64,000 nucleotides of DNA from Spirochaetales bacterium. Its GTDB lineage: Bacteria; Spirochaetota; Spirochaetia; DAHUYW01. The translations under genes were made by a program, and so were the position numbers. How positions within the stretch are numbered: position 1 is the first letter of the stretch; the number at the start of each line of letters is the position of its first letter. The notes below the pieces were generated by a model that did not search any database, was not told the DNA's origin, and saw only the letters and a program-made list of their open reading frames with translations. The stretch lies in the NCBI GenBank assembly GCA_027306915.1, contig DAHUYW010000007.1, positions 81,819 to 145,818 of the forward strand, in the 5' to 3' direction. Positions 1-64,000 of the stretch are shown here, in pieces.

Positions 1-155
1 ACCTCGATGGTGTTCGGGTCGAAGCGAAAGTCGCTCGCCTTCATCGTGAGGATGCTTCCCGGGCTGACCGAGGTCCGGTAGGGCGGAACCGTTGCGCAGC
101 CGGAAAGGATGAGAGCGAGCAGCGCGCCGAGCAGCAACACACGTGACGTCTTCAT
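1..155 (-). CDS. Putative cupredoxin-like lipoprotein (5' part; runs off window)
   Basis: Only the N-terminal 51 codons are inside the window; the gene continues past base 1. The ATG is at 155-153. The product starts MKTSRVLLLG, has a hydrophobic stretch and a lipobox LSGC with the acylated cysteine at residue 20, so it should be exported and lipid-anchored. After a short linker come the residues ASDFRFDPNTIE, which resemble the first strand of small blue-copper-like (cupredoxin) domains. The copper ligands, normally near the C-terminus, are not visible. The lipoprotein call is secure; the cupredoxin call is a weak inference from one motif. Confidence 0.6.
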   Translation of the reverse strand, partial: MKTSRVLLLGALLALILSGCATVPPYRTSVSPGSILTMKASDFRFDPNTIE

Positions 156-425
156 TCTCGATGCCTCCTCAAGCGCTTAGAAGGTAATGCGCAGATCAGG
201 CGATCGGGAAGCCCTCCCTGCAGCTTCATTGCGGCCCTGATCAAGAGCAGGCCACGGCCCGTGCCGACGTCCCTCACGGTCTCATTACCCTTCCAACAGC
301 CGGACGGCACGGACCAGATAGGCTGCCACCCCGAGCGTCCCCCAAGGGAATCCGAAGAAGCCGCACGCTCGGACGGACCCCCCTTGGCGGCTTGAGGTCT
401 GATCAGCGCCTACTGCGGCTCAAGA
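156..425. other. Intergenic region, no gene seen; one weak hairpin
   Basis: No convincing coding frame was found. It must contain the promoter of the minus-strand lipoprotein. An inverted repeat AAGCCGC (358-364) / GCGGCTT (387-393) with a 22-nt loop lies about 30 bases downstream of the stop of the minus-strand beta-barrel gene and might help end its transcript. It has no clear U-tract, so I do not call it a terminator. Confidence 0.3.
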
Positions 426-1076
426 TCACAGCTTGTAGCCGAGGAGCAGCGAGAAATCGAGCGTGCTGTAGCCGGCCGATACATTCGTGGCGCCGAGTTG
501 TTGCACTTGCGTGACATAGGCCTGCTCGGCGGAATTGAGGAGCTTTATGCCGTACAGCGCTTCCGGTCGGATATAGAGCCGTTGGCCGAGCGAGATATCC
601 GCTCCTACGCCGCCCTTGATCCAAAACTGATTGAAGTCCGGCGTGATCGGAGTGGTGATCCCTTGAGGCTCAAAGTAGTCGGTTGCCCCGTGGACGAGGT
701 TTACGTCATACTCGACGCCCAGGAGAGGGAAAAGAGTCACGGGCCCCACCTTGAACGGATACTTCAGGAGTCCCCCAAGGGTGAGGTAGCTCAAGGTCTC
801 GGAGTAGCTCGTCGTGGTGAGGCTGGTCCCGCTAACGGTGACACTGCCTTAGGTGACATAGCCGACCGAGAGTTGCGCGTAGGTCGCGTCGAGAAACGCC
901 TTGGCCCCAAACGGCGTGATGGCGGATTTTGCCGTGCCGGTTGTGCCGGAGAAGGTTGATGAGAAGTTGCCCGAAGCACTCGATGCGCTTGCGCCAACGC
1001 CCACGCTCAAACCGATGGCGAAGACGCCCGCTCCGACGAGCACCAGAAGTACGAGGACCGTAAGGATCTTTTTCAT
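426..1076 (-). pseudogene. Outer-membrane beta-barrel protein interrupted by in-frame TAA
   Basis: Two open stretches in the same frame, 1076-852 and 848-426, are separated only by a TAA at 849-851. The first gives a signal peptide (MKKILTVLVLLVLVGAGVFA) and the first strands of a small barrel, ending ATYAQLSVGYVT. After the stop the frame continues GSVTVSGTSLTTTSYSETLSY and then alternating beta-strand sequence up to the final FSLLLGYKL. Read through, the protein would be about 215 residues, a normal size for an 8-10-strand outer-membrane barrel. There is no indel, so one base change would restore it. It could be a recent nonsense mutation, a strain variant, a sequencing error or, less likely, recoding. 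The family is recognised only by fold-like pattern; no function can be assigned. Confidence 0.6.
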
Positions 1077-1286
1077 GATGACGTGGTCTCCTTACCTGAG
1101 GTTTTCGGTCAACAATTTAGCCCACTAAAGAGTTGCGAGGAGCCGCGGTCGAGACACGCGCCCCGATCTGTTTGGCCGCGATCGAACGGCGGTCGCGCGC
1201 ACCGGCTTCGTTTCTCCGGTCCGCCCCTGCGGCGGTGCGTGATTCGTGCCATTGACAGCCATCGAGGGCGCGCACCAGGATCGCCT

Positions 1287-2687
1287 ATGCGCAAGGTCTT
1301 TGTTACGGCCTGTGCGGTCGCCCTTCTGGCGATCGGCTTTTCCGCTTCCGCGGAGTCGCAGGACTGGCCGACCTTCGGCTGGGACGTCGGCCGTTCGAGC
1401 GCGCCGACGGTCTCGATGGGCGTCATCGCGGCAAACCTCGGCTCGCTGGTGCGGCAGCAGATAGCAATCGACGGGACCGTGGACTCGTCGGCGATCTACC
1501 TGCGCGGCGTGAACGTCGAGGGCTCGACCCGCGACGTCTTCTTCGTCACGACGACCTACGGCAAGACTATCGCAATCGACGCCGACTCAGGCGCGGCGCT
1601 CTGGGAATACACGCCCGCCAGCTACGAAGCCTTGAAAGGAAGCTATCGGATCACGACCGCGACGCCGGTCGCCGATCCGGATCGAAGGTTCCTCTACGCG
1701 GCCGGCCCCGACGGGATGATCCGAAAGCTTGCCGTTGCCGACGGCAGCGTCGTGTGGGCCACTGCAATCACGCGGCTCCCGGAGCGCGAGAAGATCGCAT
1801 CACCCTTAAGCCTCTTCGATGGAAAGGTGATCGCGACTACCGACGGCTACATCGGCGACGAGCCGCCCTACCAGGGGCATGTCGCCATCCTTGACGCCGC
1901 GACCGGCGCGCTCCTGGACGTCTGGAACTCCCTCTGCAGCGACCGCCACGAGCTCATCGACCCGGCGTCGTGCCAAGAGAGCGACTCCGGAATCTGGGGT
2001 CGGGCCGGGGTGGTCATCGACTCGGCCACGGGCAATCTCTACCTCGCAACGGGCAACGGGCCGTGGGACGGCGCCACGAGCTGGGGCGACTCCGTGATCG
2101 AGCTCAGCCCGGATGCGACGCGGGTGCTCGGCAACTACACCCCGGCCAACACCGAGCAGCTGAACGAGGATGACCTCGACATCGGCTCCGCCTCGCCGGT
2201 GCTCTTGGGCGGTGATCTTGTCGCGCAGGGTGGAAAGGACGGCTGGATTCGGCTGCTCGACTGGAGCGCGATGCGCGGCACAACCCCGCATCGAGGAGGG
2301 GCGATCGACCGTGTGCGCACTCCCTCGGGAGACCGTCTCTTCACCGCGCCGGCGGTGCTGCACGACGGTCCGGCTACCTGGCTCTTCGCGGCGGACAACG
2401 GGGGTACTTCGGCGTGGACGGTCGACGGGAACCGCCTCCGGCTCCGGTGGCACAGCGGCTACGCAGGAACGAGCCCGGTGGTTGCCGACGGTCTGCTCTT
2501 CGTCTACAACCCGCGCGGAGGGCTCCACGTCTACGAGGCGACGACCGGACGGGAGGTCGCTACCTTGAGCTGCGGCGCCGGCCACTGGAACAGCCCAATT
2601 GTCGCCGACGGGCGGATCGCGCTTCCCGAGGGGAATGCGAACTGGCGCGCACTGAGCGGGGTGCTCGATATCTGGCGATTGCGCTGA
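1287..2687 (+). CDS. Exported PQQ-binding-like beta-propeller repeat protein
   Basis: A 466-residue protein. I chose the ATG at 1287 because it begins a clear signal peptide (MRKVFVTACAVALLAIGFSA, cleavage near SAES) and follows an AGGA-type ribosome site; the longer upstream frame lacks a signal. The mature part opens with DWPTFGWDVGRSS and carries repeats such as IAIDADSGAALWEY, LYLATGNGPWDG, DSVIELSPD and DLDIGSASPVLL. These are typical of the quinoprotein-alcohol-dehydrogenase-like propeller, closest in style to polyvinyl-alcohol-dehydrogenase-like proteins. No cytochrome c motif (CxxCH) is present. It may be a periplasmic dehydrogenase or a non-catalytic BamB-like propeller; substrate unknown. 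It is transcribed away from the beta-barrel pseudogene. Confidence 0.8.
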   Translation: MRKVFVTACAVALLAIGFSASAESQDWPTFGWDVGRSSAPTVSMGVIAANLGSLVRQQIAIDGTVDSSAIYLRGVNVEGSTRDVFFVTTTYGKTIAIDADSGAALWEYTPASYEALKGSYRITTATPVADPDRRFLYAAGPDGMIRKLAVADGSVVWATAITRLPEREKIASPLSLFDGKVIATTDGYIGDEPPYQGHVAILDAATGALLDVWNSLCSDRHELIDPASCQESDSGIWGRAGVVIDSATGNLYLATGNGPWDGATSWGDSVIELSPDATRVLGNYTPANTEQLNEDDLDIGSASPVLLGGDLVAQGGKDGWIRLLDWSAMRGTTPHRGGAIDRVRTPSGDRLFTAPAVLHDGPATWLFAADNGGTSAWTVDGNRLRLRWHSGYAGTSPVVADGLLFVYNPRGGLHVYEATTGREVATLSCGAGHWNSPIVADGRIALPEGNANWRALSGVLDIWRLR

Positions 2688-2764
2688 AGGTTGACTTTCC
2701 GCAACCGCCGCGCGCCACCTCCTCCCTCCTGTCGTCGCCTGTCGGAAGCATCTCGATGTTCCCC

Positions 2765-2793
2765 TTGTCATCCTATCGGGCCTGTAGTATACT
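2765..2793 (+). promoter_or_regulatory. Sigma-70-type promoter of the TetR-ABC operon
   Basis: TTGTCA at 2765-2770 and TATACT at 2788-2793 are separated by exactly 17 bases. This is a near-consensus promoter ending about 40 bases before the TetR start codon. Confidence 0.65.
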
Positions 2794-2798
2794 CTGAG

Positions 2799-2822
2799 TG
2801 ACCATTTAAGCTGTTTCGGTCA
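2799..2822. promoter_or_regulatory. Dyad-symmetric candidate operator for the TetR regulator
   Basis: The pattern TGACC-N5-AGCT-N5-GGTCA is symmetric over 24 bases and lies right after the -10 box, across the expected transcription start. Such a position fits autorepression by the TetR protein encoded 10 bases downstream. Confidence 0.55.
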
Positions 2823-2832
2823 TAGGGATTAT

Positions 2833-3474
2833 ATGCCACGCGCCTTCACCGATGCCGAACGGCAGCGGATACGAGAGAGGCTCATCGCGGTGGGGAAGCG
2901 CCTGATCAACCGAGTAGGGCTCCGTCTCCTCGTGGTGGAAGACATCGCGCGCGAGGTCGGGATCTCGAAGGGGAGCTTCTACTCCTTCTTTCCCTCCCGG
3001 GAGGAGTTCATCCTTACGGTCTTCGAATCCTGGGAGGCGGAGTACCGAGGCGCGCTCATCCGGGAAATCTCAGAGGGCAAAGGCTCCCCTCGCGAGCGCA
3101 TGGAGCGCTTCTTCCTGGGCGCCTTCGAGATGCTCGAGCGGGAGCCGGGTCTCGCGCGCCTCGGCGTGAGGGAGCTCCAGACAATCATCGATCGGCTTCC
3201 GCCCGAGCGCCTCGCAGCCCATCAGGCCGAGGACAACCGGGTTCTGGGGGAGACCTTCGGGCGCTGGATCCGCGAAGGGCTCCTCGCCCCGGAGCTCATG
3301 GATGGCCTTCGGGGACTCGTTCCGGCCCTCTTCTCGATCGCGCTCCACGAGGAGGATTTTCCGTCGGGGAGCTACCGGCCGGCGGTGAAGCTGATTGCAG
3401 AAGCGCTTGCGATGCGCATCGCCTCGAGCACGGGGAACACCTCCGGCGCAAGCGACCCAGGAGGGAAGCCATGA
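2833..3474 (+). CDS. TetR/AcrR family transcriptional regulator
   Basis: A 213-residue DNA-binding regulator. The N-terminal helix-turn-helix is clear: VEDIAREVGISKGSFYSFFPSREEFIL, with the usual turn and the Y-F-F recognition-helix end. The rest is an alpha-helical ligand-binding domain with no family-wide signature. The stop overlaps the next start (ATGA), so it is the first gene of an operon with an ABC exporter, and it probably represses that operon through the dyad at 2799-2822. The inducer is probably a compound moved by the exporter, but nothing in the sequence names it. Confidence 0.9.
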   Translation: MPRAFTDAERQRIRERLIAVGKRLINRVGLRLLVVEDIAREVGISKGSFYSFFPSREEFILTVFESWEAEYRGALIREISEGKGSPRERMERFFLGAFEMLEREPGLARLGVRELQTIIDRLPPERLAAHQAEDNRVLGETFGRWIREGLLAPELMDGLRGLVPALFSIALHEEDFPSGSYRPAVKLIAEALAMRIASSTGNTSGASDPGGKP

Positions 3475-4418
3475 CGAGCGGAAGCCCAGGCGGTGTCCGG
3501 ACCACGGACGGCGCGGCCATCCTCGCTCGGGGCCTGTCGAAAGATTACGGCCCCGTACAGGCCGTGGTGAACGTGGACCTTGCGGTTCGCCGAGGAGAGA
3601 TCTACGGCTTTCTTGGGCGAAATGGAGCCGGCAAGACGACGACGATCCGCATGCTCCTTGGGCTCGTTCGTCCGAGCGCCGGGAGCTTCTCGATTCTTGG
3701 CTCCTCGCTCAGCGAGGACCGCCAGGGCGTGCTCTCCCGGGTCGGCTACTTCGTCGAATCGGCTGCGGCCTATCCCAACCTCACCGTGAGCGAGAATCTC
3801 GAGATCCACCGGCGCCTCATGGGGGCACGCCGATCGGCAGTCGAGGAGGTCATCGCGCTCCTCAAGCTCGAAGAATATGCCGACCGACGAGCGGGGAGAC
3901 TCTCGCTCGGCAACAAGCAGCGGCTCTCGCTCGCACGGGCGCTTCTCCACTCTCCGGAGCTCCTCATCCTGGATGAGCCGGCAAACGGGCTGGATCCTGC
4001 CGGGATTGTCGAGATCAGGTCCCTGCTCCGCCGTCTCGCCGACGAACGAGGCGTCACCATCTTCATGTCGAGCCATCTCCTCGACGAGGTGGAGCATCTC
4101 GCTGACCGGATCGGCATCGTGCATGCAGGGAGGCTCGTTGAGGAGGTTGACTACCGCGAGCTTCGCGAGAGCGCGAGGCTCGCCATCGAGATCGAGGTCG
4201 ACGATATCGTGCGGGCAGAGCGCGTTCTGCGCGACGAGCTTGGCCTCGTCGAGCTGTCGCGCTCCGGGGAGACCTCGCTGCGCGTCGCCGACCCCAAAGC
4301 GAAGCCTGCGCCGATCGCCCGCGCGCTCGTCGGCGCCGGCATCGCTCTGGAGCGCCTCGTCGCGACGGAAGAGGATCTCGAGGAGCATTTCATGCGGTTG
4401 ACCGGAGGCGCGTCATGA
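3471..4418 (+). CDS. ABC transporter ATP-binding protein (ABC-2 type)
   Basis: A 315-residue ATPase subunit. Walker A is GRNGAGKTTT, the signature region is LSLGNKQRLSLARALL, and Walker B runs into LLILDEPANGLDP, followed by an H-loop at MSSHLLDEVEHL. The signature reads LSLGNKQ rather than the more usual LSxGxxQ, a common variant among ABC-2 importer/exporter ATPases. A C-terminal extension of about 90 residues is typical of drug- or bacteriocin-type exporters of this group. It overlaps the TetR gene by 4 bases and the permease gene by 4 bases, so the three are translationally coupled. Confidence 0.9.
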   Translation: MTSGSPGGVRTTDGAAILARGLSKDYGPVQAVVNVDLAVRRGEIYGFLGRNGAGKTTTIRMLLGLVRPSAGSFSILGSSLSEDRQGVLSRVGYFVESAAAYPNLTVSENLEIHRRLMGARRSAVEEVIALLKLEEYADRRAGRLSLGNKQRLSLARALLHSPELLILDEPANGLDPAGIVEIRSLLRRLADERGVTIFMSSHLLDEVEHLADRIGIVHAGRLVEEVDYRELRESARLAIEIEVDDIVRAERVLRDELGLVELSRSGETSLRVADPKAKPAPIARALVGAGIALERLVATEEDLEEHFMRLTGGAS

Positions 4419-5203
4419 GATTTCCAACCGTGGTCGCGACCGAGCTCGCCAAGCTCCGCAGAAGCAAGGTGACATGGCTCTCCCTCGCCGCCTACACCTT
4501 CATGGTGGCGGTGGCCGGCCTCTTCCTGTGGATGATGAGGAACCCGCGCATGGCCGAAAGCCTCGGTCTGCTCGGACAGAAGGCCACCTTCGCCTTCGGT
4601 GGGCAGTCCCTTGATTGGCATACCTTTCTCGGTTTCATCATCGAGATGGGGGGAGTCGGGGGGCTCGTCATGTCCTCGATCATCGTGGCCTACGTCTTTG
4701 GACGCGAGTACATCGAGGGGACGGCGAAAAACCTCCTCGCCCTGCCGATCGCGCGCAGCCGCTTCGTGCTCGCCAAGGTCGTCGTATCTGCGCTCTGGTT
4801 CGCCGGCCTCACCCTCTGGCTGATCCCGGCAGCCTCCCTCGCCGGCTCGTTCGCGGGGCTCGGCGGCCTGAGCGTCGCCCTCCTGCTGCCGGCGGCGGCG
4901 AAGCTCTTTGCGCTTGCAGCGATGTCGTTCGCCTGCGCCATGTTCGTGGCCTGGGTTGCCGTGGAGAGCCGAGGCTACTTCGCTCCGCTCGGCTTTGCCT
5001 TTTTCACGCTGATGCTCGCCTCGGTCTTCGGCCATACGGGCTGGGCTCCCTGGGTCCCGTGGTCCATCGTCGGCCTCTACTCCGGCGCGGCAGGGACGGC
5101 AGCCGATCCTGGCTTGGCAAGCATTATCGTTCTCGCCGCCACCTTCCTTGCCGGCACCGGCCTCACGATCCGCCACGAGGTCTACGCCGACAACGGACAG
5201 TAG
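4415..5203 (+). CDS. ABC-2 type transporter permease
   Basis: A 262-residue inner-membrane protein with about six hydrophobic segments, starting with VVATELAKLRRSKVTW, the cytoplasmic amphipathic start common in ABC-2 permeases. The motif YVFGREYIEGTAKNLLALP is the usual conserved element of these permeases (re-seen as REYxxGTxKxLL). It is the last gene of the TetR-ATPase-permease operon. Likely role is efflux of a lipophilic compound or peptide, inferred from family only. Confidence 0.87.
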   Translation: MRFPTVVATELAKLRRSKVTWLSLAAYTFMVAVAGLFLWMMRNPRMAESLGLLGQKATFAFGGQSLDWHTFLGFIIEMGGVGGLVMSSIIVAYVFGREYIEGTAKNLLALPIARSRFVLAKVVVSALWFAGLTLWLIPAASLAGSFAGLGGLSVALLLPAAAKLFALAAMSFACAMFVAWVAVESRGYFAPLGFAFFTLMLASVFGHTGWAPWVPWSIVGLYSGAAGTAADPGLASIIVLAATFLAGTGLTIRHEVYADNGQ

Positions 5204-5224
5204 CGGGCGGTGCGAAGAACGGGT

Positions 5225-5779
5225 CTACGCTCGCCTTTCGCCGGCCTCCTGCCTGGGCGCGCGCCCGAAGCCCATGCGGGAGAAGAGCCTGTCGCGGCGG
5301 ATGAGCTGGTGGTAGAGCGCCGCCGCGACATGAAGCGTCACGAGCGCGCCGAGAACCAGGAAGATCAGGAAGTGCAGCCGCTCGTTGAAATAGCCGTGAC
5401 GCAGCGCGATCTGCCCGATGACCGCTCCGAGGATGTTCGCCTGGAGAGCGGAGAGCAGCGCACTCCCCGTGAGGATGATGACGAATAGGTAGAGCAGGAC
5501 ATGCGTCGCCTTGCCGACAAGATCAAGGAATGGGTTCCCCGTGGTCGCAGCGGGCGGCCTCGGCGTGAGGAAGCGGACCCCGACGCGAATCAGGACGGCT
5601 GCGAGGGTCGCGATCCCGAGAATCATGTGGAGCTGAAGCTCGGTGGCCCGAGATGCCCAGACCAGATGAAAGTGAAAGGCAAGCCCGATGGCCGCCTGCG
5701 TGAGGAGCAGGAGCGCGATGAGCCAGTGAAGTGCGACGAGCGCACCATGGTAGCGCTGAGGGGGATTGATGGTCTTCAT
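5225..5779 (-). CDS. Cytochrome b561-type di-heme membrane protein
   Basis: 184 residues, starting at the ATG 5779-5777; the open frame extends far upstream but the homology and a sensible start do not. The sequence shows four transmembrane segments with the expected heme-ligand histidines: ALHWLIALLL in segment 1, LQLHMILGIA in segment 2, and ERLHFLIF / LVTLHVAAALYHQ in segments 3-4. The start YHGALVALHW is characteristic of the YodB/CybB branch. It probably passes electrons between the quinone pool and a periplasmic acceptor. No partner gene sits beside it; its stop converges with the ABC permease gene 21 bases away. Confidence 0.88.
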   Translation of the reverse strand: MKTINPPQRYHGALVALHWLIALLLLTQAAIGLAFHFHLVWASRATELQLHMILGIATLAAVLIRVGVRFLTPRPPAATTGNPFLDLVGKATHVLLYLFVIILTGSALLSALQANILGAVIGQIALRHGYFNERLHFLIFLVLGALVTLHVAAALYHQLIRRDRLFSRMGFGRAPRQEAGERRA

Positions 5780-5850
5780 TGCCTCAAATCTACCCCCTGA
5801 TTCTAAGAAATCAGTGAAACGAGCTCCGCGGCCGCGTAGGCGCATGCGCC

Positions 5851-8346
5851 TCACAGCTCGAGAACCACCTCGGCCGGCGCCGTGACCCGCGGAAGCGAAA
5901 CCCAGACAAAGTGAGGCTCCTCGAAGCGCCAGGAGCTCTCCCGTCGCCCGTTCTGTGCGAGGGGCGCACCGTTCACGAATACTCTCTTCGGAGCTTGCTT
6001 GCTCCAGATCCGGATCTCGTAAGTCTTCGCTCGGCGGGCCTCGCGGTAGTTTCCCTGCGGGGCGCCGATCGAGAGGGCGGTCGTGCCGTCGGTGCGGCGC
6101 TCGCAGCGGTAGCGAGTCAGGGCGTAGGAACCGTCGAGGTAGTCGTAGGATTCGCCGTCGTCTTCGTAGAGGAGTCCCTCCGACCTCTCTCCCGGATAGA
6201 CGAGAAGCGTGATCGGCTCGCAGCGCTTCTCGGTCACCCACTGCATTTCGGGGCCCTGGGGAATGATGGCCCCCTCGCGAACGAAGACGGGAAGGCTCGC
6301 GAGATCGACCGGCAGGGTAAGTCTCCGGCCGCCCTCGTATCGCTCGTGCGTCCAGAAGTCGTACCAGGCACCCGACGGGAGATAGACCTCCCAGCTCGTC
6401 GCTCCCTCCGCGAGGACCGGCGCTACCAGAAGCTCGTGTCCGAAGAGGTATTGGGTTCCGAGCGTGGCGACATGCACGTCGTCGGGGTAGTCCATCACGA
6501 GGGGGCGCAGGAAGGGCACCCCCCGGATGCATGCCATCCACGCGGAGGTGTAGATGTAGGGCAGGAGCCGGTAGCGGAGGCGGATGTACCTCGTGACTAT
6601 CTCCTCGATCTCGGGGCCGCGGATCCAGGGCAGCTTGCTGCGCTCGGGGTGGCCGTGTGCCCACATGATCGAGCTGAAGGCGCAGTATTGCATCCAGCGC
6701 ACGTAGATCTCGTCGGTGCGGGTATCGCCGCCTGAGTAGGCGTGGGAGCCGAGGAGGGTGCCGCCGTCGCTCGTGATCTGGGAATAGTGGCCCCCCATGT
6801 CCGGCGCGCGGAAGGGGTTACCCGAGAGGGCGGAGTTCAGGCTCTTTTCGATCTGCGAGGCGAGGACATCGAGCCCCGAGTCCATGTCGCCCGGCTGCAC
6901 GATGACTCCATAGCGGTGGAGCCCCGCGTAGCCGCTCCTGCAGCGCTGCACGACGCGCAGGCGAGGGAAATCCCGCCGGTGGCCTTCGAAGAGGGTCCTC
7001 TGCCGAAAGAGGTCGAAGACATTGTGGCAGCGCAGGGAGGAGCCGGCAGAGAGGTCGCCCTCTTCCGGCCCCTCTCCCCCGTCGTTCCACCAGGAGCTGA
7101 TCCCTGCCTCGTAGATCTTCTTGAGCTTCGACCACCACCACGTGCGCGCTTCGGGGTTCGTGAAATCGATGAACACACTCCCCCACGCCGGGTTGTAGGC
7201 GACCGGCGAGCCGTCCTTCGCGCGCACGAAGAGGCCCCGCTCGAGGAGCTCCTGGTAGCCGGGCGTATCGGTGGTCGCCTGGGGATACTGATGGGCCATG
7301 AGCGTGAAATGCAGGGAGCGGAGCCGCTTCACGGTCGCTGCCCCTTCGGGAAAGAGATAGGGGTTGAGCTCGTAGGAGGCGATGGGCCTGTCCCAGCCCT
7401 GCTCGCGCATGAAGGTGCGGCTGTAGCTTGAAAGAAAGGTGATGTGATCGCAGGGGATCTTGCGCTCGCGCAGGGCGTGCGCCAGGTCGAGGATCTCCTG
7501 GCCGTTTATGAAATGGCGGGTCGACTGCTGGTAGCCGAAGACCCAGCGCGGGAGCATGACCGGAAAGCCCGTCAACTCGTAATATCTCCTCACTATCTCG
7601 TCCATCGAGGGACCGTAGAGGAGGTAGAAGTCGAGGGCCCCGTGCGCCGCCCGATAGGTGAGGAGCCTGCCGGGGGTCGCCTCGATCGAGCTTTCGTAGG
7701 GGTTGTGAAAGAAGAGGCCGTAGCCGGCCGTGCTCACCACGAAGGGGGAGGGGATCTCCGAGCCGACGTGGGCGTTGTGACGAGTCCAGATCCGGTGCTC
7801 CCTCCCTGACCGCTCGAAGCCCTCGCCGCCGTCGCCCAGGCCGTAGAGCCGTTCGCCCTCCGCGAGCGCAAAGCGCGCCGCCACCGGACGGAGCTCGGCG
7901 GCTCCGGCCGCGTGCACGCCGCCCCCCGGCGCGTCTGCCTCCGGGCCGCTGCCGGCGGGGGAGTCTCTTCGCACGGGTGGGATCTCCCCGCGCGCTTCCG
8001 GAGTCGTCCCGAGCGCCTCACCGGGTTCGCTGGAGAGGAGCCGCCGCCCGCGTGCATCCGCAAACTCGACCACGAAGGGCGATGCCGTCACCGTGACGCG
8101 GAGCCGCTCGGTCTCCATGACGGCCCGACCCGATGGCTCTTCGCCGCGCATGCGGACGGGGCAGGACTCCCATGCGCCGTGGTCGAGGATGATCCGCTCT
8201 GCCTCCCCGTACGCCTCGCGGGAAGTGAGCCTCACGTTGATGATCTCCGGAGCGCAGACCTCGATCTCGATCGTCCCAAACGCGCTTTGAGCGCTCACGG
8301 ATCGCTCCCCGAGCGAAGGCCTGTCGACGTTGCCTATCCATTCCAT
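5851..8346 (-). CDS. Glycoside hydrolase family 31 (alpha-glucosidase/alpha-xylosidase-like)
   Basis: 831 residues from the ATG at 8346-8344 (MEWIGNVDRP); the longer frame to 8460 is not supported. The N-terminal part is the beta-sandwich with GERLYGLGDGGEGFERSG, the typical GH31 substrate-gate region. The catalytic (beta/alpha)8 barrel has WVFGYQQSTRHF, then WWNDGGEGPEEGD, where the Asp is the expected nucleophile, and YSGGDTRTDEIYVRWMQ and GHPERSKLPW further on. C-terminal beta domains end the protein. There is no signal peptide, so it should act in the cytoplasm on imported alpha-linked oligosaccharides. Exact linkage cannot be read from sequence. It is divergent from the decayed regulator/thioredoxin pair and 0.75 kb from a GH1 gene. 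Confidence 0.9.
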   Translation of the reverse strand: MEWIGNVDRPSLGERSVSAQSAFGTIEIEVCAPEIINVRLTSREAYGEAERIILDHGAWESCPVRMRGEEPSGRAVMETERLRVTVTASPFVVEFADARGRRLLSSEPGEALGTTPEARGEIPPVRRDSPAGSGPEADAPGGGVHAAGAAELRPVAARFALAEGERLYGLGDGGEGFERSGREHRIWTRHNAHVGSEIPSPFVVSTAGYGLFFHNPYESSIEATPGRLLTYRAAHGALDFYLLYGPSMDEIVRRYYELTGFPVMLPRWVFGYQQSTRHFINGQEILDLAHALRERKIPCDHITFLSSYSRTFMREQGWDRPIASYELNPYLFPEGAATVKRLRSLHFTLMAHQYPQATTDTPGYQELLERGLFVRAKDGSPVAYNPAWGSVFIDFTNPEARTWWWSKLKKIYEAGISSWWNDGGEGPEEGDLSAGSSLRCHNVFDLFRQRTLFEGHRRDFPRLRVVQRCRSGYAGLHRYGVIVQPGDMDSGLDVLASQIEKSLNSALSGNPFRAPDMGGHYSQITSDGGTLLGSHAYSGGDTRTDEIYVRWMQYCAFSSIMWAHGHPERSKLPWIRGPEIEEIVTRYIRLRYRLLPYIYTSAWMACIRGVPFLRPLVMDYPDDVHVATLGTQYLFGHELLVAPVLAEGATSWEVYLPSGAWYDFWTHERYEGGRRLTLPVDLASLPVFVREGAIIPQGPEMQWVTEKRCEPITLLVYPGERSEGLLYEDDGESYDYLDGSYALTRYRCERRTDGTTALSIGAPQGNYREARRAKTYEIRIWSKQAPKRVFVNGAPLAQNGRRESSWRFEEPHFVWVSLPRVTAPAEVVLEL

Positions 8347-8443
8347 GACCTGTAGCTTCGCGAAGCCTTGACGGGCTGTCAATGAGGAGCCGATGCGCGT
8401 ATCGTGCCCCGTTCGCAGAAGGTATCGTATACTTGCAGGCAGC

Positions 8444-8767
8444 ATGAAAGATCCGGCCACTTCCCAGGAACAGTGCGAGCCGTGGGTGCTCTAGCTCCTC
8501 GGCGACTACGTCACGCTGCGAATCGTCGATGTCCTGCGCCCTCAGGCGCTACGCTTCACCGAGATCCAGCGGCGCATCGGCGACACCAACCCTGTCGTGC
8601 TCACCGACCGGCTGAAGCGACTCGAAAGCGACTGCCTCATTGAGCGGCGGGAGGGCCGGGATGAATCACGCCATTACGATAACCGAGGCCAACTTCGAAG
8701 AAGAGGTCGTGCGCTCGAGCATCCCGGTTCTCGTAGAATTCGGGGCCGAGTGCTGTCCGCCTTGTAG
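8444..8767 (+). pseudogene. Decayed HxlR/MarR-like winged-helix regulator
   Basis: From the ATG at 8444 the frame reads MKDPATSQEQCEPWVL, then TAG (8492-8494), then continues LLGDYVTLRIVDVLRPQALRF and TEIQRRIGDTNPVVLTDRLK RLESDCLIERRE. The last part is a clear winged-helix of the HxlR type (family pattern: LLGDKWTLLIL, FxELQRRIGGINPxVLTDRLKxLExxGLIER). The TAG falls where the first helix starts, and after about residue 80 the homology fades into sequence that overlaps the next gene in another frame. Both the stop and the missing tail suggest a dead gene. A start downstream of the TAG could still yield a short DNA-binding fragment. Confidence 0.55.
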
Positions 8768-8918
8768 GCTCATTGAGCCGATCCTCGACGAGCTCGCCAC
8801 CGCTTGCGACGGAAGGATCAAGTTCTGGATGCTGGACACCGACGAGCAGCCGGAGGTGACCTCCCACTACAACGTCGTAAGCGTCCCGACTCTTTTGCTC
8901 TTCAAGGACTTCGTATAG
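8661..8918 (+). CDS. Thioredoxin-fold protein, C-terminally truncated, ECCPPCR active site
   Basis: 85 residues from the ATG at 8661, which follows a GGGAGG ribosome site. The fold signatures are present: SSIPVLVEFGAECCPPCRLIEPIL (active-site loop), FWMLDTDEQPEVTSHYNVVSVPTLLLFKD including the cis-proline VPT. A normal thioredoxin has about 20 further residues (the GxxV strand and last helix), but here a stop follows LLLFKDFV. The active site is C-C-P-P-C in place of W-C-G-P-C, keeping the CxxC pair but replacing the Trp. The gene overlaps the decayed regulator, so the pair may be decaying together; alternatively this is a minimal redox protein. Confidence 0.7.
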   Translation: MNHAITITEANFEEEVVRSSIPVLVEFGAECCPPCRLIEPILDELATACDGRIKFWMLDTDEQPEVTSHYNVVSVPTLLLFKDFV

Positions 8919-9096
8919 CACGAAGCTCGCGCGTCCCTCGCCTTTTGCGCAGCCGCCAGGCAGGGCGCGGCTCGCCGCTCAATGATCCCGCGCCGCTCGC
9001 GAGTCACGGCACAGCTCTCTTCCCCAACTACCCCCTCGCCTGTATGATTCTCCACGAATACCACGACGTCCGAAATCTCCTCCACACAAGGGGCCG

Positions 9097-10494
9097 ATGA
9101 TGAACGAGGCGCGTTTTCCGCGAGACTTCTCCTTCGGAGCCGCGACGGCGGCCTACCAGATCGAGGGCGCATGGGACGAGGACGGCAAGGGCCCCTCGGT
9201 GTGGGACACCTTCGTGCGGCGCAAGGGCGCAACCTGGCAGGGGCAACGCGGCGACATTGCGGTCGACCACTACCACCGCTACCGGGAGGACGTGGAGCTC
9301 CTCAAGGAGATTGGGGCGAACGCCTACCGCTTCTCGATAAGCTGGCCGCGGGTCATGCCCGAAGGGAGGGGAAAGGTCAATCAGAAGGGCCTCGACTTCT
9401 ACCGCCGCCTGGTGGACGCGCTTCGTGCCGCGGGCATCACCCCCTTCGTCACCCTCTACCACTGGGACCTTCCCCAAAGCCTGCAGGAGCGCGGCGGCTT
9501 CGCCGTGCGCGACTGCGTCGGCTGGTACGCCGACTACGCGCAGGTCGTCGTGGATGCGCTCGGAGACAGGGTAAAGCACTGGATCACCCTGAATGAGCCG
9601 TGGGTCAATGCGGTGAGCGGCTTTCTCTTCGGTGACCACGCGCCGGGAAGGCGCAATCCCTGGGCCTGCATGCGCGTGTCCCACAACTTCCTTCTTGCGA
9701 ACGCCGCAGGCTACGAGGTGATCAAGAGCCGCTCCTCGGGAAGCTCGGTTGGGGTTACCTTGAGCCTCATCCCGGTCTATCCGATGCGTGACACCGGGCC
9801 GGACCGGAGAGCCGCCGTCATCGCCAATCAGTTCGCGAATGATCTCTTCCTCGACCCGCTCTGCCACGGGAGCTTTCCCGAGCCACTTTGGAAGAGGCTC
9901 CGACTCCTCCGCCCTCGCGTGCGACCGGGCGACATGGAGACGATCAAGGGGAAGTTCGATTTCATCGGGGTCAACAACTATACCCGCGAGCGAGCCTTTT
10001 TCGCTCCCTGGATTCCTTTGCTGGGGGTGTGGATGACGGGGCGCAACCTTGACGGTCACGAATATGTCGAGAACGGTGTCCAGCATACCTCGATGGGGTG
10101 GGAGGTTTACCCGAGGGGGATCTACGAAGCGACCATGCTCATCAAGGAGCGCTACGGCAATCCTCCGATCTACATCACCGAGAACGGGGCGGCCTTTGAG
10201 GACCGGCTCGATGACGGAACGGTGAGCGACCCCAAGCGCGTCTCCTATCTACACGACTATCTCGCCGAGGTGCGGCGGGCCATGGACGACGGTGTGGACG
10301 TGCGGGGCTATTTCGTGTGGACGCTCATGGACAACTTCGAGTGGGCCTTCGGCTTCAGCAAGCGCTTCGGCCTGATCCACGTCGACTTCCCCAGCCAGCG
10401 ACGAACGATCAAGGAAAGCGGCCGCTGGTTTCGCGAGCTCGCTACGACTCGAGTGCTCCCGCCGGTCGACTTTCGAAGTAGCGATCGAGGATAG
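9097..10494 (+). CDS. Glycoside hydrolase family 1 (beta-glucosidase)
   Basis: 465 residues, a full-length GH1 (beta/alpha)8 barrel. The N-terminal signature FSFGAATAAYQIEGAWDEDGKG is present, the acid/base Glu is in HWITLNEPWVNA, and the nucleophile Glu is in PIYITENGAAF. The aglycone-side motif YFVWTLMDNFEWAFGF is also intact. No signal peptide, so it should hydrolyse imported beta-linked disaccharides in the cytoplasm; family members act on cellobiose, aryl-glucosides or galactosides. The 3' end overlaps the convergent patatin gene by 53 bases (10442-10494). Confidence 0.94.
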   Translation: MMNEARFPRDFSFGAATAAYQIEGAWDEDGKGPSVWDTFVRRKGATWQGQRGDIAVDHYHRYREDVELLKEIGANAYRFSISWPRVMPEGRGKVNQKGLDFYRRLVDALRAAGITPFVTLYHWDLPQSLQERGGFAVRDCVGWYADYAQVVVDALGDRVKHWITLNEPWVNAVSGFLFGDHAPGRRNPWACMRVSHNFLLANAAGYEVIKSRSSGSSVGVTLSLIPVYPMRDTGPDRRAAVIANQFANDLFLDPLCHGSFPEPLWKRLRLLRPRVRPGDMETIKGKFDFIGVNNYTRERAFFAPWIPLLGVWMTGRNLDGHEYVENGVQHTSMGWEVYPRGIYEATMLIKERYGNPPIYITENGAAFEDRLDDGTVSDPKRVSYLHDYLAEVRRAMDDGVDVRGYFVWTLMDNFEWAFGFSKRFGLIHVDFPSQRRTIKESGRWFRELATTRVLPPVDFRSSDRG

Positions 10495-11797
10495 CCAGGA
10501 AGACCCTTCCCGGAAGAAGATAGGGAAAGAGTCCGCGCAGGGCTCCCCGGAGGATGGCGCGCTGCCGCGCGGAGGCGAGACGGTCGATCGCAAGATCGTA
10601 GGCAAGGGGGGGCTTCGGCAGGCCGCTGTGCGACTGATCGCCTGAGCGGAGCACCCGCCTGACGAGGCGCAAGGCCGGCCGGAGGCTCCGGTGCTCGATC
10701 GAGCCTTCCTCGCCGCGGACCCTTGCACCCGCGGCGCGGATCTCGGCGAGGAGCTCAGGTAAAGAATAGGCGCGGACGCGTTCCATATCGAGGGCGAGCG
10801 CAGCGCACTCGGCGAGGGCGAGCACGATGTTGCGATGCTCTCGCATATCGCGCGGGAGGTGCTCGCGCAGCCGGCGGAGCAGAGTCCGGCCGGGATCGCT
10901 GCCGAGCAGGCCGGCAATGGAAGGTGTCGATGCCCCCTCCTGAAGGAGACGGCGGAGCTCCGCGGCAAGCTCCGGGTCGGGGGCGACGAAGTAGCGAATC
11001 CCCTCGTAGCGACCGAAGACTCGCATGGTGTCGAGGTAGCCGAGCTCCATGAAGCGGCGGATGAACTCCTGATCGAGATCGAAGATGCTACCCATCTCTA
11101 TCGAGTTCTTGATGTAGACGGTCTCGGTGCCCACTACGTCGGGCTTGCGGTTGAAGCCTAAGCCGGAGATGTCCACCACGATGATGCGCCGGTAGCCCCT
11201 GCTGCGGGCCATGCGGAAGGGGATGTTGTCGAAGACCCCGCCGTCCGTGAAGCGCTTGCCCTGGATCTCGGCCGCGCGGAAGGCGGGAAACGAGGCGCTC
11301 GCGAGGAGGTAGTCCGCGAGAAGTCCCTCGGGAATCTCCTCGAGAAAGATAGAGAGGGCTTTGTGGTTGGTCAGCTCGTAGGTCGTGATCCCGAAGTCGA
11401 CCCCTGAAGAGCGGATGAGGGGCTCGTCGACCGAGCGATGGATGAGGTCGCGCAGCGGCTTGGTATCGAGCCCGTGGTTCCGCAGGATGAAGCGATTCAG
11501 CTCGGCAAAGGAAGCGAAGCGGTTGTGCGAAGCCGCGGTTCGCTGGCCGCCCGCGAGGCTCGGCGGAACTGCGACTATCCGATCGATCGATATGCTACGC
11601 CACAGCTCGATTGCCGCGTCGTAAGCCCCCTGCGCCATGAGCGCGCCGTTCAGCGCTCCGACCGAGGCTCCGACGATCGCATGAAAGCGAAGTCCGAGCT
11701 CCCGGAATGCGCGCCAGGCGCCGATCTGGTAGGCCCCCTTGGTGCCGCCGCCCCCGAGCACGAGGGCGTAGGAGCGATCGTCGGCTGTATCCCCCAC
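10442..11797 (-). CDS. Patatin-like phospholipase
   Basis: About 451 residues if the GTG at 11797-11795 is the start; another GTG at 11824 is possible and neither has a strong ribosome site. The patatin domain is at the N-terminus: oxyanion loop VLGGGGTKGAYQIGAW, nucleophile elbow GASVGALNGA (GxSxG, the Ser), and the catalytic Asp in FTDGGVFDNIPF. The Ser-Asp dyad is intact, so the enzyme should be an active lipid acyl hydrolase, cytoplasmic or membrane-peripheral. The C-terminal about 200 residues are alpha-helical and not recognised. It overlaps GH1 tail to tail. Confidence 0.88.
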   Translation of the reverse strand: MGDTADDRSYALVLGGGGTKGAYQIGAWRAFRELGLRFHAIVGASVGALNGALMAQGAYDAAIELWRSISIDRIVAVPPSLAGGQRTAASHNRFASFAELNRFILRNHGLDTKPLRDLIHRSVDEPLIRSSGVDFGITTYELTNHKALSIFLEEIPEGLLADYLLASASFPAFRAAEIQGKRFTDGGVFDNIPFRMARSRGYRRIIVVDISGLGFNRKPDVVGTETVYIKNSIEMGSIFDLDQEFIRRFMELGYLDTMRVFGRYEGIRYFVAPDPELAAELRRLLQEGASTPSIAGLLGSDPGRTLLRRLREHLPRDMREHRNIVLALAECAALALDMERVRAYSLPELLAEIRAAGARVRGEEGSIEHRSLRPALRLVRRVLRSGDQSHSGLPKPPLAYDLAIDRLASARQRAILRGALRGLFPYLLPGRVFLAILDRYFESRPAGALES

Positions 11798-11927
11798 AGG
11801 ATCGTTATAGCGGAACGGCCGCACGATGTACAGCTGCGGAGAGCGTAGGTCTCGCGGGCGACGGTTGTATAGGGCGCTTACGCTGCGGTAGAATAGCGGG
11901 CGGCATTTTCGGCCCGCGAGAGGCTGA

Positions 11928-13154
11928 TTGCGGAGCACAGGGGTGAACAGGCGGTTTGTGTCTGAGGGCCATCTTATCGATTCCAACATCCTACCTCGGA
12001 TTCTCAACCTCATTGTCGAGGAAGGGGCGGAGTATCGGATTACCGCCTTCGAGATCGGCCAGACCAACCTCGAGCCCTCCCACCTGGAGTTCGATCTGGT
12101 TTCGAAGAGCGACGAGCAGTGTGCCGCGATAACCGCAAAGCTCGTCCAGCTCGGCTGCTATGAGGAGAGCGTCTCCGAAGGAGTGACGAAGCCTGCCGAG
12201 CGTGACGGGGCTGTTCCCGACGATTTCTATTCAACGACCAACCACCGGACCGAGATCTTTCTCGGCGGCAGGTGGCAGGAGGTTGCCAACCAGCGCATGG
12301 ACGGTGTGGTTGCCATAACCGAGCGCGGGCCCGAGTGCAAGCTCCTGCGCGAGGTGAGGAGAGGCGATCACATTCTCTGCTCATCGGAGTCGGTGCGGGT
12401 CTTTCCGCCCGCCCGCGACCGGGAGGCGGACATCTTCAGCTTCATGACCGGCGACGTCTCCTCGGAGCGCAGCGTCGACGTTGCGGTTGCCCAGATCGCG
12501 GAGGACCTCGTCGAGTATCGCGAGGCGGGCCGCAAGGTGATAGTCGTCGGGGGGCCGGTCGTCGTGCACACCGGCGGGGGGCCGGCCCTCGCCGCCCTGA
12601 TTCGCGACGGCTACGTCAACGGGCTCCTCGCAGGCAACGCTCTCGCGGTGCACGACATCGAGTCGGTCCTCTTCGGAACCTCGCTGGGAGTCGATCTTGC
12701 GACCGGTCGGCCCATCCACGAGGGACACCGCAACCACCTCCGCGCCATAAACCGGATCGCCGCCTGCGGCTCCATTGCGGAGGCGGTGCGCCGGGGTGAG
12801 ATCACCCGGGGGATCATGTTCGAGAGCGTTCGTGCCGGTATACCCTACTGCCTCGCGGGCTCGATCCGCGACGACGGCCCCCTCCCCGAGACCGAGATGG
12901 ACATGTTTCGCGCCCAGGCGCGCTATGCGGAAATCCTGCACGGGGCCTCGATGGTCCTCATGCTCTCGACCATGCTCCATTCCATCGGGACAGGGAACAT
13001 GCTCCCTTCGTGGGTACGCACGGTGTGCGTCGACATAAACCCGGCCGTGGTCACCAAGCTTGCCGACCGCGGATCGAGCCAGGCGCTCGGCATCGTGAGC
13101 GACGTCGGCTTCTTCCTTCGCGCCCTGGCCGAAGAGCTTCCGGCGCGCATCTAG
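11928..13154 (+). CDS. TIGR00300-family protein (LOR/SDH-like; possible ornithine cyclodeaminase)
   Basis: 408 residues beginning with a TTG at 11928 preceded by GAGAGG four bases upstream. The N-terminal third (EGHLIDSNILPRILNLIVEE, FEIGQTNLEPSHLEFDL) matches the small domain shared with lysine-oxoglutarate reductase/saccharopine dehydrogenase bifunctional proteins. The remainder includes VIVVGGPVVVHTGGGPALA, a glycine-rich dinucleotide-binding-like region, GNALAVHDIESVLFGTSLGV and HSIGTGNMLPSWVRTVCVDINP. Archaeal and cyanobacterial relatives have been shown to convert ornithine to proline (archaeal Ocd; the C-terminal part of AgrE). That activity is plausible here but inferred. It lies 71 bases upstream of pheS. 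Confidence 0.75.
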   Translation: MRSTGVNRRFVSEGHLIDSNILPRILNLIVEEGAEYRITAFEIGQTNLEPSHLEFDLVSKSDEQCAAITAKLVQLGCYEESVSEGVTKPAERDGAVPDDFYSTTNHRTEIFLGGRWQEVANQRMDGVVAITERGPECKLLREVRRGDHILCSSESVRVFPPARDREADIFSFMTGDVSSERSVDVAVAQIAEDLVEYREAGRKVIVVGGPVVVHTGGGPALAALIRDGYVNGLLAGNALAVHDIESVLFGTSLGVDLATGRPIHEGHRNHLRAINRIAACGSIAEAVRRGEITRGIMFESVRAGIPYCLAGSIRDDGPLPETEMDMFRAQARYAEILHGASMVLMLSTMLHSIGTGNMLPSWVRTVCVDINPAVVTKLADRGSSQALGIVSDVGFFLRALAEELPARI

Positions 13155-13225
13155 CAGGTTGTTGAAATATGACTTCAGGGCGCGAGAGTGGACCTTGGGC
13201 CCGTAGGTAGCGAGGAGTCCCGTAG

Positions 13226-14761
13226 ATGAGCATCGATCTGAAAAGCCTGCACCCTCTCGAGATCAAGCTTCTGCGTTACGCGCAGGGCGAGCTGCGCGCC
13301 GATCGCGCCACCGCCGAGCTCGGCATGAACATCGGTCAGTACAACCAGGCAACAAGCTGGCTGCTTGGCAAGGGGCTCATCCGCGAGAGTGCGCGCTCGA
13401 CGCGCACCCTCTTCGAGCTCACGGAGCTGGGCCACCAGTACCGCGCGAGCGGTGCCCCCGACGAGCTGATCCTGCGCGTCGTGGGGGAGCGAGGTCCCCT
13501 TACGCTGCCCGAGATCGCACAGGCAGCGGGAATCGAGCCGAAGGAGATCGGCTCGGCCTACGGCCAGCTCGCGAAAGAGGGGCTCGTCTCCATGGACGAG
13601 TCGAAGCGGGTTGCTCGAAAGGGCGGCGAGCCTTCGCGCCGGATCGCGGTTGTCCGCGGCCTCCTGGAGCGTGCTGCGAAGGTCGGAGCGCTCGAAGAGG
13701 AATCGCTTGGCGACGAAGAGCGACAGGCAGTCGCTGCGATTGCCCGTAAGCGGGGAGTGGGGAGCGCCCCCTTTAAGGTCGCGGAGCGTGAGGAGGTGGT
13801 CTATCGCCTCACCCCCGCGGGAGAGCAGACCCGAAAGAGCCTCCTTGCGGCCGGAGCCATGGGGGACGAGATAGGCCAGCTCACCTCGGGAATGCTCGCT
13901 TCGGGAAGCTGGAAGGGAAAGAGCTTCCGCGGGTACAACATCGCTACCCCTGCGGCGCGGATCGTCCCCGGACGGCGCAACCCCTACGCCGAGTTTCTCC
14001 AGTGGGTCAAGGACAAGCTGGTCTCGCTCGGCTTCGAGGAGTTCGACGGGCCTCTCGTCGAGACCGAGTTCTGGAACGGCGACGCCCTCTTTATGCCTCA
14101 GTTCCACTCCGCCCGCGACATCCACGACGTCTACTACGTGAGGGAGCCGCACCATGCCCGCGAGATCGAGCAGCCCTGGCTCGACCGGGTTGCCGCCGCC
14201 CACGAGAACGGGGGAGGCACCGGAAGCCGCGGCTGGGGCTACGCCTTCGACCGGGACTTCACCCGCAAGCTCATCCTGCGGAGCCAGGGGACGGTCCTCT
14301 CTGCGAAGCAGCTTCCGAAGGCGAAGATCCCCGGGAAGTACTTCGGGATCGTCCGTTGTTTCCGCTACGACCAGGTCGATGCCACGCACGGAGCCGACTT
14401 CTACCAGACCGAGGGGATCGTCCTCGGCGAGGATGTGAATCTGCGAACCCTGCTCGGTCTTCTCAAGATGTTCGCCGAAGAGGTGGCCGGAGCGACCGAG
14501 GTCAAATATGTCCCGGGCTACTTCCCCTTTACCGAGCCTTCCATCGAGGTGCACATCAAGCACCCGAAGCTTGGCTGGTTCGAGCTGGGGGGCAGCGGGA
14601 TCTTCCGCCCGGAGGTTACCGAGCCCCTCGGAGTCAAGGTGCCTGTCCTTGCGTGGGGGCTGGGGATCGACCGGATGGCCCTCATGCAGCTCGGCCTCTC
14701 CGACCTGCGGGAGCTTTTCACGGGCAACATCGAGAGCGTCCGACTGCGGAGGAGAAGCTAG
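13226..14761 (+). CDS. pheS: Phenylalanine--tRNA ligase alpha subunit, archaeal/eukaryotic type
   Basis: 511 residues, longer than the usual ~340 of bacterial PheS because of an N-terminal winged-helix region (LHPLEIKLLRYAQGELRADRA; ITELGHQYRASG) as in archaeal, eukaryotic and spirochaetal enzymes. The class II catalytic core occupies roughly residues 230-505. Motif 2 is near KYFGIVRCFRYDQVDATHGADFYQTEG and motif 3 is GWFELGGSGIFRPEV...AWGLGIDRMAL. It charges tRNA-Phe as an alpha2-beta2 complex with the product of the next gene, two bases downstream. The archaeal type is an established feature of spirochaetes and supports the phylum call. Confidence 0.95.
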   Translation: MSIDLKSLHPLEIKLLRYAQGELRADRATAELGMNIGQYNQATSWLLGKGLIRESARSTRTLFELTELGHQYRASGAPDELILRVVGERGPLTLPEIAQAAGIEPKEIGSAYGQLAKEGLVSMDESKRVARKGGEPSRRIAVVRGLLERAAKVGALEEESLGDEERQAVAAIARKRGVGSAPFKVAEREEVVYRLTPAGEQTRKSLLAAGAMGDEIGQLTSGMLASGSWKGKSFRGYNIATPAARIVPGRRNPYAEFLQWVKDKLVSLGFEEFDGPLVETEFWNGDALFMPQFHSARDIHDVYYVREPHHAREIEQPWLDRVAAAHENGGGTGSRGWGYAFDRDFTRKLILRSQGTVLSAKQLPKAKIPGKYFGIVRCFRYDQVDATHGADFYQTEGIVLGEDVNLRTLLGLLKMFAEEVAGATEVKYVPGYFPFTEPSIEVHIKHPKLGWFELGGSGIFRPEVTEPLGVKVPVLAWGLGIDRMALMQLGLSDLRELFTGNIESVRLRRRS

Positions 14762-14763
14762 TC

Positions 14764-16458
14764 ATGCCGAAGATCGAGATTTCAGAGCAAGCGCTGCGCA
14801 AGCTTATCGGCCTCCCTGTAGCGTCCGGGGAGCTCGAGGGGCTCCTCACCGTCGCCAAGGGCGAGCTTGACGGGCGGGAGGGCGATCTCCTCAAGGTGGA
14901 GCTGAACGACACTAATCGCCCCGACCTGTGGTCGACCGCGGGGCTCGCTCGGCAGCTTCGCGTCTACCTCGGCGGGACGACTCCCCGCTACGATTTCTTT
15001 TCGACGCCGAAGAAGGCGCAGAGCCCAGGGGAGCGGATCATCCTGGTCGATAAGGCGCTGCAAGGAATCCGGCCCTTCATCGCGGGCTTTGCGGTGGCCG
15101 GCCGAAAGCTCGATGAGGCGGCGCTTGCCGACCTCATCCAGACCCAGGAAAAGCTCTGCTGGAACTTCGGCCGCAAGCGCCAGTCGATCGCGATGGGGGT
15201 CTATCGCAGCGACGCCATCACCTACCCGATTCACTATCGTGCGGCCGATCCCGATTCGACCCGCTTTGTCCCCCTGGGAGCGGAGCCACCGCGGCAGATG
15301 AGCCTGCGGCAGATCCTCCGCGACCATCCGAAGGGTCAGGAGTTTGGATCGATCGTCGCCTCCTTTCCCCGCTTCCCCTACCTCGAAGACAGCACGGGAG
15401 CGACGCTCTCCTTTCCTCCCGTCATCAACAGCGCCGACGTCGGGGCGGTCCAGATCGGCGACTCGAAACTCTTTGTCGAGCTGACCGGGACCGACCTCTC
15501 CACCCTGCTCCTCGCCACATCGATCGTGGCATGCGACCTTGCGGACGAGGGCTTCACGATCCTACCCGTGGCGGTGCGCTACCCCTTCGACACGCCCTTC
15601 GGCCGCGAGGTGGTGACTCCCCTCTACTTCCAAACCGACCTTTCGGTGGAGATCGAGTATGCCAACAAGCTCCTCGGCGCCTCCTTAAGCGCGGAGGTGG
15701 CAGCTGCGGCGGTGCGGCGGATGGGCTGCCCAGCCTCAGTTTCGGGTGGCAGGATCACGGTCACCGTCCCGGAGTATCGGAACGACTTCCTCCATCCGGT
15801 AGACATCGTCGAGGACGTGATGATGGCCCGGGGGGTGGAGAGCTTCGAGCCCGAGCCGCCGAGCGACTTCACGGTGGGCCGCCTTTCCGAAATAGAGAGC
15901 TTCGCGCGGCGGGTGAAGGATGTAATGGTCGGGCTCGGCTACCAGGAGATGATCTTCAACTACCTGGGTTCCGGCCGCGATTTCGTCGAGCGCATGGGAG
16001 TCTCTCCCGAGGGGATGGTGCGCATTGCAAACCCCATGAGCGAGAGCTTCGAATACGTCCGCTCCTCGATTCTGCCGGCTCTTCTCGAAGCGGAGTCGGT
16101 CTCGGCCCACGCGACCTATCCTCACCTGATCTTCGAGGTCGGGAAGGTCGCCTACCTCGATCCGGCAGACGCAACCGGCACGGTGACTCGCGACTACCTT
16201 GGCCTCATGATCGCCGACAAGGAGGCCGGTTTCAATCAGGCGCGTGCACACCTTGCGGTCTTGTTCTATTATTTGGCCATCGAGCACACGCTCGAGGCGG
16301 CGAGCGACTCGCGCTTCATCCCGGGGCGCTGTGCTGCGGTGGTCGTCGACGGAAAGAAGATCGGGCTCTTTGGCGAGATTCACCCGCAGGTTCTCGAAAA
16401 CTGGGGCATTCAGATGCCGTGCGCAGGGGGAGAGATCGACCTGAATCTGCTCCGGTGA
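14764..16458 (+). CDS. pheT: Phenylalanine--tRNA ligase beta subunit, archaeal/eukaryotic type
   Basis: 564 residues from the ATG at 14764; a much longer open frame upstream is only the shadow of pheS. The length is that of the archaeal-type beta subunit, not the ~800 of ordinary bacterial PheT; there is no N-terminal tRNA-binding (OB) extension. Recognisable segments include KVELNDTNRPDLWSTAGLAR, the B5-domain region PEYRNDFLHPVDIVEDVMMA and the catalytic-like core NPMSESFEYVRSSILPALLE followed by IFEVGKVAYLD. It partners the PheS product for tRNA-Phe aminoacylation. Confidence 0.95.
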   Translation: MPKIEISEQALRKLIGLPVASGELEGLLTVAKGELDGREGDLLKVELNDTNRPDLWSTAGLARQLRVYLGGTTPRYDFFSTPKKAQSPGERIILVDKALQGIRPFIAGFAVAGRKLDEAALADLIQTQEKLCWNFGRKRQSIAMGVYRSDAITYPIHYRAADPDSTRFVPLGAEPPRQMSLRQILRDHPKGQEFGSIVASFPRFPYLEDSTGATLSFPPVINSADVGAVQIGDSKLFVELTGTDLSTLLLATSIVACDLADEGFTILPVAVRYPFDTPFGREVVTPLYFQTDLSVEIEYANKLLGASLSAEVAAAAVRRMGCPASVSGGRITVTVPEYRNDFLHPVDIVEDVMMARGVESFEPEPPSDFTVGRLSEIESFARRVKDVMVGLGYQEMIFNYLGSGRDFVERMGVSPEGMVRIANPMSESFEYVRSSILPALLEAESVSAHATYPHLIFEVGKVAYLDPADATGTVTRDYLGLMIADKEAGFNQARAHLAVLFYYLAIEHTLEAASDSRFIPGRCAAVVVDGKKIGLFGEIHPQVLENWGIQMPCAGGEIDLNLLR

Positions 16459-16483
16459 CTTTCGCCCCAAACGGAGGATAGCG

Positions 16484-16978
16484 ATGGAGATCAAGCTTCA
16501 CGCGGTGCAGCTCGCCTGGGAAGAGGGCTGCAACATCATCGTGGGCCAGACTCACTTCATTAAGAGCGTTGAGGACATCGCCGAGATTGTGATCGCCGCG
16601 GTGCCCGGCATCGAATACGGGCTCGCCTTCTGTGAGGCATCAGGCCCCTGCCTGATTCGCACCGAAGGCAACAGTGCGAAGCTCGTGGTCGAGGCTACCG
16701 AGTGCGCGAGGGCGGTCGGCGCGGGCCACACCTTCTATCTCATCATCAAGAACGCCTTCCCGATCAACATCCTCAATCAGCTTAAAAGCTGCCCCGAGGT
16801 TGCCACCATCTACGTGGCTACCTCCAATCCGCTTCAGGTGGCAATCGCCGAAAGCAGCCAGGGCAGGGGTATACTGGGCGTTATAGACGGTGCTTCGCCA
16901 AGGGGCGTGGAGAACGAGAACGACAAACGAGCGCGAAAGGAGCTCCTTCGCAAGTTCGGATACAAGTTCTCCATTTAG
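16484..16978 (+). CDS. Adenosine-specific kinase family protein (DUF355)
   Basis: 164 residues, full length for the family first named from a hyperthermophile structure. Characteristic stretches are NIIVGQTHFIKSVEDIAEI, GLAFCEASGPCLIRTEGN, GHTFYLIIKNAFPINIL, and IYVATSNPLQVAIAESSQGR near the C-terminus, with GRGILGVIDG. The family binds adenosine/AMP; a kinase activity has been proposed but the physiological role is poorly known. The gene follows pheT by 25 bases and is probably co-transcribed. Confidence 0.88.
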   Translation: MEIKLHAVQLAWEEGCNIIVGQTHFIKSVEDIAEIVIAAVPGIEYGLAFCEASGPCLIRTEGNSAKLVVEATECARAVGAGHTFYLIIKNAFPINILNQLKSCPEVATIYVATSNPLQVAIAESSQGRGILGVIDGASPRGVENENDKRARKELLRKFGYKFSI

Positions 16979-17007
16979 GTCATGGCGCGATCGAGAGGGG
17001 GACGGAA

Positions 17008-18264
17008 GTGAAGAAGATACTTATCATCGACGAGTCTCCGCTTTTTCGGGACTATCTTGCAAAGAAGCTCGTCGAGAAGAAGTTCGACGTGGTCCAGGGC
17101 TTAAACGGTCTCGACGGTGCCATCAAGATGCGCAGGGAGACACCCGATCTCGTCGTCATGGACTACTACCTTACCCGCAAGAACAGCCTTGAGGTGCTCC
17201 AGGAGAAGAAGGAGAATCCGAACGTTTCCGGAAAGCCGGTGATCTTGGTCTCTTCCAAGATCGACAAGGGGAAGCTCGTCGAGCTGAAACCCTACAACAT
17301 CAAAAAGATCTTCATGAAGCCTCTCAAGATCGACGTCCTCCTGAAGTCGGTCGCCGATCTTTTGGGTGAGAGCATCGAGATGGACGACACCCCCTGTATC
17401 ATTGAGGCTCATTTCAACGACGAGATTCTCTTCATCGAGATCGCCCTCGGCCTCAACGTCGAGAAGATCGAGCTCCTCCAGTACAAGATCACAGAGCTCC
17501 TCGATCTTTACCAGGTCCGCGTGCCGAAGGTTCTCCTGATGTTTGCGAACCTCACTCTCAAGGTCGGCGACTCGGGCAAGCTGCAGGCGCTCTTGCGCGC
17601 GGTCATCGACTACGGCGGGGCCAACCCTCGCAATGTGAAAATCCTGACCAACGACGATTTCGTGAAGGGGTATGTCTCCTCGCACGCCGACTTCGCCGGC
17701 ATCGAGGTGGTGAACTCCCTCGAAAAGGCGATGGACTCGCTTCTCATCGCGAAGCCTGAAGGGAGCGGGCGGGATGCAATAGCCCGCGAGCGGCTCTTAA
17801 AAAGCCTCATCCCCAAGTCCGGCAAGGAGGAGACCGTCGAGATGCGCTTCGCCACCGAAGCGGCCTCGCCTCAGGAAAGTCTCGGACAGCTCGGCAAGGA
17901 TGTCATGATCGGAGTCGTCGACGACGACGAGATCATCCGCGAGCTGATAAAGACGGTCTTCGCCGATACGGGGTGGACGATTCGCACCTATGTGAACGGC
18001 AAGGAGTTCGTGAACGATCCGCTCAAGAGCCTTCTTGATCTCATCTTCCTGGACTTGATGATGCCGGAAATGGACGGCTTTCAGGTTCTCGAGCATTTGA
18101 AGCAAGAATCCCTGCGCCTGCCCATCATCATTCTCTCGGCTCTCTCGCAAAAGGAAACGGTCGTGCGAGCCGTGGGCTACGGCGTCTTGAGCTACATGAT
18201 TAAGCCGCTCCGCCCCGAGCGGATCCTCATGAAGGCGGCGGAGATCCTGAAGACCAACTTCTAG
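17008..18264 (+). CDS. Double-receiver response regulator without output domain
   Basis: 418 residues from a GTG at 17008. The N-terminal receiver (about 1-120) has the phospho-acceptor Asp52 in LVVMDYYL and the Lys in FMKPL. A central region of about 160 residues (starting DDTPCIIEAHFNDEILF) is not recognised; it is alpha/beta and could be a dimerisation or protein-binding domain. The C-terminal receiver (about 300-418) has VVDDDE, Asp in IFLDLMMPEMDG, and Lys in SYMIKPL. No DNA-binding or enzymatic output is present, so it probably relays phosphate or binds partners. The next gene is a hybrid kinase in the same frame, making them a likely signalling pair. Confidence 0.85.
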   Translation: MKKILIIDESPLFRDYLAKKLVEKKFDVVQGLNGLDGAIKMRRETPDLVVMDYYLTRKNSLEVLQEKKENPNVSGKPVILVSSKIDKGKLVELKPYNIKKIFMKPLKIDVLLKSVADLLGESIEMDDTPCIIEAHFNDEILFIEIALGLNVEKIELLQYKITELLDLYQVRVPKVLLMFANLTLKVGDSGKLQALLRAVIDYGGANPRNVKILTNDDFVKGYVSSHADFAGIEVVNSLEKAMDSLLIAKPEGSGRDAIARERLLKSLIPKSGKEETVEMRFATEAASPQESLGQLGKDVMIGVVDDDEIIRELIKTVFADTGWTIRTYVNGKEFVNDPLKSLLDLIFLDLMMPEMDGFQVLEHLKQESLRLPIIILSALSQKETVVRAVGYGVLSYMIKPLRPERILMKAAEILKTNF

Positions 18265-18279
18265 CAAGGAGAGCGAGCG

Positions 18280-20886
18280 ACGAACAACCTGGAGATCTAC
18301 CGGAGCATCTTCCGCGACTCGTCGATTGGGGTCGTGCTCTTCGGCAAGAGCGGCGCGATTCTCCTTACGAACGGCGCCTTTCGCCGCATGGTCGGCAGGA
18401 GCGAGGCCGGGCTTGCGAACAGCCCGTTCCTCGAGCTTATCCACACGGATGATCGCGATTACTGTCTCCGCGAGCTCTCGCGGCTAACCTCCGGCAAGGC
18501 GCGCCACGCGACCGTCGACGTGCGTTACCTTGGCGGGGAAGAGCGTTCCGGGTGGTGCCGCGTCAACTTCTCGCTCGCGGCGCTCCCGGATCGAAGCGGG
18601 CGATTCATCATCGGGCTCGTCGAGGAGATAAGCCGGCAGAAGGAGAACGAGGAGCGGATAATCGCCTCCAAGGCGGCGGCGGAGCACGCCTTCCGCGAGG
18701 CGCAGGAGGAGCGGGAGGAGGCCGAGCGGGAGCGCCTCGCTTCGCAGAACGCGGCTCAGACGAAGTCCGATTTCCTCGCGAACATGAGCCACGAGATCCG
18801 GACCCCGATCCACACCGTGATCGGAATGGGCGACCTTCTCGCCGAGACTCGCCTGGATGCGGAGCAGCAGGAGTACACTGCCCAGATCCAATTTGCCGCG
18901 GACGTCCTCTTGGGCCTCGTCAACGACATCCTCGACTTTTCGAAGATCGAGGCGGGGAGGCTCGTCCTCGAATCGATCGATTTTGATCTCTACAAGATGG
19001 CAGGAGAGGCGGTGGACCTCGTCGCGCTTGAGGCGCACAAGAAGGGGGTCGAGGTGATTCTCTTCATCGAGAACGACGTGCCCCAGTTCGTCCGCGGCGA
19101 TCCTGTGAGGCTCCGCCAGGTCGTCATCAACCTTTTTAACAACGCGGTGAAGTTCACGCATCAGGGAGAGATAGTCGTCTCGATAATGAAGATCCTCGAG
19201 ACCGAGACAAGCGTGAAGCTCCATCTCTTCGTGAAGGATACCGGAGTCGGGATTCCGACCGACAAGCGCTCGCGTCTCTTCCAGGTCTTCTCCCAGGTGG
19301 ACTCTTCCACGACCCGGAAATACGGAGGTTCGGGCCTCGGCCTTTCGATCTCGAAGAGCCTCGTGGAGCTCATGCAGGGCGAAATTGGTGTGGAAAGCAA
19401 GGAGGGGGTCGGCTCCACCTTCTGGTTCAGCATCGAATTCGGAAAGAGCTCGAGCATGCTCGCCCCCGCGTGGGATGTCCCCGACCTGCTTGCGGGAACG
19501 AAGGCGCTCGTCGTGGATGACATACCTTCGGCGCGAATCGTGGTCTCGCGCTACCTGCAGGGATGGGGCTGCAGGGTCCACCAGGTCGAGAGCGGGATCG
19601 ATGCGCTTTCGGCGATGAGGGAGGCCGCCGCCGCGGGCGAGCCCTACGGCCTCTGTCTCATCGACCTGCTCATGCCAGGGATGGACGGCTGGCAACTCGC
19701 AAGCGAGATCCACGCCGACAAGCGGATACACGGAGCAAAGCTTCTTCTCCTGAGCCCGGCAGGAAAGAGCGGCGAGGAGGCCAAGATGAAGCTCCTCGGC
19801 TGGTACAACGGCTACCTGAGCAAGCCCGTGAAGAAGGGGCTCCTCTTCGACACCCTCCGGCGGGTGTACAGTGACAAGGTTGATCTTGAATCGGTAGAGG
19901 AGCTTGCGCCGATCGAATCGGTGGAAGAGCGCAGGGCGGCGGAGAAGGACGCGGCGACCGCTCTCGCGAGCCCGCGGGCGCTTGCGGGCCGAAGCTATCG
20001 TGAGCCGGATGATGGAGCGCGACCGGCGGCCGCAGCGGGGCTCCCTGAGTGGGAGGGGTCCGAGTCCCCACCGGTGCGCCTCCTGGTCGCAGAGGATCAC
20101 GAGGTGAACCGCCACCTCTTTCAGACGATCCTTTCGAGCATGGGCTTTGTGGTCGAGCTCGCGGCGAACGGCCGCGAAGCTGTCGAGGCGGTGACGGCGA
20201 GGCCTATCGGGTTCTTCGGGCTCATCTTCATGGACGTGCAGATGCCCGAGATGAACGGCTACGAGGCGGCGGCGAAGATCAGGGAGGCAGGCATTGCCAC
20301 CCCCATCGTCGCGGTTACCGCAAGCGTCACCGAGAGCGAGCAGGAGCGATGTCGCAAGGCGGGGATGTCCGATTTTCTCGGGAAGCCCTTCAAGAAGCGC
20401 GATCTGATGCCGGTGCTGGAGCAGTGGCTCGGGGCTCCCGCAGCGTCCGGGTTGCCTTCAGGCGATGCGGGCAGCGCAGCTCCTCCTGTCCCTCCAAACG
20501 GAAACGGCCATCCCTCCAAACGGGTTACGGAGCTTTCGCACGTCGACCCGGCGGTCTTCGATTTTCGCGAGGCGGTCGCGACCTTCATGGGAAAGTCCGA
20601 GGTGGTCGATCGCATGATCCATTCCTTCCTGGAGAAGGTGGAGGGTCAGCTCCCGAAGATTCGAAGCGCCATCGCGACGGGCGACTTCAAGGCGGCGAAG
20701 GCCGAGTCCCATTCGATCAAGGGAAGCGGATGGAATCTGCAGATTCGTCGCCTCGGAGATGCGGCGGCAAAGGTCGAAGCTGCTGCGGCCGACGGGAACT
20801 CCGCCGCCGCCAGCCGCGCCCTTCGAAGCCTCGAGGCCGCCTTCGCGGAGCTCAAGGCTGCCGTGGGCGGTCCTCTGCCGGTGTAA
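18280..20886 (+). CDS. Hybrid histidine kinase: PAS-HisKA-HATPase-REC-REC-HPt
   Basis: About 868 residues if translation begins at the ACG at 18280. No ATG, GTG or TTG lies between the preceding stop (18262-18264) and the GTG at 18334, yet PAS-like sequence ([20 protein letters not shown]) begins before that GTG, and AAGGAG at 18266-18271 is well spaced for 18280. A GTG start at 18334 would cut off the first PAS strand. Domains: PAS (1-120), coiled coil, HisKA with the His in NMSHEIRTP, HATPase ([23 protein letters not shown]), receiver 1 ([13 protein letters not shown]), receiver 2 ([13 protein letters not shown]) and a C-terminal HPt with the His in [11 protein letters not shown]. It lacks membrane segments, so it is a cytoplasmic sensor. 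Confidence 0.88.
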
Positions 20887-20897
20887 GGGCTGGGCGA

Positions 20898-21257
20898 CTA
20901 CTCGACGGGGGATCTCCTGGCGAGGGGCATGCGGCCGCGGTAGCCCTCTTCAATTCGGTGGAACCACGCGAGCTCGCTCTCGTCGCTGCGCCAGCAGAGA
21001 AAGACCGTCTCTCCGTCGATGATCGAGGGAAAGTCGACCAGGCCGACCGAAAAGCTCCAGTCCTTGTAGAAGCACCCCATCTCCTCAAGCTCGAGAAGAT
21101 GCTCTTGCAGCTCCTCCTGGAGGCGCGGGAGCGCCCTGTCACCCCCCTCGCAGGCGTGGATCTTGCGCGCCGTCTCCAGAATGTCGGCCACGATCTGTCG
21201 TACCAGAGGCAGAGCGCGCTCCGCCTCTTCACGCGTGAAAATCCGCTTGAGATCCAT
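20898..21257 (-). CDS. DUF2203 family protein
   Basis: 119 residues from the ATG at 21257. The pattern is that of the DUF2203 family: FTREEAERALPLVRQIVADI at the N-terminus, a helical middle, then the highly conserved MGCFYKDWSFSVGLVDFPSI and GETVFLCWRSDESELAWFHRIEEGYRGR. The function of this family is unknown. It is mostly two long helices followed by a small sheet. It converges with the hybrid kinase gene and lies downstream of the LEA-like lipoprotein gene, possibly in one transcript. Confidence 0.82.
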   Translation of the reverse strand: MDLKRIFTREEAERALPLVRQIVADILETARKIHACEGGDRALPRLQEELQEHLLELEEMGCFYKDWSFSVGLVDFPSIIDGETVFLCWRSDESELAWFHRIEEGYRGRMPLARRSPVE

Positions 21258-21312
21258 GTACCGGGCGATTTTCGGCGTCGCGGAAGGGATCGTCAAGAGG
21301 GGCGCCCGCTCG

Positions 21313-22137
21313 TTACTGAGCCTGCCCCTGGAGCTCCAGCGGGATGAACACCCAGCCGTAGGGTGTCCCGCAGGTGATGGTTCCGCCGAGGGTAAAGGAA
21401 ACCGCCTGAGCCTGGATGGCATTCAGAATCATGCTGAGCGTCTTGCCGGTAGAGTTCTCCATCTGAAGGGTTACCGTCGCCGTCTCGCCAGGCTGAATCT
21501 CGGTAGACCTCTCGGTGTGGAGAAGGCGGTACCTCTCCTGGTTGAGCACGAGGAAGGTGTCGACCCGATCGACGGAGATGGGGAAGTCGTTCGTGTTCTT
21601 GACGTTGAGCCTTACCCTAAAGAGATCTTGGGTAGGAAGTCCAACCGCGCCCGCGAAGCTCACCAAAGGGATCCGGGGAATCGGCAGCTCGATGGTTCGG
21701 GTGAATGCGATAGGCTGGAAGGTGGAGGCCGCGGACGGATAGACCACCCCGTCGAAGGTCACCTTGAGCTTCCCCTCGGCAAGGAGATTCGGCGCCTGGT
21801 TAAGGATGTCCTTCATTGAAATCTGGAACGGGAAGGTGACCGTCTCGTCGCCATTTCCGTCCATGCGCTTGAGGTCGGCGAACGTCGAGGTAAAAAGCTG
21901 CTTATCGAAAAGCGCACTGCCGTAGTCGACCTTTTCCAGCTCGAGCGATTTGCGCATGTTGTTGTGGACGACGATCCTTGCCTCGAACTTGACAACGTCC
22001 GGCGTTATCACCGTGGAAACAAACCGAGAGACCCTCACGGTCGGAGGCACAGGGGTCTCCGGGCCTTGGCTCGCGCACGCGGCAAGCAACCCGAGCAGGG
22101 CGGCTCCCGCGAGAAGCAGGCGAATTGGCTTGAACAT
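21313..22137 (-). CDS. LEA type 2 (WHy-like) lipoprotein
   Basis: 274 residues with a lipoprotein signal MFKPIRLLLAGAALLGLLAAC, Cys21 being the acylation site. The mature part contains two tandem beta-sandwich repeats of LEA14/WHy style: VKFEARIVVHNNMRKSLELEKVDYGSALFD and, about 120 residues later, FRVRLNVKNTNDFPISVDRVDTFLVLN. Both show the family theme of NxNxFPixVxxV. Bacterial WHy-domain proteins are linked to envelope stress or desiccation tolerance, but no role can be shown here. Confidence 0.82.
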   Translation of the reverse strand: MFKPIRLLLAGAALLGLLAACASQGPETPVPPTVRVSRFVSTVITPDVVKFEARIVVHNNMRKSLELEKVDYGSALFDKQLFTSTFADLKRMDGNGDETVTFPFQISMKDILNQAPNLLAEGKLKVTFDGVVYPSAASTFQPIAFTRTIELPIPRIPLVSFAGAVGLPTQDLFRVRLNVKNTNDFPISVDRVDTFLVLNQERYRLLHTERSTEIQPGETATVTLQMENSTGKTLSMILNAIQAQAVSFTLGGTITCGTPYGWVFIPLELQGQAQ

Positions 22138-22205
22138 GGTGTCCTCCCGCGTGCATTGTAGCTGCCGCCTCCCTCCCGGTCAAGGAAAAGGATTTGCCGT
22201 TATCT

Positions 22206-23108
22206 TCAGGCGGTAAGCCTCCCGCTTCGCCCCGGCAGGCGGTCGGAGAGGTAGCGCAGCCCGCTCATGCGCTCGCTCAATTCCCAGAGCCGGCGGGCCG
22301 CATCCTCGTCGCAGGAGCGTTTGGAGGAGGGCCTGGGCTCGTCCATGTACCAATAGCGTCCAGTCTGGCCGGCGATGAGCGGGTTAGCTGCCAGGAAGGC
22401 GATCGATGCCGCGGACTGCACCGGACTGATGCCGCGCCGCGCCCGCCAGCGCCAGAATCGGCGGATGAGCGGTCCGGTCGATTTCTCGCCGATCCTGGTG
22501 TTGACGAGCCCGGGGTCGGCGGCGAAGGTCGCGATGGAGGCCTCGCGGCTCTTTGCGGGATAGGCAGCCAGCCGCCGCGCGAGCTCGCGGGTAAATAGGA
22601 CCGTGGCAAGCTTAGACTGGGCATAGGCCGAAAGGCCATTGTATCCTCGGCGCATCCCGACGTCCCGCCAGTGAATTCGGCCGAGGGTGTGGGTATCGGA
22701 GCTGATCGTGATGATGCGGGCGCCGGGCGCAAGGTGGGGAAGGAGAAGCCCGGTGAGCAGGAAGGCGGCGAGATAGTTCACGGCGAATTGGAGCTCGATG
22801 CCGTCGACGCTCTCCCTTCGCTTCCACGTAAAGAGGCCTGCGTTGTTGACGAGGACGTCGATCGGAGCTTCCCGGGCCGCCATCCTCTGGGCGAGCGCCC
22901 TCACCTCTTCCAGCGACGAGAAGTCGGCAACCTCGGTTTCGACCAGGCCGCCCGCCGTCGAGCTCCGTATCCGAATCGCGGCCTCGGCGCATCGGCCGGG
23001 ATCCCTGCCGACGCCGATGACCCGCGCCCCGAGGGAGGCGAGGCTACAAGCGACCTCGAGGCCGATGCCTGAGGTTGCCCCCGTGACGACACACACCTTA
23101 CCGTTCAT
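22206..23108 (-). CDS. Short-chain dehydrogenase/reductase (retinol-dehydrogenase-like)
   Basis: 300 residues from the ATG at 23108, which has GAGGAG eight bases upstream; an earlier ATG at 23129 is less well placed. The nucleotide-binding motif VCVVTGATSGIGLEVA is at the start, LVNNAGLFTW near residue 85, the catalytic Ser-Tyr-Lys set is IITISSD and LSAYAQSKLATVL. The TGxxxGIG form and length fit the classical/retinol-dehydrogenase-like SDRs that use NADP. Substrate unknown. The C-terminal part (YWYMDEPRPSS) resembles plant/bacterial WW-oxidoreductase-like members. Confidence 0.9.
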   Translation of the reverse strand: MNGKVCVVTGATSGIGLEVACSLASLGARVIGVGRDPGRCAEAAIRIRSSTAGGLVETEVADFSSLEEVRALAQRMAAREAPIDVLVNNAGLFTWKRRESVDGIELQFAVNYLAAFLLTGLLLPHLAPGARIITISSDTHTLGRIHWRDVGMRRGYNGLSAYAQSKLATVLFTRELARRLAAYPAKSREASIATFAADPGLVNTRIGEKSTGPLIRRFWRWRARRGISPVQSAASIAFLAANPLIAGQTGRYWYMDEPRPSSKRSCDEDAARRLWELSERMSGLRYLSDRLPGRSGRLTA

Positions 23109-23260
23109 GGACGTGCTCTCCTCACCCATATTGTATCCCGCATGTGTCGCGCGTACCCGCGCGTTTTGAGGTCGCGCGGAAGGTAGACGGGGCCTTCATC
23201 CGCGGCGCTGTTTACACGACGCAAGCGCGCGGGTAAGCTCACTGCTCGAAGAGGCGACCA

Positions 23261-24016
23261 ATGCAGATCGAAGTGTTTTCAACGAAAGACGAGGCGGGAA
23301 CCGCGGCGGCCGAGCGCGGGGCGGCCATTCTCAAGAGCGCCCTGGCGGATGCCGCCGCCCGAGGCGCGAATAAGCCCGCGCGATTCATCGCTGCCACGGG
23401 CGCCTCTCAGTTCGGGATGCTCGATCGCCTGACTGTCGCCGCCGGGATCGACTGGGCGCGCACCGAGATGTTTCACCTCGACGAGTACGTCGGCATAGGC
23501 GCCGATCATCCCGCGAGCTTCCGCCGCTACCTCCTCGAGAGGCTGATCGGCCGGGTGCGTCCCGGCAGGGTGCACCTCATCGAGGGCGACAGCCCTGATC
23601 CCGAGGCCGAGGCGCGCAGGCTTGGCCGGCTTATCGCCGAGGCGCCGGTCGATGTCGCGTTTGTCGGCATCGGGGAAAACGGCCACCTTGCCTTCAATGA
23701 TCCTCCCGCAGACTTCGAGACGGAGGAGCCCTACCTGGTCATGCGGCTCGACGAAGCCTGCCGGAAGCAGCAGGTGGGTGAAGGCTGGTTCGCCTCGGTC
23801 GCAGAGGTGCCCGCCCGGGCCATCTCCATGTCGATTCGCCAGATCATGAAGGCGCGCGCGATTATCTGCACCGTTCCCGACAGGCGGAAGGCCGAGGCGG
23901 TGCGGGCCTGCCTCGCCGAGGGCGCTCCGGTGAGTCCCCTCCATCCTGCCTCGATCCTGAAGCGTCACCCGAACGCCTTCATCTTCCTCGACCGCGACTC
24001 GGCGGCGCTCCTGTAG
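23261..24016 (+). CDS. Glucosamine-6-phosphate deaminase/isomerase family protein
   Basis: 251 residues. Motifs of the NagB family: [21 protein letters not shown], where the DE pair aligns with the catalytic base region, and [22 protein letters not shown], containing the catalytic His. Compared with classical NagB (GHIAFNEP) this has GHLAFNDPP, the form seen in a common sub-family annotated as glucosamine-6-phosphate isomerase. It would convert glucosamine-6-phosphate to fructose-6-phosphate and ammonia. It stands alone, divergent from the SDR gene. Assigning it as nagB proper is not certain. Confidence 0.8.
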
Positions 24017-24314
24017 ATAAGGCATTGCGCGCAAACGGCACCGCCCCGGCGGAGGCTCGCGCAGCTAACGCACCCGCTTCCCTGCCGGACTCACCGCCGT
24101 GCATCTCGTCTTCGGGATCCAAGGCGTCGACCTTCTTGCCGGACCCGCCGCCTTGACTTTCAAAATCCACGATATTAGGTTGTATGCGAAAGTCTTAGCA
24201 GCGCAGTAGGAAACTAGATCCCTGCAATGAACAGGCAGACGCGAGGGCTCGTGCGTCAAGCGGCCCAGCCATCCATCCCGCATAGGCGGCCCATACTCTG
24301 CATCGAGGCTCAGC
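24017..24314. other. Intergenic region upstream of hemA; weak promoter-like boxes
   Basis: About 300 bases without a supported gene. A good -35-like TTGACT at 24153-24158 is followed 17 bases later by a poor -10 (TAGGTT, 24176-24181); this is the best candidate for the heme operon promoter, at low confidence. The first half can be read as a short minus-strand frame but its composition is not convincing. Confidence 0.3.
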
Positions 24315-25637
24315 GTGCCCTCCGGTGAGATGCCGATTGCGTGCGTCGGTCTGAGCTACCGGAGCGCTTCGGTGGAGCTGCTCGAGAACGTCTCAGTCTC
24401 CGCCGACGCGCTGCCTGAGGTCTTGACCGAGCTCTCCGGTGAGCCGGGCGGAGAACATGCCGAGCTGGTGGTGCTTTCGACCTGCAACCGCGTGGAGATC
24501 TACGGAGCGCGACCCGGCCTCGCCGAGCGCGGGAGGGCCTACTTCTCGCACCGCAGCGGACTTCCCCCCTCGACGATCGAGCCCACGCTCCACCTGTTTA
24601 CCGGCCGTGAGGCGGCAGAGCACCTTCTTCGGGTGGCGTGCGGCCTCGATTCCCTGGTCGTCGGCGAGTCGCAGATCCTCGGACAGGTCGAAAGCGCCTA
24701 CGCGGCGGCTCAACGGGCCGGATGCGCGGGGCCGGTCATGGCCGCGCTCTTTCAGACCGCCATTCGATGCGGAAAGCGGATTCGCAACGAGACCGCGATC
24801 GGGCGGAGCGCCGAGAATATCAGCTCGGCTGCGGTCCATCTCGCGGAGAGCTACGTCGGAGATCTCGGGGAGGCGCGGGTCCTCGTCGTCGGAAGCGGGG
24901 AGATGGGGCGGCTTGCCCTGCGCACCCTTCGCAATCGCGGCGCCCAACGGATCGATCTCGTCAACCGCCACTTCGAGCATGCTGCGAAGGTTGCGCGGCG
25001 ATGGGGAGCGAAGGCTCACCTCTTCCAGAACCTGCCCTGCCTCCTTGAGGCGAGCGACGTTGTCGTCAGCTCGACGAGCGCTCCTCGGCCCATCATCACC
25101 GCCGAGATGGTGCGGGCGGCAATGGCCGAGCGGCAGGGGCGGCCGCTGGTCCTCATCGACATCGCCGTCCCGCGGGATATCGACCCGGAATCGAGCGCCA
25201 TTGAGGGCGTCCATCTTTTTGACGTCGACGCGCTCAAGTCGCTCGACACCGCGCGGGACGGGGCGACCATCGCTGAGATCCCGGTTGTGGAGCGGATCAT
25301 CGTAGAAGAGCTTGCCGAGGTCCAGGTGAAGATGGCGGAGATCTCGCTGCGGCCGGTCATCGCCGAGCTCTGGCTGCGAGCCGGGAAAATCCAGGACGAG
25401 GTTCTCGCGCACACTCGCTCCCGCCTTTCGGAGCTCGACGATGCCGAGTGGGCTCACGTCGTGAATCTCGCGCAAGCGCTCGTGAACAAGCTCTTGCACG
25501 CCCCGGCGACCCGACTGCGCATCGAAGCGGCAAACGGCCATGCCTTCGACTATGCAGAGGCGCTGCGCTACCTCTTCGATCTTCGCGCTCCCGGAGCTGT
25601 GCGGGAGCCCCCCGGTGACAAGGCCGAAGGACAATGA
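24315..25637 (+). CDS. hemA: Glutamyl-tRNA reductase
   Basis: 440 residues from a GTG at 24315; an ATG at 24330 is an alternative and would remove only five residues. It reduces glutamyl-tRNA to glutamate-1-semialdehyde, the first step of C5 heme synthesis. The catalytic Cys57 is in VVLSTCNRVEIYG, followed by the GLDSLVVGESQILGQV signature. The NADPH-binding domain has VLVVGSGEMGRLALRTL, and the C-terminal dimerisation domain follows. It is the first gene of the heme operon, overlapping the next start by ATGA. Confidence 0.95.
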   Translation: MPSGEMPIACVGLSYRSASVELLENVSVSADALPEVLTELSGEPGGEHAELVVLSTCNRVEIYGARPGLAERGRAYFSHRSGLPPSTIEPTLHLFTGREAAEHLLRVACGLDSLVVGESQILGQVESAYAAAQRAGCAGPVMAALFQTAIRCGKRIRNETAIGRSAENISSAAVHLAESYVGDLGEARVLVVGSGEMGRLALRTLRNRGAQRIDLVNRHFEHAAKVARRWGAKAHLFQNLPCLLEASDVVVSSTSAPRPIITAEMVRAAMAERQGRPLVLIDIAVPRDIDPESSAIEGVHLFDVDALKSLDTARDGATIAEIPVVERIIVEELAEVQVKMAEISLRPVIAELWLRAGKIQDEVLAHTRSRLSELDDAEWAHVVNLAQALVNKLLHAPATRLRIEAANGHAFDYAEALRYLFDLRAPGAVREPPGDKAEGQ

Positions 25638-27364
25638 CCGTCCGGGTCGGAACCCGCTCATCGAAGCTTGCCCTCTGGCAGGCCGAGCTCGTGATCGGCC
25701 GGCTGCGCGAGGCGCACGGCGGGTTGGAGTGCCGCGTCGTTGCCTTTTCCACTCAAGGAGACGAGGTGACCGACCGGCCCCTCCCGGAGATCGGGGGAAA
25801 GGGCGTCTTCACGGAACGGATTGAGGAGGCTCTTCGCACGGGCGAGACCGACATCGCCGTGCACTCCTTGAAGGATCTCCCCGTCGACGAGGCCGAAGGT
25901 ACCGAGATCGGTGCAGTCCTGGGCCGGGACGAGGCCCGCGACGCGCTAGTTTCGCGAGGGGGCCTGTGTCTCGATCGCCTGCCGGTTGGGGCTGTAGTCG
26001 GGACAAGCAGCACGCGCAGGCAAGCACAACTGCTTGCCCTCCGCCCCGACCTGGTTGTGCGCCCCATCCGGGGTAATGTCGAGACGCGCCTTCGCAAGGT
26101 CGAGGAGGGCGAGTACGACGCCGCCCTGCTCGCGGGCGCCGGGCTCGCCCGGCTTGGGCTCTCAGGAAGGGTGAGCGAGTGGCTCGATGTCAGGCTCTTC
26201 TTGCCTGCGCCGGGGCAGGGGGCGGTGGCGGTCCAGTGCCGCGCCGGCGATCGCGCGACGCTGGCTCTCCTGGCTGCGATCGACGAGCCTGAGCTCCGCG
26301 CGGCGACGGAGGCCGAGCGGGGATTCCTGCGGGCGCTCGGCGGCGGGTGCTCGGCGCCGGTCGGGGCGTACGCCACGGTCGGCGGAGCGACGGCCGCCGG
26401 CCGGATCGTCACCCTGCACGCTCGGGTGATTGCGCCGGATGGAAGCCGGACGATCGAGGTCGAGGGAAGCGGAACGGGGGCTCGCGAGGTCGCCGCAAGA
26501 CTTGCCGAGCGAGCCCGCGCGCAGGGGGCGGCTGCTATCCTTCAGGCCGCCGCGCACCCGTCGCCGGCCGCTCTTTCAGGGAGGCGGGTCGTCGTTACCC
26601 GGACTCGCGAGGGGAGCGATGAGCTGTGCGAGCGCCTGGAGGCGCTTGGGGCGACGGCGCTCGCACTCCCACTCATCCGGATCGAGCCGGAGCCGGCGGG
26701 GCTCGCCGTCGAGGAGGCGATCCGCACCCTCTCGACCTTCCAGTGGCTGGTCTTCACGAGCTCAAACGGCGTAGACCACTTTTTCTCCCGCCTCACGGCG
26801 GGGGAAGCGGGGAGCGCGCACGCGCTCTCGTCGCGCCTCAGGGGGGTGAAGATTGCGGCCGTGGGCCAGAAAACCGCCGAGGCGGTCGCGCGATGGGGGC
26901 TTGCCGTGGAAGTGATCCCCGGCGAGGCCACCGGCGCCTCCCTTGCCCGCGAGCTCGGCGGGCGGGTGACCCAATGGCCGGTGCGCATCCTCCTCCCGCG
27001 GGCTCGCGAGGGGGGCGCGGAAATCGTCGAAGGACTGCGCGCGCGAGGTGCCGAGGTGGTTGATCTGCCCGTCTACCGGACCGTCCCCGCGGAGCCGAGC
27101 GGCGCGGAGGCCGCCGCGTTAGAGGAGGGGGCCGACGCCATCCTCTTCGCGAGCGGCTCGGCCGTTCGCGCTTTCGCGGTGCTTGCGGGCAGGGAGCCCA
27201 GGGTTGCCGCGATTGCCGGGAGCGCGGCGATAGTCTGCATCGGGCCTTCGACCGCCGAAGCCGCGCGAGACCTCGGTTACCGCGTCGCGGCGACCGCAGA
27301 GGAGCACACGAGTGACGGGCTTCTCCGATCCCTTGTTGCCTTTTTCGAGGATTATCATGACTAA
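25634..27364 (+). CDS. hemCD: Fused porphobilinogen deaminase-uroporphyrinogen-III synthase
   Basis: 576 residues carrying two enzymes. Residues 1-310 are Hem[33 protein letters not shown] and the dipyrromethane-cofactor Cys239 in [13 protein letters not shown]. From about residue 315 a complete HemD follows: [34 protein letters not shown], and [12 protein letters not shown]. One protein would thus turn porphobilinogen into hydroxymethylbilane and then uroporphyrinogen III. Such fusions are known in some lineages, including Leptospira-type clusters. It overlaps hemA by 4 bases and hemB by 8. Confidence 0.93.
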
Positions 27365-28385
27365 AAACGAACCGACAGCGGCCCTAAAGCCGAGACGACT
27401 GCGGACCTACCCAAAGCTGCGCGCGATGGTACGCGAGACCTCCTTGGCCCCCGAGGACCTCATCTATCCTCTCTTCGTGACCCACGGGAAAGGAGTCCGA
27501 AAGCCGATCGCGTCGATGCCCGGGGTCTTTCAACTCTCGATCGACGAGCTGCTTGCCGAGCTGGGGGAGGTCGTCGCCCTGGGGATCCCAGCCGTGCTCC
27601 TCTTTGGGATTCCGGCCGCGAAGGACGCTTCAGGCTCGGAGAGCTACGCTCACGACGGGATCATTCAGCAGGCGATCCGCGCAATTCGAATGGAGCGGCT
27701 GGATCTCCTCGTCATCACCGATGTCTGTCTCTGCGAGTATACGGATCACGGCCACTGCGGCATTCTCAATACCGGCGGCCTCCACCGCCCGGTTCTCTCG
27801 CTTCCCGAAGGATACCTGCTCAACGACGAAACCCTCGATGCCATCGGGCGGGTGGCGCTGTCGCACGCCGAGGCTGGGGCCGATATTGTCGCGCCGAGCG
27901 GGATGATCGATGGGATGGTGAGGGCGATACGGGAGGCCCTCGACCGTGGGGCCTTCGGCCATGTGCCGGTGCTCTCCTACGCGGTGAAGTACGCCTCCTC
28001 CTTCTACGGCCCGTTCCGCGAGGCGGCCGAAGGGGCGCCGCGCTTCGGCGACCGGCGAAGCCATCAGATGGATCCGGCGAACGTGCGGGAGGCGCTCAAG
28101 GAGGCCGCCCTCGACGTCGCGGAGGGGGCCGACCTCCTCATGGTGAAGCCGGCGCTTCCCTATCTGGACGTGATCCGCGCGGTGCGCGGCCGCTTCCCGG
28201 AATATCCCCTCGCGGCCTACAATGTGAGCGGCGAATACGCGATGCTCAAGGCGGCAGCCGCGAACGGCTGGATCGACGAGCGGCAGGCAGTGATGGAGGT
28301 GCTCACAGGGATCAAGCGCGCCGGGGCCGATCTCATCATCACCTATCATGCGAAGGATGCGGTGAGATGGATGGAAAGGAGTTGA
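27357..28385 (+). CDS. hemB: Delta-aminolevulinic acid dehydratase, zinc type
   Basis: 342 residues; the ATG at 27357 has GAGG just upstream and overlaps the hemCD stop. It condenses two 5-aminolevulinates to porphobilinogen. The zinc-binding motif [14 protein letters not shown] has all three cysteines (124, 126, 134), so this is the zinc-dependent rather than the aspartate/magnesium form. Active-site lysines are Lys209 ([15 protein letters not shown]) and Lys262 ([12 protein letters not shown]). Full length, no oddities. Confidence 0.96.
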
Positions 28386-28388
28386 GGC

Positions 28389-29141
28389 ATGGAAGCTGAG
28401 GTTGCGCAGGAAAAACGGGGGGAGAGGGCGTCGGGAAGCGCGCCGGATATCCGCGAGAAGGGCCGCTCCAAGAGCGGCGAGACGACAGCCACGGACAGGC
28501 GCCTCTTTGTCCAGCTCCACGCCTTCGGCGGGTGCCGCGACTCGCGCGGCATCGCGCAAGCCCTCGCAGAGGCGGGGCTCCACGGGGTGCTCTACGAGGA
28601 TCTGAACGATCCCTCCGGCATCGGGCTCCTCACCTTCGACGAGCGGCCCGACTATTTCCTCGACGTCGCGCACCCGCTCCTCAGGCGGGGACCCTTCGAG
28701 GGGCTGCGCTTCAAGGAGGAGTACACCATGGTTGGGCGCACCTACTCGATGGGGTGGGAATCGGACCTGGAGGAGGCGCTCATTACCCGGCCGAAAACAA
28801 GAATCTTGAGCCCCGAGCTTCGTTGGGCGGTCTGGTATCCGGTCCGGCGCGCAGGCGCCTTCGAAGAGCTTGATTCAGGCGAGCAGCACGCGGTCTTGAG
28901 CGAGCACGGCAGCATCGGCCAGTCCTTCGGTCGAGCCGGGATCGCCCACGACATCCGGCTCGCCTGCCACGGGCTCAACAAGGAGGACAACGACTTCGTG
29001 ATCGGAGTCGTCAGCAGCGAGCTCTATCCCCTCTCCGCTATCATCCAGCGGATGCGAAAGACGCGCCAGACGGCGCGCTATCTCACCCGCCTCGGTCCCT
29101 TCTTCGTCGGCCGCGTGCTTTGGCAGGCGAAGGAGTCATGA
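28389..29141 (+). CDS. hemQ: HemQ / chlorite-dismutase family protein (coproheme decarboxylase-like)
   Basis: 250 residues; the first ~36 are a charged, low-complexity tail not usual in the family. Residues 38-250 form the double ferredoxin-like domain. The proximal heme ligand is His194 in LACHGLNKEDNDFVIG, followed by RMRKTRQTARY and the conserved C-terminal LGPFFVGR. In firmicute and actinobacterial HemQ (ChdC) a catalytic Tyr lies between the YP motif and the following helix; here the segment 151-173 after WYP has no Tyr, and an alignment by eye places Glu there. Its place in the heme operon strongly suggests a role in heme synthesis, but the mechanism may differ. Confidence 0.8.
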   Translation: MEAEVAQEKRGERASGSAPDIREKGRSKSGETTATDRRLFVQLHAFGGCRDSRGIAQALAEAGLHGVLYEDLNDPSGIGLLTFDERPDYFLDVAHPLLRRGPFEGLRFKEEYTMVGRTYSMGWESDLEEALITRPKTRILSPELRWAVWYPVRRAGAFEELDSGEQHAVLSEHGSIGQSFGRAGIAHDIRLACHGLNKEDNDFVIGVVSSELYPLSAIIQRMRKTRQTARYLTRLGPFFVGRVLWQAKES

Positions 29142-30265
29142 GCGAGCGTCGCTCGGCGAGCGGGGGTGCGGCTGGCGGATCCGGCGCTCCGGAAGAGCGC
29201 TCTCGGGCGGCCGATTCTGCCTTCTTGCGGGCCTGCCGCCGCGAGCGCGCCCCCCGCACCCCAGTCTGGTTTATGCGCCAGGCAGGCCGCTATCTGCCCG
29301 AGTATCGCGCGGTGCGCGAGCGACATCCCATCCTCGAGATCATCGAGACTCCCGAGCTCGCCGCGGAAATTACCCTGCAGCCCCTGCGGCGCTTCGATCT
29401 CGACGCGGCCATCATCTTCGCCGACATTCTGCCGCCCCTGCGCACGATGGGTCTCGAGATCTCCTTCGGGCGAGGCGACGGGGGCGAAGGACCGGTCATC
29501 GCAAACCGGATCGACCGCACCTTCGACATAGACCTGCTGGCCTGCCCCCCCGCCGCCGAAGGGCTGGGGCCGACTCTTCAGGCGATCCGGCTCGTGCGCA
29601 GCGAGCTGGACCGCACGGGAACCCCGCTCATCGGGTTTGCGGGGGCCCCGTTCACCCTCGCAAGCTACGCGATCGAAGGGGGGGGCTCGCGGACCTACGC
29701 GAGGACGAAGGCTCTCATGTACGGCGAGCCTGCTGCCTGGAAGCGGCTCATGACCAAGCTGGTGAGCGTGCAGGCGGATTTTCTCATCGAGCAGGCGAAG
29801 GCCGGGGCGCAAGCCCTCCAGCTCTTCGATTCCTGGGCGGGAATCGCGCTTGGCCGCGAGGACTACCTTCGCTACGTCCAGCCCTACAACCGCCGGCTCT
29901 TCGAGGCGGTGAAGCCGCTCGGGGTTCCGGTCATCAATTTCAGCACCGGCACAGGGACCTACATCGAGGAGGTCGCAGCCGCGGGCGGCGAGGTTATCGG
30001 GGTCGACTGGCGGATGGGGCTCGACGCCTACTGGAGCAAGATCGGGCCGCAGCGTGCGATCCAGGGCAATCTCGACCCGGGTGCGCTCCTCGCTCCCTGG
30101 CGGGAGCTCATCCCGCGGGTGGCGGCAGTCCTCGCCGCAGCGGACGGCCGCCCGGGCCACATCTTCAACCTCGGCCACGGCGTCTACCCGGAGACGCCGA
30201 TCGACAGCGTAAAGCGGGTTGTCGACTTCGTGCACGAATGGAGGGGCAATGAGCCGAAGCGATGA
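29138..30265 (+). CDS. hemE: Uroporphyrinogen decarboxylase
   Basis: 375 residues from the ATG at 29138, which overlaps the hemQ stop (ATGA). It removes four carboxyl groups from uroporphyrinogen III to give coproporphyrinogen III. The N-terminal signature TPVWFMRQAGRYLPEYRAVR, with the catalytic Arg residues, is intact, as is FADILPPLRTMGLEISF containing the key Asp. The second family signature PLIGFAGAPFTLASYAIEG is also present. The first ~25 residues are a Gly/Ser/Ala-rich extension. Next gene overlaps by 17 bases. Confidence 0.95.
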   Translation: MSERRSASGGAAGGSGAPEERSRAADSAFLRACRRERAPRTPVWFMRQAGRYLPEYRAVRERHPILEIIETPELAAEITLQPLRRFDLDAAIIFADILPPLRTMGLEISFGRGDGGEGPVIANRIDRTFDIDLLACPPAAEGLGPTLQAIRLVRSELDRTGTPLIGFAGAPFTLASYAIEGGGSRTYARTKALMYGEPAAWKRLMTKLVSVQADFLIEQAKAGAQALQLFDSWAGIALGREDYLRYVQPYNRRLFEAVKPLGVPVINFSTGTGTYIEEVAAAGGEVIGVDWRMGLDAYWSKIGPQRAIQGNLDPGALLAPWRELIPRVAAVLAAADGRPGHIFNLGHGVYPETPIDSVKRVVDFVHEWRGNEPKR

Positions 30266-31214
30266 GGGGACGATCGGCGTGCTCGTGATGGCCTATGGGG
30301 GCCTGAGCTCGCTGGAGGAGCTTCCCGGCTACCTCGCCGATATCCGCGGCGGCCGCCCCACTCCCAAGGCGGTCGTGGAGGAGATCGGCAAGCACTACGA
30401 GCGGATCGGCGGCCGCTCGCCCCTTCTCGAGATAAGCCGCTCTCAAGTGGAGGCGCTCCAGCGCCGCCTGGGAGAGGAGCCCTTTCGCTGCTACCTGGGG
30501 ATGCGCCACTGGGCGCCCTGGATCGAAGAGGTGGTGGGGCGGATGGCCGATGAGGGGACGGCTCGCGCGGTCGGGATCGTGCTTGCCCCCCACTACAGCT
30601 CGATGAACATCGAGCGCTACTTTCAAAAGGTGCGCGACGGGCTCGAGCTCTACCGCGCGAATATCGATTTTCGCTTCGTGAAAAGCTACCACGACGCCCC
30701 AGCGCTTATCGAGGGGCTGGCTCGGCGCGTGCGCGAGGGGATCGACCGCTGGCCGCAGGAGGAGCGCGGGAGGGTCCACGTGGTCTTCAGCGCGCACAGC
30801 CTTCCCAGCCGCATCCTCGGCCAGGGCGATCCCTACGACGGTCAGCTTCGAGAGACCGCCCGTCTCGTCGCAGCGCGCGCAGGGCTCGCCGAGGGACGCT
30901 GGTCGTGGAGCTACCAATCCGCGGGCAAGAGCCCCGAGCCGTGGCTCGGGCCGCAGCTCGAAGAGTACATCGCCGAGCTCGCAGGGCGCGCCGTCCGCGA
31001 TGTGGTAGTCGTGCCGGTCGGATTCGTGGCGGACCACGTGGAGATCCTCTACGACATCGACATCGAGGCGGCGGAGGTGGCCCGACACTGGGGGATTCGC
31101 CTGGAGCGGCCCCCGGCGCTGAACGACGATCCGCTCTTCATCGAGGCGCTTGCCGGAGCGGTGGAGGGTGCAGCCCTTGAGGCGGGCTGGATCCGGGGAA
31201 AGGCGAGCCGATGA
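30249..31214 (+). CDS. hemH: Ferrochelatase (HemH/CpfC family)
   Basis: 321 residues from the ATG at 30249 after GAGGGG; it overlaps the hemE end by 17 bases. Ferrochelatases insert Fe2+ into protoporphyrin IX or, in the coproporphyrin-dependent route, into coproporphyrin III. Visible motifs: VLVMAYGGLSSLEELPGYL, the catalytic His in VVFSAHSLPSRIL, WSYQSAGKSPEPWLGP, and VGFVADHVEILYDIDIEA containing the conserved Glu/Asp metal residues. The pattern LPSRI plus Y-D-I-D is that of soluble bacterial enzymes. The neighbouring hemQ suggests coproporphyrin as the natural substrate; this is inference. Confidence 0.93.
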   Translation: MSRSDEGTIGVLVMAYGGLSSLEELPGYLADIRGGRPTPKAVVEEIGKHYERIGGRSPLLEISRSQVEALQRRLGEEPFRCYLGMRHWAPWIEEVVGRMADEGTARAVGIVLAPHYSSMNIERYFQKVRDGLELYRANIDFRFVKSYHDAPALIEGLARRVREGIDRWPQEERGRVHVVFSAHSLPSRILGQGDPYDGQLRETARLVAARAGLAEGRWSWSYQSAGKSPEPWLGPQLEEYIAELAGRAVRDVVVVPVGFVADHVEILYDIDIEAAEVARHWGIRLERPPALNDDPLFIEALAGAVEGAALEAGWIRGKASR

Positions 31215-32620
31215 GGCGGCTCGCAATCATCGGCGGAGGGATCACGGGGCTTGCCGCCGCCCACCGGGCACAGCGGCTGCTGGAAGGCTCCCCGCTCGGC
31301 GGGGACGGCTTCGAGATTACCCTCCTCGAGCGCGAGGAGCGTCTCGGCGGCAAGATCGTCACGGAGCAGGAGGGCGGTTTTCTTCTCGAAGGGGCGGCGG
31401 ACAGCTTCCTCACGCGCAAACCGGCAGCGCTCGCCCTCTGCGAGGAGTTGGGGGTCGCGGGGAGGCTTGTCGGACAGCTCCCGCAGCCGGTGCGCTCCTT
31501 CGTCATGCACCGCCACGAGCTGTATCCCCTCCCGGAGGGCTTTTCGGGGATGGTCCCCACCAATCTCGATGCCCTTCTTGCGACTCCCCTCCTCTCCCAG
31601 GCCGCCAAGCATCGGGTACAGATGGAGCCCTCCATCCCCCCCGACGGCCCTTCGGGGGATGAGTCCATCGCCCACTTCATGGCGCGGCGGCTCGGGCCGG
31701 AGGTGTTCGAGCTTCTGGTCGAGCCGCTTCTCTCCGGGATCTACGCCGGCGACGCCTCCACCTTGAGCCTCATGGCTACCTTCCCGCGGCTGCGGGAGAT
31801 GGAGCGGCGGAGCGGAAGCCTCTTGAAAGGGCTCGCCGCCGAGCGCGCGGCTCAGGCGGCCTCACAGCCTCCCTTCGTCACCTTCCCCGAGGGGATGGGC
31901 GAGCTGGTTCGGATTCTCGGCGCAGGGCTCTCGGGAACGCGCATTCGCACCCGCGCCGAGGTCCGAACGGTGGAAGAGGGCGAAGGCGGGCGCTACCTCA
32001 TCGGATTGAGCGACGGCTCCGCCGTCGAGGCCGACGCCGTCATCCTCGCCACCCCGGCCTTTGCGAGCGCCTCGCTTCTCACGCGGCTCGACCCTGCTCT
32101 CGCCGAGCTTCTCGCCACGATCCCCTTCGCCTCCGTTGCCGTCATCCATCTCGGCTTCAGGCGCTCTGATCTTGAACGCCCGCTTGAAGGCTACGGCTAT
32201 CTTATCCCCCAGGTTGAGGAGAGCGACCTCCTTGCCTGCACCTGGACCTCGAGCAAGTGGGGCGGCAGGGCGCCCGAGGATGCCGTCTCCGTGCGTGTCT
32301 ACGCGGGCCGCTACGGCCGCGAGAAGGTCACGGAGCGGCCGGACCATGCCCTTCTCGAACTGGCGCGGGCCGAGCTTGCGGCGACGCTCGGGGTGAGCGC
32401 CCAGCCGATCCTCTCTCGGGTCTACCGCTGGGAGCGGGCCCTGCCGCAATACACCCTCGGACACCTCGATCGCCTCGACGCGATCGAGGGTCGAGCCCTC
32501 GCGCATCAGGGGCTGCTCCTCGCCGGGGCATCCTACCGGGGGGTTGGGGTTCCCGACTGCATCGACTCGGGGACCCGCGCAGCGACTGCGGCGGTAAGCC
32601 ATCTGCTGGAGGCAGGATGA
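31211..32620 (+). CDS. hemY: Protoporphyrinogen/coproporphyrinogen oxidase, HemY type
   Basis: 469-residue FAD flavoprotein oxidising the porphyrinogen ring with O2. The N-terminal dinucleotide motif is [16 protein letters not shown], then [29 protein letters not shown], the family signature. The substrate-binding domain and the C-terminal FAD-contact region [21 protein letters not shown] are present. This is the oxygen-dependent HemY/CgoX form, not the HemG flavodoxin or HemJ form, which implies at least occasional oxygen exposure. It overlaps hemH and hemL by 4 bases each. Confidence 0.94.
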
Positions 32621-33912
32621 GAGAAACGGCACTGTCTGAGAAGCTCTTCGACGAGGCGCTCACGCTCCTTCCCGGCGGCGTCGATTCGCCGGTTCGAGCC
32701 TTTCGGGCGGTGGGCGGCAGACCGCTCTTTATCGCGAAGGGCGAGGGGGCCTACCTCGTCGACGTCGACGGCAATCGCTACATCGACTACGTCCTCTCCT
32801 GGGGACCGCTTGTCCTCGGTCACGCCCACCCGCGGATCGTCGCCGCGCTCACCTCTGCGCTCGCGGCCGGAACCAGCTTCGGCGCCCCAAGCCCGCTCGA
32901 GAACGAGCTAGCAAGGCTCATCGTCGCTCGAGTTCCCAGCGTGGAGATGGTGCGCTTCGTGAGCTCGGGGACCGAGGCCGTGATGAGCGCCCTGCGTCTC
33001 GCGCGCGCCTACACCCGGCGGTCGAAGATCGTCAAGTTCATCGGGGGCTACCACGGCCACGCCGATCTGCTGCTCGTGCAGGCCGGCTCGGGGGTTGCCA
33101 CGCTTGGGCTTCCCGATTCCCCTGGGGTCCCGGCCGGCGCCGTGGCCGATACCCTTTCGGCCCCTTACAACGACCTCGCCGCTGTCAAGGAGCTTTTTCG
33201 CGCCCATCGGGGCGCCATCGCAGCGGTGATCGTCGAACCGGTAGCGGGCAACATGGGGGTGGTCCTCCCGCGGGACGGGTTCCTCGCCGGATTGCGCGAG
33301 ATAACCAAAAGCGAGGGGTCGCTTCTCATCTTCGACGAGGTCATGACCTTCTTTCGCGTGCATCCCGGGGGCGCGCAAGGACTCTATGGGATCCGGCCGG
33401 ATCTCACAACCTTCGGCAAGGTGATCGGCGGGGGCATGCCGGTCGGCGCCTACGGGGGCCGGCGCTCCATCATGGAGCTCGTCGCGCCGGCGGGTCCGGT
33501 TTACCAAGCCGGGACGCTCTCCGGCAATCCGCTCGCCATGACCGCCGGGATCGAGACCTTGAGGGAGCTGGCTGAGCCGGGAAGGTGGGAGCAGCTCTCG
33601 CAGGCCGCACATGGGGTGACCGAAGGGCTTCAAGCGCGAGCGCGCGATGCCGGAGTTCCCCTCCAAGCGGCGCAGGCCGGCTCCATGTTCGGCTTTTTTT
33701 TCGCCGACGGTCCGGTCGGCGACTGGGAGCAGGCGAATCGCTCGAACACCGAGCGCTTCGCCCGCTTCTTTCGGCGGATGCTCGACGAGGGAATCTATTT
33801 CGCCCCCTCGCAGTTCGAGGCAGCTTTTGTCTCTACCGCTCACGGGCCGGCGGAGCTCTCCGCCACGCTTGACGCGGCGGAGAGGGTTCTTCGCGCGGAA
33901 GCCCGCACCTGA
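32617..33912 (+). CDS. hemL: Glutamate-1-semialdehyde 2,1-aminomutase
   Basis: 431 residues from the ATG at 32617 overlapping the hemY stop. A PLP-dependent class III aminotransferase-fold enzyme making 5-aminolevulinate from glutamate-1-semialdehyde, the step after HemA. Seen: [18 protein letters not shown] at the N-terminus, [34 protein letters not shown], and the Schiff-base Lys in [18 protein letters not shown]. Last gene of the heme operon. Confidence 0.96.
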
Positions 33913-34117
33913 ACGGCCGCGAGGCTCGAAAAACCATCCAAAAAGTACTGTGCAGAGCGCTTCAAGTCTGCTACTATCGAAAAGCAATTTCAGAGTGAGC
34001 GGATAGAGGGGCCCTCCCCGCCGCTTGGTGTGTGAGCTAAATGAACGTTCGTTCTCGAAGAAATTGGACTACCAGAAGCCTTCCCCGCGGCTAGCGAACC
34101 CGCTTTCCGGCTCGCTG

Positions 34118-35236
34118 ATGCCGGAAAGTCAAGAGCAGGGGGGGGAGGACCTTCTTCTCCGGCGCACGGATCTCGCGCGGCGGCGTGTGCACGCGGTGGG
34201 TCGCTCCGTTCGTTGGCGCCTTGTTGCCGCCCTCTATCGCGCTCGGCGCTCCTTCCGCGTGAAGCTTGCTCCGGTGCGCCAAAAGATCCGCAAGAGGATA
34301 GCTCCGATCGGCGTACCGCTCCTGGCTGTAGCGGCCGTGGCTACGCTCGTACTGTCGACCATCCCCAAAGATTCGAACCGCCTCGAAGCCGCGCAGGCTG
34401 CCGGGCAGGGGGTCCAGCTTGCCTCTCTCCTCGACTGGGGCAAGCTTGGCGCCGGAATAACCGTCGCGCGGGGGCTGTCCCCGCTGGTCGCCACCGCGAA
34501 GAGCCCCGACGTCCTCGAGACCACTCCCTACATCGTCCAGTCCGGCAACACCATCTCGGAGATCGGCCGCCAGTTCGGCGTCTCCGACGAGTCGATTATC
34601 AGCATCAACCATGTCGACGACGCCCGCCTGCTGCAGCCGGGCGTCGTGCTGCTCATCCCCAACATGGATGGGGTCCTCTACCGCACCGAATCGGGCGATA
34701 CCCTCGAAAAGATAGCGGAGCACTATCACGTGCCGGAAGCGGCTATCGTTACCGCGAACCGCATGAGCGGAGCCTCGATCCGACCTCATCAGGAGCTCTT
34801 TATTCCGGGCGGTCATATGAGCTCCTACGCCTACCGTCGAGCCCTTGGAACGCTCTTTCTCTTCCCGGCGCAGGGCTACATCACCTCCTACTACGGGATG
34901 CGGCGGGACCCCTTCACGAGGGTCTACAGCTTTCACAATGGGATCGACATCGGGAACTCGATCGGGACGCCGGTCGACGCTTCCGCCGACGGCCAGATCA
35001 TCGCCATCGGCTCGAACCGCATCTATGGGAACTACATTCTCATCGATCACGGAGGGGGCTACCAGAGTCTGTACGCCCATCTCTGGCGGATCTATGTCCG
35101 ATTGTGGCAATGGGTACGCTCGGGCCAGCAGATCGCTGCGATGGGCGACAGCGGCTACAGCACCGGCCCCCATCTCCATTTCTCGATCTTCAAGGACGAC
35201 GTCCCCGTCAATCCGATGATCTACCTGCACTATTGA
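34118..35236 (+). CDS. Membrane-anchored LysM-M23 family metallopeptidase
   Basis: About 372 residues if the ATG at 34118 is the start; the frame stays open back to a TTG at 34025, and neither has a strong ribosome site. A basic cytoplasmic tail is followed by one membrane segment (PIGVPLLAVAAVATLVLS). Two LysM repeats come next (YIVQSGNTISEIGRQFG and YRTESGDTLEKIAEHY). The C-terminal M23 domain has zinc ligands in SFHNGIDIG and TGPHLHFSIF with GMRRDP before them, as in lysostaphin-like endopeptidases. It should cut peptidoglycan cross-bridges in the periplasm or activate an amidase. Its 3' end overlaps the convergent DeoR gene by 7 bases. Confidence 0.88.
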   Translation: MPESQEQGGEDLLLRRTDLARRRVHAVGRSVRWRLVAALYRARRSFRVKLAPVRQKIRKRIAPIGVPLLAVAAVATLVLSTIPKDSNRLEAAQAAGQGVQLASLLDWGKLGAGITVARGLSPLVATAKSPDVLETTPYIVQSGNTISEIGRQFGVSDESIISINHVDDARLLQPGVVLLIPNMDGVLYRTESGDTLEKIAEHYHVPEAAIVTANRMSGASIRPHQELFIPGGHMSSYAYRRALGTLFLFPAQGYITSYYGMRRDPFTRVYSFHNGIDIGNSIGTPVDASADGQIIAIGSNRIYGNYILIDHGGGYQSLYAHLWRIYVRLWQWVRSGQQIAAMGDSGYSTGPHLHFSIFKDDVPVNPMIYLHY

Positions 35237-36018
35237 AGGGGCTGAAGGTCTGACCCGTTGGAGGCCACCACCACCTCCACGCCCGATGTCGCGAGAATGG
35301 GCGTGTAGAGGTCGGGCGGCGGTCGATCGGTGACCAAGGCATCTATCTCGGCGAAGGTACAGAAGGTAACGAGCGAGGCTCGATCGAACTTGAGGCTGTC
35401 GGCGAGGAGAATCCGCCGGTCGGCTACCTGGATGATCGCTCGTTTGATTTCCGCTTCGATCGAGGAGGAGTTGGTGATCCCCTTGGCAAGCGAGATGCCG
35501 GATGCTCCGAGGAAGGCCTTGTGAGCGTTCAGCTTGCGGATCGCCTCGATCGCCTCGATGCCGACGGTCGAGTAGGTCTCCTGCAGGAACTCGCCGCCCA
35601 CCACGATTAGCCTGATACCCCGTTTCGACGCGACCTCGTGGATGACTCCCAGGTTGTGGGTGATGAGCGTGATCCTTCGTCCGGGGTCGAGAAAGCCCAC
35701 CATCGCCGCAGTGGTCGAGCCGGCATCGACGAAGATGATGTCCCCCTCGTCTACCATCTGCGCCGCGCGGCGGCCGATCGCAAGCTTCTCCTCGGTCTGG
35801 AATTTGCTGCGGGCGAAGAACGAGACGAGGTTCTCCTGTTTTGGGCTCGCGATTACCCCGCCGTAGACCTTCTTCGCGATGCCGAGGCCGACAAGCTGCG
35901 CCACGTCCCGCCGGATCGTTATCTTGGAGACGCGAAAGCGGTCACAAAGATCGTCGAGTGAAACGAACTCGTTCTGCATGAGCACGCCCTCGATCTCTTT
36001 GATTCGCTTCAGCCGCAC
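35230..36018 (-). CDS. DeoR/GlpR family transcriptional repressor
   Basis: 262 residues. The N-terminal helix-turn-helix is FVSLDDLCDRFRVSKITIRRDVAQL, the standard DeoR signature, with AKKVYGGVIA after it. The C-terminal DeoR effector domain shows IFVDAGSTTAAMVGFL, ITHNLGVIHEVA and LIVVGGEF, which bind phosphorylated sugars. It is divergent from a seven-gene sugar operon and is very likely its regulator, sensing a phosphorylated intermediate. Candidate TGATCA sites lie in the shared intergenic region. Confidence 0.92.
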   Translation of the reverse strand: MRLKRIKEIEGVLMQNEFVSLDDLCDRFRVSKITIRRDVAQLVGLGIAKKVYGGVIASPKQENLVSFFARSKFQTEEKLAIGRRAAQMVDEGDIIFVDAGSTTAAMVGFLDPGRRITLITHNLGVIHEVASKRGIRLIVVGGEFLQETYSTVGIEAIEAIRKLNAHKAFLGASGISLAKGITNSSSIEAEIKRAIIQVADRRILLADSLKFDRASLVTFCTFAEIDALVTDRPPPDLYTPILATSGVEVVVASNGSDLQPLQ

Positions 36019-36043
36019 GGCCCTCTCCTTGTGTCCTGCCTCT

Positions 36044-36074
36044 CCTGATCAGGCTAATGATAAACTATTGATCA
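36044..36074. promoter_or_regulatory. Candidate DeoR operator: paired TGATCA palindromes
   Basis: A 10-base palindrome CCTGATCAGG is at 36044-36053 and a second TGATCA is at 36069-36074, 23 bases apart (about two helical turns). They lie between the DeoR start and the promoter of the sugar operon, an expected location for a repressor bound as a dimer of dimers. Confidence 0.45.
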
Positions 36075-36079
36075 TGTTA

Positions 36080-36108
36080 TGGACAACTCCTGAACAAGGC
36101 GCTATAGT
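36080..36108 (+). promoter_or_regulatory. Sigma-70-type promoter of the sugar operon
   Basis: TGGACA (36080-36085) and TATAGT (36103-36108) with a 17-base spacer, ending about 75 bases before the aldolase start codon. Both boxes match the consensus at five of six positions. Confidence 0.6.
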
Positions 36109-36183
36109 CTGAGCAAGGGATCTTCTGCCGGATGCTCTCAACGCGCAGCCGGCAGAGACCGTACGTCCCACGAGGAGCTTACC

Positions 36184-37020
36184 ATGAAAGAATATCGGCT
36201 CAATCGACTCTTCAATCCGCAATCGAAGCGGTGCTTCGATGTCGCCGTCGACCATGGCTTCTTCAACGTCAAAGAGGTCCTCGCAGGCATCGAGAACCTG
36301 GAACAGGCGGTTGCGACGATTGTCGCAGCGGCGCCCGATGCGATCCAGCTCACCGTTGGACAGGCCCATCTCCTGCAGGCGGTCCCCGGGAAGACGAAAC
36401 CGGCGCTGGTTCTCCGAACCGACGTTGCCAACGTCTACGGCAAGGAGCTTCCGAGGAGCCTCTTCAGCAGGATCATCGAGGATGCGGTGCTCCAGGCGGT
36501 GCAGCTGGATGCCGCATGTGTGGTCGCCAATCTCTTCCGCATCCCCAACGAGCCGGAGGTGACCGACCAGTGCATCGAGAACATCCTCAGGCTGAAGCCG
36601 TCTTGCGACCACTATCACATGCCGCTCATGGTGGAGCCCCTCGTCTTCCAGCCGAACGCAGCCGCGGGCGGCTACATGGTAGACGGCGATCCGGACAAGA
36701 TAATCCCGCTGGTCCGGCAGGCGGTCGAGCTGGGAGCCGACATCATCAAGGCCGACCCCACCGACAACCCGCGGGACTATCACCTAGTGATCGAGACTGC
36801 AGGGCGGATACCCGTCCTCGTTCGCGGCGGCGGCAAGGTGAGCGATCGCGAGATCCTCGAGCGTACCGCCGAGCTCCTTCGCCAAGGGGCGAGTGGGATC
36901 GTCTACGGCCGAAACGTCATCCAGCACGCCAACCCGGCCGGGATGACGCGCGCGCTCATGAGCCTGCTTCACGAGAATGCGAGCCCCGAGCAGGCGGCGC
37001 GCTTCTTGGCTGCCAGCTGA
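36184..37020 (+). CDS. Class I aldolase, DhnA/LacD/LsrF-like
   Basis: 278 residues forming a TIM barrel. Family hallmarks: FDVAVDHGFF with the Asp-His pair near residue 23, and the likely Schiff-base Lys189 in GADIIKADPTDNP, followed by VLVRGGGKVSD, the phosphate-binding loop. The closest relatives by pattern are DeoC/FbaB (class I fructose-bisphosphate aldolase), tagatose-bisphosphate aldolase and LsrF-type thiolases. It opens the operon that also holds a dehydrogenase, two kinases, a NagB-like protein, an enolase-like protein and a deacetylase, so it is the best candidate for the carbon-carbon cleavage step. Confidence 0.82.
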   Translation: MKEYRLNRLFNPQSKRCFDVAVDHGFFNVKEVLAGIENLEQAVATIVAAAPDAIQLTVGQAHLLQAVPGKTKPALVLRTDVANVYGKELPRSLFSRIIEDAVLQAVQLDAACVVANLFRIPNEPEVTDQCIENILRLKPSCDHYHMPLMVEPLVFQPNAAAGGYMVDGDPDKIIPLVRQAVELGADIIKADPTDNPRDYHLVIETAGRIPVLVRGGGKVSDREILERTAELLRQGASGIVYGRNVIQHANPAGMTRALMSLLHENASPEQAARFLAAS

Positions 37021-37043
37021 GAGGTTGCCGGCACGGCAGTTGA

Positions 37044-37113
37044 CCCGCCGCCAAACGGCGTCTTCTGCGGCTTCTCGCTGGAAATCGGTGGGTGAAAACG
37101 CCGTTTCGGCGGG
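37044..37113 (+). promoter_or_regulatory. Large inverted repeat between aldolase and oxidoreductase genes
   Basis: Left arm 37044-37061 (CCCGCCG, then a two-base bulge CC, then AAACGGCGT) pairs over 16 bases with right arm 37098-37113 (ACGCCGTTTCGGCGGG). The loop is 36 bases. No U-run follows, so it is not a simple terminator. It lies in the 161-base gap, the only long gap inside the operon, and could set the level of aldolase versus downstream mRNA by RNA stability or partial termination. Confidence 0.6.
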
Positions 37114-37181
37114 TACCATTGAGCTTATCAGCACGCTGCCGACGCAGGGCGGTGCCTGCGCGTTTCGCAAAGGGAGGGTTT

Positions 37182-38351
37182 ATGGAAAAGGTACGGTTCG
37201 GGATCATCGGCTGCGGGCTGATGGGCAAAGAGTTCGCGAGCGCCACGGCGCGCTTCTTTCACCTTTCGGGGCTCAACTTCCAACCGGAGATCGTCGCGGT
37301 CTGCGACGTCGAAGCGGGCGCGATGCGATGGTTCCAAGAGCGCCTTCCGACCGTGAAGGAGGCGGTGAGCGATTATCGGCGTCTGATCGAGAGCCGATCC
37401 ATCGATGCGGTCTACTGCGCCGTTCCCCACAACCTCCACGAGCAGATCTATGTCGACGTCATCGACGGTGGGAAGAACCTCCTCGGCGAGAAACCCTTCG
37501 GGATAGACCTCGCGGCGAACCGGACGGTAAACGAGGCCATCGCCCGCCATCCTCGCCAGCTTGTACGCTGTGTATCGGAGATGCCCTACTTCCCTGCAGC
37601 CCAGGCCATCTACCGCTGGGCGCTCGAGGGGCGGTTCGGCACGGTGATCGAGGTCGAGGCGGGTCTATGGAAATCGAGCGACCTCGATCCCATGAAGCCG
37701 ATAAACTGGAAGCGCAGGGCCGAGACGAACGGCGAGTACGGCTGCATGGGCGACCTGGGGCTGCACGCCCTGCATCTTCCCCTGCGGATCGGATGGCATC
37801 CGAGCAACGTTCGCGCCCTGCTCTCGAAGATAGTCACGAAACGGCCCGCAGGAGCGCCGGGAACCCCCGGCGCCGAGACGATGGTTCCCTGCGACACCTG
37901 GGACAACGCCGTGCTCGCCTGCGAGGTGGTAGCAAGCGAAGGCGAGTTTCCGATGCTCCTTTCGATGAAGCGGATCGCCCCCGGACATGCGAACACCTGG
38001 TTCATCCGGGTGCTCGGCACCGAGCTGTCGGCCGAGTTCTCCACTCTCGACCCGAAGCACATCCGCTACCTTCCCTACAAGTCCGGCGACCCCCAGGCTT
38101 GGCGGACCGAGGATTGCGCCATGCCCCCCGCCTATCCTTCGATCACACCGGCCAACCTCGAGTTCGGATTCTCGGACGCCGTTCTGCAGATGTGGGCGGC
38201 CTACGCCGACGAGCTGGTGAACGGGGCCACGATGCGCCAGCCCTTCCGCTGCGCGACCCCCGAGGAGGCGGCGGAAAGCCATCGCGTCTTCACCGCGGCG
38301 CTCGAGTCTCACGCCCGGAGCCGGACCATCGACCTTGCGGCGGAGGGTTAG
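37182..38351 (+). CDS. Gfo/Idh/MocA family oxidoreductase
   Basis: 389 residues from the ATG at 37182, preceded by GGGAGG. The N-terminal Rossmann fold begins KVRFGIIGCGLMGKEFAS, and the catalytic-like EKP is in LLGEKPFGIDLAANR. The C-terminal beta-sheet domain contains CMGDLGLHALHLPLRIG with the conserved Asp and His residues of this family. These NAD(P)-dependent enzymes oxidise hydroxyls of sugars or cyclitols. Second gene of the sugar operon; substrate unknown. Confidence 0.92.
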   Translation: MEKVRFGIIGCGLMGKEFASATARFFHLSGLNFQPEIVAVCDVEAGAMRWFQERLPTVKEAVSDYRRLIESRSIDAVYCAVPHNLHEQIYVDVIDGGKNLLGEKPFGIDLAANRTVNEAIARHPRQLVRCVSEMPYFPAAQAIYRWALEGRFGTVIEVEAGLWKSSDLDPMKPINWKRRAETNGEYGCMGDLGLHALHLPLRIGWHPSNVRALLSKIVTKRPAGAPGTPGAETMVPCDTWDNAVLACEVVASEGEFPMLLSMKRIAPGHANTWFIRVLGTELSAEFSTLDPKHIRYLPYKSGDPQAWRTEDCAMPPAYPSITPANLEFGFSDAVLQMWAAYADELVNGATMRQPFRCATPEEAAESHRVFTAALESHARSRTIDLAAEG

Positions 38352-38354
38352 GCC

Positions 38355-39479
38355 GTGGCGGGGCGGGCGATCGTCGCCGGACACATCTGCCTGGATATCA
38401 TCCCGCGGTTGATCGAAAGCGGCGAGGAGCTCACCGAAATGCTCGCGCCGGGGCGGGTCAGGGAGATCGAGTCGACCCTCCTTGCGACGGGAGGAGCCGT
38501 CGCCAATGTTGGAACCGCCCTCTTCCGGCTCGGCATACCCGTGCGGCTGGCGGGTAGGATCGGGGAGGATCTCTTTGGACGGACCATCTCCGGCCTCCTG
38601 GCCGCGGTCGAACCTTCCCTGCCGGAAGGGCTCACCGCATCGCCCGCAGAGGCGACCTCCTTCAGCATCGTGCTCTCGGCGCGCGGAAGCGACCGCACCT
38701 TTCTCCACTTTCCCGGAGCAAACGACGCCTTCCGGGCCGATGATCTCCCGGCCGACAGGTTGGCAGGGTGCGACCTTCTCCATTTCGGCTACCCTCCGTC
38801 GATGCGCACGATGTACCAGGACGACGGCGCCGAGCTCGTTGCCCTCCTCAAACGGGCGAAGGCTTCCGGCCTCACCACCTCGCTCGACATGTCCTTTCCG
38901 CCGCCTGGTTCGGAGGCTTCGCGGGTCGATTGGAGGGCGATTCTCCGGCGCGCGCTTCCGCTCGTTGACCTGTTTATTCCGGGCGTCGAGGAGATATCTT
39001 TTATGGTGCGGGGGGAGGGCTCACTTGAAGGCGGGCCGCCTCGTCTCGAGGAGCTTCTCCAGCCAAGCCACCTTCGCCGGGTCGCCGCAGAGCTTCTCGA
39101 GATGGGTTGCGCGTTGTGCGCCCTCAAGCTCGGATCGGAGGGGCTCTACGTGAGGACGAGCGGCGACCCGCTGCGGATCGCCGGCATGGGGCGCTGCGCT
39201 CCGCGCGATCCTGCGGGCTGGACCGGCAGGGAGCTCCACGGCCCCTGCTTCTCGGTCACGGTGGCAGGCACGACCGGGGCTGGCGACTGCACCGCGGCCG
39301 GCTTTATCGCCGGGCTCCTGCACCGCCTTTCGCTCGATGAGGCGGTGACGAGCGCGCTGGCCGCGGGGGCCTACGCCGTGGAGGGGATCGAGGCAACCGG
39401 CACGATCCCCGGTTGGGATGCGCTCAGGCGGCGCATCGCCTCCGGATGGCCGCGGGCGACCTCCCGTCTATCGCTGTAG
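38355..39479 (+). CDS. PfkB family carbohydrate kinase
   Basis: 374 residues from a GTG at 38355, three bases after the previous stop. The ribokinase-type N-terminus has IVAGHICLDIIPRL and TGGAVANVGTALFRLGIPVRLAGRIGEDLFG, the first family signature. The second signature near the C-terminus is VAGTTGAGDCTAAGFIAGLL with the catalytic Asp of GAGD. It phosphorylates a sugar or sugar acid hydroxyl with ATP. Third gene of the operon. Confidence 0.93.
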   Translation: MAGRAIVAGHICLDIIPRLIESGEELTEMLAPGRVREIESTLLATGGAVANVGTALFRLGIPVRLAGRIGEDLFGRTISGLLAAVEPSLPEGLTASPAEATSFSIVLSARGSDRTFLHFPGANDAFRADDLPADRLAGCDLLHFGYPPSMRTMYQDDGAELVALLKRAKASGLTTSLDMSFPPPGSEASRVDWRAILRRALPLVDLFIPGVEEISFMVRGEGSLEGGPPRLEELLQPSHLRRVAAELLEMGCALCALKLGSEGLYVRTSGDPLRIAGMGRCAPRDPAGWTGRELHGPCFSVTVAGTTGAGDCTAAGFIAGLLHRLSLDEAVTSALAAGAYAVEGIEATGTIPGWDALRRRIASGWPRATSRLSL

Positions 39480-39499
39480 CCGCTTGCATGGAGGAGTGA

Positions 39500-40459
39500 A
39501 TGGACTTTCTTTCCACGTTTGAGGGCTCCTACGCGGGCTCGTTCTACCCGCAAGGGTGGGACTACCGCCGCATCAAGGCGATCACCGCCCTTGGGCCCGA
39601 GGAGTTCGCGGTGCCGCAGCCGTTCTGGCATCCCGACTTCGTTCCTGAGATCTGCCGCGACCCCTTCGGCGGCTACGAGACTATGAATGCCAAGATGGGC
39701 TACGAGATCTTTCGCGCCGTGGAGGACTCGGCGCGGGAGAGGCGTCCGCTTGCGCTCATCCTTCCCGTCGGGCCGATGGGAATGTACCGGTGGGCAATCT
39801 ACTTCTCGCGGCGAAGCAGTCTCTCCTGGGGCCACGTCCACACCTTCACCATGGACGAGTGGTCCGACGCAGGCGGCCGTACGATGGAACGAGGCACCGG
39901 AGCAAGCTTTCAGGAGATCATGGAGGGCTCGTTCTTCGGCCCACTGGGCGAGCTTACCGTTCCGACCTCGCAGCGTCACTTCGCAACCCGCCAGATGCTC
40001 CCTCGCTACCCCGAGGAAATAGCCCGCCTGCGCGGCAGCGGGGCACGCCTGGTGGCGGTCTACGGCATCGGGAGAAGCTGTCACATCGCCTTCTGGGAGC
40101 CTCACTTTGCCGCGGAGTTCCCAGACTTGGCGAGCTGGCGCGGCCAGGAGTACCGCCTCGCTGCGCAGTTACACCCCCTTTCGATCGAGCAGAACTCGCT
40201 CCACTCATTTGCGAGCCGCCTTACGCTCGTGCCCCTTCGGGCGAACACGATCGGTCCCGGGCTTTTTCTTCAAGCGGACTGGTGCATCGGAGGGGCCGAC
40301 GGCGCGCATGGTGCTCTCAACTGGCAGGGCCAGCCGATCTGGATGACCCTTCGCTACGGCCCCGACCCGTGGGTACCGAGCTCCTTCATGCCGACCCTCG
40401 CAGGAAGGCTTTTTGTTTCGGAGAAGCTTGGCGGCCCGCTCGTCCCCGAGGCGAACTAG
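39500..40459 (+). CDS. Divergent NagB/RpiA-fold protein (sugar-phosphate isomerase-like)
   Basis: 319 residues, longer than the ~250 of ordinary NagB. Homology rests on two motifs: TFTMDEWSDAGG (Asp119-Glu120), which aligns with the catalytic MDEYxGL of NagB, and VYGIGRSCHIAFWEP, which aligns with GxGxDGHIAFNEP. In the second, His195 and Glu200 are kept but the usual Asp before the Gly-His is Ser193 and the Gly is Cys. The N-terminal region LPVGPMGMYRWAI replaces the usual glycine-rich phosphate loop. It probably binds an aminosugar- or ketose-phosphate with altered chemistry. Fourth gene of the sugar operon. Confidence 0.68.
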   Translation: MDFLSTFEGSYAGSFYPQGWDYRRIKAITALGPEEFAVPQPFWHPDFVPEICRDPFGGYETMNAKMGYEIFRAVEDSARERRPLALILPVGPMGMYRWAIYFSRRSSLSWGHVHTFTMDEWSDAGGRTMERGTGASFQEIMEGSFFGPLGELTVPTSQRHFATRQMLPRYPEEIARLRGSGARLVAVYGIGRSCHIAFWEPHFAAEFPDLASWRGQEYRLAAQLHPLSIEQNSLHSFASRLTLVPLRANTIGPGLFLQADWCIGGADGAHGALNWQGQPIWMTLRYGPDPWVPSSFMPTLAGRLFVSEKLGGPLVPEAN

Positions 40460-40469
40460 GAAGTCTCGG

Positions 40470-41516
40470 ATGCGCGAGCTCGATATCGAGGCGTCTGGAG
40501 CGCTCGAGCGCTACCTGATCGAGCACGGGAGGGTGCCGGCAGGGGATGCGGGACGGCTCTCGATTTCCGTGCTTCGGGGCGGGGTTTCCAACCGGACCGT
40601 GCGCGTCCGGCTTCCCGGCGGCGAGGAGTGGGTCGTCAAACAGGCGCTCGCGAAGCTTCGCGTATCGGTGGACTGGTATGCGGATCCGGCGCGCATCCAC
40701 CGCGAGGCGCTTGGCATGGAGGCCTTGCGCGCGCTTGCTCCGCCGGGAGCGGTCGTGAGGCTCCTCTTCGAGGATGAGGAAAGCCACCTGCTTGCGATGG
40801 AGGCGGTGCGCGAGCCATTCGAGAATTGGAAGGAGGCGCTCCTCGCCGGGCGTATCGCCGACGAGGCCATCGACCAATTTGCCCGGCTCCTTGCGGCCAT
40901 CCATGCCGGCGGCGCTCGGAGCCGGCTGCTCCTCTCGCGCGACTTCGCCGACAAATCGCTCTTCGCGGCGCTGCGCGTGGAGCCCTATTATACCTATACC
41001 GCCGGTCGGCTCCCCGAGGCGGCGGATTTCCTGCGCGCCCTCGCGGCGGAGGTCATGGAGGCGAGCCAAACGTTAGTGCACGGCGACTACAGCCCCAAAA
41101 ACATCCTCATTCACGATGGGAGGCTCGTCCTCCTCGATCACGAGGTGATTCACCTTGGGGATCCGGCCTTTGACCTCGGCTTCTCCCTCACCCATTTTCT
41201 TTCCAAGGCGCATCACCTCCGATATAGGCGAAGCGCCTTCGCACGCGGCGCCCGGCGCTACTGGGCAGAGTACGCGCGGGCGGTGGCGGCCGAGCCCTTT
41301 GCGGGCGAGGAGCTCGAGCGGAGGGCGGTTCGCCATACCCTCGGCTGTCTCCTCGCGCGTGCAGCGGGAAGGTCCCGACTGGAGTATCTTAGCGAGGGTG
41401 AGCGCTCGCGGCAGGCGAAGGCTGCCATCCGACTCGTGGCGCAGCCTCCCGCGCGCGTCGACGAGCTCGTCGGGCGGTTTGTCGAGTCGATAGGAGAGGG
41501 CGATGGCAGCGATTAG
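40470..41516 (+). CDS. Aminoglycoside-phosphotransferase-fold small-molecule kinase
   Basis: 348 residues from the ATG at 40470 after AGGAAG. The protein-kinase-like fold is shown by GGVSNRTVRVRLPGGEEWVVKQAL (nucleotide loop and Lys57), LVHGDYSPKNILI (catalytic loop with Asp206 and Asn211) and VLLDHEV (metal Asp223). The element RVSVDWYADPARIHREA resembles methylthioribose-kinase and related sugar kinases rather than antibiotic-resistance enzymes. It is the second kinase of the operon and overlaps the enolase-like gene by 14 bases. Confidence 0.85.
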   Translation: MRELDIEASGALERYLIEHGRVPAGDAGRLSISVLRGGVSNRTVRVRLPGGEEWVVKQALAKLRVSVDWYADPARIHREALGMEALRALAPPGAVVRLLFEDEESHLLAMEAVREPFENWKEALLAGRIADEAIDQFARLLAAIHAGGARSRLLLSRDFADKSLFAALRVEPYYTYTAGRLPEAADFLRALAAEVMEASQTLVHGDYSPKNILIHDGRLVLLDHEVIHLGDPAFDLGFSLTHFLSKAHHLRYRRSAFARGARRYWAEYARAVAAEPFAGEELERRAVRHTLGCLLARAAGRSRLEYLSEGERSRQAKAAIRLVAQPPARVDELVGRFVESIGEGDGSD

Positions 41517-42807
41517 CCAGGTGAGCGCGCGTGAGATTCTCGACAGCCGGGGGCGTCCCACCGTCGAGGCCACCTGCGTGCTTTCAGGCGGGGCGACCGG
41601 CATCGCCTCCGTTCCCTCCGGCCGCTCCACCGGGAAGTCGGAGGCCGTGGAGCTTCGTGACGGCGATCCCAGGCGCTACCGAGGACTGGGGTGCCTGCGG
41701 GCGACTGCAAACGTCAACGGCGAGATGGCGGCCGCCCTCGTCGGCAGCGAGCTAACCGATCAGGCCGCCCTTGATCGAAGGCTTATCGAGCTCGACGGCA
41801 CTCCCAACAAGGCGCGGCTAGGCGCCAACGCCATTCTCGCCGTCTCGGTCGCCTTTGCGCGGGCGCAGGCGGCCGCGGGCCGCCTGCCGCTCTACCGCCA
41901 CTTTGCGAGCATCGCAGGGCAGTCGTTGCTGGCCGAAGCCTCGCGCCCGCCGCAGCTCCCGCGGCTGACCATCAATCTCTTCAGCGGCGGTAAGCACGCC
42001 GGAGCCCAGGTCTCGGTCCAGGATGTCCTCATCGTACCGCTCTCCCCGCAGACGATCGACGGCTCGCTCGTCATGATGTACAACATCTACCAGACTGCCG
42101 CCGAAATGACCCTCGAGCGGTATGGCATGCGCCTCCTTACGGCGGACGAGGGCGGGCTCGCTCCGCCCTTCCCTGACACGACAACGATGATCGAAAACGC
42201 GGTCGAGGCAATCGAGCGGGCGGGCTACCGGGCCGGGATCGACGCGTCGCTCGCAATCGATGTCGCCGCAAGCCACTTCTACGAAGGCGGCGGCGCAGAG
42301 GCGGGGCGCTACCATGTCGACGGCAGGTCGCTTGCGCCAGAGGAGATGATCGACCTGATCGTCTCCTGGATCGAGCGTTACCCGATCGTGAGCGTGGAGG
42401 ACGGGCTCGACGAAGAGGACTGGGCGCACTGGCCGCTTCTCGAGCGGGCCGTCGACCGGAGGGCGCTGGTCCTCGGCGACGATCTCCTGTGCACGAACCC
42501 TGCCCGTATTCGCCGGGCCGCAGCCGCCGACGCGTGCGACTCGCTTCTCCTGAAGGTGAACCAAATCGGGACCCTCACCGAGGCCGCCGCCGCCTTGCGC
42601 CTGGCGCGGGCCGCCCGCTTTCAGGTGTCGATAAGCGTGCGCAGCGGCGAAACCGAGGACAACTGGGCGGCCGACCTTGCCGTAGGATTCCAGGCCGACC
42701 AGTTCAAGAACGGCTCGATCACACAGTCGGAGCGCCTTGCAAAATACAACCGACTCCTTGCCATCGAGCAGGAGTGCGGCTGGCGTGTCCGACCCTGGAG
42801 GGCATGA
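41503..42807 (+). CDS. Divergent enolase homologue
   Basis: 434 residues, co-linear with enolase. Kept: metal ligands (Asp253 in LAIDVAAS, Glu299 in VSVEDGLDEEDW, Asp326 in GDDLLCTN), the catalytic base Lys351 in LLKVNQIGTLTE, the Glu216 in ADEGGLAPP, and His165 in GGKHAG. Changed relative to every ordinary enolase I know: PSGASTG is PSGRSTG (Arg41), the Glu of MQEF is Asp174, and the invariant His of SHRSGETED is Val379 (SVRSGETED). The gene sits inside a sugar operon, not with housekeeping glycolysis. It may act on a phosphorylated sugar-acid analogue of 2-phosphoglycerate, or be the genome's only enolase with altered kinetics. Confidence 0.8.
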   Translation: MAAISQVSAREILDSRGRPTVEATCVLSGGATGIASVPSGRSTGKSEAVELRDGDPRRYRGLGCLRATANVNGEMAAALVGSELTDQAALDRRLIELDGTPNKARLGANAILAVSVAFARAQAAAGRLPLYRHFASIAGQSLLAEASRPPQLPRLTINLFSGGKHAGAQVSVQDVLIVPLSPQTIDGSLVMMYNIYQTAAEMTLERYGMRLLTADEGGLAPPFPDTTTMIENAVEAIERAGYRAGIDASLAIDVAASHFYEGGGAEAGRYHVDGRSLAPEEMIDLIVSWIERYPIVSVEDGLDEEDWAHWPLLERAVDRRALVLGDDLLCTNPARIRRAAAADACDSLLLKVNQIGTLTEAAAALRLARAARFQVSISVRSGETEDNWAADLAVGFQADQFKNGSITQSERLAKYNRLLAIEQECGWRVRPWRA

Positions 42808-43586
42808 TGGGGAAAACTGTTCTCGCGGTCTCCGCCCACCCCGACGACATCGAGTGGGGGATGGGGGGGACACTTCTGCTGCTGCGGCGGGCGGGCTGCG
42901 AACTCCACTACATGACCGTGGCAAACGGTTGCTACGGGACCGAGACGCTCACCCGCGAGGAGATCATCGCAGTGCGTCACGAGGAGGCACAGGCGGGGGC
43001 TGCGGCCCTCGGCGCGACCTTTCACGAGAGCATCACCGACGATTTCAATATTCTCTATGTTCAGGAACAGATCCGGAAAGTCGCCGCGGTGGTTCGCGAG
43101 GTCGCGCCCGACATCATCCTCACCCATCCGCTCGAGGACTACATGGAAGACCACATGAATGCGGCCCGGCTCGCCTGCTCGGCCGCCTTCATCCGGGCTT
43201 CGGCGCACTACGTCACCGATCCGCCGCGACCGGCGGTGGTCACGCCGGTGTGCATCTACCATTCCCTGCCCCATTCGCTTCACGACAGGATGAGGCGCCC
43301 GGTCGTCCCGGAGCTCTACGTCGACATCGCGACCGTCATCGACGAAAAGAGGAAGGCAATCTCCTGCCACAAGAGCCAGGAGTCATGGCTGTCCTCGACC
43401 CAAGGAACGCAGACTCTCGCCGACAACATGGAGCAAGACGCCCGCAGGATCGGGGGGATGACACGGAGATTTGCCCTCGCCGAAGGATGGAGCCGCCACC
43501 TCCACGTCGGCTACTCAAATGAAGAGATCGATCCGCTCTCCGATCTTCTCGCCGAGTTCGTCTACCAGCCGGCTGCGCACGCCTAG
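42804..43586 (+). CDS. PIG-L family deacetylase
   Basis: 260 residues from the ATG at 42804, overlapping the preceding stop (ATGA). The zinc motif AHPDD is in VSAHPDDIEWGMGGTLLLL and a third ligand is the His in MEDHMNAARLACSAAF. Relatives remove acetyl groups from N-acetylglucosamine-type substrates (GlcNAc-PI, GlcNAc-inositol, bacillithiol precursors, diacetylchitobiose). In this operon it most simply deacetylates an N-acetylated sugar feeding the pathway. Last gene of the operon. A convergent gene begins 50 bases away. Confidence 0.9.
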   Translation: MMGKTVLAVSAHPDDIEWGMGGTLLLLRRAGCELHYMTVANGCYGTETLTREEIIAVRHEEAQAGAAALGATFHESITDDFNILYVQEQIRKVAAVVREVAPDIILTHPLEDYMEDHMNAARLACSAAFIRASAHYVTDPPRPAVVTPVCIYHSLPHSLHDRMRRPVVPELYVDIATVIDEKRKAISCHKSQESWLSSTQGTQTLADNMEQDARRIGGMTRRFALAEGWSRHLHVGYSNEEIDPLSDLLAEFVYQPAAHA

Positions 43587-43636
43587 CAGCTGGGGCGAGC
43601 TTCGATTGTCGACTGCGAAAATCGGCACATCTCGCC

Positions 43637-44254
43637 TCATCCGCCCGTGGCCGGCACCGTTGCGGCCTCGGTTGCGCGGAGAAGCTCATCGTAGGAGAAA
43701 ACCGCGCGGAACTGCGGGAATTCGCGGGTGATAGCCTCGGGCGCCCGAAAGAGAATGCCGGAGTCGGCCTCTTGAAGCATCCCGATGTCGTTGTACGAGT
43801 CGCCGGCTGCAACGACCGAGAAACCGATCGAACGGAAGGCGGCCACGGCCTTCCGTTTTCCCTCCCGCTGGCGCAGGCAGTAGTCCGTGATCGTGCCGTT
43901 CTCCGCAAGGACCAGACTGTTGCAGAAAAGGGAAGGCCAGCCAAGCATTCGCATGAGGGGTGTCGCGAATTCGGCGAAGGTATCCGAAAGGATGATGACC
44001 TGCCAGCGGGAGCGCAGCTCGTCAAGAAAGGCCTTGGCTCCCGGAAGCGGGGAGACCGTCCCAATGACTGCCTGAATATCCTGCAGGGTATACCCGTGCT
44101 CGGCGAGGATGCGGATGCGCTCTTTCATCAGCTTGTCGTAATCGGGCTCATCGCGGGTCGTTCGTCGGAGCTCGTCGATCCCGGTTGCTTGCGCAAAGGC
44201 GATCCAAATCTCCGGCACCAGGACTCCCTCAAGATCCAGACAGACCATGTGCAT
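43637..44254 (-). CDS. thrH: ThrH-like HAD phosphatase (phosphoserine/homoserine phosphotransferase)
   Basis: 205 residues from the ATG at 44254 with GTGGAG upstream; the frame opens earlier but this gives the exact family length. Residues MVCLDLEGVLVPEIWIAF contain the HAD nucleophile Asp (DLEG) and the PEIW motif typical of ThrH. Also present are RTTRDEPDYDKLMKERI, VIILSDTFAEFATPLM (motif II Ser/Thr), and AAGDSYNDIGMLQEADSGILF (motif IV). ThrH of Pseudomonas dephosphorylates phosphoserine and can move the phosphate to homoserine, bypassing normal serine/threonine steps. Convergent with the sugar operon. Confidence 0.92.
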   Translation of the reverse strand: MHMVCLDLEGVLVPEIWIAFAQATGIDELRRTTRDEPDYDKLMKERIRILAEHGYTLQDIQAVIGTVSPLPGAKAFLDELRSRWQVIILSDTFAEFATPLMRMLGWPSLFCNSLVLAENGTITDYCLRQREGKRKAVAAFRSIGFSVVAAGDSYNDIGMLQEADSGILFRAPEAITREFPQFRAVFSYDELLRATEAATVPATGG

Positions 44255-44333
44255 GACATACTCCACGTGCGGGGTGCAGGCTAAGACAAACATTATCTCG
44301 GAATCGTCGGGCCGTGGCAAGATTAAGCGCGCT

Positions 44334-45242
44334 TCACTGCGGCTCCGGCGAAGCGATCTTCGATTTTTCTCTTCTTCCGGCCGAGATGATCACAAAGGCC
44401 GCGCCGGCAACGATGAGGAGCGAGGCCGCGTAGAAGGCGGCGGTCGGAAGCTCTCGGAAGAAAAGGTAACCGAGCACCCCTGCGAAGATGAACTGCCCCA
44501 GATTGACGAGCGAGGTGATTTGCGGGCGGAGGACCTTCATCGCATAGTTCAGCGCCGAGTGCCCGATGATCGTGGCTGCAACCGCAAGCCCGGCCACCGC
44601 AACCAGATCGGCGGCGGAGTAGTGGGTCGTGAAAGGGTTGACCCGAAAGAGAGCGACCGCGAAACAGAAGAGGCCGCCCGTGTAGTACAGCGGGACAAGA
44701 TAGAGCCAGATGCTCCTCTGTACGTTGTTCTTTCGTCCGAGCACGAGGTAGAGAGCAAAGAAGAGCATCGAGACGAAGGAAATGGAGTCGCCCGCGAAGT
44801 AGCTCCGATCAAAGCGGAAATCGGAAAATCCGAGAAGCACGACCCCTGACATCGCGACAAGCGTACCGATCACCTCGCGCGCATTTGCCTTCTCGCGAAG
44901 CAGAAGGTAGAGGTAAAAGGGCATGACTACGGGCACCAGGTTGACAATGAGGGTGCTGTTGGCCGCGGCGGTAAGCCGAGCGCCCGCGGTCCAGCTCATG
45001 AAATGCAGCCCGAGGATGAGCCCGGGCACCACGGACGGCGCGATAAGCTTCACGTTGAAGGGGAGCCGGTGGCGACGCAGCTCACGACCGAAGATGGGGG
45101 TGAGCAGGACCGCGGCCAATAGAAGTCGAAGGGAGGCCAGAAGGACGGGATCGATGGTGCATGCCTTGATGAAAATCACGGAGGTCGAAGCCGCGAAAGC
45201 CCCGAAAAGAAGCACGAGCAGAGAACCCGCCATGAAAGCCAC
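44334..45242 (-). CDS. EamA/DMT family transporter
   Basis: 302 residues, ten hydrophobic segments in two repeats of five, as in RhaT/RarD-like drug/metabolite transporters. The start may be GTG 45242 or the ATG at 45233, nine bases later. Family-typical stretches include SVIFIKACTIDPVLLASLRLLLAA in helix 2 and GLAVAATIIGHSALNYAMKVLRPQITSLV in the second repeat, the latter the well conserved EamA end. Substrate not predictable; known members export amino acids or metabolites. It is upstream of thrH and may be co-transcribed with it. Confidence 0.9.
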   Translation of the reverse strand: MAFMAGSLLVLLFGAFAASTSVIFIKACTIDPVLLASLRLLLAAVLLTPIFGRELRRHRLPFNVKLIAPSVVPGLILGLHFMSWTAGARLTAAANSTLIVNLVPVVMPFYLYLLLREKANAREVIGTLVAMSGVVLLGFSDFRFDRSYFAGDSISFVSMLFFALYLVLGRKNNVQRSIWLYLVPLYYTGGLFCFAVALFRVNPFTTHYSAADLVAVAGLAVAATIIGHSALNYAMKVLRPQITSLVNLGQFIFAGVLGYLFFRELPTAAFYAASLLIVAGAAFVIISAGRREKSKIASPEPQ

Positions 45243-45337
45243 TATGCTCTATCCCGAAAGGGAGGGTCAAGGAGAGCTCGTACCTGAGAAGGGCAATCGG
45301 GAGGGATATTTCAATCCCGACATCCAGGTTAATCTAC

Positions 45338-45366
45338 TTGCATTTTTCGGACTACCACCGTAGTAT
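45338..45366 (+). promoter_or_regulatory. Promoter of the adenylate cyclase cluster
   Basis: TTGCAT (45338-45343), a 17-base spacer, and TAGTAT (45361-45366), 60 bases upstream of the first cyclase start codon, in the gap divergent from the EamA gene. Confidence 0.5.
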
Positions 45367-45425
45367 ACACTGGCGAACGTCGCTCGGTCTTTCCCATACG
45401 AGGGTAGAGGAGAGCTTGTCTATCC

Positions 45426-47126
45426 ATGAGCACTCTTGTTGATCGTATTTTTGGGCAAAGGATCAGGGGAGTCCGGGTGGTTCCTCTGGTCCTGAAAATC
45501 GTCGTCATCTTCACGGTACTGCTGCTGGTTTCGAACTTCGTTTCGAATTACATCAACCTCATGCTCAACAGAGGGCAGCTGCTGAAGCTCACGAATCAGC
45601 TCTTGGTCAAGGACCTCACCGAGCTTTCTATCTTTGCATCGAATCAATATCAGATCTACATTTTCAACAACGATCTCCCGGGGGCCGTCAAGAGTATCGA
45701 AGCCAGCGCCATGAAGAACCTCCAACGCCAAAGGTCCGTCGCTCTCGGCGTGAAGCCAAACGGGGACATCTTCTTTCAGGCCTCCAAGACTGTGCACGTC
45801 AACGAGTTCACCGATCAGGCAGCTCTCGCGAAGATGCTGAAGGCGCAGGAGAGTGGGACGCCCGAGGGCTCGCTCCTGTTCACGCTGAATGGGAGAGAGT
45901 ACATCGGGGTGTTCAAGTACAGCGAGCAGTGGAAGATGTTCATCATTCGGGCGGAGGAGCTCAACGAGTTCTATCAAGACTCCTGGAACATCTTCTGGAC
46001 GACCTCGGTCATCATCGTTGTTATCACCCTCATCTGCGCCGTGCTCGGCGTTTTCCTGATCCGCTACATGCTTCGCTTTGTGCGAGTCATCACGCAAGGG
46101 ATCATGGACATGCAGAAACGGCAGACGATGGACATTATCGATCTGAAGGGGGCGCCCAACGATGACATAACCTTCCTCGGGGTTGCCCTGAACTCGACGA
46201 CAAGCACGATCGATAACCTCATGGATATCTTCCGTAAGTTTGTCACCACCGACCTGGTCCAGAAGGCCTACCGCGAACGGGAGATTCGGCTTGAGGGGGC
46301 CCAGCGCGATCTGACGGTGCTCTTCACGGACATCAGGAGCTTCACCTACATGACCGAGGCTCTGGGAAATGACATCATCAAGCTCCTCAATCTTCACTAC
46401 GACCAGGCGATTCATCATATCCAGGAGAATGGCGGCGTCGTCGGATCCATAATCGGAGACGCCCTTCTCGCGGTCTTCGGATCCCTCGAAGGCTACGGCT
46501 CCAACAAGTCATATCTGGCAGTGAGATCAGCCTACCAGGTCCAGGAGGTCGCGGCAGCACTGCGGGAAGACATGACCAAGCGGCGCGAAGAGATCGTGAA
46601 GAGGCATGGCGCGCTTTCCGCCACGGACGAGAGGGTCTACCGGGCGGTTCTCCTCGAGGTTGGAGTGGGAATCGACGGCGGTGAGGTATTCTACGGAACC
46701 ATCGGTTCGTACGAGCGCATGACCAATACGGTAATCGGTGACAACGTCAATTCCGCCTCACGTTTGGAGGGGCTCACGCGGTTCTACAAGGTGCCCGTAG
46801 TAGTTTCGGAATACGTGAGGGAAGAAGTTGAGCGTGACTTCAACGACTACCTTTTCATGGAAATCGACCGAGTGCAGGTCAAAGGCAAGACGCTCGGGAA
46901 ACGAATCTACTGGCCTATATTGAAGAAGAATATGGACGAGGAGCTCGACAACGACGTGAAGCTTTTCTCCGAAGGACTTTCCCTCTATTACGAGGGGCAG
47001 TGGCCGGCAGCTTACAAGATGTTCGCGAAGTGCACGCTTCCCGTCGCTGACATCTTCCGCGACAGGACGAAGAACAACACCTCTCCGAAAGGGTGGGACG
47101 GCGTATGGGCAATGACGATGAAGTAG
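45426..47126 (+). CDS. Membrane-bound class III adenylate/guanylate cyclase
   Basis: 566 residues. A short basic N-terminus leads to a first membrane helix (VPLVLKIVVIFTVLLLVSN), an extracytoplasmic sensor of about 150 residues with a PAS/Cache-like centre (GREYIGVFKYSEQWKMFIIRA), a second helix (FWTTSVIIVVITLICAVLGVF), a HAMP-like linker and the cyclase domain. Metal-binding Asps are in VLFTDIRSFT and SIIGDALLAVFG; the transition-state Asn-Arg pair is in GDNVNSASRLEG and the Lys in VQVKGKTLGKR. Substrate selection (cAMP vs cGMP) cannot be fixed by eye, but the K-containing loop favours ATP. First gene of a four-gene cluster; it overlaps the next by 22 bases. Confidence 0.87.
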   Translation: MSTLVDRIFGQRIRGVRVVPLVLKIVVIFTVLLLVSNFVSNYINLMLNRGQLLKLTNQLLVKDLTELSIFASNQYQIYIFNNDLPGAVKSIEASAMKNLQRQRSVALGVKPNGDIFFQASKTVHVNEFTDQAALAKMLKAQESGTPEGSLLFTLNGREYIGVFKYSEQWKMFIIRAEELNEFYQDSWNIFWTTSVIIVVITLICAVLGVFLIRYMLRFVRVITQGIMDMQKRQTMDIIDLKGAPNDDITFLGVALNSTTSTIDNLMDIFRKFVTTDLVQKAYREREIRLEGAQRDLTVLFTDIRSFTYMTEALGNDIIKLLNLHYDQAIHHIQENGGVVGSIIGDALLAVFGSLEGYGSNKSYLAVRSAYQVQEVAAALREDMTKRREEIVKRHGALSATDERVYRAVLLEVGVGIDGGEVFYGTIGSYERMTNTVIGDNVNSASRLEGLTRFYKVPVVVSEYVREEVERDFNDYLFMEIDRVQVKGKTLGKRIYWPILKKNMDEELDNDVKLFSEGLSLYYEGQWPAAYKMFAKCTLPVADIFRDRTKNNTSPKGWDGVWAMTMK

Positions 47127-48601
47127 GGGGCTCCTCTCCGAGTGGAAGATCACAGCCGCCACGGCGCATCTCGCGGTCGACTTCATTAGGAAAGAGCCAA
47201 GAGGCAGCTATCGCAGCCGAGAGTGCGACCAAGGAGCTCTTGGCGCGGAGCCGGAGCCTCTTTCTCCACGATGTCGAGCGGCAGCTTACAAAGAAGGAGC
47301 TTTATAGTCTCGACGAGGAGTTCGCCAGAACCCGGCGCAACCGGTCGCCTTTCGTGTGGCTCTCCGTCCTCATCTTTGTCAGCGTCATGGTGGTCGTCGC
47401 GATCGTCGTAACCTCCGAGATCCAGCGACATAGCCAGGAGGTTCCTGTCAACATCTCGGCCTTCGCGGACGTAAACCTTCGAGATCTTCTCGATCGAGCC
47501 AAGCAGCTCGAGCTTCAGATGCAGAACGCAAGGCGCAACCTTTCCGATCTCCAGTCCGCTGAAGCGGCGAGAATCCAGGACGCCCGCAGCAACGCGAACC
47601 AACAGATTCAGGTAGTCGAGGCGGAGCTGCTCTCTCCGGATCAGAAGAAGGAGAAGGAAGCCGTCATCCGACAGGTGTTTGCCGGTCATGTCGCCGCCAT
47701 CCGCGCGAGCTTTGCTCCCCGCATCGACGAGGCAAACAAGAGCATAGCCGACATTCAGAAGCAGCTGGACCACTACGATACGCGTCAGGTCGAAGAGGCG
47801 CGCAAGCAAGAGGCCATTCTCAACAATCAACAGCGAATCTTCGACATGCAGATGAACAAGACGGTAGGCTACTACGAAGACCACATTCGCCAGCTCACCG
47901 ATCAATTCACCAGCCAGCTACAGTCGACGAAATACAACAACGACCAGCTGGTTGACGCGCTGAAGCGGAGCCACGCAGCCGAGGTCGCTACGCTGATAGC
48001 CACCTACAACCCGACCTTCACCTCGCCCGAGATCACGTCCATTTTGAGCCGCCCGATTACCGCCGCGCGCGTCGCGCCGGATTCCTTTAGCGGGGTGGTC
48101 GTGGCGCACGGGATTGCAGACGGGGGTGGCCTTTCCGCGTTGAAGACCCGGGTACAGGAGTTCGAAACGGTCCTCACCCGGCTACAGCGGATCCCCTACA
48201 AGAATTCGGTCCCGGCAGCTCTCGACACCCTGCAGGGCTTGAGCCGAGCGATTGTCTCCAACTATCAACAGATGGCGAACGGGCTCGCCTCAACGGTTAC
48301 CGACGAGAGTCGGCTCATAGGCGCCTACGACTACGCCCTGAGCTCCCTCATCAACAACAGCCGTGAGAATGGCTACATCATCGACGCCCGCGACACGTCA
48401 AAGATTGTGGTCTTCATTGCGCCAATATACACGGTTAGGGACGGGGAGTCGGCCTTTGTCTTCCGGAAGGACGACGAGCCCATCGGAACGATCAGCCTCC
48501 ACCTGACCTCCGGCGGCGTCGAGGGTACTCTAGTGAGTCTCGCGAAGAGCGCCGTGCCGATGGAGCCGTTCGACAAGATCCTTTTGGACGTTAAGCGGTA
48601 G
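47105..48601 (+). CDS. Unrecognised single-pass membrane protein with long coiled coil
   Basis: 498 residues from the ATG at 47105. A hydrophilic cytoplasmic N-terminus with Ser/Arg-rich tail (1-75) precedes one transmembrane helix (about 83-103, WLSVLIFVSVMVVVAIVV). The region 125-300 is a long periplasmic coiled coil (RAKQLELQMQNARRNLSDL, EKEAVIRQVFAGHV, KSIADIQKQLDHY). A C-terminal alpha/beta part of about 190 residues ends with YTVRDGESAFVFRKDDEPIG. I do not recognise the family. Its overlap with the upstream cyclase suggests a structural or regulatory partner of the cyclase sensor. Confidence 0.6.
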   Translation: MGNDDEVGGSSPSGRSQPPRRISRSTSLGKSQEAAIAAESATKELLARSRSLFLHDVERQLTKKELYSLDEEFARTRRNRSPFVWLSVLIFVSVMVVVAIVVTSEIQRHSQEVPVNISAFADVNLRDLLDRAKQLELQMQNARRNLSDLQSAEAARIQDARSNANQQIQVVEAELLSPDQKKEKEAVIRQVFAGHVAAIRASFAPRIDEANKSIADIQKQLDHYDTRQVEEARKQEAILNNQQRIFDMQMNKTVGYYEDHIRQLTDQFTSQLQSTKYNNDQLVDALKRSHAAEVATLIATYNPTFTSPEITSILSRPITAARVAPDSFSGVVVAHGIADGGGLSALKTRVQEFETVLTRLQRIPYKNSVPAALDTLQGLSRAIVSNYQQMANGLASTVTDESRLIGAYDYALSSLINNSRENGYIIDARDTSKIVVFIAPIYTVRDGESAFVFRKDDEPIGTISLHLTSGGVEGTLVSLAKSAVPMEPFDKILLDVKR

Positions 48602-48613
48602 GAGATAACCGGA

Positions 48614-49459
48614 ATGAAGAAGGGGCTTCTTATCACTGGTGCGCTATTCTTTTGCGTGGGGCTCGGAGCCTACGCGGTGAATCTCTCGACCTACGGCTAT
48701 CAGGTCCTCGGCACCCATCAGGAAAACGAGCTCACGTTCTACGATGCTACGGACTCCACCGGCCTTTCCTTTGCGGTAGCCTCCGCGGCCCCGCTTACGA
48801 GCGCGAACATGCAGGTGTTGCACATTGTCCTGTCTACCTTTGAGCAGTGGCAGTCACTGAAGGTCTCGCGCATTCGCATAGTCTTCTCGGCGAACAACCA
48901 CGCCGACATCCTGGTCATACCGGCATCCTTCGACTACAAAGGGGTCGATCTTTCGAGCTACATGCCCTCCGGTATGCAGTTCTTCTACGACGGTTACCTC
49001 GGCTATGACTTCCGGATGTACAAGGACAACCTTTTTCTTCGACTCAAGGGCCAGGTCTTCGACGAGGACGATTTCGCCAATCGTCTACTCGACGCCATCA
49101 ACAACCCGGTGCTCTACGTCCAGACGACCAGCCCCGAGTACCTCCTGAAGCAGATCAACGACCTTGTAACGAAGGTGGACGAGCTCACCGGCGAAACAAA
49201 GACCCTCGTCGGCACCATCACCGCGCTGCGGCGCCAGATCGGCGTCATGAGCCACGGTCTGGTCAGCCTCAACAACCGGGGCTTCTTCGGCACCATCTAT
49301 CCCGTGGATGCGAAGGCAATAGACCGAGTGGTTGCGTTGAAGACGCAGAATCCCTCCATGACCCAGGTGCAGGTTGCAGCCGCGCTCGAGAAGGAAGGGA
49401 TCAAGATGTCCAGCAACGCTATCCGGCTGGTTTTCGGCATCTACTTCAACGAATTCTAA
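48614..49459 (+). CDS. Unrecognised secreted/membrane-anchored protein
   Basis: 281 residues with an N-terminal signal or anchor MKKGLLITGALFFCVGLGAYAVNL. It has a beta-rich middle (VLHIVLSTFEQWQSLKVSRIRIVFS, DILVIPASFDYKGVDLSSYM), a helical stretch with coiled-coil character (YLLKQINDLVTKVDELTGETKTLV), and a C-terminal helix-turn-helix-like segment MTQVQVAAALEKEGIKMSSNAIRLVFGIYF. The last segment looks like a DNA-binding motif, which is odd on a protein with a signal-like start; it may be coincidental. No family recognised. It lies 12 bases after the coiled-coil gene and 42 before the second cyclase. Confidence 0.5.
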   Translation: MKKGLLITGALFFCVGLGAYAVNLSTYGYQVLGTHQENELTFYDATDSTGLSFAVASAAPLTSANMQVLHIVLSTFEQWQSLKVSRIRIVFSANNHADILVIPASFDYKGVDLSSYMPSGMQFFYDGYLGYDFRMYKDNLFLRLKGQVFDEDDFANRLLDAINNPVLYVQTTSPEYLLKQINDLVTKVDELTGETKTLVGTITALRRQIGVMSHGLVSLNNRGFFGTIYPVDAKAIDRVVALKTQNPSMTQVQVAAALEKEGIKMSSNAIRLVFGIYFNEF

Positions 49460-49501
49460 GAGGCTATTGAATCGCTCCTCAAAAAGGGGCACACTAGAAC
49501 C

Positions 49502-50857
49502 ATGACATCTCCTGCTGACGCCACCGGTCCGGCGATTGTCGCGAAGAGCACAGGCGACGCCTCGAGCATAGAGGAATTGCCGATCGCAGTCGAGGAGGAC
49601 GCGGTCGAATCGGAGCCATCCGACTCGGACGCGAACGGACGGATTCGCATCCTCGTAGCGGAGCCGGAGGCCGCCGAACACTACGAGCTACGGCAAGCCC
49701 TCGAGTCTGCCGGGTACCTCGTGACGGCCGTGAGCACCGGACAGCAGGTCATCGATCAGATCGGGCGAGCCCTTCCGGACGTCGTGCTGATTGCCGTTGA
49801 GCTCTCGGATGAAGACGGCTACCAAATCTGCGAGCGCATCCGCGAGCGCCACGTACCGAATGCGCTTCCCGTAGTTCTCGTTTCCCGCAGCGCCGATTCG
49901 GCGAGCATCACCAAGGGGATGAGGGCAGGGGCCAACGATTTCATTCCGCGGCCATTCGTGCGCGAGGAGTTTCTGGCCCGCGTTCGCACCCAGGTGAGCC
50001 TTGCTCGGACAACATCAATATACAGCCGCTTCGTTCCAACGGAGTTTCTGGAGCTGTTGGGCCACCGGAACATCACCGAGGCGGAGCTCGGCGATCAGGT
50101 TCAGCGCGAGATGACGGTCCTTTTCGTCGACATCCGCGCCTTCACGAGCCTCTCGGAGCGCATGACACCCGAGGAGAACTTCAAGTTCATCAATTCGTAC
50201 CTCAGTCGCATAACTCCCTTCATTCGTGAGTACAATGGAATCGTCGACAAGTACATCGGCGATGCGGTGATGGCTCTATATCCGGGCAAACCCGAAGATG
50301 CGATCCGATCCGCCGTGAGCATCATCGAGTACCTCAACGTCTACAACGGCTACCGGGCAAAATCCGGCTACAGGCCGATCGATGTCGGCATCGGTATCCA
50401 CACTGGCAACCTGATCCTCGGGATCATCGGAGACAACGAGCGCCTGGAAGGCACCGTCATCTCGGATGCGGTCAACCTCGCCTCTCGTATCCAGGACGTG
50501 ACCAAGCTCTACGGAGTGAGCGTCATCATCAGCCAGGATACCTTTGTCCGTCTGGAGAATCCAACCGATTACAACTTCCGCTTTCTCGGAAAGGTAAAGG
50601 TGAAGGGGAAGGTCCAGACGGGCTCGCTCTTCGAGATCTTCGACGGGGACAGCGAGATCCACAAGGATCTCAAATCGAAGACGAAGACCGATTTTGAGAC
50701 TGCAATCCTTCTCTTTTCAAAGCGGAAGTTCGAAGAGGCGGCCGCGCGCTTTCGCTCGATCGTTTCGCGCAACCCCGACGACCGCGCTGCGATGGTCTTT
50801 CTCAATCGCGCGGACCTGCTCCTGAAGCGCGAAAAGGCGAGCTGGCTGCTGCAGTGA
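49502..50857 (+). CDS. Pseudo-receiver-adenylate cyclase
   Basis: 451 residues. After ~45 acidic residues comes a receiver-like domain (about 47-165) with IRILVAEPEAAEH and DVVLIAVELSDEDGYQI. The phosphorylation site is Ala98 where ordinary receivers have Asp, the acidic pair is replaced, and the switch Lys is Arg in FIPRPFVREEF, so it cannot be phosphorylated normally. The class III cyclase domain follows: FVDIRAFTSLSERM, YIGDAVMALYPG (metal Asps), ISDAVNLASRIQD (Asn/Arg) and VKVKGKVQTGSLF. The C-terminus is a helical TPR-like tail (FEEAAARFRSIVSRNPDDRAAMVFLN). Last gene of the cAMP cluster. Confidence 0.88.
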   Translation: MTSPADATGPAIVAKSTGDASSIEELPIAVEEDAVESEPSDSDANGRIRILVAEPEAAEHYELRQALESAGYLVTAVSTGQQVIDQIGRALPDVVLIAVELSDEDGYQICERIRERHVPNALPVVLVSRSADSASITKGMRAGANDFIPRPFVREEFLARVRTQVSLARTTSIYSRFVPTEFLELLGHRNITEAELGDQVQREMTVLFVDIRAFTSLSERMTPEENFKFINSYLSRITPFIREYNGIVDKYIGDAVMALYPGKPEDAIRSAVSIIEYLNVYNGYRAKSGYRPIDVGIGIHTGNLILGIIGDNERLEGTVISDAVNLASRIQDVTKLYGVSVIISQDTFVRLENPTDYNFRFLGKVKVKGKVQTGSLFEIFDGDSEIHKDLKSKTKTDFETAILLFSKRKFEEAAARFRSIVSRNPDDRAAMVFLNRADLLLKREKASWLLQ

Positions 50858-50864
50858 GCGGCCG

Positions 50865-51884
50865 CTAGAGCCCCTGGAACTTCAGCCATCCGGAGAAGAG
50901 GGCGGGAAGGTCCACAATCCCGGCGAACGAGAGAGCCGCAATCGCGGCGAAGAGGACAAAGAAGGCTATCCGAACCGGACGCACCACGGTCGCATCGGCA
51001 AGGGGCGAATGCCCCATGCCCGCCTCGCTGCGGCCACCGCCCGCCGGGACACGCGGGAGCTCGTGGTGCAGGCGCCGCAGATAAGAAAGGGCGATAAGCA
51101 GCGCCGCCACGGCGAAGACCGTGCCGACGACAAGCTGCGCGGTGAGCGGGTTCTCTTTTTGCCAGACCGCGAGGGAATGTGACAGGCCGAAGGCGAAGGC
51201 ATTGAAGCCCTTCAGCTTCCCGAGCGTTATGAGCAGGCCGATGAGCACGAGAAAGATGCCGCTTGCCGTCTTCACGGCGCCGATGTGGCGGCGCAGCTTC
51301 GCAAGCTGCTCGAGGGCCTGGGAAAGGAAAAGGCCGGTCAGGAGGAAGGGAGCACCGAGGCCGAGCGAGTAAATCAGAAGGAGCGCGCTTCCCTTCAAGA
51401 TCGAGCCTGAAGTTCCGGCAAGGAGCAGGATCGAACCGAGGATGGGACCGACGCAAGGCGACCAGCCGGCCCCGAACGCCATCCCGAAGAGCAGGGAGCC
51501 TATCCTGCTTGACGGACGCTCCCGAAGCTGAAAGCGCCGCTCGAAGTTAAAGAATCCGACGAAGTCAAAGATGAAGTTGAGGCCAAGAAACACCACGATC
51601 ACTCCCGCGCCGATGTCGATCGCCGTGGTGAGCCCGGAGAGAAGGCCGAGCGTGCTCGAGAAGAGAACTCCGAGCGCGATAAAGATGACCGTGAAGCCCG
51701 CAATGAAGAGGAGGGTATTCACCGCGGCGACCTTCCGCAAGGAGCGCTGCTCTTTGAGGTTCTGGAGCGAGGTTCCGCCCATGAGGGAGAGGTAGGCCGG
51801 GATAAGAGGAAGGATGCAGGGTGACACGAAGGACGCTATCCCGGCGAGGAAGGCTATCCCGGCGTTGAGGCTGCCGCTTTCCAT
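50865..51884 (-). CDS. ccdA: CcdA/DsbD-like thiol-electron transporter
   Basis: 339 residues, about seven to eight membrane helices. The N-terminal motif IASFVSPCILPLIPAYLSLM and the second AGWSPCVGPILGSILLL hold the two conserved redox cysteines of the CcdA family. Known members carry reducing power from cytoplasmic thioredoxin across the membrane, for cytochrome c maturation or other periplasmic disulfide reduction. A loop of about 90 residues near the C-terminus lengthens it beyond the ~240 residues of minimal CcdA. Its partner is the TlpA-like gene 16 bases upstream. Confidence 0.9.
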   Translation of the reverse strand: MESGSLNAGIAFLAGIASFVSPCILPLIPAYLSLMGGTSLQNLKEQRSLRKVAAVNTLLFIAGFTVIFIALGVLFSSTLGLLSGLTTAIDIGAGVIVVFLGLNFIFDFVGFFNFERRFQLRERPSSRIGSLLFGMAFGAGWSPCVGPILGSILLLAGTSGSILKGSALLLIYSLGLGAPFLLTGLFLSQALEQLAKLRRHIGAVKTASGIFLVLIGLLITLGKLKGFNAFAFGLSHSLAVWQKENPLTAQLVVGTVFAVAALLIALSYLRRLHHELPRVPAGGGRSEAGMGHSPLADATVVRPVRIAFFVLFAAIAALSFAGIVDLPALFSGWLKFQGL

Positions 51885-51900
51885 GCGCCTTGACCGATCC

Positions 51901-52500
51901 CTAGGACTGATGCAGCAGGGCCTTCACGAGAGCCTCGGTCTCCGGGCCTGACCACTCCCGCCCCCCGATCGCTCCCGAGGTTATCTGACCCTTCCGGTTG
52001 ATGAGGAAGCTCAAGGGGATGCCGCGCGCCCCGTACTCGCTTGCCACCTGTCCGGTCTGGTCGAGCACGACCGGATAGCTGATGCCGTACTTCTTCACGA
52101 AGTCGCTCACGCTTGCGGGATCCTCTTGGAGATCGACCCCCAGGACCACAAACCCCTGGTCCTTGTATTTCGAATACAGTGCCTCTATCGAGGGGATCTC
52201 GTTGCGGCAGGGAGGGCACCACGTCGCCCAGAAGTTCAGGAGCACCACCTTTCCCGCATAGGAGCTCAGCTTCACGGAGGTTCCTGCGGGCGTATCGAGC
52301 TTGAAGTCGATAATCTTGACGCCCGGCCGCACGACCTGCAGGCCTGCCTTCTCGATGAGAGGGGCGAGGCTGGCCTCCGGGAGGGGGACGGAACGCGCAC
52401 TTGCCGAGGCAGGAAGGACAAAGACGAAAAGGACCACGGCAGCGGCTATAACCGCCAATCCGGCGGCCCCTGCGAGGATGACTCCGGTCCGTTTGTTCAT
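51901..52500 (-). CDS. TlpA/ResA-like membrane-anchored thioredoxin
   Basis: 199 residues from the ATG at 52500. An N-terminal anchor (ILAGAAGLAVIAAAVVLFVF) places the thioredoxin domain in the periplasm. The domain shows KLSSYAGKVVLLNFWATWCPPCRNEIPSI with an active CxxC, VVLGVDLQEDPASV and GIPLSFLINRKGQI with the cis-Pro. It would receive electrons from CcdA downstream and reduce apocytochrome c or another exported thiol protein. No cytochrome c biogenesis ccm genes are in the window. Confidence 0.9.
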   Translation of the reverse strand: MNKRTGVILAGAAGLAVIAAAVVLFVFVLPASASARSVPLPEASLAPLIEKAGLQVVRPGVKIIDFKLDTPAGTSVKLSSYAGKVVLLNFWATWCPPCRNEIPSIEALYSKYKDQGFVVLGVDLQEDPASVSDFVKKYGISYPVVLDQTGQVASEYGARGIPLSFLINRKGQITSGAIGGREWSGPETEALVKALLHQS

Positions 52501-52556
52501 GCCCTGAAGGTACTCTCTCCAGCACCGCAGGTCAACGCCGTTTCCACGCACCTCCC

Positions 52557-52585
52557 TTGAAACAATTCGAAGTTTTATATATATT
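52557..52585 (+). promoter_or_regulatory. Strong-looking promoter of the EF-G gene
   Basis: TTGAAA (52557-52562), 17-base spacer, TATATT (52580-52585), in a short AT-rich tract unusual for this window and divergent from the TlpA gene. It leaves an untranslated leader of about 100 bases. Confidence 0.6.
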
Positions 52586-52691
52586 TAGCCCGAAATCGGC
52601 AGTCTTGAGTAGTCACCGCTATTCTCGCAGGTATTGATCCCCGCTTGAGATTATTCGACCAAGATGCTTAGAACGAGAGGTTTGGATACTG

Positions 52692-54785
52692 ATGAACACA
52701 GAGGCAATCAAGCGGATGCGAAATATCGGGATCAGCGCCCATATCGATTCCGGCAAGACGACGCTGACCGAGCGCATCCTCTTTTACTGCAAGAAGATTC
52801 ACGCAATCCATGAAGTGCACGGCAAGGATGGAGTCGGCGCAACGATGGACTCGATGGATCTCGAGCGTGAGCGAGGCATCACCATCGCGTCGGCAGCCAC
52901 CAACGTAACCTGGCTGGACAATCCGATCAACATTATCGACACCCCGGGACACGTCGACTTCACGATCGAGGTCGAGCGGGCGTTGCGGGTGCTCGACGGA
53001 GCCATCCTCGTGCTGAGCGCAGTGGAAGGAGTCCAGTCGCAGTCGATTACGGTCGACCGCCAGCTCAAGCGCTATCGGGTGCCCCGACTGGCGTTCATCA
53101 ACAAGGCCGATCGCACCGGAGCGAATCCCTACAAGGTGCGCGATCAACTTGTCGCGAAGCTGAATCTCAATGCGGTGCTCATGCAGATCCCGATAGGGCT
53201 TGAAGATCGCTTCCAGGGGATTGTCGACCTCACGACGATGAAGGCGATCTACTTCGACGGTGACAACGGCGAAGAGCTGCGCGTCGAAGAGGTACCCTCC
53301 GACCTTGCGGCGGAGGCCGCGAAGAAGCGCGAGGAGATGCTCGACGCAGTTTCGATGTTCTCAGACGAGCTTGCCGAAGCGTTTCTGGAAGGCAAGGTCA
53401 CCGAGGAGCTGGTTTACGCCGCCGTTCGCAAAGGGACCATCTCACGGGAGCTCTGCCCGGTCTTCATTGGCAGCGCCTATAAGAACAAGGGGGTCCAGCC
53501 CCTCCTCGATGCAGTGGTTCGCTTTCTTCCCGATCCGACCGAGGTCACGAACATCGCCCTCGACCTCGACAAGAACGAGGCGGAGGTCCCCCTCGTCGCG
53601 GATCCGAACCTGCCGACCGTCGCTCTCGCCTTCAAGCTGGAAGACGGCCAGTACGGCCAGCTCACCTACATTCGAGTCTACCAGGGATCGCTCAAGAAAG
53701 GGGATGAGCTGTACAACACCCGCTCCAAGCGCCGCTTCAAGATAGGGCGGCTCGTGCGCATGCATGCCGACAACATGGAAGACATAGGCGAATCGGAGTG
53801 CGGCGACATCGTTGCCCTGTTCGGAATCGAATGCGCCAGCGGCGACACCTTCTGCTCGCCCCAGCTCAACTATTCGATGACCTCGATGTTCGTGCCGAAT
53901 CCCGTGATCTCGCTCGCCATAACACCGAAAGACAAGAAGTCGTCCGACAACATGGCAAAGGCCCTCAACCGTTTCACGAAGGAGGACCCCACCTTCCGCA
54001 GCTTTGTGGATCCCGAGTCCAACGAGACCATCATCCAGGGCATGGGCGAGCTTCACCTCGACGTCTACATCGAGCGAATGAAGCGCGAATACCGGGCCGA
54101 GGTCGAGACCGGAAAGCCGCAGGTTGCCTACCGCGAGGCGATAAGCCAGCGGGCGGAGTTTGACTATACCCACAAGAAGCAGACCGGTGGCGCCGGCCAG
54201 TACGGGCGGATCGCCGGTTTTGTCGAGCCGATCGAGGGCAACGAATACGAGTTCGTGAACTCGATCAAGGGCGGAGCCATCCCCACCGAGTACATCTCCT
54301 CCTGCGACAAAGGCTTTCGCAAGGCGGTTGAGAAGGGAACCCTCATCGGATTCCCCGTCGTGGGGGTCCGGGTCACGATAAACGATGGCGCGTCCCACCC
54401 CGTCGATTCCTCGGATATGGCCTTCCAGCTTGCCGCGATCGGCGCCTTCCGCCAGGTCTATTCGCGTGCAAGACCGCAGATCCTCGAGCCGATCATGAAG
54501 GTGGTCGTCGAGGGGCCCACCGAGTATCAGGGCAACGTTTTTGCGAGCATCAATCAGAGGCGCGGGATCATTCTCGCGACAACCGAGGACGGGAACTTCT
54601 CCCGCGTCGAGGCCGAGGTCCCCTTGAGCGAGATGTTCGGCTACTCGACCGCTCTTCGTTCAATGACCCAGGGCAAGGCCGAGTTCTCAATGGAGTTCCT
54701 GAAGTACGGAAAGGTGCCAACCTCTATCTCCGAAGAGCTCGTGCGGACATTCCAGGACATCAATCAGAAAGTCGTGGTACGTTAG
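52692..54785 (+). CDS. fusA: Elongation factor G
   Basis: 697 residues, full-length translational GTPase that drives ribosome translocation. G1 is [15 protein letters not shown], switch/G2 [11 protein letters not shown]3 [11 protein letters not shown] and G4 NKADRTGAN. Domains III-V follow, with domain [20 protein letters not shown] and C-terminal [16 protein letters not shown]. The stand-alone locus, with its own promoter and no rpsL/rpsG/tuf neighbours, raises the possibility of a second EF-G gene such as those carried by spirochaetes. Confidence 0.95.
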
Positions 54786-54820
54786 GGCAAGGCCCAAGAA
54801 TGAGTGAAAGGAGAGGGGAG

Positions 54821-55531
54821 ATGGTCAAAGCAGAGCTCGTGAAGCGCAGTCCGCTGCGCATCCTGGAGAAGTCCATTCACGGCGGGGTCGGTAAAGGCAA
54901 CATTGGCGTGCTTGCCTCCCGCAAGGGTGTGGGCAAGACCGCCTGTCTGGTGCACATCGCCACCGACAAGCTGCTTCGGGGCGGGCGTGTCATCCACGTC
55001 TCGTTTGCGGCGCGGGTCGATCACATCGTGAGCTGGTACGACGACATCTTCACGGAGATCTCGAAGTGGAAGAACCTGGACTCGGCCGTCCAGATCCACG
55101 ACGAGATCATCAAGAACCGTGTGATTATGAACTTCAATCAGGCAGGAATACAGACCGAGCAAGTCCTCCGGAGCCTCGGTGCGATGATCACCGACGGACA
55201 GTTTCCCGCCGACATGGTCATCTTCGACGGCTTTGACCTCTCCGTCTCGGGCCGCGCCGACCTCGCGGCCATCAAGAGCTTCGCGAAAAGCGTCGATCTC
55301 GAGGTCTGGTTCAGCGCCTCGCTCAAAGGGCCGGATCCTCTGTTCGATGAGCAGTGGATCCCCCGCGAGCTGTCGGCGGTCACCGACATCATCGACGTCC
55401 TCATCTCCCTACAGTTCGAGGGAGATCACGTTCGGCTTCAGCTGGCGAAGGACCACGATAAGCTGAACCCTGGCGACCTTCACCTCAAGCTCGACCCCAA
55501 GACCCTCTTGATTGCGGAGGACAAGCCATAA
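54821..55531 (+). CDS. Small RecA/KaiC-fold ATPase linked to EF-G
   Basis: 236 residues; I chose the ATG at 54821, which has GAAAGGAGAGGGGAG just upstream, rather than the one at 54800. Walker A is ASRKGVGKTACLVHIA (first Gly of the motif replaced by Ser), Walker B is DMVIFDGFDL, and the order of elements (LLRGGRVIHVSF after the P-loop) is that of RecA/KaiC-type ATPases. Length equals one bare ATPase domain. The name and role are unknown to me. It follows fusA by 35 bases, so they are probably co-transcribed; a link to translation is only suggested. Confidence 0.7.
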   Translation: MVKAELVKRSPLRILEKSIHGGVGKGNIGVLASRKGVGKTACLVHIATDKLLRGGRVIHVSFAARVDHIVSWYDDIFTEISKWKNLDSAVQIHDEIIKNRVIMNFNQAGIQTEQVLRSLGAMITDGQFPADMVIFDGFDLSVSGRADLAAIKSFAKSVDLEVWFSASLKGPDPLFDEQWIPRELSAVTDIIDVLISLQFEGDHVRLQLAKDHDKLNPGDLHLKLDPKTLLIAEDKP

Positions 55532-55577
55532 CCCGCATGGTGCCCGCGAGCTATACCGCGCACCACGAAGGGGGCGG

Positions 55578-56093
55578 TTACTCGGCTTCCAGCCTACCGA
55601 AGATCAGCTGCTCGACGTCGTCTTTGCTCTTGTTCAGTGAAAAGGAGATCTCGTCTACAAGAAGCTTCAAAGCGCTGTCGAAGAGCTTTCGCTCCAGGAT
55701 CGGCAGCTCCTTTACCTTGCTGCGATGGTAGAGCGTCCTGACGACAGTCGCTATGTCGGAGACACCGCCTGCCTTCAGGAGATCGAGATTCATCTGATAG
55801 CGAAGCTTCCAATCCGCCGTGATCGGCTCATAGTCCTCGGAGATGATCTTGAGAGCTTTCTCGGACTCCTTCTTGCTGACGATGGACCGAATGCCCAGAC
55901 CTTCTGCCTGGGTTACAGGGACCATGACGGTCATGTCGGAGACTTCAAGATAGATGACGTAGTAAAGAACCGGTTCTTTCTTGAAAACCTTTTCTTCGAT
56001 CGACGTGACCGTCCCAACGCCCTGGAGCGGATAAACGACCTGCTGGTTGACTTTGAATGTCGTGGCCGGAGGATTCCGTTTAGCGGTTTTCAC
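55578..56093 (-). CDS. CarD/CdnL-like RNA-polymerase-binding regulator
   Basis: 171 residues from a GTG at 56093 with GGAAC upstream; the frame is open to 56159 but the extra residues look non-coding. The N-terminal RNA-polymerase-interacting Tudor-like domain begins FKVNQQVVYPLQGVGTVTSIEE, matching CarD, and the helical C-terminal domain follows (RYQMNLDLLKAGGVSDIATVVRTLYHRSKVKELPILE, with the S/N-type conserved patch). CarD binds the polymerase beta subunit and stabilises open promoters; it is typical of spirochaetes and actinobacteria. It converges with the RecA-fold gene. Confidence 0.9.
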   Translation of the reverse strand: MKTAKRNPPATTFKVNQQVVYPLQGVGTVTSIEEKVFKKEPVLYYVIYLEVSDMTVMVPVTQAEGLGIRSIVSKKESEKALKIISEDYEPITADWKLRYQMNLDLLKAGGVSDIATVVRTLYHRSKVKELPILERKLFDSALKLLVDEISFSLNKSKDDVEQLIFGRLEAE

Positions 56094-56253
56094 AGGTTCC
56101 AATATATCAAAAACTGCAGGAAAGGTAAAGACGGAGCGTGCGACCTGCCCGCATCCCACCGCGCCCGGTTGACGTCCCGGTAGTCACTCATTTCGGCACT
56201 GTGTTTTGCGGGCAAAGCGGTGTAGAATGGTGTCAAACGCCACCGGAGGACGG

Positions 56254-57057
56254 ATGAACGCCGAAAAGCCGAAAGAAGCCGTTCCTGAGGAGCCCCACGA
56301 GGAAGGGACGGCGGCTCCGCGGGAGGTATCCCCCAAGAGCGTGCCGCTCAAGATCCTTTCCTCCGCAGCTTTCCCCCTGTTTCTGATAGGTATTTTCCTC
56401 ATTATGTGGCTGTTCCGCGATCATTTCTATCGGATCTTTGCCTCGCCACAGACCGTGCGGGAGTGGGTCGTCGGATGGGGCCTCGTCGCACCGCTCGTCT
56501 TCATAGCGCTCCAAGTTCTCCAGGTTGTTCTCTTCGTCATTCCCGGCGAGGTGACCCAGATCGCCGGAGGTTACCTCTTCGGGATGTGGCTTGGGGCATT
56601 CTACTCCGTGGTCGGCATCAGCATCGGCTCGGCCGTCAATTTCATTCTGGGGCGCATCCTCGGCGTTCCTTTCGTCGAGGCGGTGTTTGGAGCCGAACGT
56701 TTGAAGCGTTTCGGGAACATCCTTTCGTCCAAGAGAGCAACGACCGCCTTTTTCCTGCTCTTTGCAATTCCGGGAATACCCAAAGACGCCCTCTCCTATG
56801 TCGCAGGGCTCTCCTCGCTGGGCTTCGGATGGTTCCTCCTCGTCTCGACGGTCGGTCGATTGCCCGGAATTCTCGGGAGCTCCGCGATCGGCGGGGCGGC
56901 GGCCCGGCAAATGTGGCTGACGGTGGGATTCATCGTCGTCGCGGCGACGATTCTCCTCGTGATTGGGCTGCTCTATCGGGAGCAGCTTCACCGCATTGTC
57001 GAGCGCATCGTCACCAAGAAGAACCCCAAGGAGTCCGACGAGTCTCGTCGGGGATAG
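56254..57057 (+). CDS. TVP38/TMEM64 (DedA-like) membrane protein
   Basis: 267 residues from the ATG at 56254 with GGAGG. A ~45-residue acidic/Pro tail is followed by about six membrane segments. Family core: VPGEVTQIAGGYLFGMWLGAFY-type motif seen here as IPGEVTQIAGGYLFG, then SAVNFILGRILG and FAIPGIPKDALSYVAGLSSL with the conserved Gly-Pro re-entrant loop, and GRLPGILGSSAIGG. The family is implicated in lipid or metabolite flipping; exact role unknown. It precedes malQ by 9 bases. Confidence 0.87.
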   Translation: MNAEKPKEAVPEEPHEEGTAAPREVSPKSVPLKILSSAAFPLFLIGIFLIMWLFRDHFYRIFASPQTVREWVVGWGLVAPLVFIALQVLQVVLFVIPGEVTQIAGGYLFGMWLGAFYSVVGISIGSAVNFILGRILGVPFVEAVFGAERLKRFGNILSSKRATTAFFLLFAIPGIPKDALSYVAGLSSLGFGWFLLVSTVGRLPGILGSSAIGGAAARQMWLTVGFIVVAATILLVIGLLYREQLHRIVERIVTKKNPKESDESRRG

Positions 57058-57066
57058 GTAACGCGC

Positions 57067-58605
57067 ATGACATTGAAGCGATCCTCAGGGGTGCTCCTGC
57101 ACCCTACCTCCCTCCCGGGCCCGCACGGAATCGGGGACCTTGGAAGCGGCGCCTGCCGCTTCGTCGACTTCCTCGTCGAAGCCAGGCAATCCCTGTGGCA
57201 GGTCCTTCCCCTGGGACCTACCGGCTACGGGGACTCCCCCTATGCCTCCTTCTCGAGCTTTGCCGGCAATCCCCTCCTCATCAGCCTGGAGAACCTCGAG
57301 GCGGCCGGAGACCTCTCGGCTTCCGATCTGCAGCCCGTTCCCGCCTTTCCGCCCCGCTCCGTCGACTACGGCTGGGTGATATTCTGGAAACTGCCGCTCC
57401 TCGAGAAGGCCGCGGGCACCTTCCTTGCAGGGGCGTCCGGAGAGCGGCGGGCAGCCTATGATCGATTCTGCGCCGAGAGCGACCATTGGCTCCGCGACTA
57501 TGCGCTCTTCATGGCAGTGAAGGAGGAGTTCGACGCGAGGGCTCGGGCATCGAAGGTTGACGGGGCGATGTGGAACAATTTCTGGGACGCGGACATTGCG
57601 CTCCGCGAGCCGGCTGCCATCCGCAGGTGGGCCGAAGCGCGGCGGGAAAAGATCGAGATCCAGAAGGTACTTCAGTTTTTTTTCTTTTCGCAGTGGAGAG
57701 AGCTGCGAGCCTACGCGAACCAGCGTGGGATTCGGCTCGTAGGCGACATCCCCATCTTCGTCGCCCCCGACAGCGTCGATGTATGGGCCGATCGCCGTCT
57801 TTTCCACCTTGACGAGCACGGCAGGCCGACAGTCGTTGCCGGAGTTCCGCCGGACTATTTCAGCGCGACCGGCCAGCGTTGGGGAAACCCCCTCTACAAT
57901 TGGGACGTGATGCGGAAGGAGCGGTTCGCGTGGTGGACGCGGCGCATGAAGAGCGTGCTCGGTCTCGTGGACATCGTGCGGGTCGACCACTTCCGCGGTT
58001 TCGAGGCGTACTGGGAGGTGCCCGCAGCCAACAAGACCGCCGAGAAGGGACGGTGGGTGAAGGCACCGGGGATGGAGCTCTTTACGGTGCTCGAACGAGA
58101 GCTCGGCGATCTGCCCGTCATGGCCGAGGATCTCGGTGTCATAACACCCGAGGTCGTTGCGCTCCGCGACCATTTCGGCTTTCCGGGGATGAAGGTGCTT
58201 CAATTTGCCTTTGAGCCGGCGGGCTCGGGGTTGAATGCCACCAACCCCTTCCTTCCGCACAACTACACCTCGAGCTCCGTGGTCTACACCGGGACCCACG
58301 ACAACGACACGACTCTCGGCTGGTATCGAAGCCGCTCCGATCTAGAGCGGGATCTCGTGCGCCGGTATCTAGCGCGCGACGACGGTGACATTGTGTGGGA
58401 TCTCATCCGCCTCGCGTCCGCCTCCGTGGCGTGCTATGCGATCACACCGATGCAGGACCTGCTCGCTCTGGAGAGCACTGCGAGGATGAATCGACCCTCG
58501 ACCTTGGGAGGCAATTGGGCCTGGCGCTACAGCGTCGAGGATGTAGGTTCGTGGACTGCAGGACGGCTCCGCGAGATGACCGAGCTCTACGGCCGGGCGC
58601 CATGA
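57067..58605 (+). CDS. malQ: 4-alpha-glucanotransferase
   Basis: 512 residues, the normal length for bacterial amylomaltase (GH77). N-terminal signature SSGVLLHPTSLPGPHGIGDLG, catalytic nucleophile Asp in DIVRVDHFRGFEAYWEVPA, acid/base Glu in MAEDLGVITPEV, and the third Asp in TGTHDNDTTLGWY. It transfers maltodextrin segments between glucans, feeding maltose/glycogen turnover in the cytoplasm. Confidence 0.96.
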   Translation: MTLKRSSGVLLHPTSLPGPHGIGDLGSGACRFVDFLVEARQSLWQVLPLGPTGYGDSPYASFSSFAGNPLLISLENLEAAGDLSASDLQPVPAFPPRSVDYGWVIFWKLPLLEKAAGTFLAGASGERRAAYDRFCAESDHWLRDYALFMAVKEEFDARARASKVDGAMWNNFWDADIALREPAAIRRWAEARREKIEIQKVLQFFFFSQWRELRAYANQRGIRLVGDIPIFVAPDSVDVWADRRLFHLDEHGRPTVVAGVPPDYFSATGQRWGNPLYNWDVMRKERFAWWTRRMKSVLGLVDIVRVDHFRGFEAYWEVPAANKTAEKGRWVKAPGMELFTVLERELGDLPVMAEDLGVITPEVVALRDHFGFPGMKVLQFAFEPAGSGLNATNPFLPHNYTSSSVVYTGTHDNDTTLGWYRSRSDLERDLVRRYLARDDGDIVWDLIRLASASVACYAITPMQDLLALESTARMNRPSTLGGNWAWRYSVEDVGSWTAGRLREMTELYGRAP

Positions 58606-58611
58606 GGGCCC

Positions 58612-58633
58612 ATCGCCTTGCCTGCACGGCGAT
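58612..58633. terminator. Possible bidirectional hairpin between malQ and oppA-like gene
   Basis: ATCGCC (58612-58617) and GGCGAT (58628-58633) form a 6-base stem with a 10-base loop in the convergent gap. No U-tract on either side, so the assignment is weak. Confidence 0.25.
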
Positions 58634-58653
58634 CGGCGGCAGCGGTCTTGTGG

Positions 58654-60243
58654 CTATATCGCGCCCGGAATCGGCTCCGGGGTTCTCCACTCCATGTACT
58701 TGAAGGGATGGATGTCGAGAGGATTAGGAAACCATCCTTCGATGATCGAGAGGTTTATCAGATTGACCGCCGGTGTGTGATCGATCGGTAGGACCGAAGC
58801 CTGGGCCAGGAGCAGGGTCTCCGCTTCCGCCATCGTCTTGTATCGCTCGGACTCCGGCTGCCCCATCGACTCCTTGATCTTCTGATCATAGACTGGATTG
58901 TCGTAGCCGGCGCTGTTCAGATTGCTTTCGGAGGTCCACATCTGCAAAAAGGTGAGGGGATCGGCGAAGTCGCCGATCCAAGTGGTCGTCGCAAGGGTGA
59001 AGGGACCGGTTTGAATGGCGTTGTAGTAGGCGTTGTAGGGGTAGCTCTTCACGTCGACGGTGAGCCCGATCGTGCTCTTCCAGGTCTCCGCCATCACGTC
59101 GGCGATCCGGGTGCTCTCGTCCCCTTGAGGCACGACGATCGTGACCGGCGGCAGCCCCTTGCCGCCCGCGAAGCCCGCTTTCGCGAGAAGTGACATGGCA
59201 GCGGGAATGTCCTGCTTATCGATTCCTTTCACATCGGGATACGAAGAGATTCTCGGCACGAGCGTCGTTGCGGGGATGTAGAGCTGGTTCGGAACGCGAA
59301 TCTTGTCCCACGGGAGAAGGAGGGCGAGGGCACGCCGAACCTCCGGATTGTCCCAGGGCGTTTGACGGCAGTTGAAATAGAAGTAGCTTGTGGCGAACAT
59401 CGGATTGATGACTATCGCCTTGGTGTTCTTGACCTTCTCCCAATTGGCCCCGCCTGCGGCCCACTGGATCTTCCCTTCGTTGAAGAGCGTCGTGATCTCA
59501 TCCGCATTGTTGGTGAGGAGGATCTTGATGCGTGAAAGGTGCACATTGTCAGCGTCCCAGTAGAGCTTGTTCTGGGCGAGGTCAATCTCATCGGGGGTGT
59601 GCTTCAGAATATAGAAGGGGCCGTTCCCCGGAACCGTCGGCTGGGCGCTCCAGTCCTTGACCGAGAGGAAGGGCTTCGGGATCGGAACGAAGGCGTAGTG
59701 ACACAGGATCTTCAAGAAATCGCTCGCAGGCTCGTTCAGCACGACCTCGAGGGTCGTCGAGTCGATTGCCTTTATCCCGACGCTGCTCGGATCGGTTGAC
59801 TGGCCGAGACGATAGGCCTTTGCCCCCTTTACGACGTCGAGGAGGAACGAGTACGGGGCCTTTTCCTTCGGATTGAGGAGCTGGAGCCAGGCGTTGCGGA
59901 AGTCCTCCGCGGTCACCTCCTGGCCGTCCCAGTAGCGAGCGTCCTGCCGGAGATGGAAGGTATAGGTCTTCCCATCGGAGGAAACGTCCCAGGATTTTGC
60001 GACTCCTGGAACCGGCTCGAGCGTGAAGGGATCGTAGGTGACGAGGCCCTCGTATATCGCGGTGAAAAGCTGCGCCTCGGTGGCCGAGAAGGCGAGCGTC
60101 GGATTCAGCTGGATGTCGGACTTTCCCATCGCAACTACCAGCTCGGCCGGGGAGCTATCGCTATCGTCCTGGGCGACCGCCGATGTCGCCGTAATCGTCA
60201 AGGCGAAGACAAAGACGACCATGAAAACTGTAAAACGCTTCAT
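58654..60243 (-). CDS. Oligopeptide ABC transporter substrate-binding protein (OppA-like)
   Basis: 529 residues with a signal peptide MKRFTVFMVVFVFALTITATSAVA. It is an SBP family 5 protein: LVTYDPFTLEPVPGVAKSWDVSSDGKTYTFHLR, WDGQEVTAEDFRNAWLQLLNP, and FYFNCRQTPWDNPEVRRAL are family marks of the OppA/DppA type. The expected permease and ATPase genes are not adjacent here, so it may be an orphan binding protein serving a transporter elsewhere. It has its own promoter and transcribes away from the TSUP gene. Confidence 0.92.
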   Translation of the reverse strand: MKRFTVFMVVFVFALTITATSAVAQDDSDSSPAELVVAMGKSDIQLNPTLAFSATEAQLFTAIYEGLVTYDPFTLEPVPGVAKSWDVSSDGKTYTFHLRQDARYWDGQEVTAEDFRNAWLQLLNPKEKAPYSFLLDVVKGAKAYRLGQSTDPSSVGIKAIDSTTLEVVLNEPASDFLKILCHYAFVPIPKPFLSVKDWSAQPTVPGNGPFYILKHTPDEIDLAQNKLYWDADNVHLSRIKILLTNNADEITTLFNEGKIQWAAGGANWEKVKNTKAIVINPMFATSYFYFNCRQTPWDNPEVRRALALLLPWDKIRVPNQLYIPATTLVPRISSYPDVKGIDKQDIPAAMSLLAKAGFAGGKGLPPVTIVVPQGDESTRIADVMAETWKSTIGLTVDVKSYPYNAYYNAIQTGPFTLATTTWIGDFADPLTFLQMWTSESNLNSAGYDNPVYDQKIKESMGQPESERYKTMAEAETLLLAQASVLPIDHTPAVNLINLSIIEGWFPNPLDIHPFKYMEWRTPEPIPGAI

Positions 60244-60279
60244 CTACCCATCCCGTACGTCTCTACGTGAGAACGCTCC

Positions 60280-60308
60280 ATCGTAAGCGCTTTTTGCGAA
60301 TAACTCAA
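60280..60308 (-). promoter_or_regulatory. Promoter of the OppA-like gene
   Basis: On the minus strand TTGAGT (60308-60303), 17-base spacer, TACGAT (60285-60280), about 37 bases before the start codon. Confidence 0.4.
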
Positions 60309-60310
60309 CC

Positions 60311-60396
60311 CAGTCGCGTTACCTACGCGACTTGCCGCGATCGATTGATAGGATCGCGGCGCTCCCGCAGTCGCGTTACCTACGCGACTTGCCGCG
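60311..60396. repeat. Two 29-bp palindromic direct repeats flanking a perfect hairpin
   Basis: Two identical 29-base units lie at 60311-60339 and 60368-60396, 57 bases apart. Each contains the palindrome AGTCGCGT-TACCT-ACGCGACT (arms at 60312-60319/60325-60332 and 60369-60376/60382-60389). Between them GCCGCGATC (60334-60342) and GATCGCGGC (60352-60360) form a perfect 9-base inverted repeat. The array sits in the divergent gap between the OppA-like gene and the TSUP gene and could be operator DNA or a REP-like family. Confidence 0.75.
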
Positions 60397-60422
60397 GGTC
60401 TGGACGCGCAGGGCCTAACCGG

Positions 60423-60471
60423 GACATAGTTCACGGAAGGCCCGCAGCTTTGCGGGCTGTGAGGCTATGTC
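60423..60471 (+). promoter_or_regulatory. Structured 5' leader enclosing the TSUP ribosome site
   Basis: A long imperfect hairpin: GACATAG (60423-60429) pairs with CTATGTC (60465-60471), TCAC (60431-60434) with GTGA (60459-60462), and GCCCGCA (60440-60446) with TGCGGGC (60451-60457) closed by the tetraloop GCTT. The 3' foot touches the ATG at 60472 and the only ribosome-site-like GTGAGG (60459-60464) is inside the stem. It is a candidate translational switch. Confidence 0.6.
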
Positions 60472-61752
60472 ATGAGTTCAACTCCAGAGTTATCCGGTAA
60501 CAAGAATCCCGGAGAGCGGCCGCAGACTACCCTCGTCCGACAGGCTGAGATAGTCATAAGCAACGTCCTGCGCATCGGAGTCTTCCTGAGCGCCGCCGTC
60601 ATCGTGGTGGGCTCCGTATTGTACTATGCGGTCGGGAATGCGGGGCCGACCTTAAGCTATCCCCACACGCTCGGCGAGGTCCTCCCGGCATTGCAGGCAG
60701 GCAACTTCCAGGCGATCATCACCCTTGGGCTGCTCATCCTTCTCGCGACTCCGATTGCCCGAGTCGCCGTCTCGATCGTCGCCTTTCTTCTCGAGGGCGA
60801 CTGGCGCTATGTCGTTGTAACGACCATCGTGCTTATCCTGCTTCTTGGCAGCGTCTTTATCCTCGGCGCCCTCTTCGGTCACGGCCCCACCGAGACCATG
60901 CGCCCCGTCGGGCTCGGCGATTTTCTGATCATTGCCGGGGTATCGGTGATCGCCGGGTTGATCGGTTCGCTGGTCGGCCTCGGCGGCGGACTTCTCGTGG
61001 TTCCGCTTCTCACGCTGGTCTTCGGAGTCTATCCGGAGGTGGCCGTGGGAGTCTCGATCGTCTCGGTCATTGCGACCTCAAGCGGCGCCGCCGCGGCATA
61101 CGTGCGCGACGAGATGACCAACCTTCGCGTGGGAATGTTCCTGGAGATTGCCACCACGATCGGCGCGATCTGCGGAGCCTTCCTCGCGATCGTCATTGCA
61201 CCCGCCTTTCTTTTCGTAATCTTCGGGGCGGTTCTCCTCGTCTCCGCGGTACCGCTGATCGTGAAGATAGGCGAAGAGCTGCCGTCGGGAGTCAGGAGCG
61301 ACCGATGGGCCCGCAGCCTGCGGTTGGGCTCGCACTATCCCGATGCGACCCTCGGCCGGCTGGTCGACTACGAGGTGACCAACGTCCCTATGGGCTTTGG
61401 GCTCATGAGCATTGCCGGAGTGCTTTCGGGGCTTCTCGGCATCGGAAGCGGAACCTTCAAGGTTCTCGCGATGGATGTCGCAATGCGTCTTCCCATGAAA
61501 GTGTCCACGACGACAAGCAACTTCATGATCGGGGTTACCGCAGCAGCGAGCGCCGGCATCTACTTTCAGCGAGGGGACATCAACCCGCTTTACGCCGCGC
61601 CGGTTGCAGTCGGAGTGCTCGTGGGGGCCACCGCAGGCGCCAAGGTCCTTACCCGATTCACCAACGCGACAATTCGGAAGGTCTTCATCCCCATCATGGT
61701 GATCGTGGCGGCGGAGATGCTCATTCGCGGCGTTGCCCAGCTTCTGCATTGA
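60472..61752 (+). CDS. DUF1634-TauE/SafE (TSUP) fusion membrane protein
   Basis: 426 residues. The first ~140 hold three membrane helices of DUF1634 style (VISNVLRIGVFLSAAVIVVGSVLYY, ITLGLLILLATPIARVAVSIVAF, FILGALFGH). From about residue 145 comes the TauE/SafE permease: FLIIAGVSVIAGLIGSLVGLGGGLLVVPLLTL and, in the second half, GVLSGLLGIGSGTFKVLAMDV and NFMIGVTAAASA, the paired TSUP repeats. In other genomes the two parts are usually separate neighbouring genes. TSUP proteins move sulfur or organic anions; the ligand is not shown. The 3' end overlaps the convergent GlpR gene by 32 bases. Confidence 0.85.
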   Translation: MSSTPELSGNKNPGERPQTTLVRQAEIVISNVLRIGVFLSAAVIVVGSVLYYAVGNAGPTLSYPHTLGEVLPALQAGNFQAIITLGLLILLATPIARVAVSIVAFLLEGDWRYVVVTTIVLILLLGSVFILGALFGHGPTETMRPVGLGDFLIIAGVSVIAGLIGSLVGLGGGLLVVPLLTLVFGVYPEVAVGVSIVSVIATSSGAAAAYVRDEMTNLRVGMFLEIATTIGAICGAFLAIVIAPAFLFVIFGAVLLVSAVPLIVKIGEELPSGVRSDRWARSLRLGSHYPDATLGRLVDYEVTNVPMGFGLMSIAGVLSGLLGIGSGTFKVLAMDVAMRLPMKVSTTTSNFMIGVTAAASAGIYFQRGDINPLYAAPVAVGVLVGATAGAKVLTRFTNATIRKVFIPIMVIVAAEMLIRGVAQLLH

Positions 61753-62527
61753 GCAACGCCGCTACCACGATCCTGACCCCGGCTCCCTCAAACTCCGAGC
61801 GGTACTCGGGGTCGAGGTCCACGTCGGTCACCAGCACATCGACCGCGTCGATCTGCGCGGTGATGAAGTTCGACACTACCCCGATCTTCGTGTGGTCTGC
61901 GACCACGATGACCTGACCGCGCGTTCGCTGGATCATAGCGGCCGCGATCTCGGCCTCCTGGTGGGTCGGGGTCGTGAGACCGTACTTGAAGCTGATGCCG
62001 TCGACCCCGATGATCGCCTTGCTTCCGTAAACCTGCTGAAGGGTGAGCTCCGCGAAGCCGCCAACGAGCGAGTTGGATTGCGGGCGATAGACCCCGCCGA
62101 CGAGAATGATCTCGACCTCGCTCCGGCCTGCATCAAGAACCGCCCCCACGTTGCTCGTAACGATCCGCACGCGGGGGGTCTGAACGTGGCGGATGACCTG
62201 CAGCGAGGTCGAGCCGCTGTTGATGAGGACCGTGTCCCCCTCCTGAACGAGCGCGGCCGCGGCGCGGCCGATCGCCACCTTGCCCTCGCGCTCGCTCTGG
62301 TCCTTCTGGGCGTATAACGGCTCCGTTTTCATCCGGCGGGTGCTGATTGCCCCTCCGTGAGTGCGCTCGAGAAAGCCACGCCCCTCGAGAATGTCCAGGT
62401 CGCGCCTAATGGTGATCTCGGAGACCTTGAGGAGCCCCTTCAGCTCGGCGATGGTCACAAGCCCGCGCTCCGAGAGGAGCTTGTAGATGAGCTCCCTGCG
62501 CTCGGCCGGGATGTACTCAGCCGCCAC
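61721..62527 (-). CDS. DeoR/GlpR family regulator
   Basis: 268 residues. Helix-turn-helix LVTIAELKGLLKVSEITIRRDLDIL, then the TxGGxxS-like RTHGGAIS, and the effector domain with VLINSGSTSLQVIRHV, VTSNVGAVLDA and ILVGGVYRPQSNSLVG, typical of GlpR-like repressors that bind phosphorylated sugars or glycerol-3-phosphate. Its start overlaps the stop of the upstream FAD oxidoreductase gene by about 11 bases, so the two form an operon transcribed leftward. Confidence 0.92.
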   Translation of the reverse strand: MAAEYIPAERRELIYKLLSERGLVTIAELKGLLKVSEITIRRDLDILEGRGFLERTHGGAISTRRMKTEPLYAQKDQSEREGKVAIGRAAAALVQEGDTVLINSGSTSLQVIRHVQTPRVRIVTSNVGAVLDAGRSEVEIILVGGVYRPQSNSLVGGFAELTLQQVYGSKAIIGVDGISFKYGLTTPTHQEAEIAAAMIQRTRGQVIVVADHTKIGVVSNFITAQIDAVDVLVTDVDLDPEYRSEFEGAGVRIVVAALLNAEAGQRRE

Positions 62528-63983
62528 TGCGGGTGCCCTCCGCGAATTCCTTGTAGAAGGTGCGCTTGACGCGGATGGGATTCGCGAGGTCGTCGCTGCG
62601 TACGCGCACCTGCTCCGCAGGCAAGCCGAGCTCCTCCGCGAGAAGCGCTGTCACGCGCGGGCGGCAAAAGGTTCCCTGACAGGTGCCCATCCCCGCGCGG
62701 GTGCGTCGCTTGACGGCATCGACCGATTCGACCGGGATCCCGCGGTGCATGGAGTCGTGGATTTCCCCTTCGCTCACCCGCTCGCAGCGGCAGACTATCC
62801 GCTCGGGCGTGGACTCAAGCTTGATGAGTCTCGCGACCTCCTGGTCCGTGAGGCGCTTGGGAACGATGATGGGGTTGCGGCGGGGATGGAAGCTTCCCTT
62901 CGCCTTCATCGTGAGCCCGGCCTCCCGCAGGAGCCGCACGACCCGCTCTGCAATCGCCGGGGCCGAGGTGAGGCCGGGAGACTCGATACCCGCCACGTTG
63001 AAAAAGCCGGGCACCCGGCTCTCACCGATTATGAAATCCCTCCGGTCCGAGATCGCTCTCAACCCCGAGAAGGAGGTGAGGAGCTTGGAAAGCTCGAAAC
63101 CCGGCACCGACTTGCGGGCAACCTCAATGATGGATAGCAGAGCCTCGACCGAGGTGTCGACATCGTCGCGGGAGGCAACCTCCTCGGCGTTCGGGCCGAT
63201 GAGCAGGTTCCCGTGGTAGGTGCTAGTCACCAAGACCCCCTTCCCCTTGTCGGTTGGAACCTGAAAGATGACATGGTTTAGGATGCTTCCGTATCCCTTT
63301 TGAAACAAGAGGTACTCGCCCTTCCGCGGGGTGATCGAGAAGTCGCAGGCTCCGACCATTTCGGCGACTTGGTCGCCCGCGATTCCGGCGGCGTTCACCA
63401 CGAAGGCCGCCTCCACCTCGCCGCGGGCCGTCCTGACGGTGAATCCGCGGCCCGCCTCGATGCCGATCACCTCCGAAAAGAGCCGCAGCTCGACCCCGTT
63501 CGCCACCGCGTTCTCAGCGAGCGCAATCGTGAGCTCGTAGGGAGAGGTGACGCCGACCGAGGTGCACCTGAGCCCACAGCGGGCATCCTCGCTGATGTTT
63601 GGCTCGAGCTCCCGGATCTGCGGACCCTCGACGATCGAGAGCCCCTCCGCCCCGTTAGCGATGCCGTTGGCATACAGACTTTCGATTGCGGCGCGATCCT
63701 CTTCCGTGAAGCCGAGCACCAGGGCGCCCGAGCGCCTGAAGCCGAAATGGAGCTCGTCCTCGAGCTGGGAAAACCGCCGGTTACCCTCGGCACACAGCTC
63801 CGCCTTCAGCGAGCCGTGCGGCGCCGCGTATCCTCCGTGAACGATCCCGCTGTTGGCCTTCGAGGCTCCCTGGCTGACATCGCCCGCCCGATCGAGAACG
63901 ATGGTCCGCAGCTCATACCGCGAGAGCTCCCGGGCAATCGCACAGCCCACGACCCCCGCGCCGACTATGCACACGTCGTACAT
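62517..63983 (-). CDS. GlpA-like FAD oxidoreductase with BFD-type [2Fe-2S] domain
   Basis: 488 residues from the ATG at 63983 after GGGAG. The N-terminal FAD motif is VCIVGAGVVGCAIARELSRY, followed by GVSQGASKANSGIVHGGY-type signature of the DAO/GlpA family (SQGASKANSGIVHGGYA). At the C-terminus a bacterioferritin-associated-ferredoxin-like domain has Cys residues in IVCRCERVSEGEI and GMGTCQGTFCRPRV. This matches the anaerobic glycerol-3-phosphate dehydrogenase catalytic subunit or a related FAD-dependent dehydrogenase. Partner genes for a GlpB/GlpC-like complex would be leftward but are absent; the window ends 17 bases upstream of its start, so upstream genes cannot be seen. Confidence 0.88.
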   Translation of the reverse strand: MYDVCIVGAGVVGCAIARELSRYELRTIVLDRAGDVSQGASKANSGIVHGGYAAPHGSLKAELCAEGNRRFSQLEDELHFGFRRSGALVLGFTEEDRAAIESLYANGIANGAEGLSIVEGPQIRELEPNISEDARCGLRCTSVGVTSPYELTIALAENAVANGVELRLFSEVIGIEAGRGFTVRTARGEVEAAFVVNAAGIAGDQVAEMVGACDFSITPRKGEYLLFQKGYGSILNHVIFQVPTDKGKGVLVTSTYHGNLLIGPNAEEVASRDDVDTSVEALLSIIEVARKSVPGFELSKLLTSFSGLRAISDRRDFIIGESRVPGFFNVAGIESPGLTSAPAIAERVVRLLREAGLTMKAKGSFHPRRNPIIVPKRLTDQEVARLIKLESTPERIVCRCERVSEGEIHDSMHRGIPVESVDAVKRRTRAGMGTCQGTFCRPRVTALLAEELGLPAEQVRVRSDDLANPIRVKRTFYKEFAEGTRSGG

Positions 63984-64000
63984 TGCTGGCTCCCTTTGGC

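Follow-up and report, generated by a model that had tools for sequence, protein, structure and literature searches.

A DeoR-associated operon of a Spirochaetales bacterium joins a PIG-L/NagB-like pair to a kinase-enolase pair and is a candidate for N-acetylated amino sugar breakdown

Which compound is handled by the seven genes at 36184-43586 of the window, i.e. the 64,000-nucleotide stretch of a Spirochaetales contig analysed here? The preliminary description saw in them a sugar operon with no recognisable pathway, and proposed degradation of an N-acetylated amino sugar, an aminocyclitol or a sugar conjugate. We give a probability of about 0.5 to the reading that this is a DeoR-controlled catabolic operon of two modules for an N-acetylated amino sugar in its free, unphosphorylated form, with an N-acetylhexosamine as the likeliest substrate. 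The operon unites two gene partnerships, each recurring in distant bacteria: a PIG-L protein with a NagB-like protein, NagBL (module A), and an APH-fold kinase with an enolase variant (module B).

ORF calling in the window placed seven ORFs in one direction on the + strand, and profile searches assigned them to the DeoC/DhnA class I aldolase, Gfo/Idh, PfkB, NagB-like, APH, enolase and PIG-L families, as had been described, together with a divergent DeoR gene. The APH and enolase genes overlap by 14 bp, and the enolase and PIG-L genes by 7 bp. No transporter is found among the seven genes, in agreement with the preliminary description; the nearest putative one is an EamA-like permease (44334-45242, opposite strand) with a match to TIGR00950 under the cut-off. 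Enolase alone passes a named-function cut-off, the nag, aga and inositol enzyme models all scoring below theirs on the operon proteins, so that no characterised pathway was matched. In addition, 34000-46000 gave no Rfam match at or above a family's gathering score.

The DeoR-family repressor (35230..36018, - strand) has AgaR as its best NCBIfam model, at 154.8 bits against a cut-off of 260, a score that does not place the locus in the aga (GalNAc) regulon. A sigma-70-like promoter, TGGACA-17-TATAGT, lies at 36080..36108 on the + strand. This bears out the promoter noted earlier: taken alone the match is weak, because it is one of three such sites in 34500-45000, where shuffled sequence gives 1.2 on average, but in L001, the only relative compared, the spacing is identical and the promoter core forms a conserved block with the adjoining 18-bp repeat. 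This imperfect direct repeat (36046..36086; copies 36046-36063 and 36069-36086, 72% alike) overlaps the -35 element and is a candidate DeoR operator. Relative to L001, the dN/dS values of DeoR (0.11) and the seven genes are 0.06-0.24. The L001 copy of the dehydrogenase contains one in-frame TAG.

The complete gene set was seen in the window and in one Spirochaetales MAG (G001) only, and the seven-gene unit therefore looks lineage-specific. Conservation of the whole set was sought in the best 80 NagBL loci and in the 98 genomes of the G001 search, and was absent beyond these two; among the 98 genomes, short pieces aside, no further enolase match exceeded 47% identity, the variant positions being checked in seven. 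The expectation that the same set would be met in other genomes is thus borne out for its parts, which recur as two linked modules, and not for the whole.

Module A is the first of these. NagBL (39500..40459, + strand) keeps the NagB fold and the deaminase residues, although TIGR00502 (NagB) gives it only 30.7 bits, under the cut-off of 236.9, and no Pfam model matches it at 1e-3. The family has many members (of 7,999 clusters scored, 6,061 reach E <= 1e-80), no Pfam domain was found in the 120 listed, and entries that carry a database name are called glucosamine-6-phosphate deaminase or isomerase. We compared 34 NagBL sequences, namely that of the window and those of 33 of the 80 loci, with 19 canonical NagB proteins. 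D72, E73, H143 and E148 are present in 34/34 NagBL, whereas D141, R172, K208 and two turn residues occur in 0/34 NagBL and 19/19 canonical NagB, the absence of R172 being alignment-dependent. We take R172, K208 and the two turn residues to be the 6-phosphate site of NagB; no literature support was found for phosphate binding by R172 and K208 in that protein. Because NagBL is devoid of these residues, its sequence favours an unphosphorylated sugar as substrate.

The partner protein (42801..43586, + strand) is a PIG-L/LmbE-family metallohydrolase (PF02585, 83.3 bits versus 28.2) carrying the HxDD...H metal motif, with HPDD at 13 and DHMNA at 117. It is predicted to be an N-deacetylase; however, deacetylation is not certain, because its best PDB match is a 4-oxalmesaconate hydratase (62.9 bits), behind which the deacetylases rank. 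By tblastn, 51 of the 80 loci have a same-strand PIG-L gene no more than 5 kb from NagBL, and in 43 the distance is at most 300 bp; chance would give about 1%, to judge from 49 matches to PIG-L over the roughly 63 Mb of 14 NagBL genomes. Sequence extends 5 kb on both sides in 40 of the 80 loci, and PIG-L is present in 29 of those 40. The remaining 29 of the 80 loci have no same-strand PIG-L within 5 kb, and some loci are devoid of sugar genes. These counts are skewed to near relatives, since the sample is the best 80 of at least 583 confirmed NagBL relatives, and the many gut Clostridia among the loci are not independent. Other neighbours, tallied in the same way, are PfkB (19/80), class II aldolase (10/80) and Gfo/Idh (20/80), and a NagA-type deacetylase is near NagBL in 3/80; several neighbour names (permeases, SDR, aldo-keto) were assigned by eye. 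In two of the 14 genomes a NagB and a PIG-L domain are fused in one ORF (G099, 657 aa; G108, 670 aa). At one locus (L036) an alpha-N-acetylglucosaminidase (PF05089, 62.5 bits) stands immediately upstream of PIG-L-NagBL, and at another (L053) a sugar-binding transport protein (PF13407) precedes NagBL; L086-L088 carry a gene of the cluster to which the L053 permease, itself identified by eye, belongs.

Module A, then, recurs across phyla, and is probably the means by which an amino sugar loses acetate and ammonia. Of the proposals made earlier, breakdown of an N-acetylated amino sugar has the best support, because the pair recurs so widely, in part with sugar kinases and aldolases, although the substrate itself is an inference. 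Against this reading, the window has its own arrangement, with the APH and enolase genes interposed between NagBL and PIG-L, and a class I aldolase versus class II in other NagBL loci. Leaving L001 aside, its PIG-L is 28-36% identical to the PIG-L proteins of NagBL loci, and its PfkB 25-35% to theirs.

What is surprising in the operon is its kinase-enolase pair. The enolase (41503..42807, + strand) scores 429.6 bits on TIGR01060, above the cut-off of 300, and differs from canonical enolases at two positions (yeast numbering): among the matches listed, residue 168 is D in 120/120 variants and residue 373 is V in 110/120 and A in 10/120, versus E and H in 7/7 canonical enolases; the window has E168->D and H373->V. 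The Mg(I) ligands D246, E295 and D320 as well as E211, K345, R374, S375 and K396 are retained in 120/120 variants listed, and the Mg(II) residue S39 in 111/120, with A in 9/120. The variant is rarer than NagBL in the genomes searched (5/294 and 1/297 genomes at E <= 1e-130). A housekeeping role was considered and is unlikely, because 7/7 variant genomes checked have an ordinary enolase as well. The enolase is instead a distinct paralogue tied to the APH-fold kinase (40464..41516, + strand). Of 20 Planctomycetota genomes that have the kinase, 15 have an enolase gene directly downstream of it, and all 15 of these enolases carry E168->D and H373->A; the two genes also adjoin in a genome of the Acidobacteriota set (G746). 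No defence-system model matched either protein at 1e-3, and both have the look of ordinary soluble enzymes. Module B is separate from any recognisable sugar operon in the stretches of Planctomycetota and Acidobacteriota examined, so that its link to amino sugars comes from the window and G001.

We tentatively propose, as a possibility less likely than not, that the two proteins act as a two-step, phosphorylation-driven dehydratase for a sugar acid larger than glycerate, in which the kinase would form a 2-phosphate and the enolase variant would remove water to yield an enol phosphate, an analogue of PEP.

Three further enzymes belong to the operon. The aldolase (36184..37020, + strand) is of the DhnA/LsrF type (PF01791, 117.6 bits) and retains a lysine, presumably catalytic, at the LsrF IIK position. 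The Gfo/Idh oxidoreductase (37182..38351, + strand) has 37182 as its most likely start, which puts a gap of 161 bp between it and the aldolase gene before it; levoglucosan dehydrogenase is its best NCBIfam model (74.1 bits, cut-off 650). Relatives at E <= 1e-40 were found in 3/392 genomes, G001 included. As a marker of the operon it was rejected: its next relatives (51-52% identity, G023 and G332) sit in stretches that, apart from DeoR-type regulators, have none of the other window genes. The PfkB kinase (38355..39479, + strand) retains the GAGD motif, has IolC as its best NCBIfam model (75.8 of 300 bits), and matches 2-keto-3-deoxygluconate (KDG) kinase 1v19 best in the PDB (56.6 bits).

Gene order, conservation, the linkage within each module and the residues kept or lost are direct observations, whereas the substrate, the order of steps and the places of the dehydrogenase and module B are inferred. 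PIG-L would take the acetyl group off the amino sugar, and NagBL would open the ring and deaminate and isomerise the product to a ketose and ammonia with no need of a 6-phosphate. PfkB would then phosphorylate the ketose, and the class I aldolase would cleave it into C3 units. Gfo/Idh may oxidise or reduce the sugar with an NAD(P) cofactor, a role that is a guess. The APH kinase would put phosphate onto the 2-hydroxyl of a hydroxy acid arising along the route. From this 2-phosphate the enolase variant would remove water to leave an enol phosphate; its chemistry would be that of ordinary enolases, with a substrate that suits its changed pocket.

The same genes could instead serve an acidic amino sugar such as an N-acetyl-hexosaminuronate. 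PIG-L would deacetylate it, NagBL would give a ketouronate and Gfo/Idh would reduce this to an aldonate; APH kinase and enolase variant would dehydrate the aldonate via its 2-phosphate, PfkB would be the KDG kinase that its best PDB match suggests, and the class I aldolase would split KDPG. Each of the seven enzymes is used once in this scheme. It is consistent with a NagBL that has lost the presumed phosphate residues and yet has invariant arginines (R192, R219, R240), and with a gene of the mannitol-dehydrogenase family, which includes fructuronate reductase, in 6/80 NagBL loci. However, the reductase relative tested (L068) scores best as a mannitol-1-P dehydrogenase, the class II aldolases of 10 NagBL loci are of the ketose-bisphosphate type and not KDPG aldolases, and no uronate genes were recognised adjoining the operon. 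We regard this route as unlikely.

A conventional phosphorylated GlcNAc/GalNAc pathway with its parts swapped appears quite unlikely. Here APH would make the 6-phosphate, PIG-L would stand in for NagA and NagBL for NagB, PfkB would be a 6-phosphofructo- or tagatokinase, and the enolase a spare glycolytic copy. The top model of the regulator, AgaR, and the database names of NagBL agree with it; but 34/34 NagBL are devoid of the residues presumed to bind the phosphate, the changes in the enolase are coordinated and an ordinary enolase coexists with it in 7/7 genomes, and a true NagB above cut-off already coexists with NagBL in 8/14 NagBL genomes. Since NagA is likewise above cut-off in 5/14, outright replacement of NagA and NagB was rejected as not general. 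It is very improbable that the operon breaks down no amino sugar and instead serves an inositol-like or thiol-like route for a cyclitol or glycoconjugate, in which PIG-L would be a hydratase or an amidase of conjugates, for the likenesses of PfkB to IolC, of Gfo/Idh to IolG (48.2 of 355 bits) and of PIG-L to BshB1 (102.5 of 182.5 bits) are all under cut-off and NagBL retains its deaminase residues, despite the GalB-type hydratase resemblance of PIG-L; nothing points to the aminocyclitol suggested earlier.

The operon suggests that two groups of proteins labelled in databases as glucosamine-6-phosphate deaminase (NagBL) and enolase (the variant) may act otherwise. Two positions, and often the presence of a kinase partner, set the variant apart from the glycolytic enolases compared. 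Should the kinase and enolase together use longer sugar acids, enolase chemistry would have been reused on a new substrate to which the partner gene points, and the true-enolase branch would gain a second natural substrate class. Among the matches listed, literature titles and abstract openings held no mention of the PIG-L/NagB-like gene pair or of the APH-enolase pair, the searches for the latter not having paired an APH-fold kinase with enolase.

Among known systems, the nagA-nagB and aga N-acetylhexosamine pathways share with the operon the predicted order of deacetylation, deamination/isomerisation, phosphorylation and aldol cleavage, and aga also has a DeoR-type regulator. In contrast to them, the operon has PIG-L for NagA, a NagBL without the presumed 6-phosphate residues, no PTS gene, a class I DhnA aldolase, and the additional Gfo/Idh, APH kinase and enolase variant. 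The NagB-PIG-L fusion (NF002557 / PRK02122 type) joins the two domains that the operon carries on separate genes, but in G099 and G108 its NagB half scores above the cut-off for NagB, unlike NagBL of the window. The Thermococcus enzyme TkDAC, described in PMC4101496 as a diacetylchitobiose deacetylase of chitin degradation, belongs to the PIG-L family as well, with a disaccharide as its substrate. Of the solved proteins that bear a name, methylthioribose kinase (2olc, 22.8 bits by profile; the unnamed 2pyw scores 35) comes closest to the APH proteins, whereas the window APH reaches 39.9 bits on TIGR01767, whose cut-off is 275. Finally, the variant shares with glycolytic enolase (TIGR01060) the family score, the Mg(I) ligands and K345, E211, R374, S375, K396 and H159, and departs from it in E168->D, H373->V/A and other motif changes, in its frequent APH kinase partner and in coexisting with an ordinary enolase.

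Downstream of a divergent DeoR gene, seven genes occupy positions 36184-43586 on the + strand of the window, and Pfam and NCBIfam place their products in the families of a DhnA-type class I aldolase, a Gfo/Idh oxidoreductase, a PfkB kinase, a NagB-like protein (NagBL, 39500-40459), an APH-fold kinase (40464-41516), an enolase (41503-42807) and a PIG-L protein, confirming the operon and divergent regulator of the preliminary description. The enolase is the single member of the seven to score above an NCBIfam cut-off (TIGR01060, 429.6 bits vs 300). The nearest relative found, Spirochaetales MAG clean1700 (G001), shares 78-80% DNA identity with the window across most of 30062-55352, the match being split between two contigs, with the break falling at the APH/enolase junction. 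DeoR and the seven proteins are 73-92% identical between the two (dN/dS 0.06-0.24), and in the intergenic region the promoter core TGGACA-17-TATAGT and an adjoining imperfect repeat form a conserved block. The Gfo/Idh dehydrogenase gene of G001 (locus L001, from 6959) carries a single in-frame TAG at codon 344, either a sequencing error or real, and the window copy is intact. A ThrH phosphoserine phosphatase/homoserine phosphotransferase gene (43637-44320, - strand, 306.8 bits), transcribed towards the 3' end of the operon, is also kept in G001. Elsewhere, the window encodes a TIGR00300 nickel-pincer-nucleotide ornithine cyclodeaminase (11928-13154, + strand, 512.8 bits), a second NagB-family protein nearer true NagB (23261-24016, + strand; TIGR00502, 113 bits vs cut-off 236.9), and a second DeoR-family regulator (61721-62527, - strand) adjoining a type 2 glycerol-3-phosphate oxidase-like gene that scores below cut-off.

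The operon is conserved in parts, as two modules, PIG-L with NagBL and the APH-fold kinase with the enolase; in the window the latter pair is placed between NagBL and PIG-L. In GTDB species genomes, at least 583 NagBL relatives were confirmed among at least 588 pattern matches, and in the best 80 of these loci the other window genes occur as a set in L001 only. Likewise, a search of 98 genomes (G001 and relatives) gave close matches to NagBL and the operon enolase together in none but G001. The two modules therefore recur in other genomes, and the whole set stops at G001 among the genomes searched.

Judged by record title, the best 80 NagBL loci belong to Planctomycetota, Clostridia, Paenibacillus, Acidobacteriales, Armatimonadota, Hydrogenedentota, Omnitrophota, Kiritimatiellae and others. 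A same-strand PIG-L gene lies within 5 kb in 51 of them and within 300 bp in 43; the calculated chance of a PIG-L per 11-kb neighbourhood is about 1% (49 PIG-L matches in 14 NagBL genomes, ~63 Mb). No PIG-L shows within 5 kb in 29/80 loci, where some contigs are short, and it is present in 29 of the 40 with 5 kb on both sides. Two genomes (G099 and G108) encode NagB and PIG-L domains in a single ORF. Other neighbours in the best 80 loci are Gfo/Idh (20), PfkB (19), class II aldolase (10), xylose-isomerase-like barrel (7), mannitol-dehydrogenase family (6) and NagA-type deacetylase (3) genes. The loci without PIG-L count against the case for this module, as does the low identity (25-36%) of the neighbouring PIG-L and PfkB copies outside L001 to those of the window. 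One locus (L045, 7972-15676) clusters DegT aminotransferase, PIG-L, NagBL, NagA-like (161.9 bits vs 225.65), Gfo/Idh and DapA-like genes, ending in putative aldo-keto reductase and SDR genes identified by eye; both deacetylase types thus adjoin one NagBL, and clusters in L022 and L060 begin in a similar way. In L048, a DUF4838 protein gene immediately precedes NagBL.

The kinase-enolase pair recurs separately. At E <= 1e-130 the enolase variant was found in 5/294 Planctomycetota genomes and 1/297 Acidobacteriota genomes (phyla of both sets inferred from loci L003 and L013), with the APH gene directly upstream in four of the six and elsewhere in G808 and G882. The kinase, at E <= 1e-50, occurs in 20/392 Planctomycetota genomes; in 15 an enolase gene lies directly 3' on the same strand, its product 41-61% identical to the window enolase and having D and A at positions 168 and 373 (yeast numbering) in all 15. 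In the remaining five, the 1.5-kb flank shows no enolase gene, nor does a longer stretch in G923, G808 and G882.

The operon enolase has 4,246 matches at E <= 1e-120, the window itself among them; in the 120 listed best ones the E168 position is D in all, and the H373 position is V in 110 and A in 10, against E and H in 7/7 canonical spirochaete enolases. The Mg(I) ligands, E211, K345, R374, S375, K396 and H159 are retained in 120/120 and S39 in 111/120. Passages of PMC4450660 give K345 as the base, E211 as the general acid and S39 as an Mg(II) ligand, with the E168 equivalent contacting 2-PG. When 23 variants are set against 21 canonical enolases, 16 positions separate the two groups fully and three partly, including, in active-site motifs, N to S before and D to G within the GGxHA loop, E to D, F to L/Y (DEGGF), E to H (AASEFY), H to V/A (SHRSGET) and T to N/V/I (KTGS), one or two canonical sequences deviating at some of these. 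An ordinary enolase is also present in all seven variant genomes checked (671-718 bits vs 413-474 for the variant). Besides its ordinary enolase and operon variant, G001 has two adjoining enolase-like pieces (contig C256, 14641-15812). We infer that the variant keeps enolase chemistry (2-phospho-carboxylate to enol phosphate) on a different substrate supplied by the kinase.

Breakdown of an N-acetylated amino sugar, as proposed earlier, is partly supported: the PIG-L/NagBL module recurs, but the full set is confined to the window and G001 among the genomes searched. A NAGLU-type alpha-N-acetylglucosaminidase gene immediately 5' of PIG-L-NagBL (L036, 6837-9125) and a sugar-binding transport protein gene immediately before NagBL (L053, bacterium 1XD21-13) point to free N-acetylhexosamine as substrate. 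In the most likely route, PIG-L would deacetylate, NagBL would deaminate to a ketose, PfkB would phosphorylate the ketose for aldolase cleavage, Gfo/Idh would carry out an oxidation or reduction, and the kinase-enolase pair would act on a hydroxy acid. The main rival, in which an amino-uronate is broken down with KDG kinase and KDPG cleavage as the last steps, also employs all seven enzymes. A glycerate kinase (TIGR00045, 469 bits) lies near NagBL, aldolase and PfkB in L053, and therefore glycerate is a possible intermediate of that cluster; by itself, glycerate would leave a dedicated enolase unexplained. The operon, as first suspected, matches none of the characterised pathways tested, and of its parts the kinase-enolase pair is the likeliest to be new.
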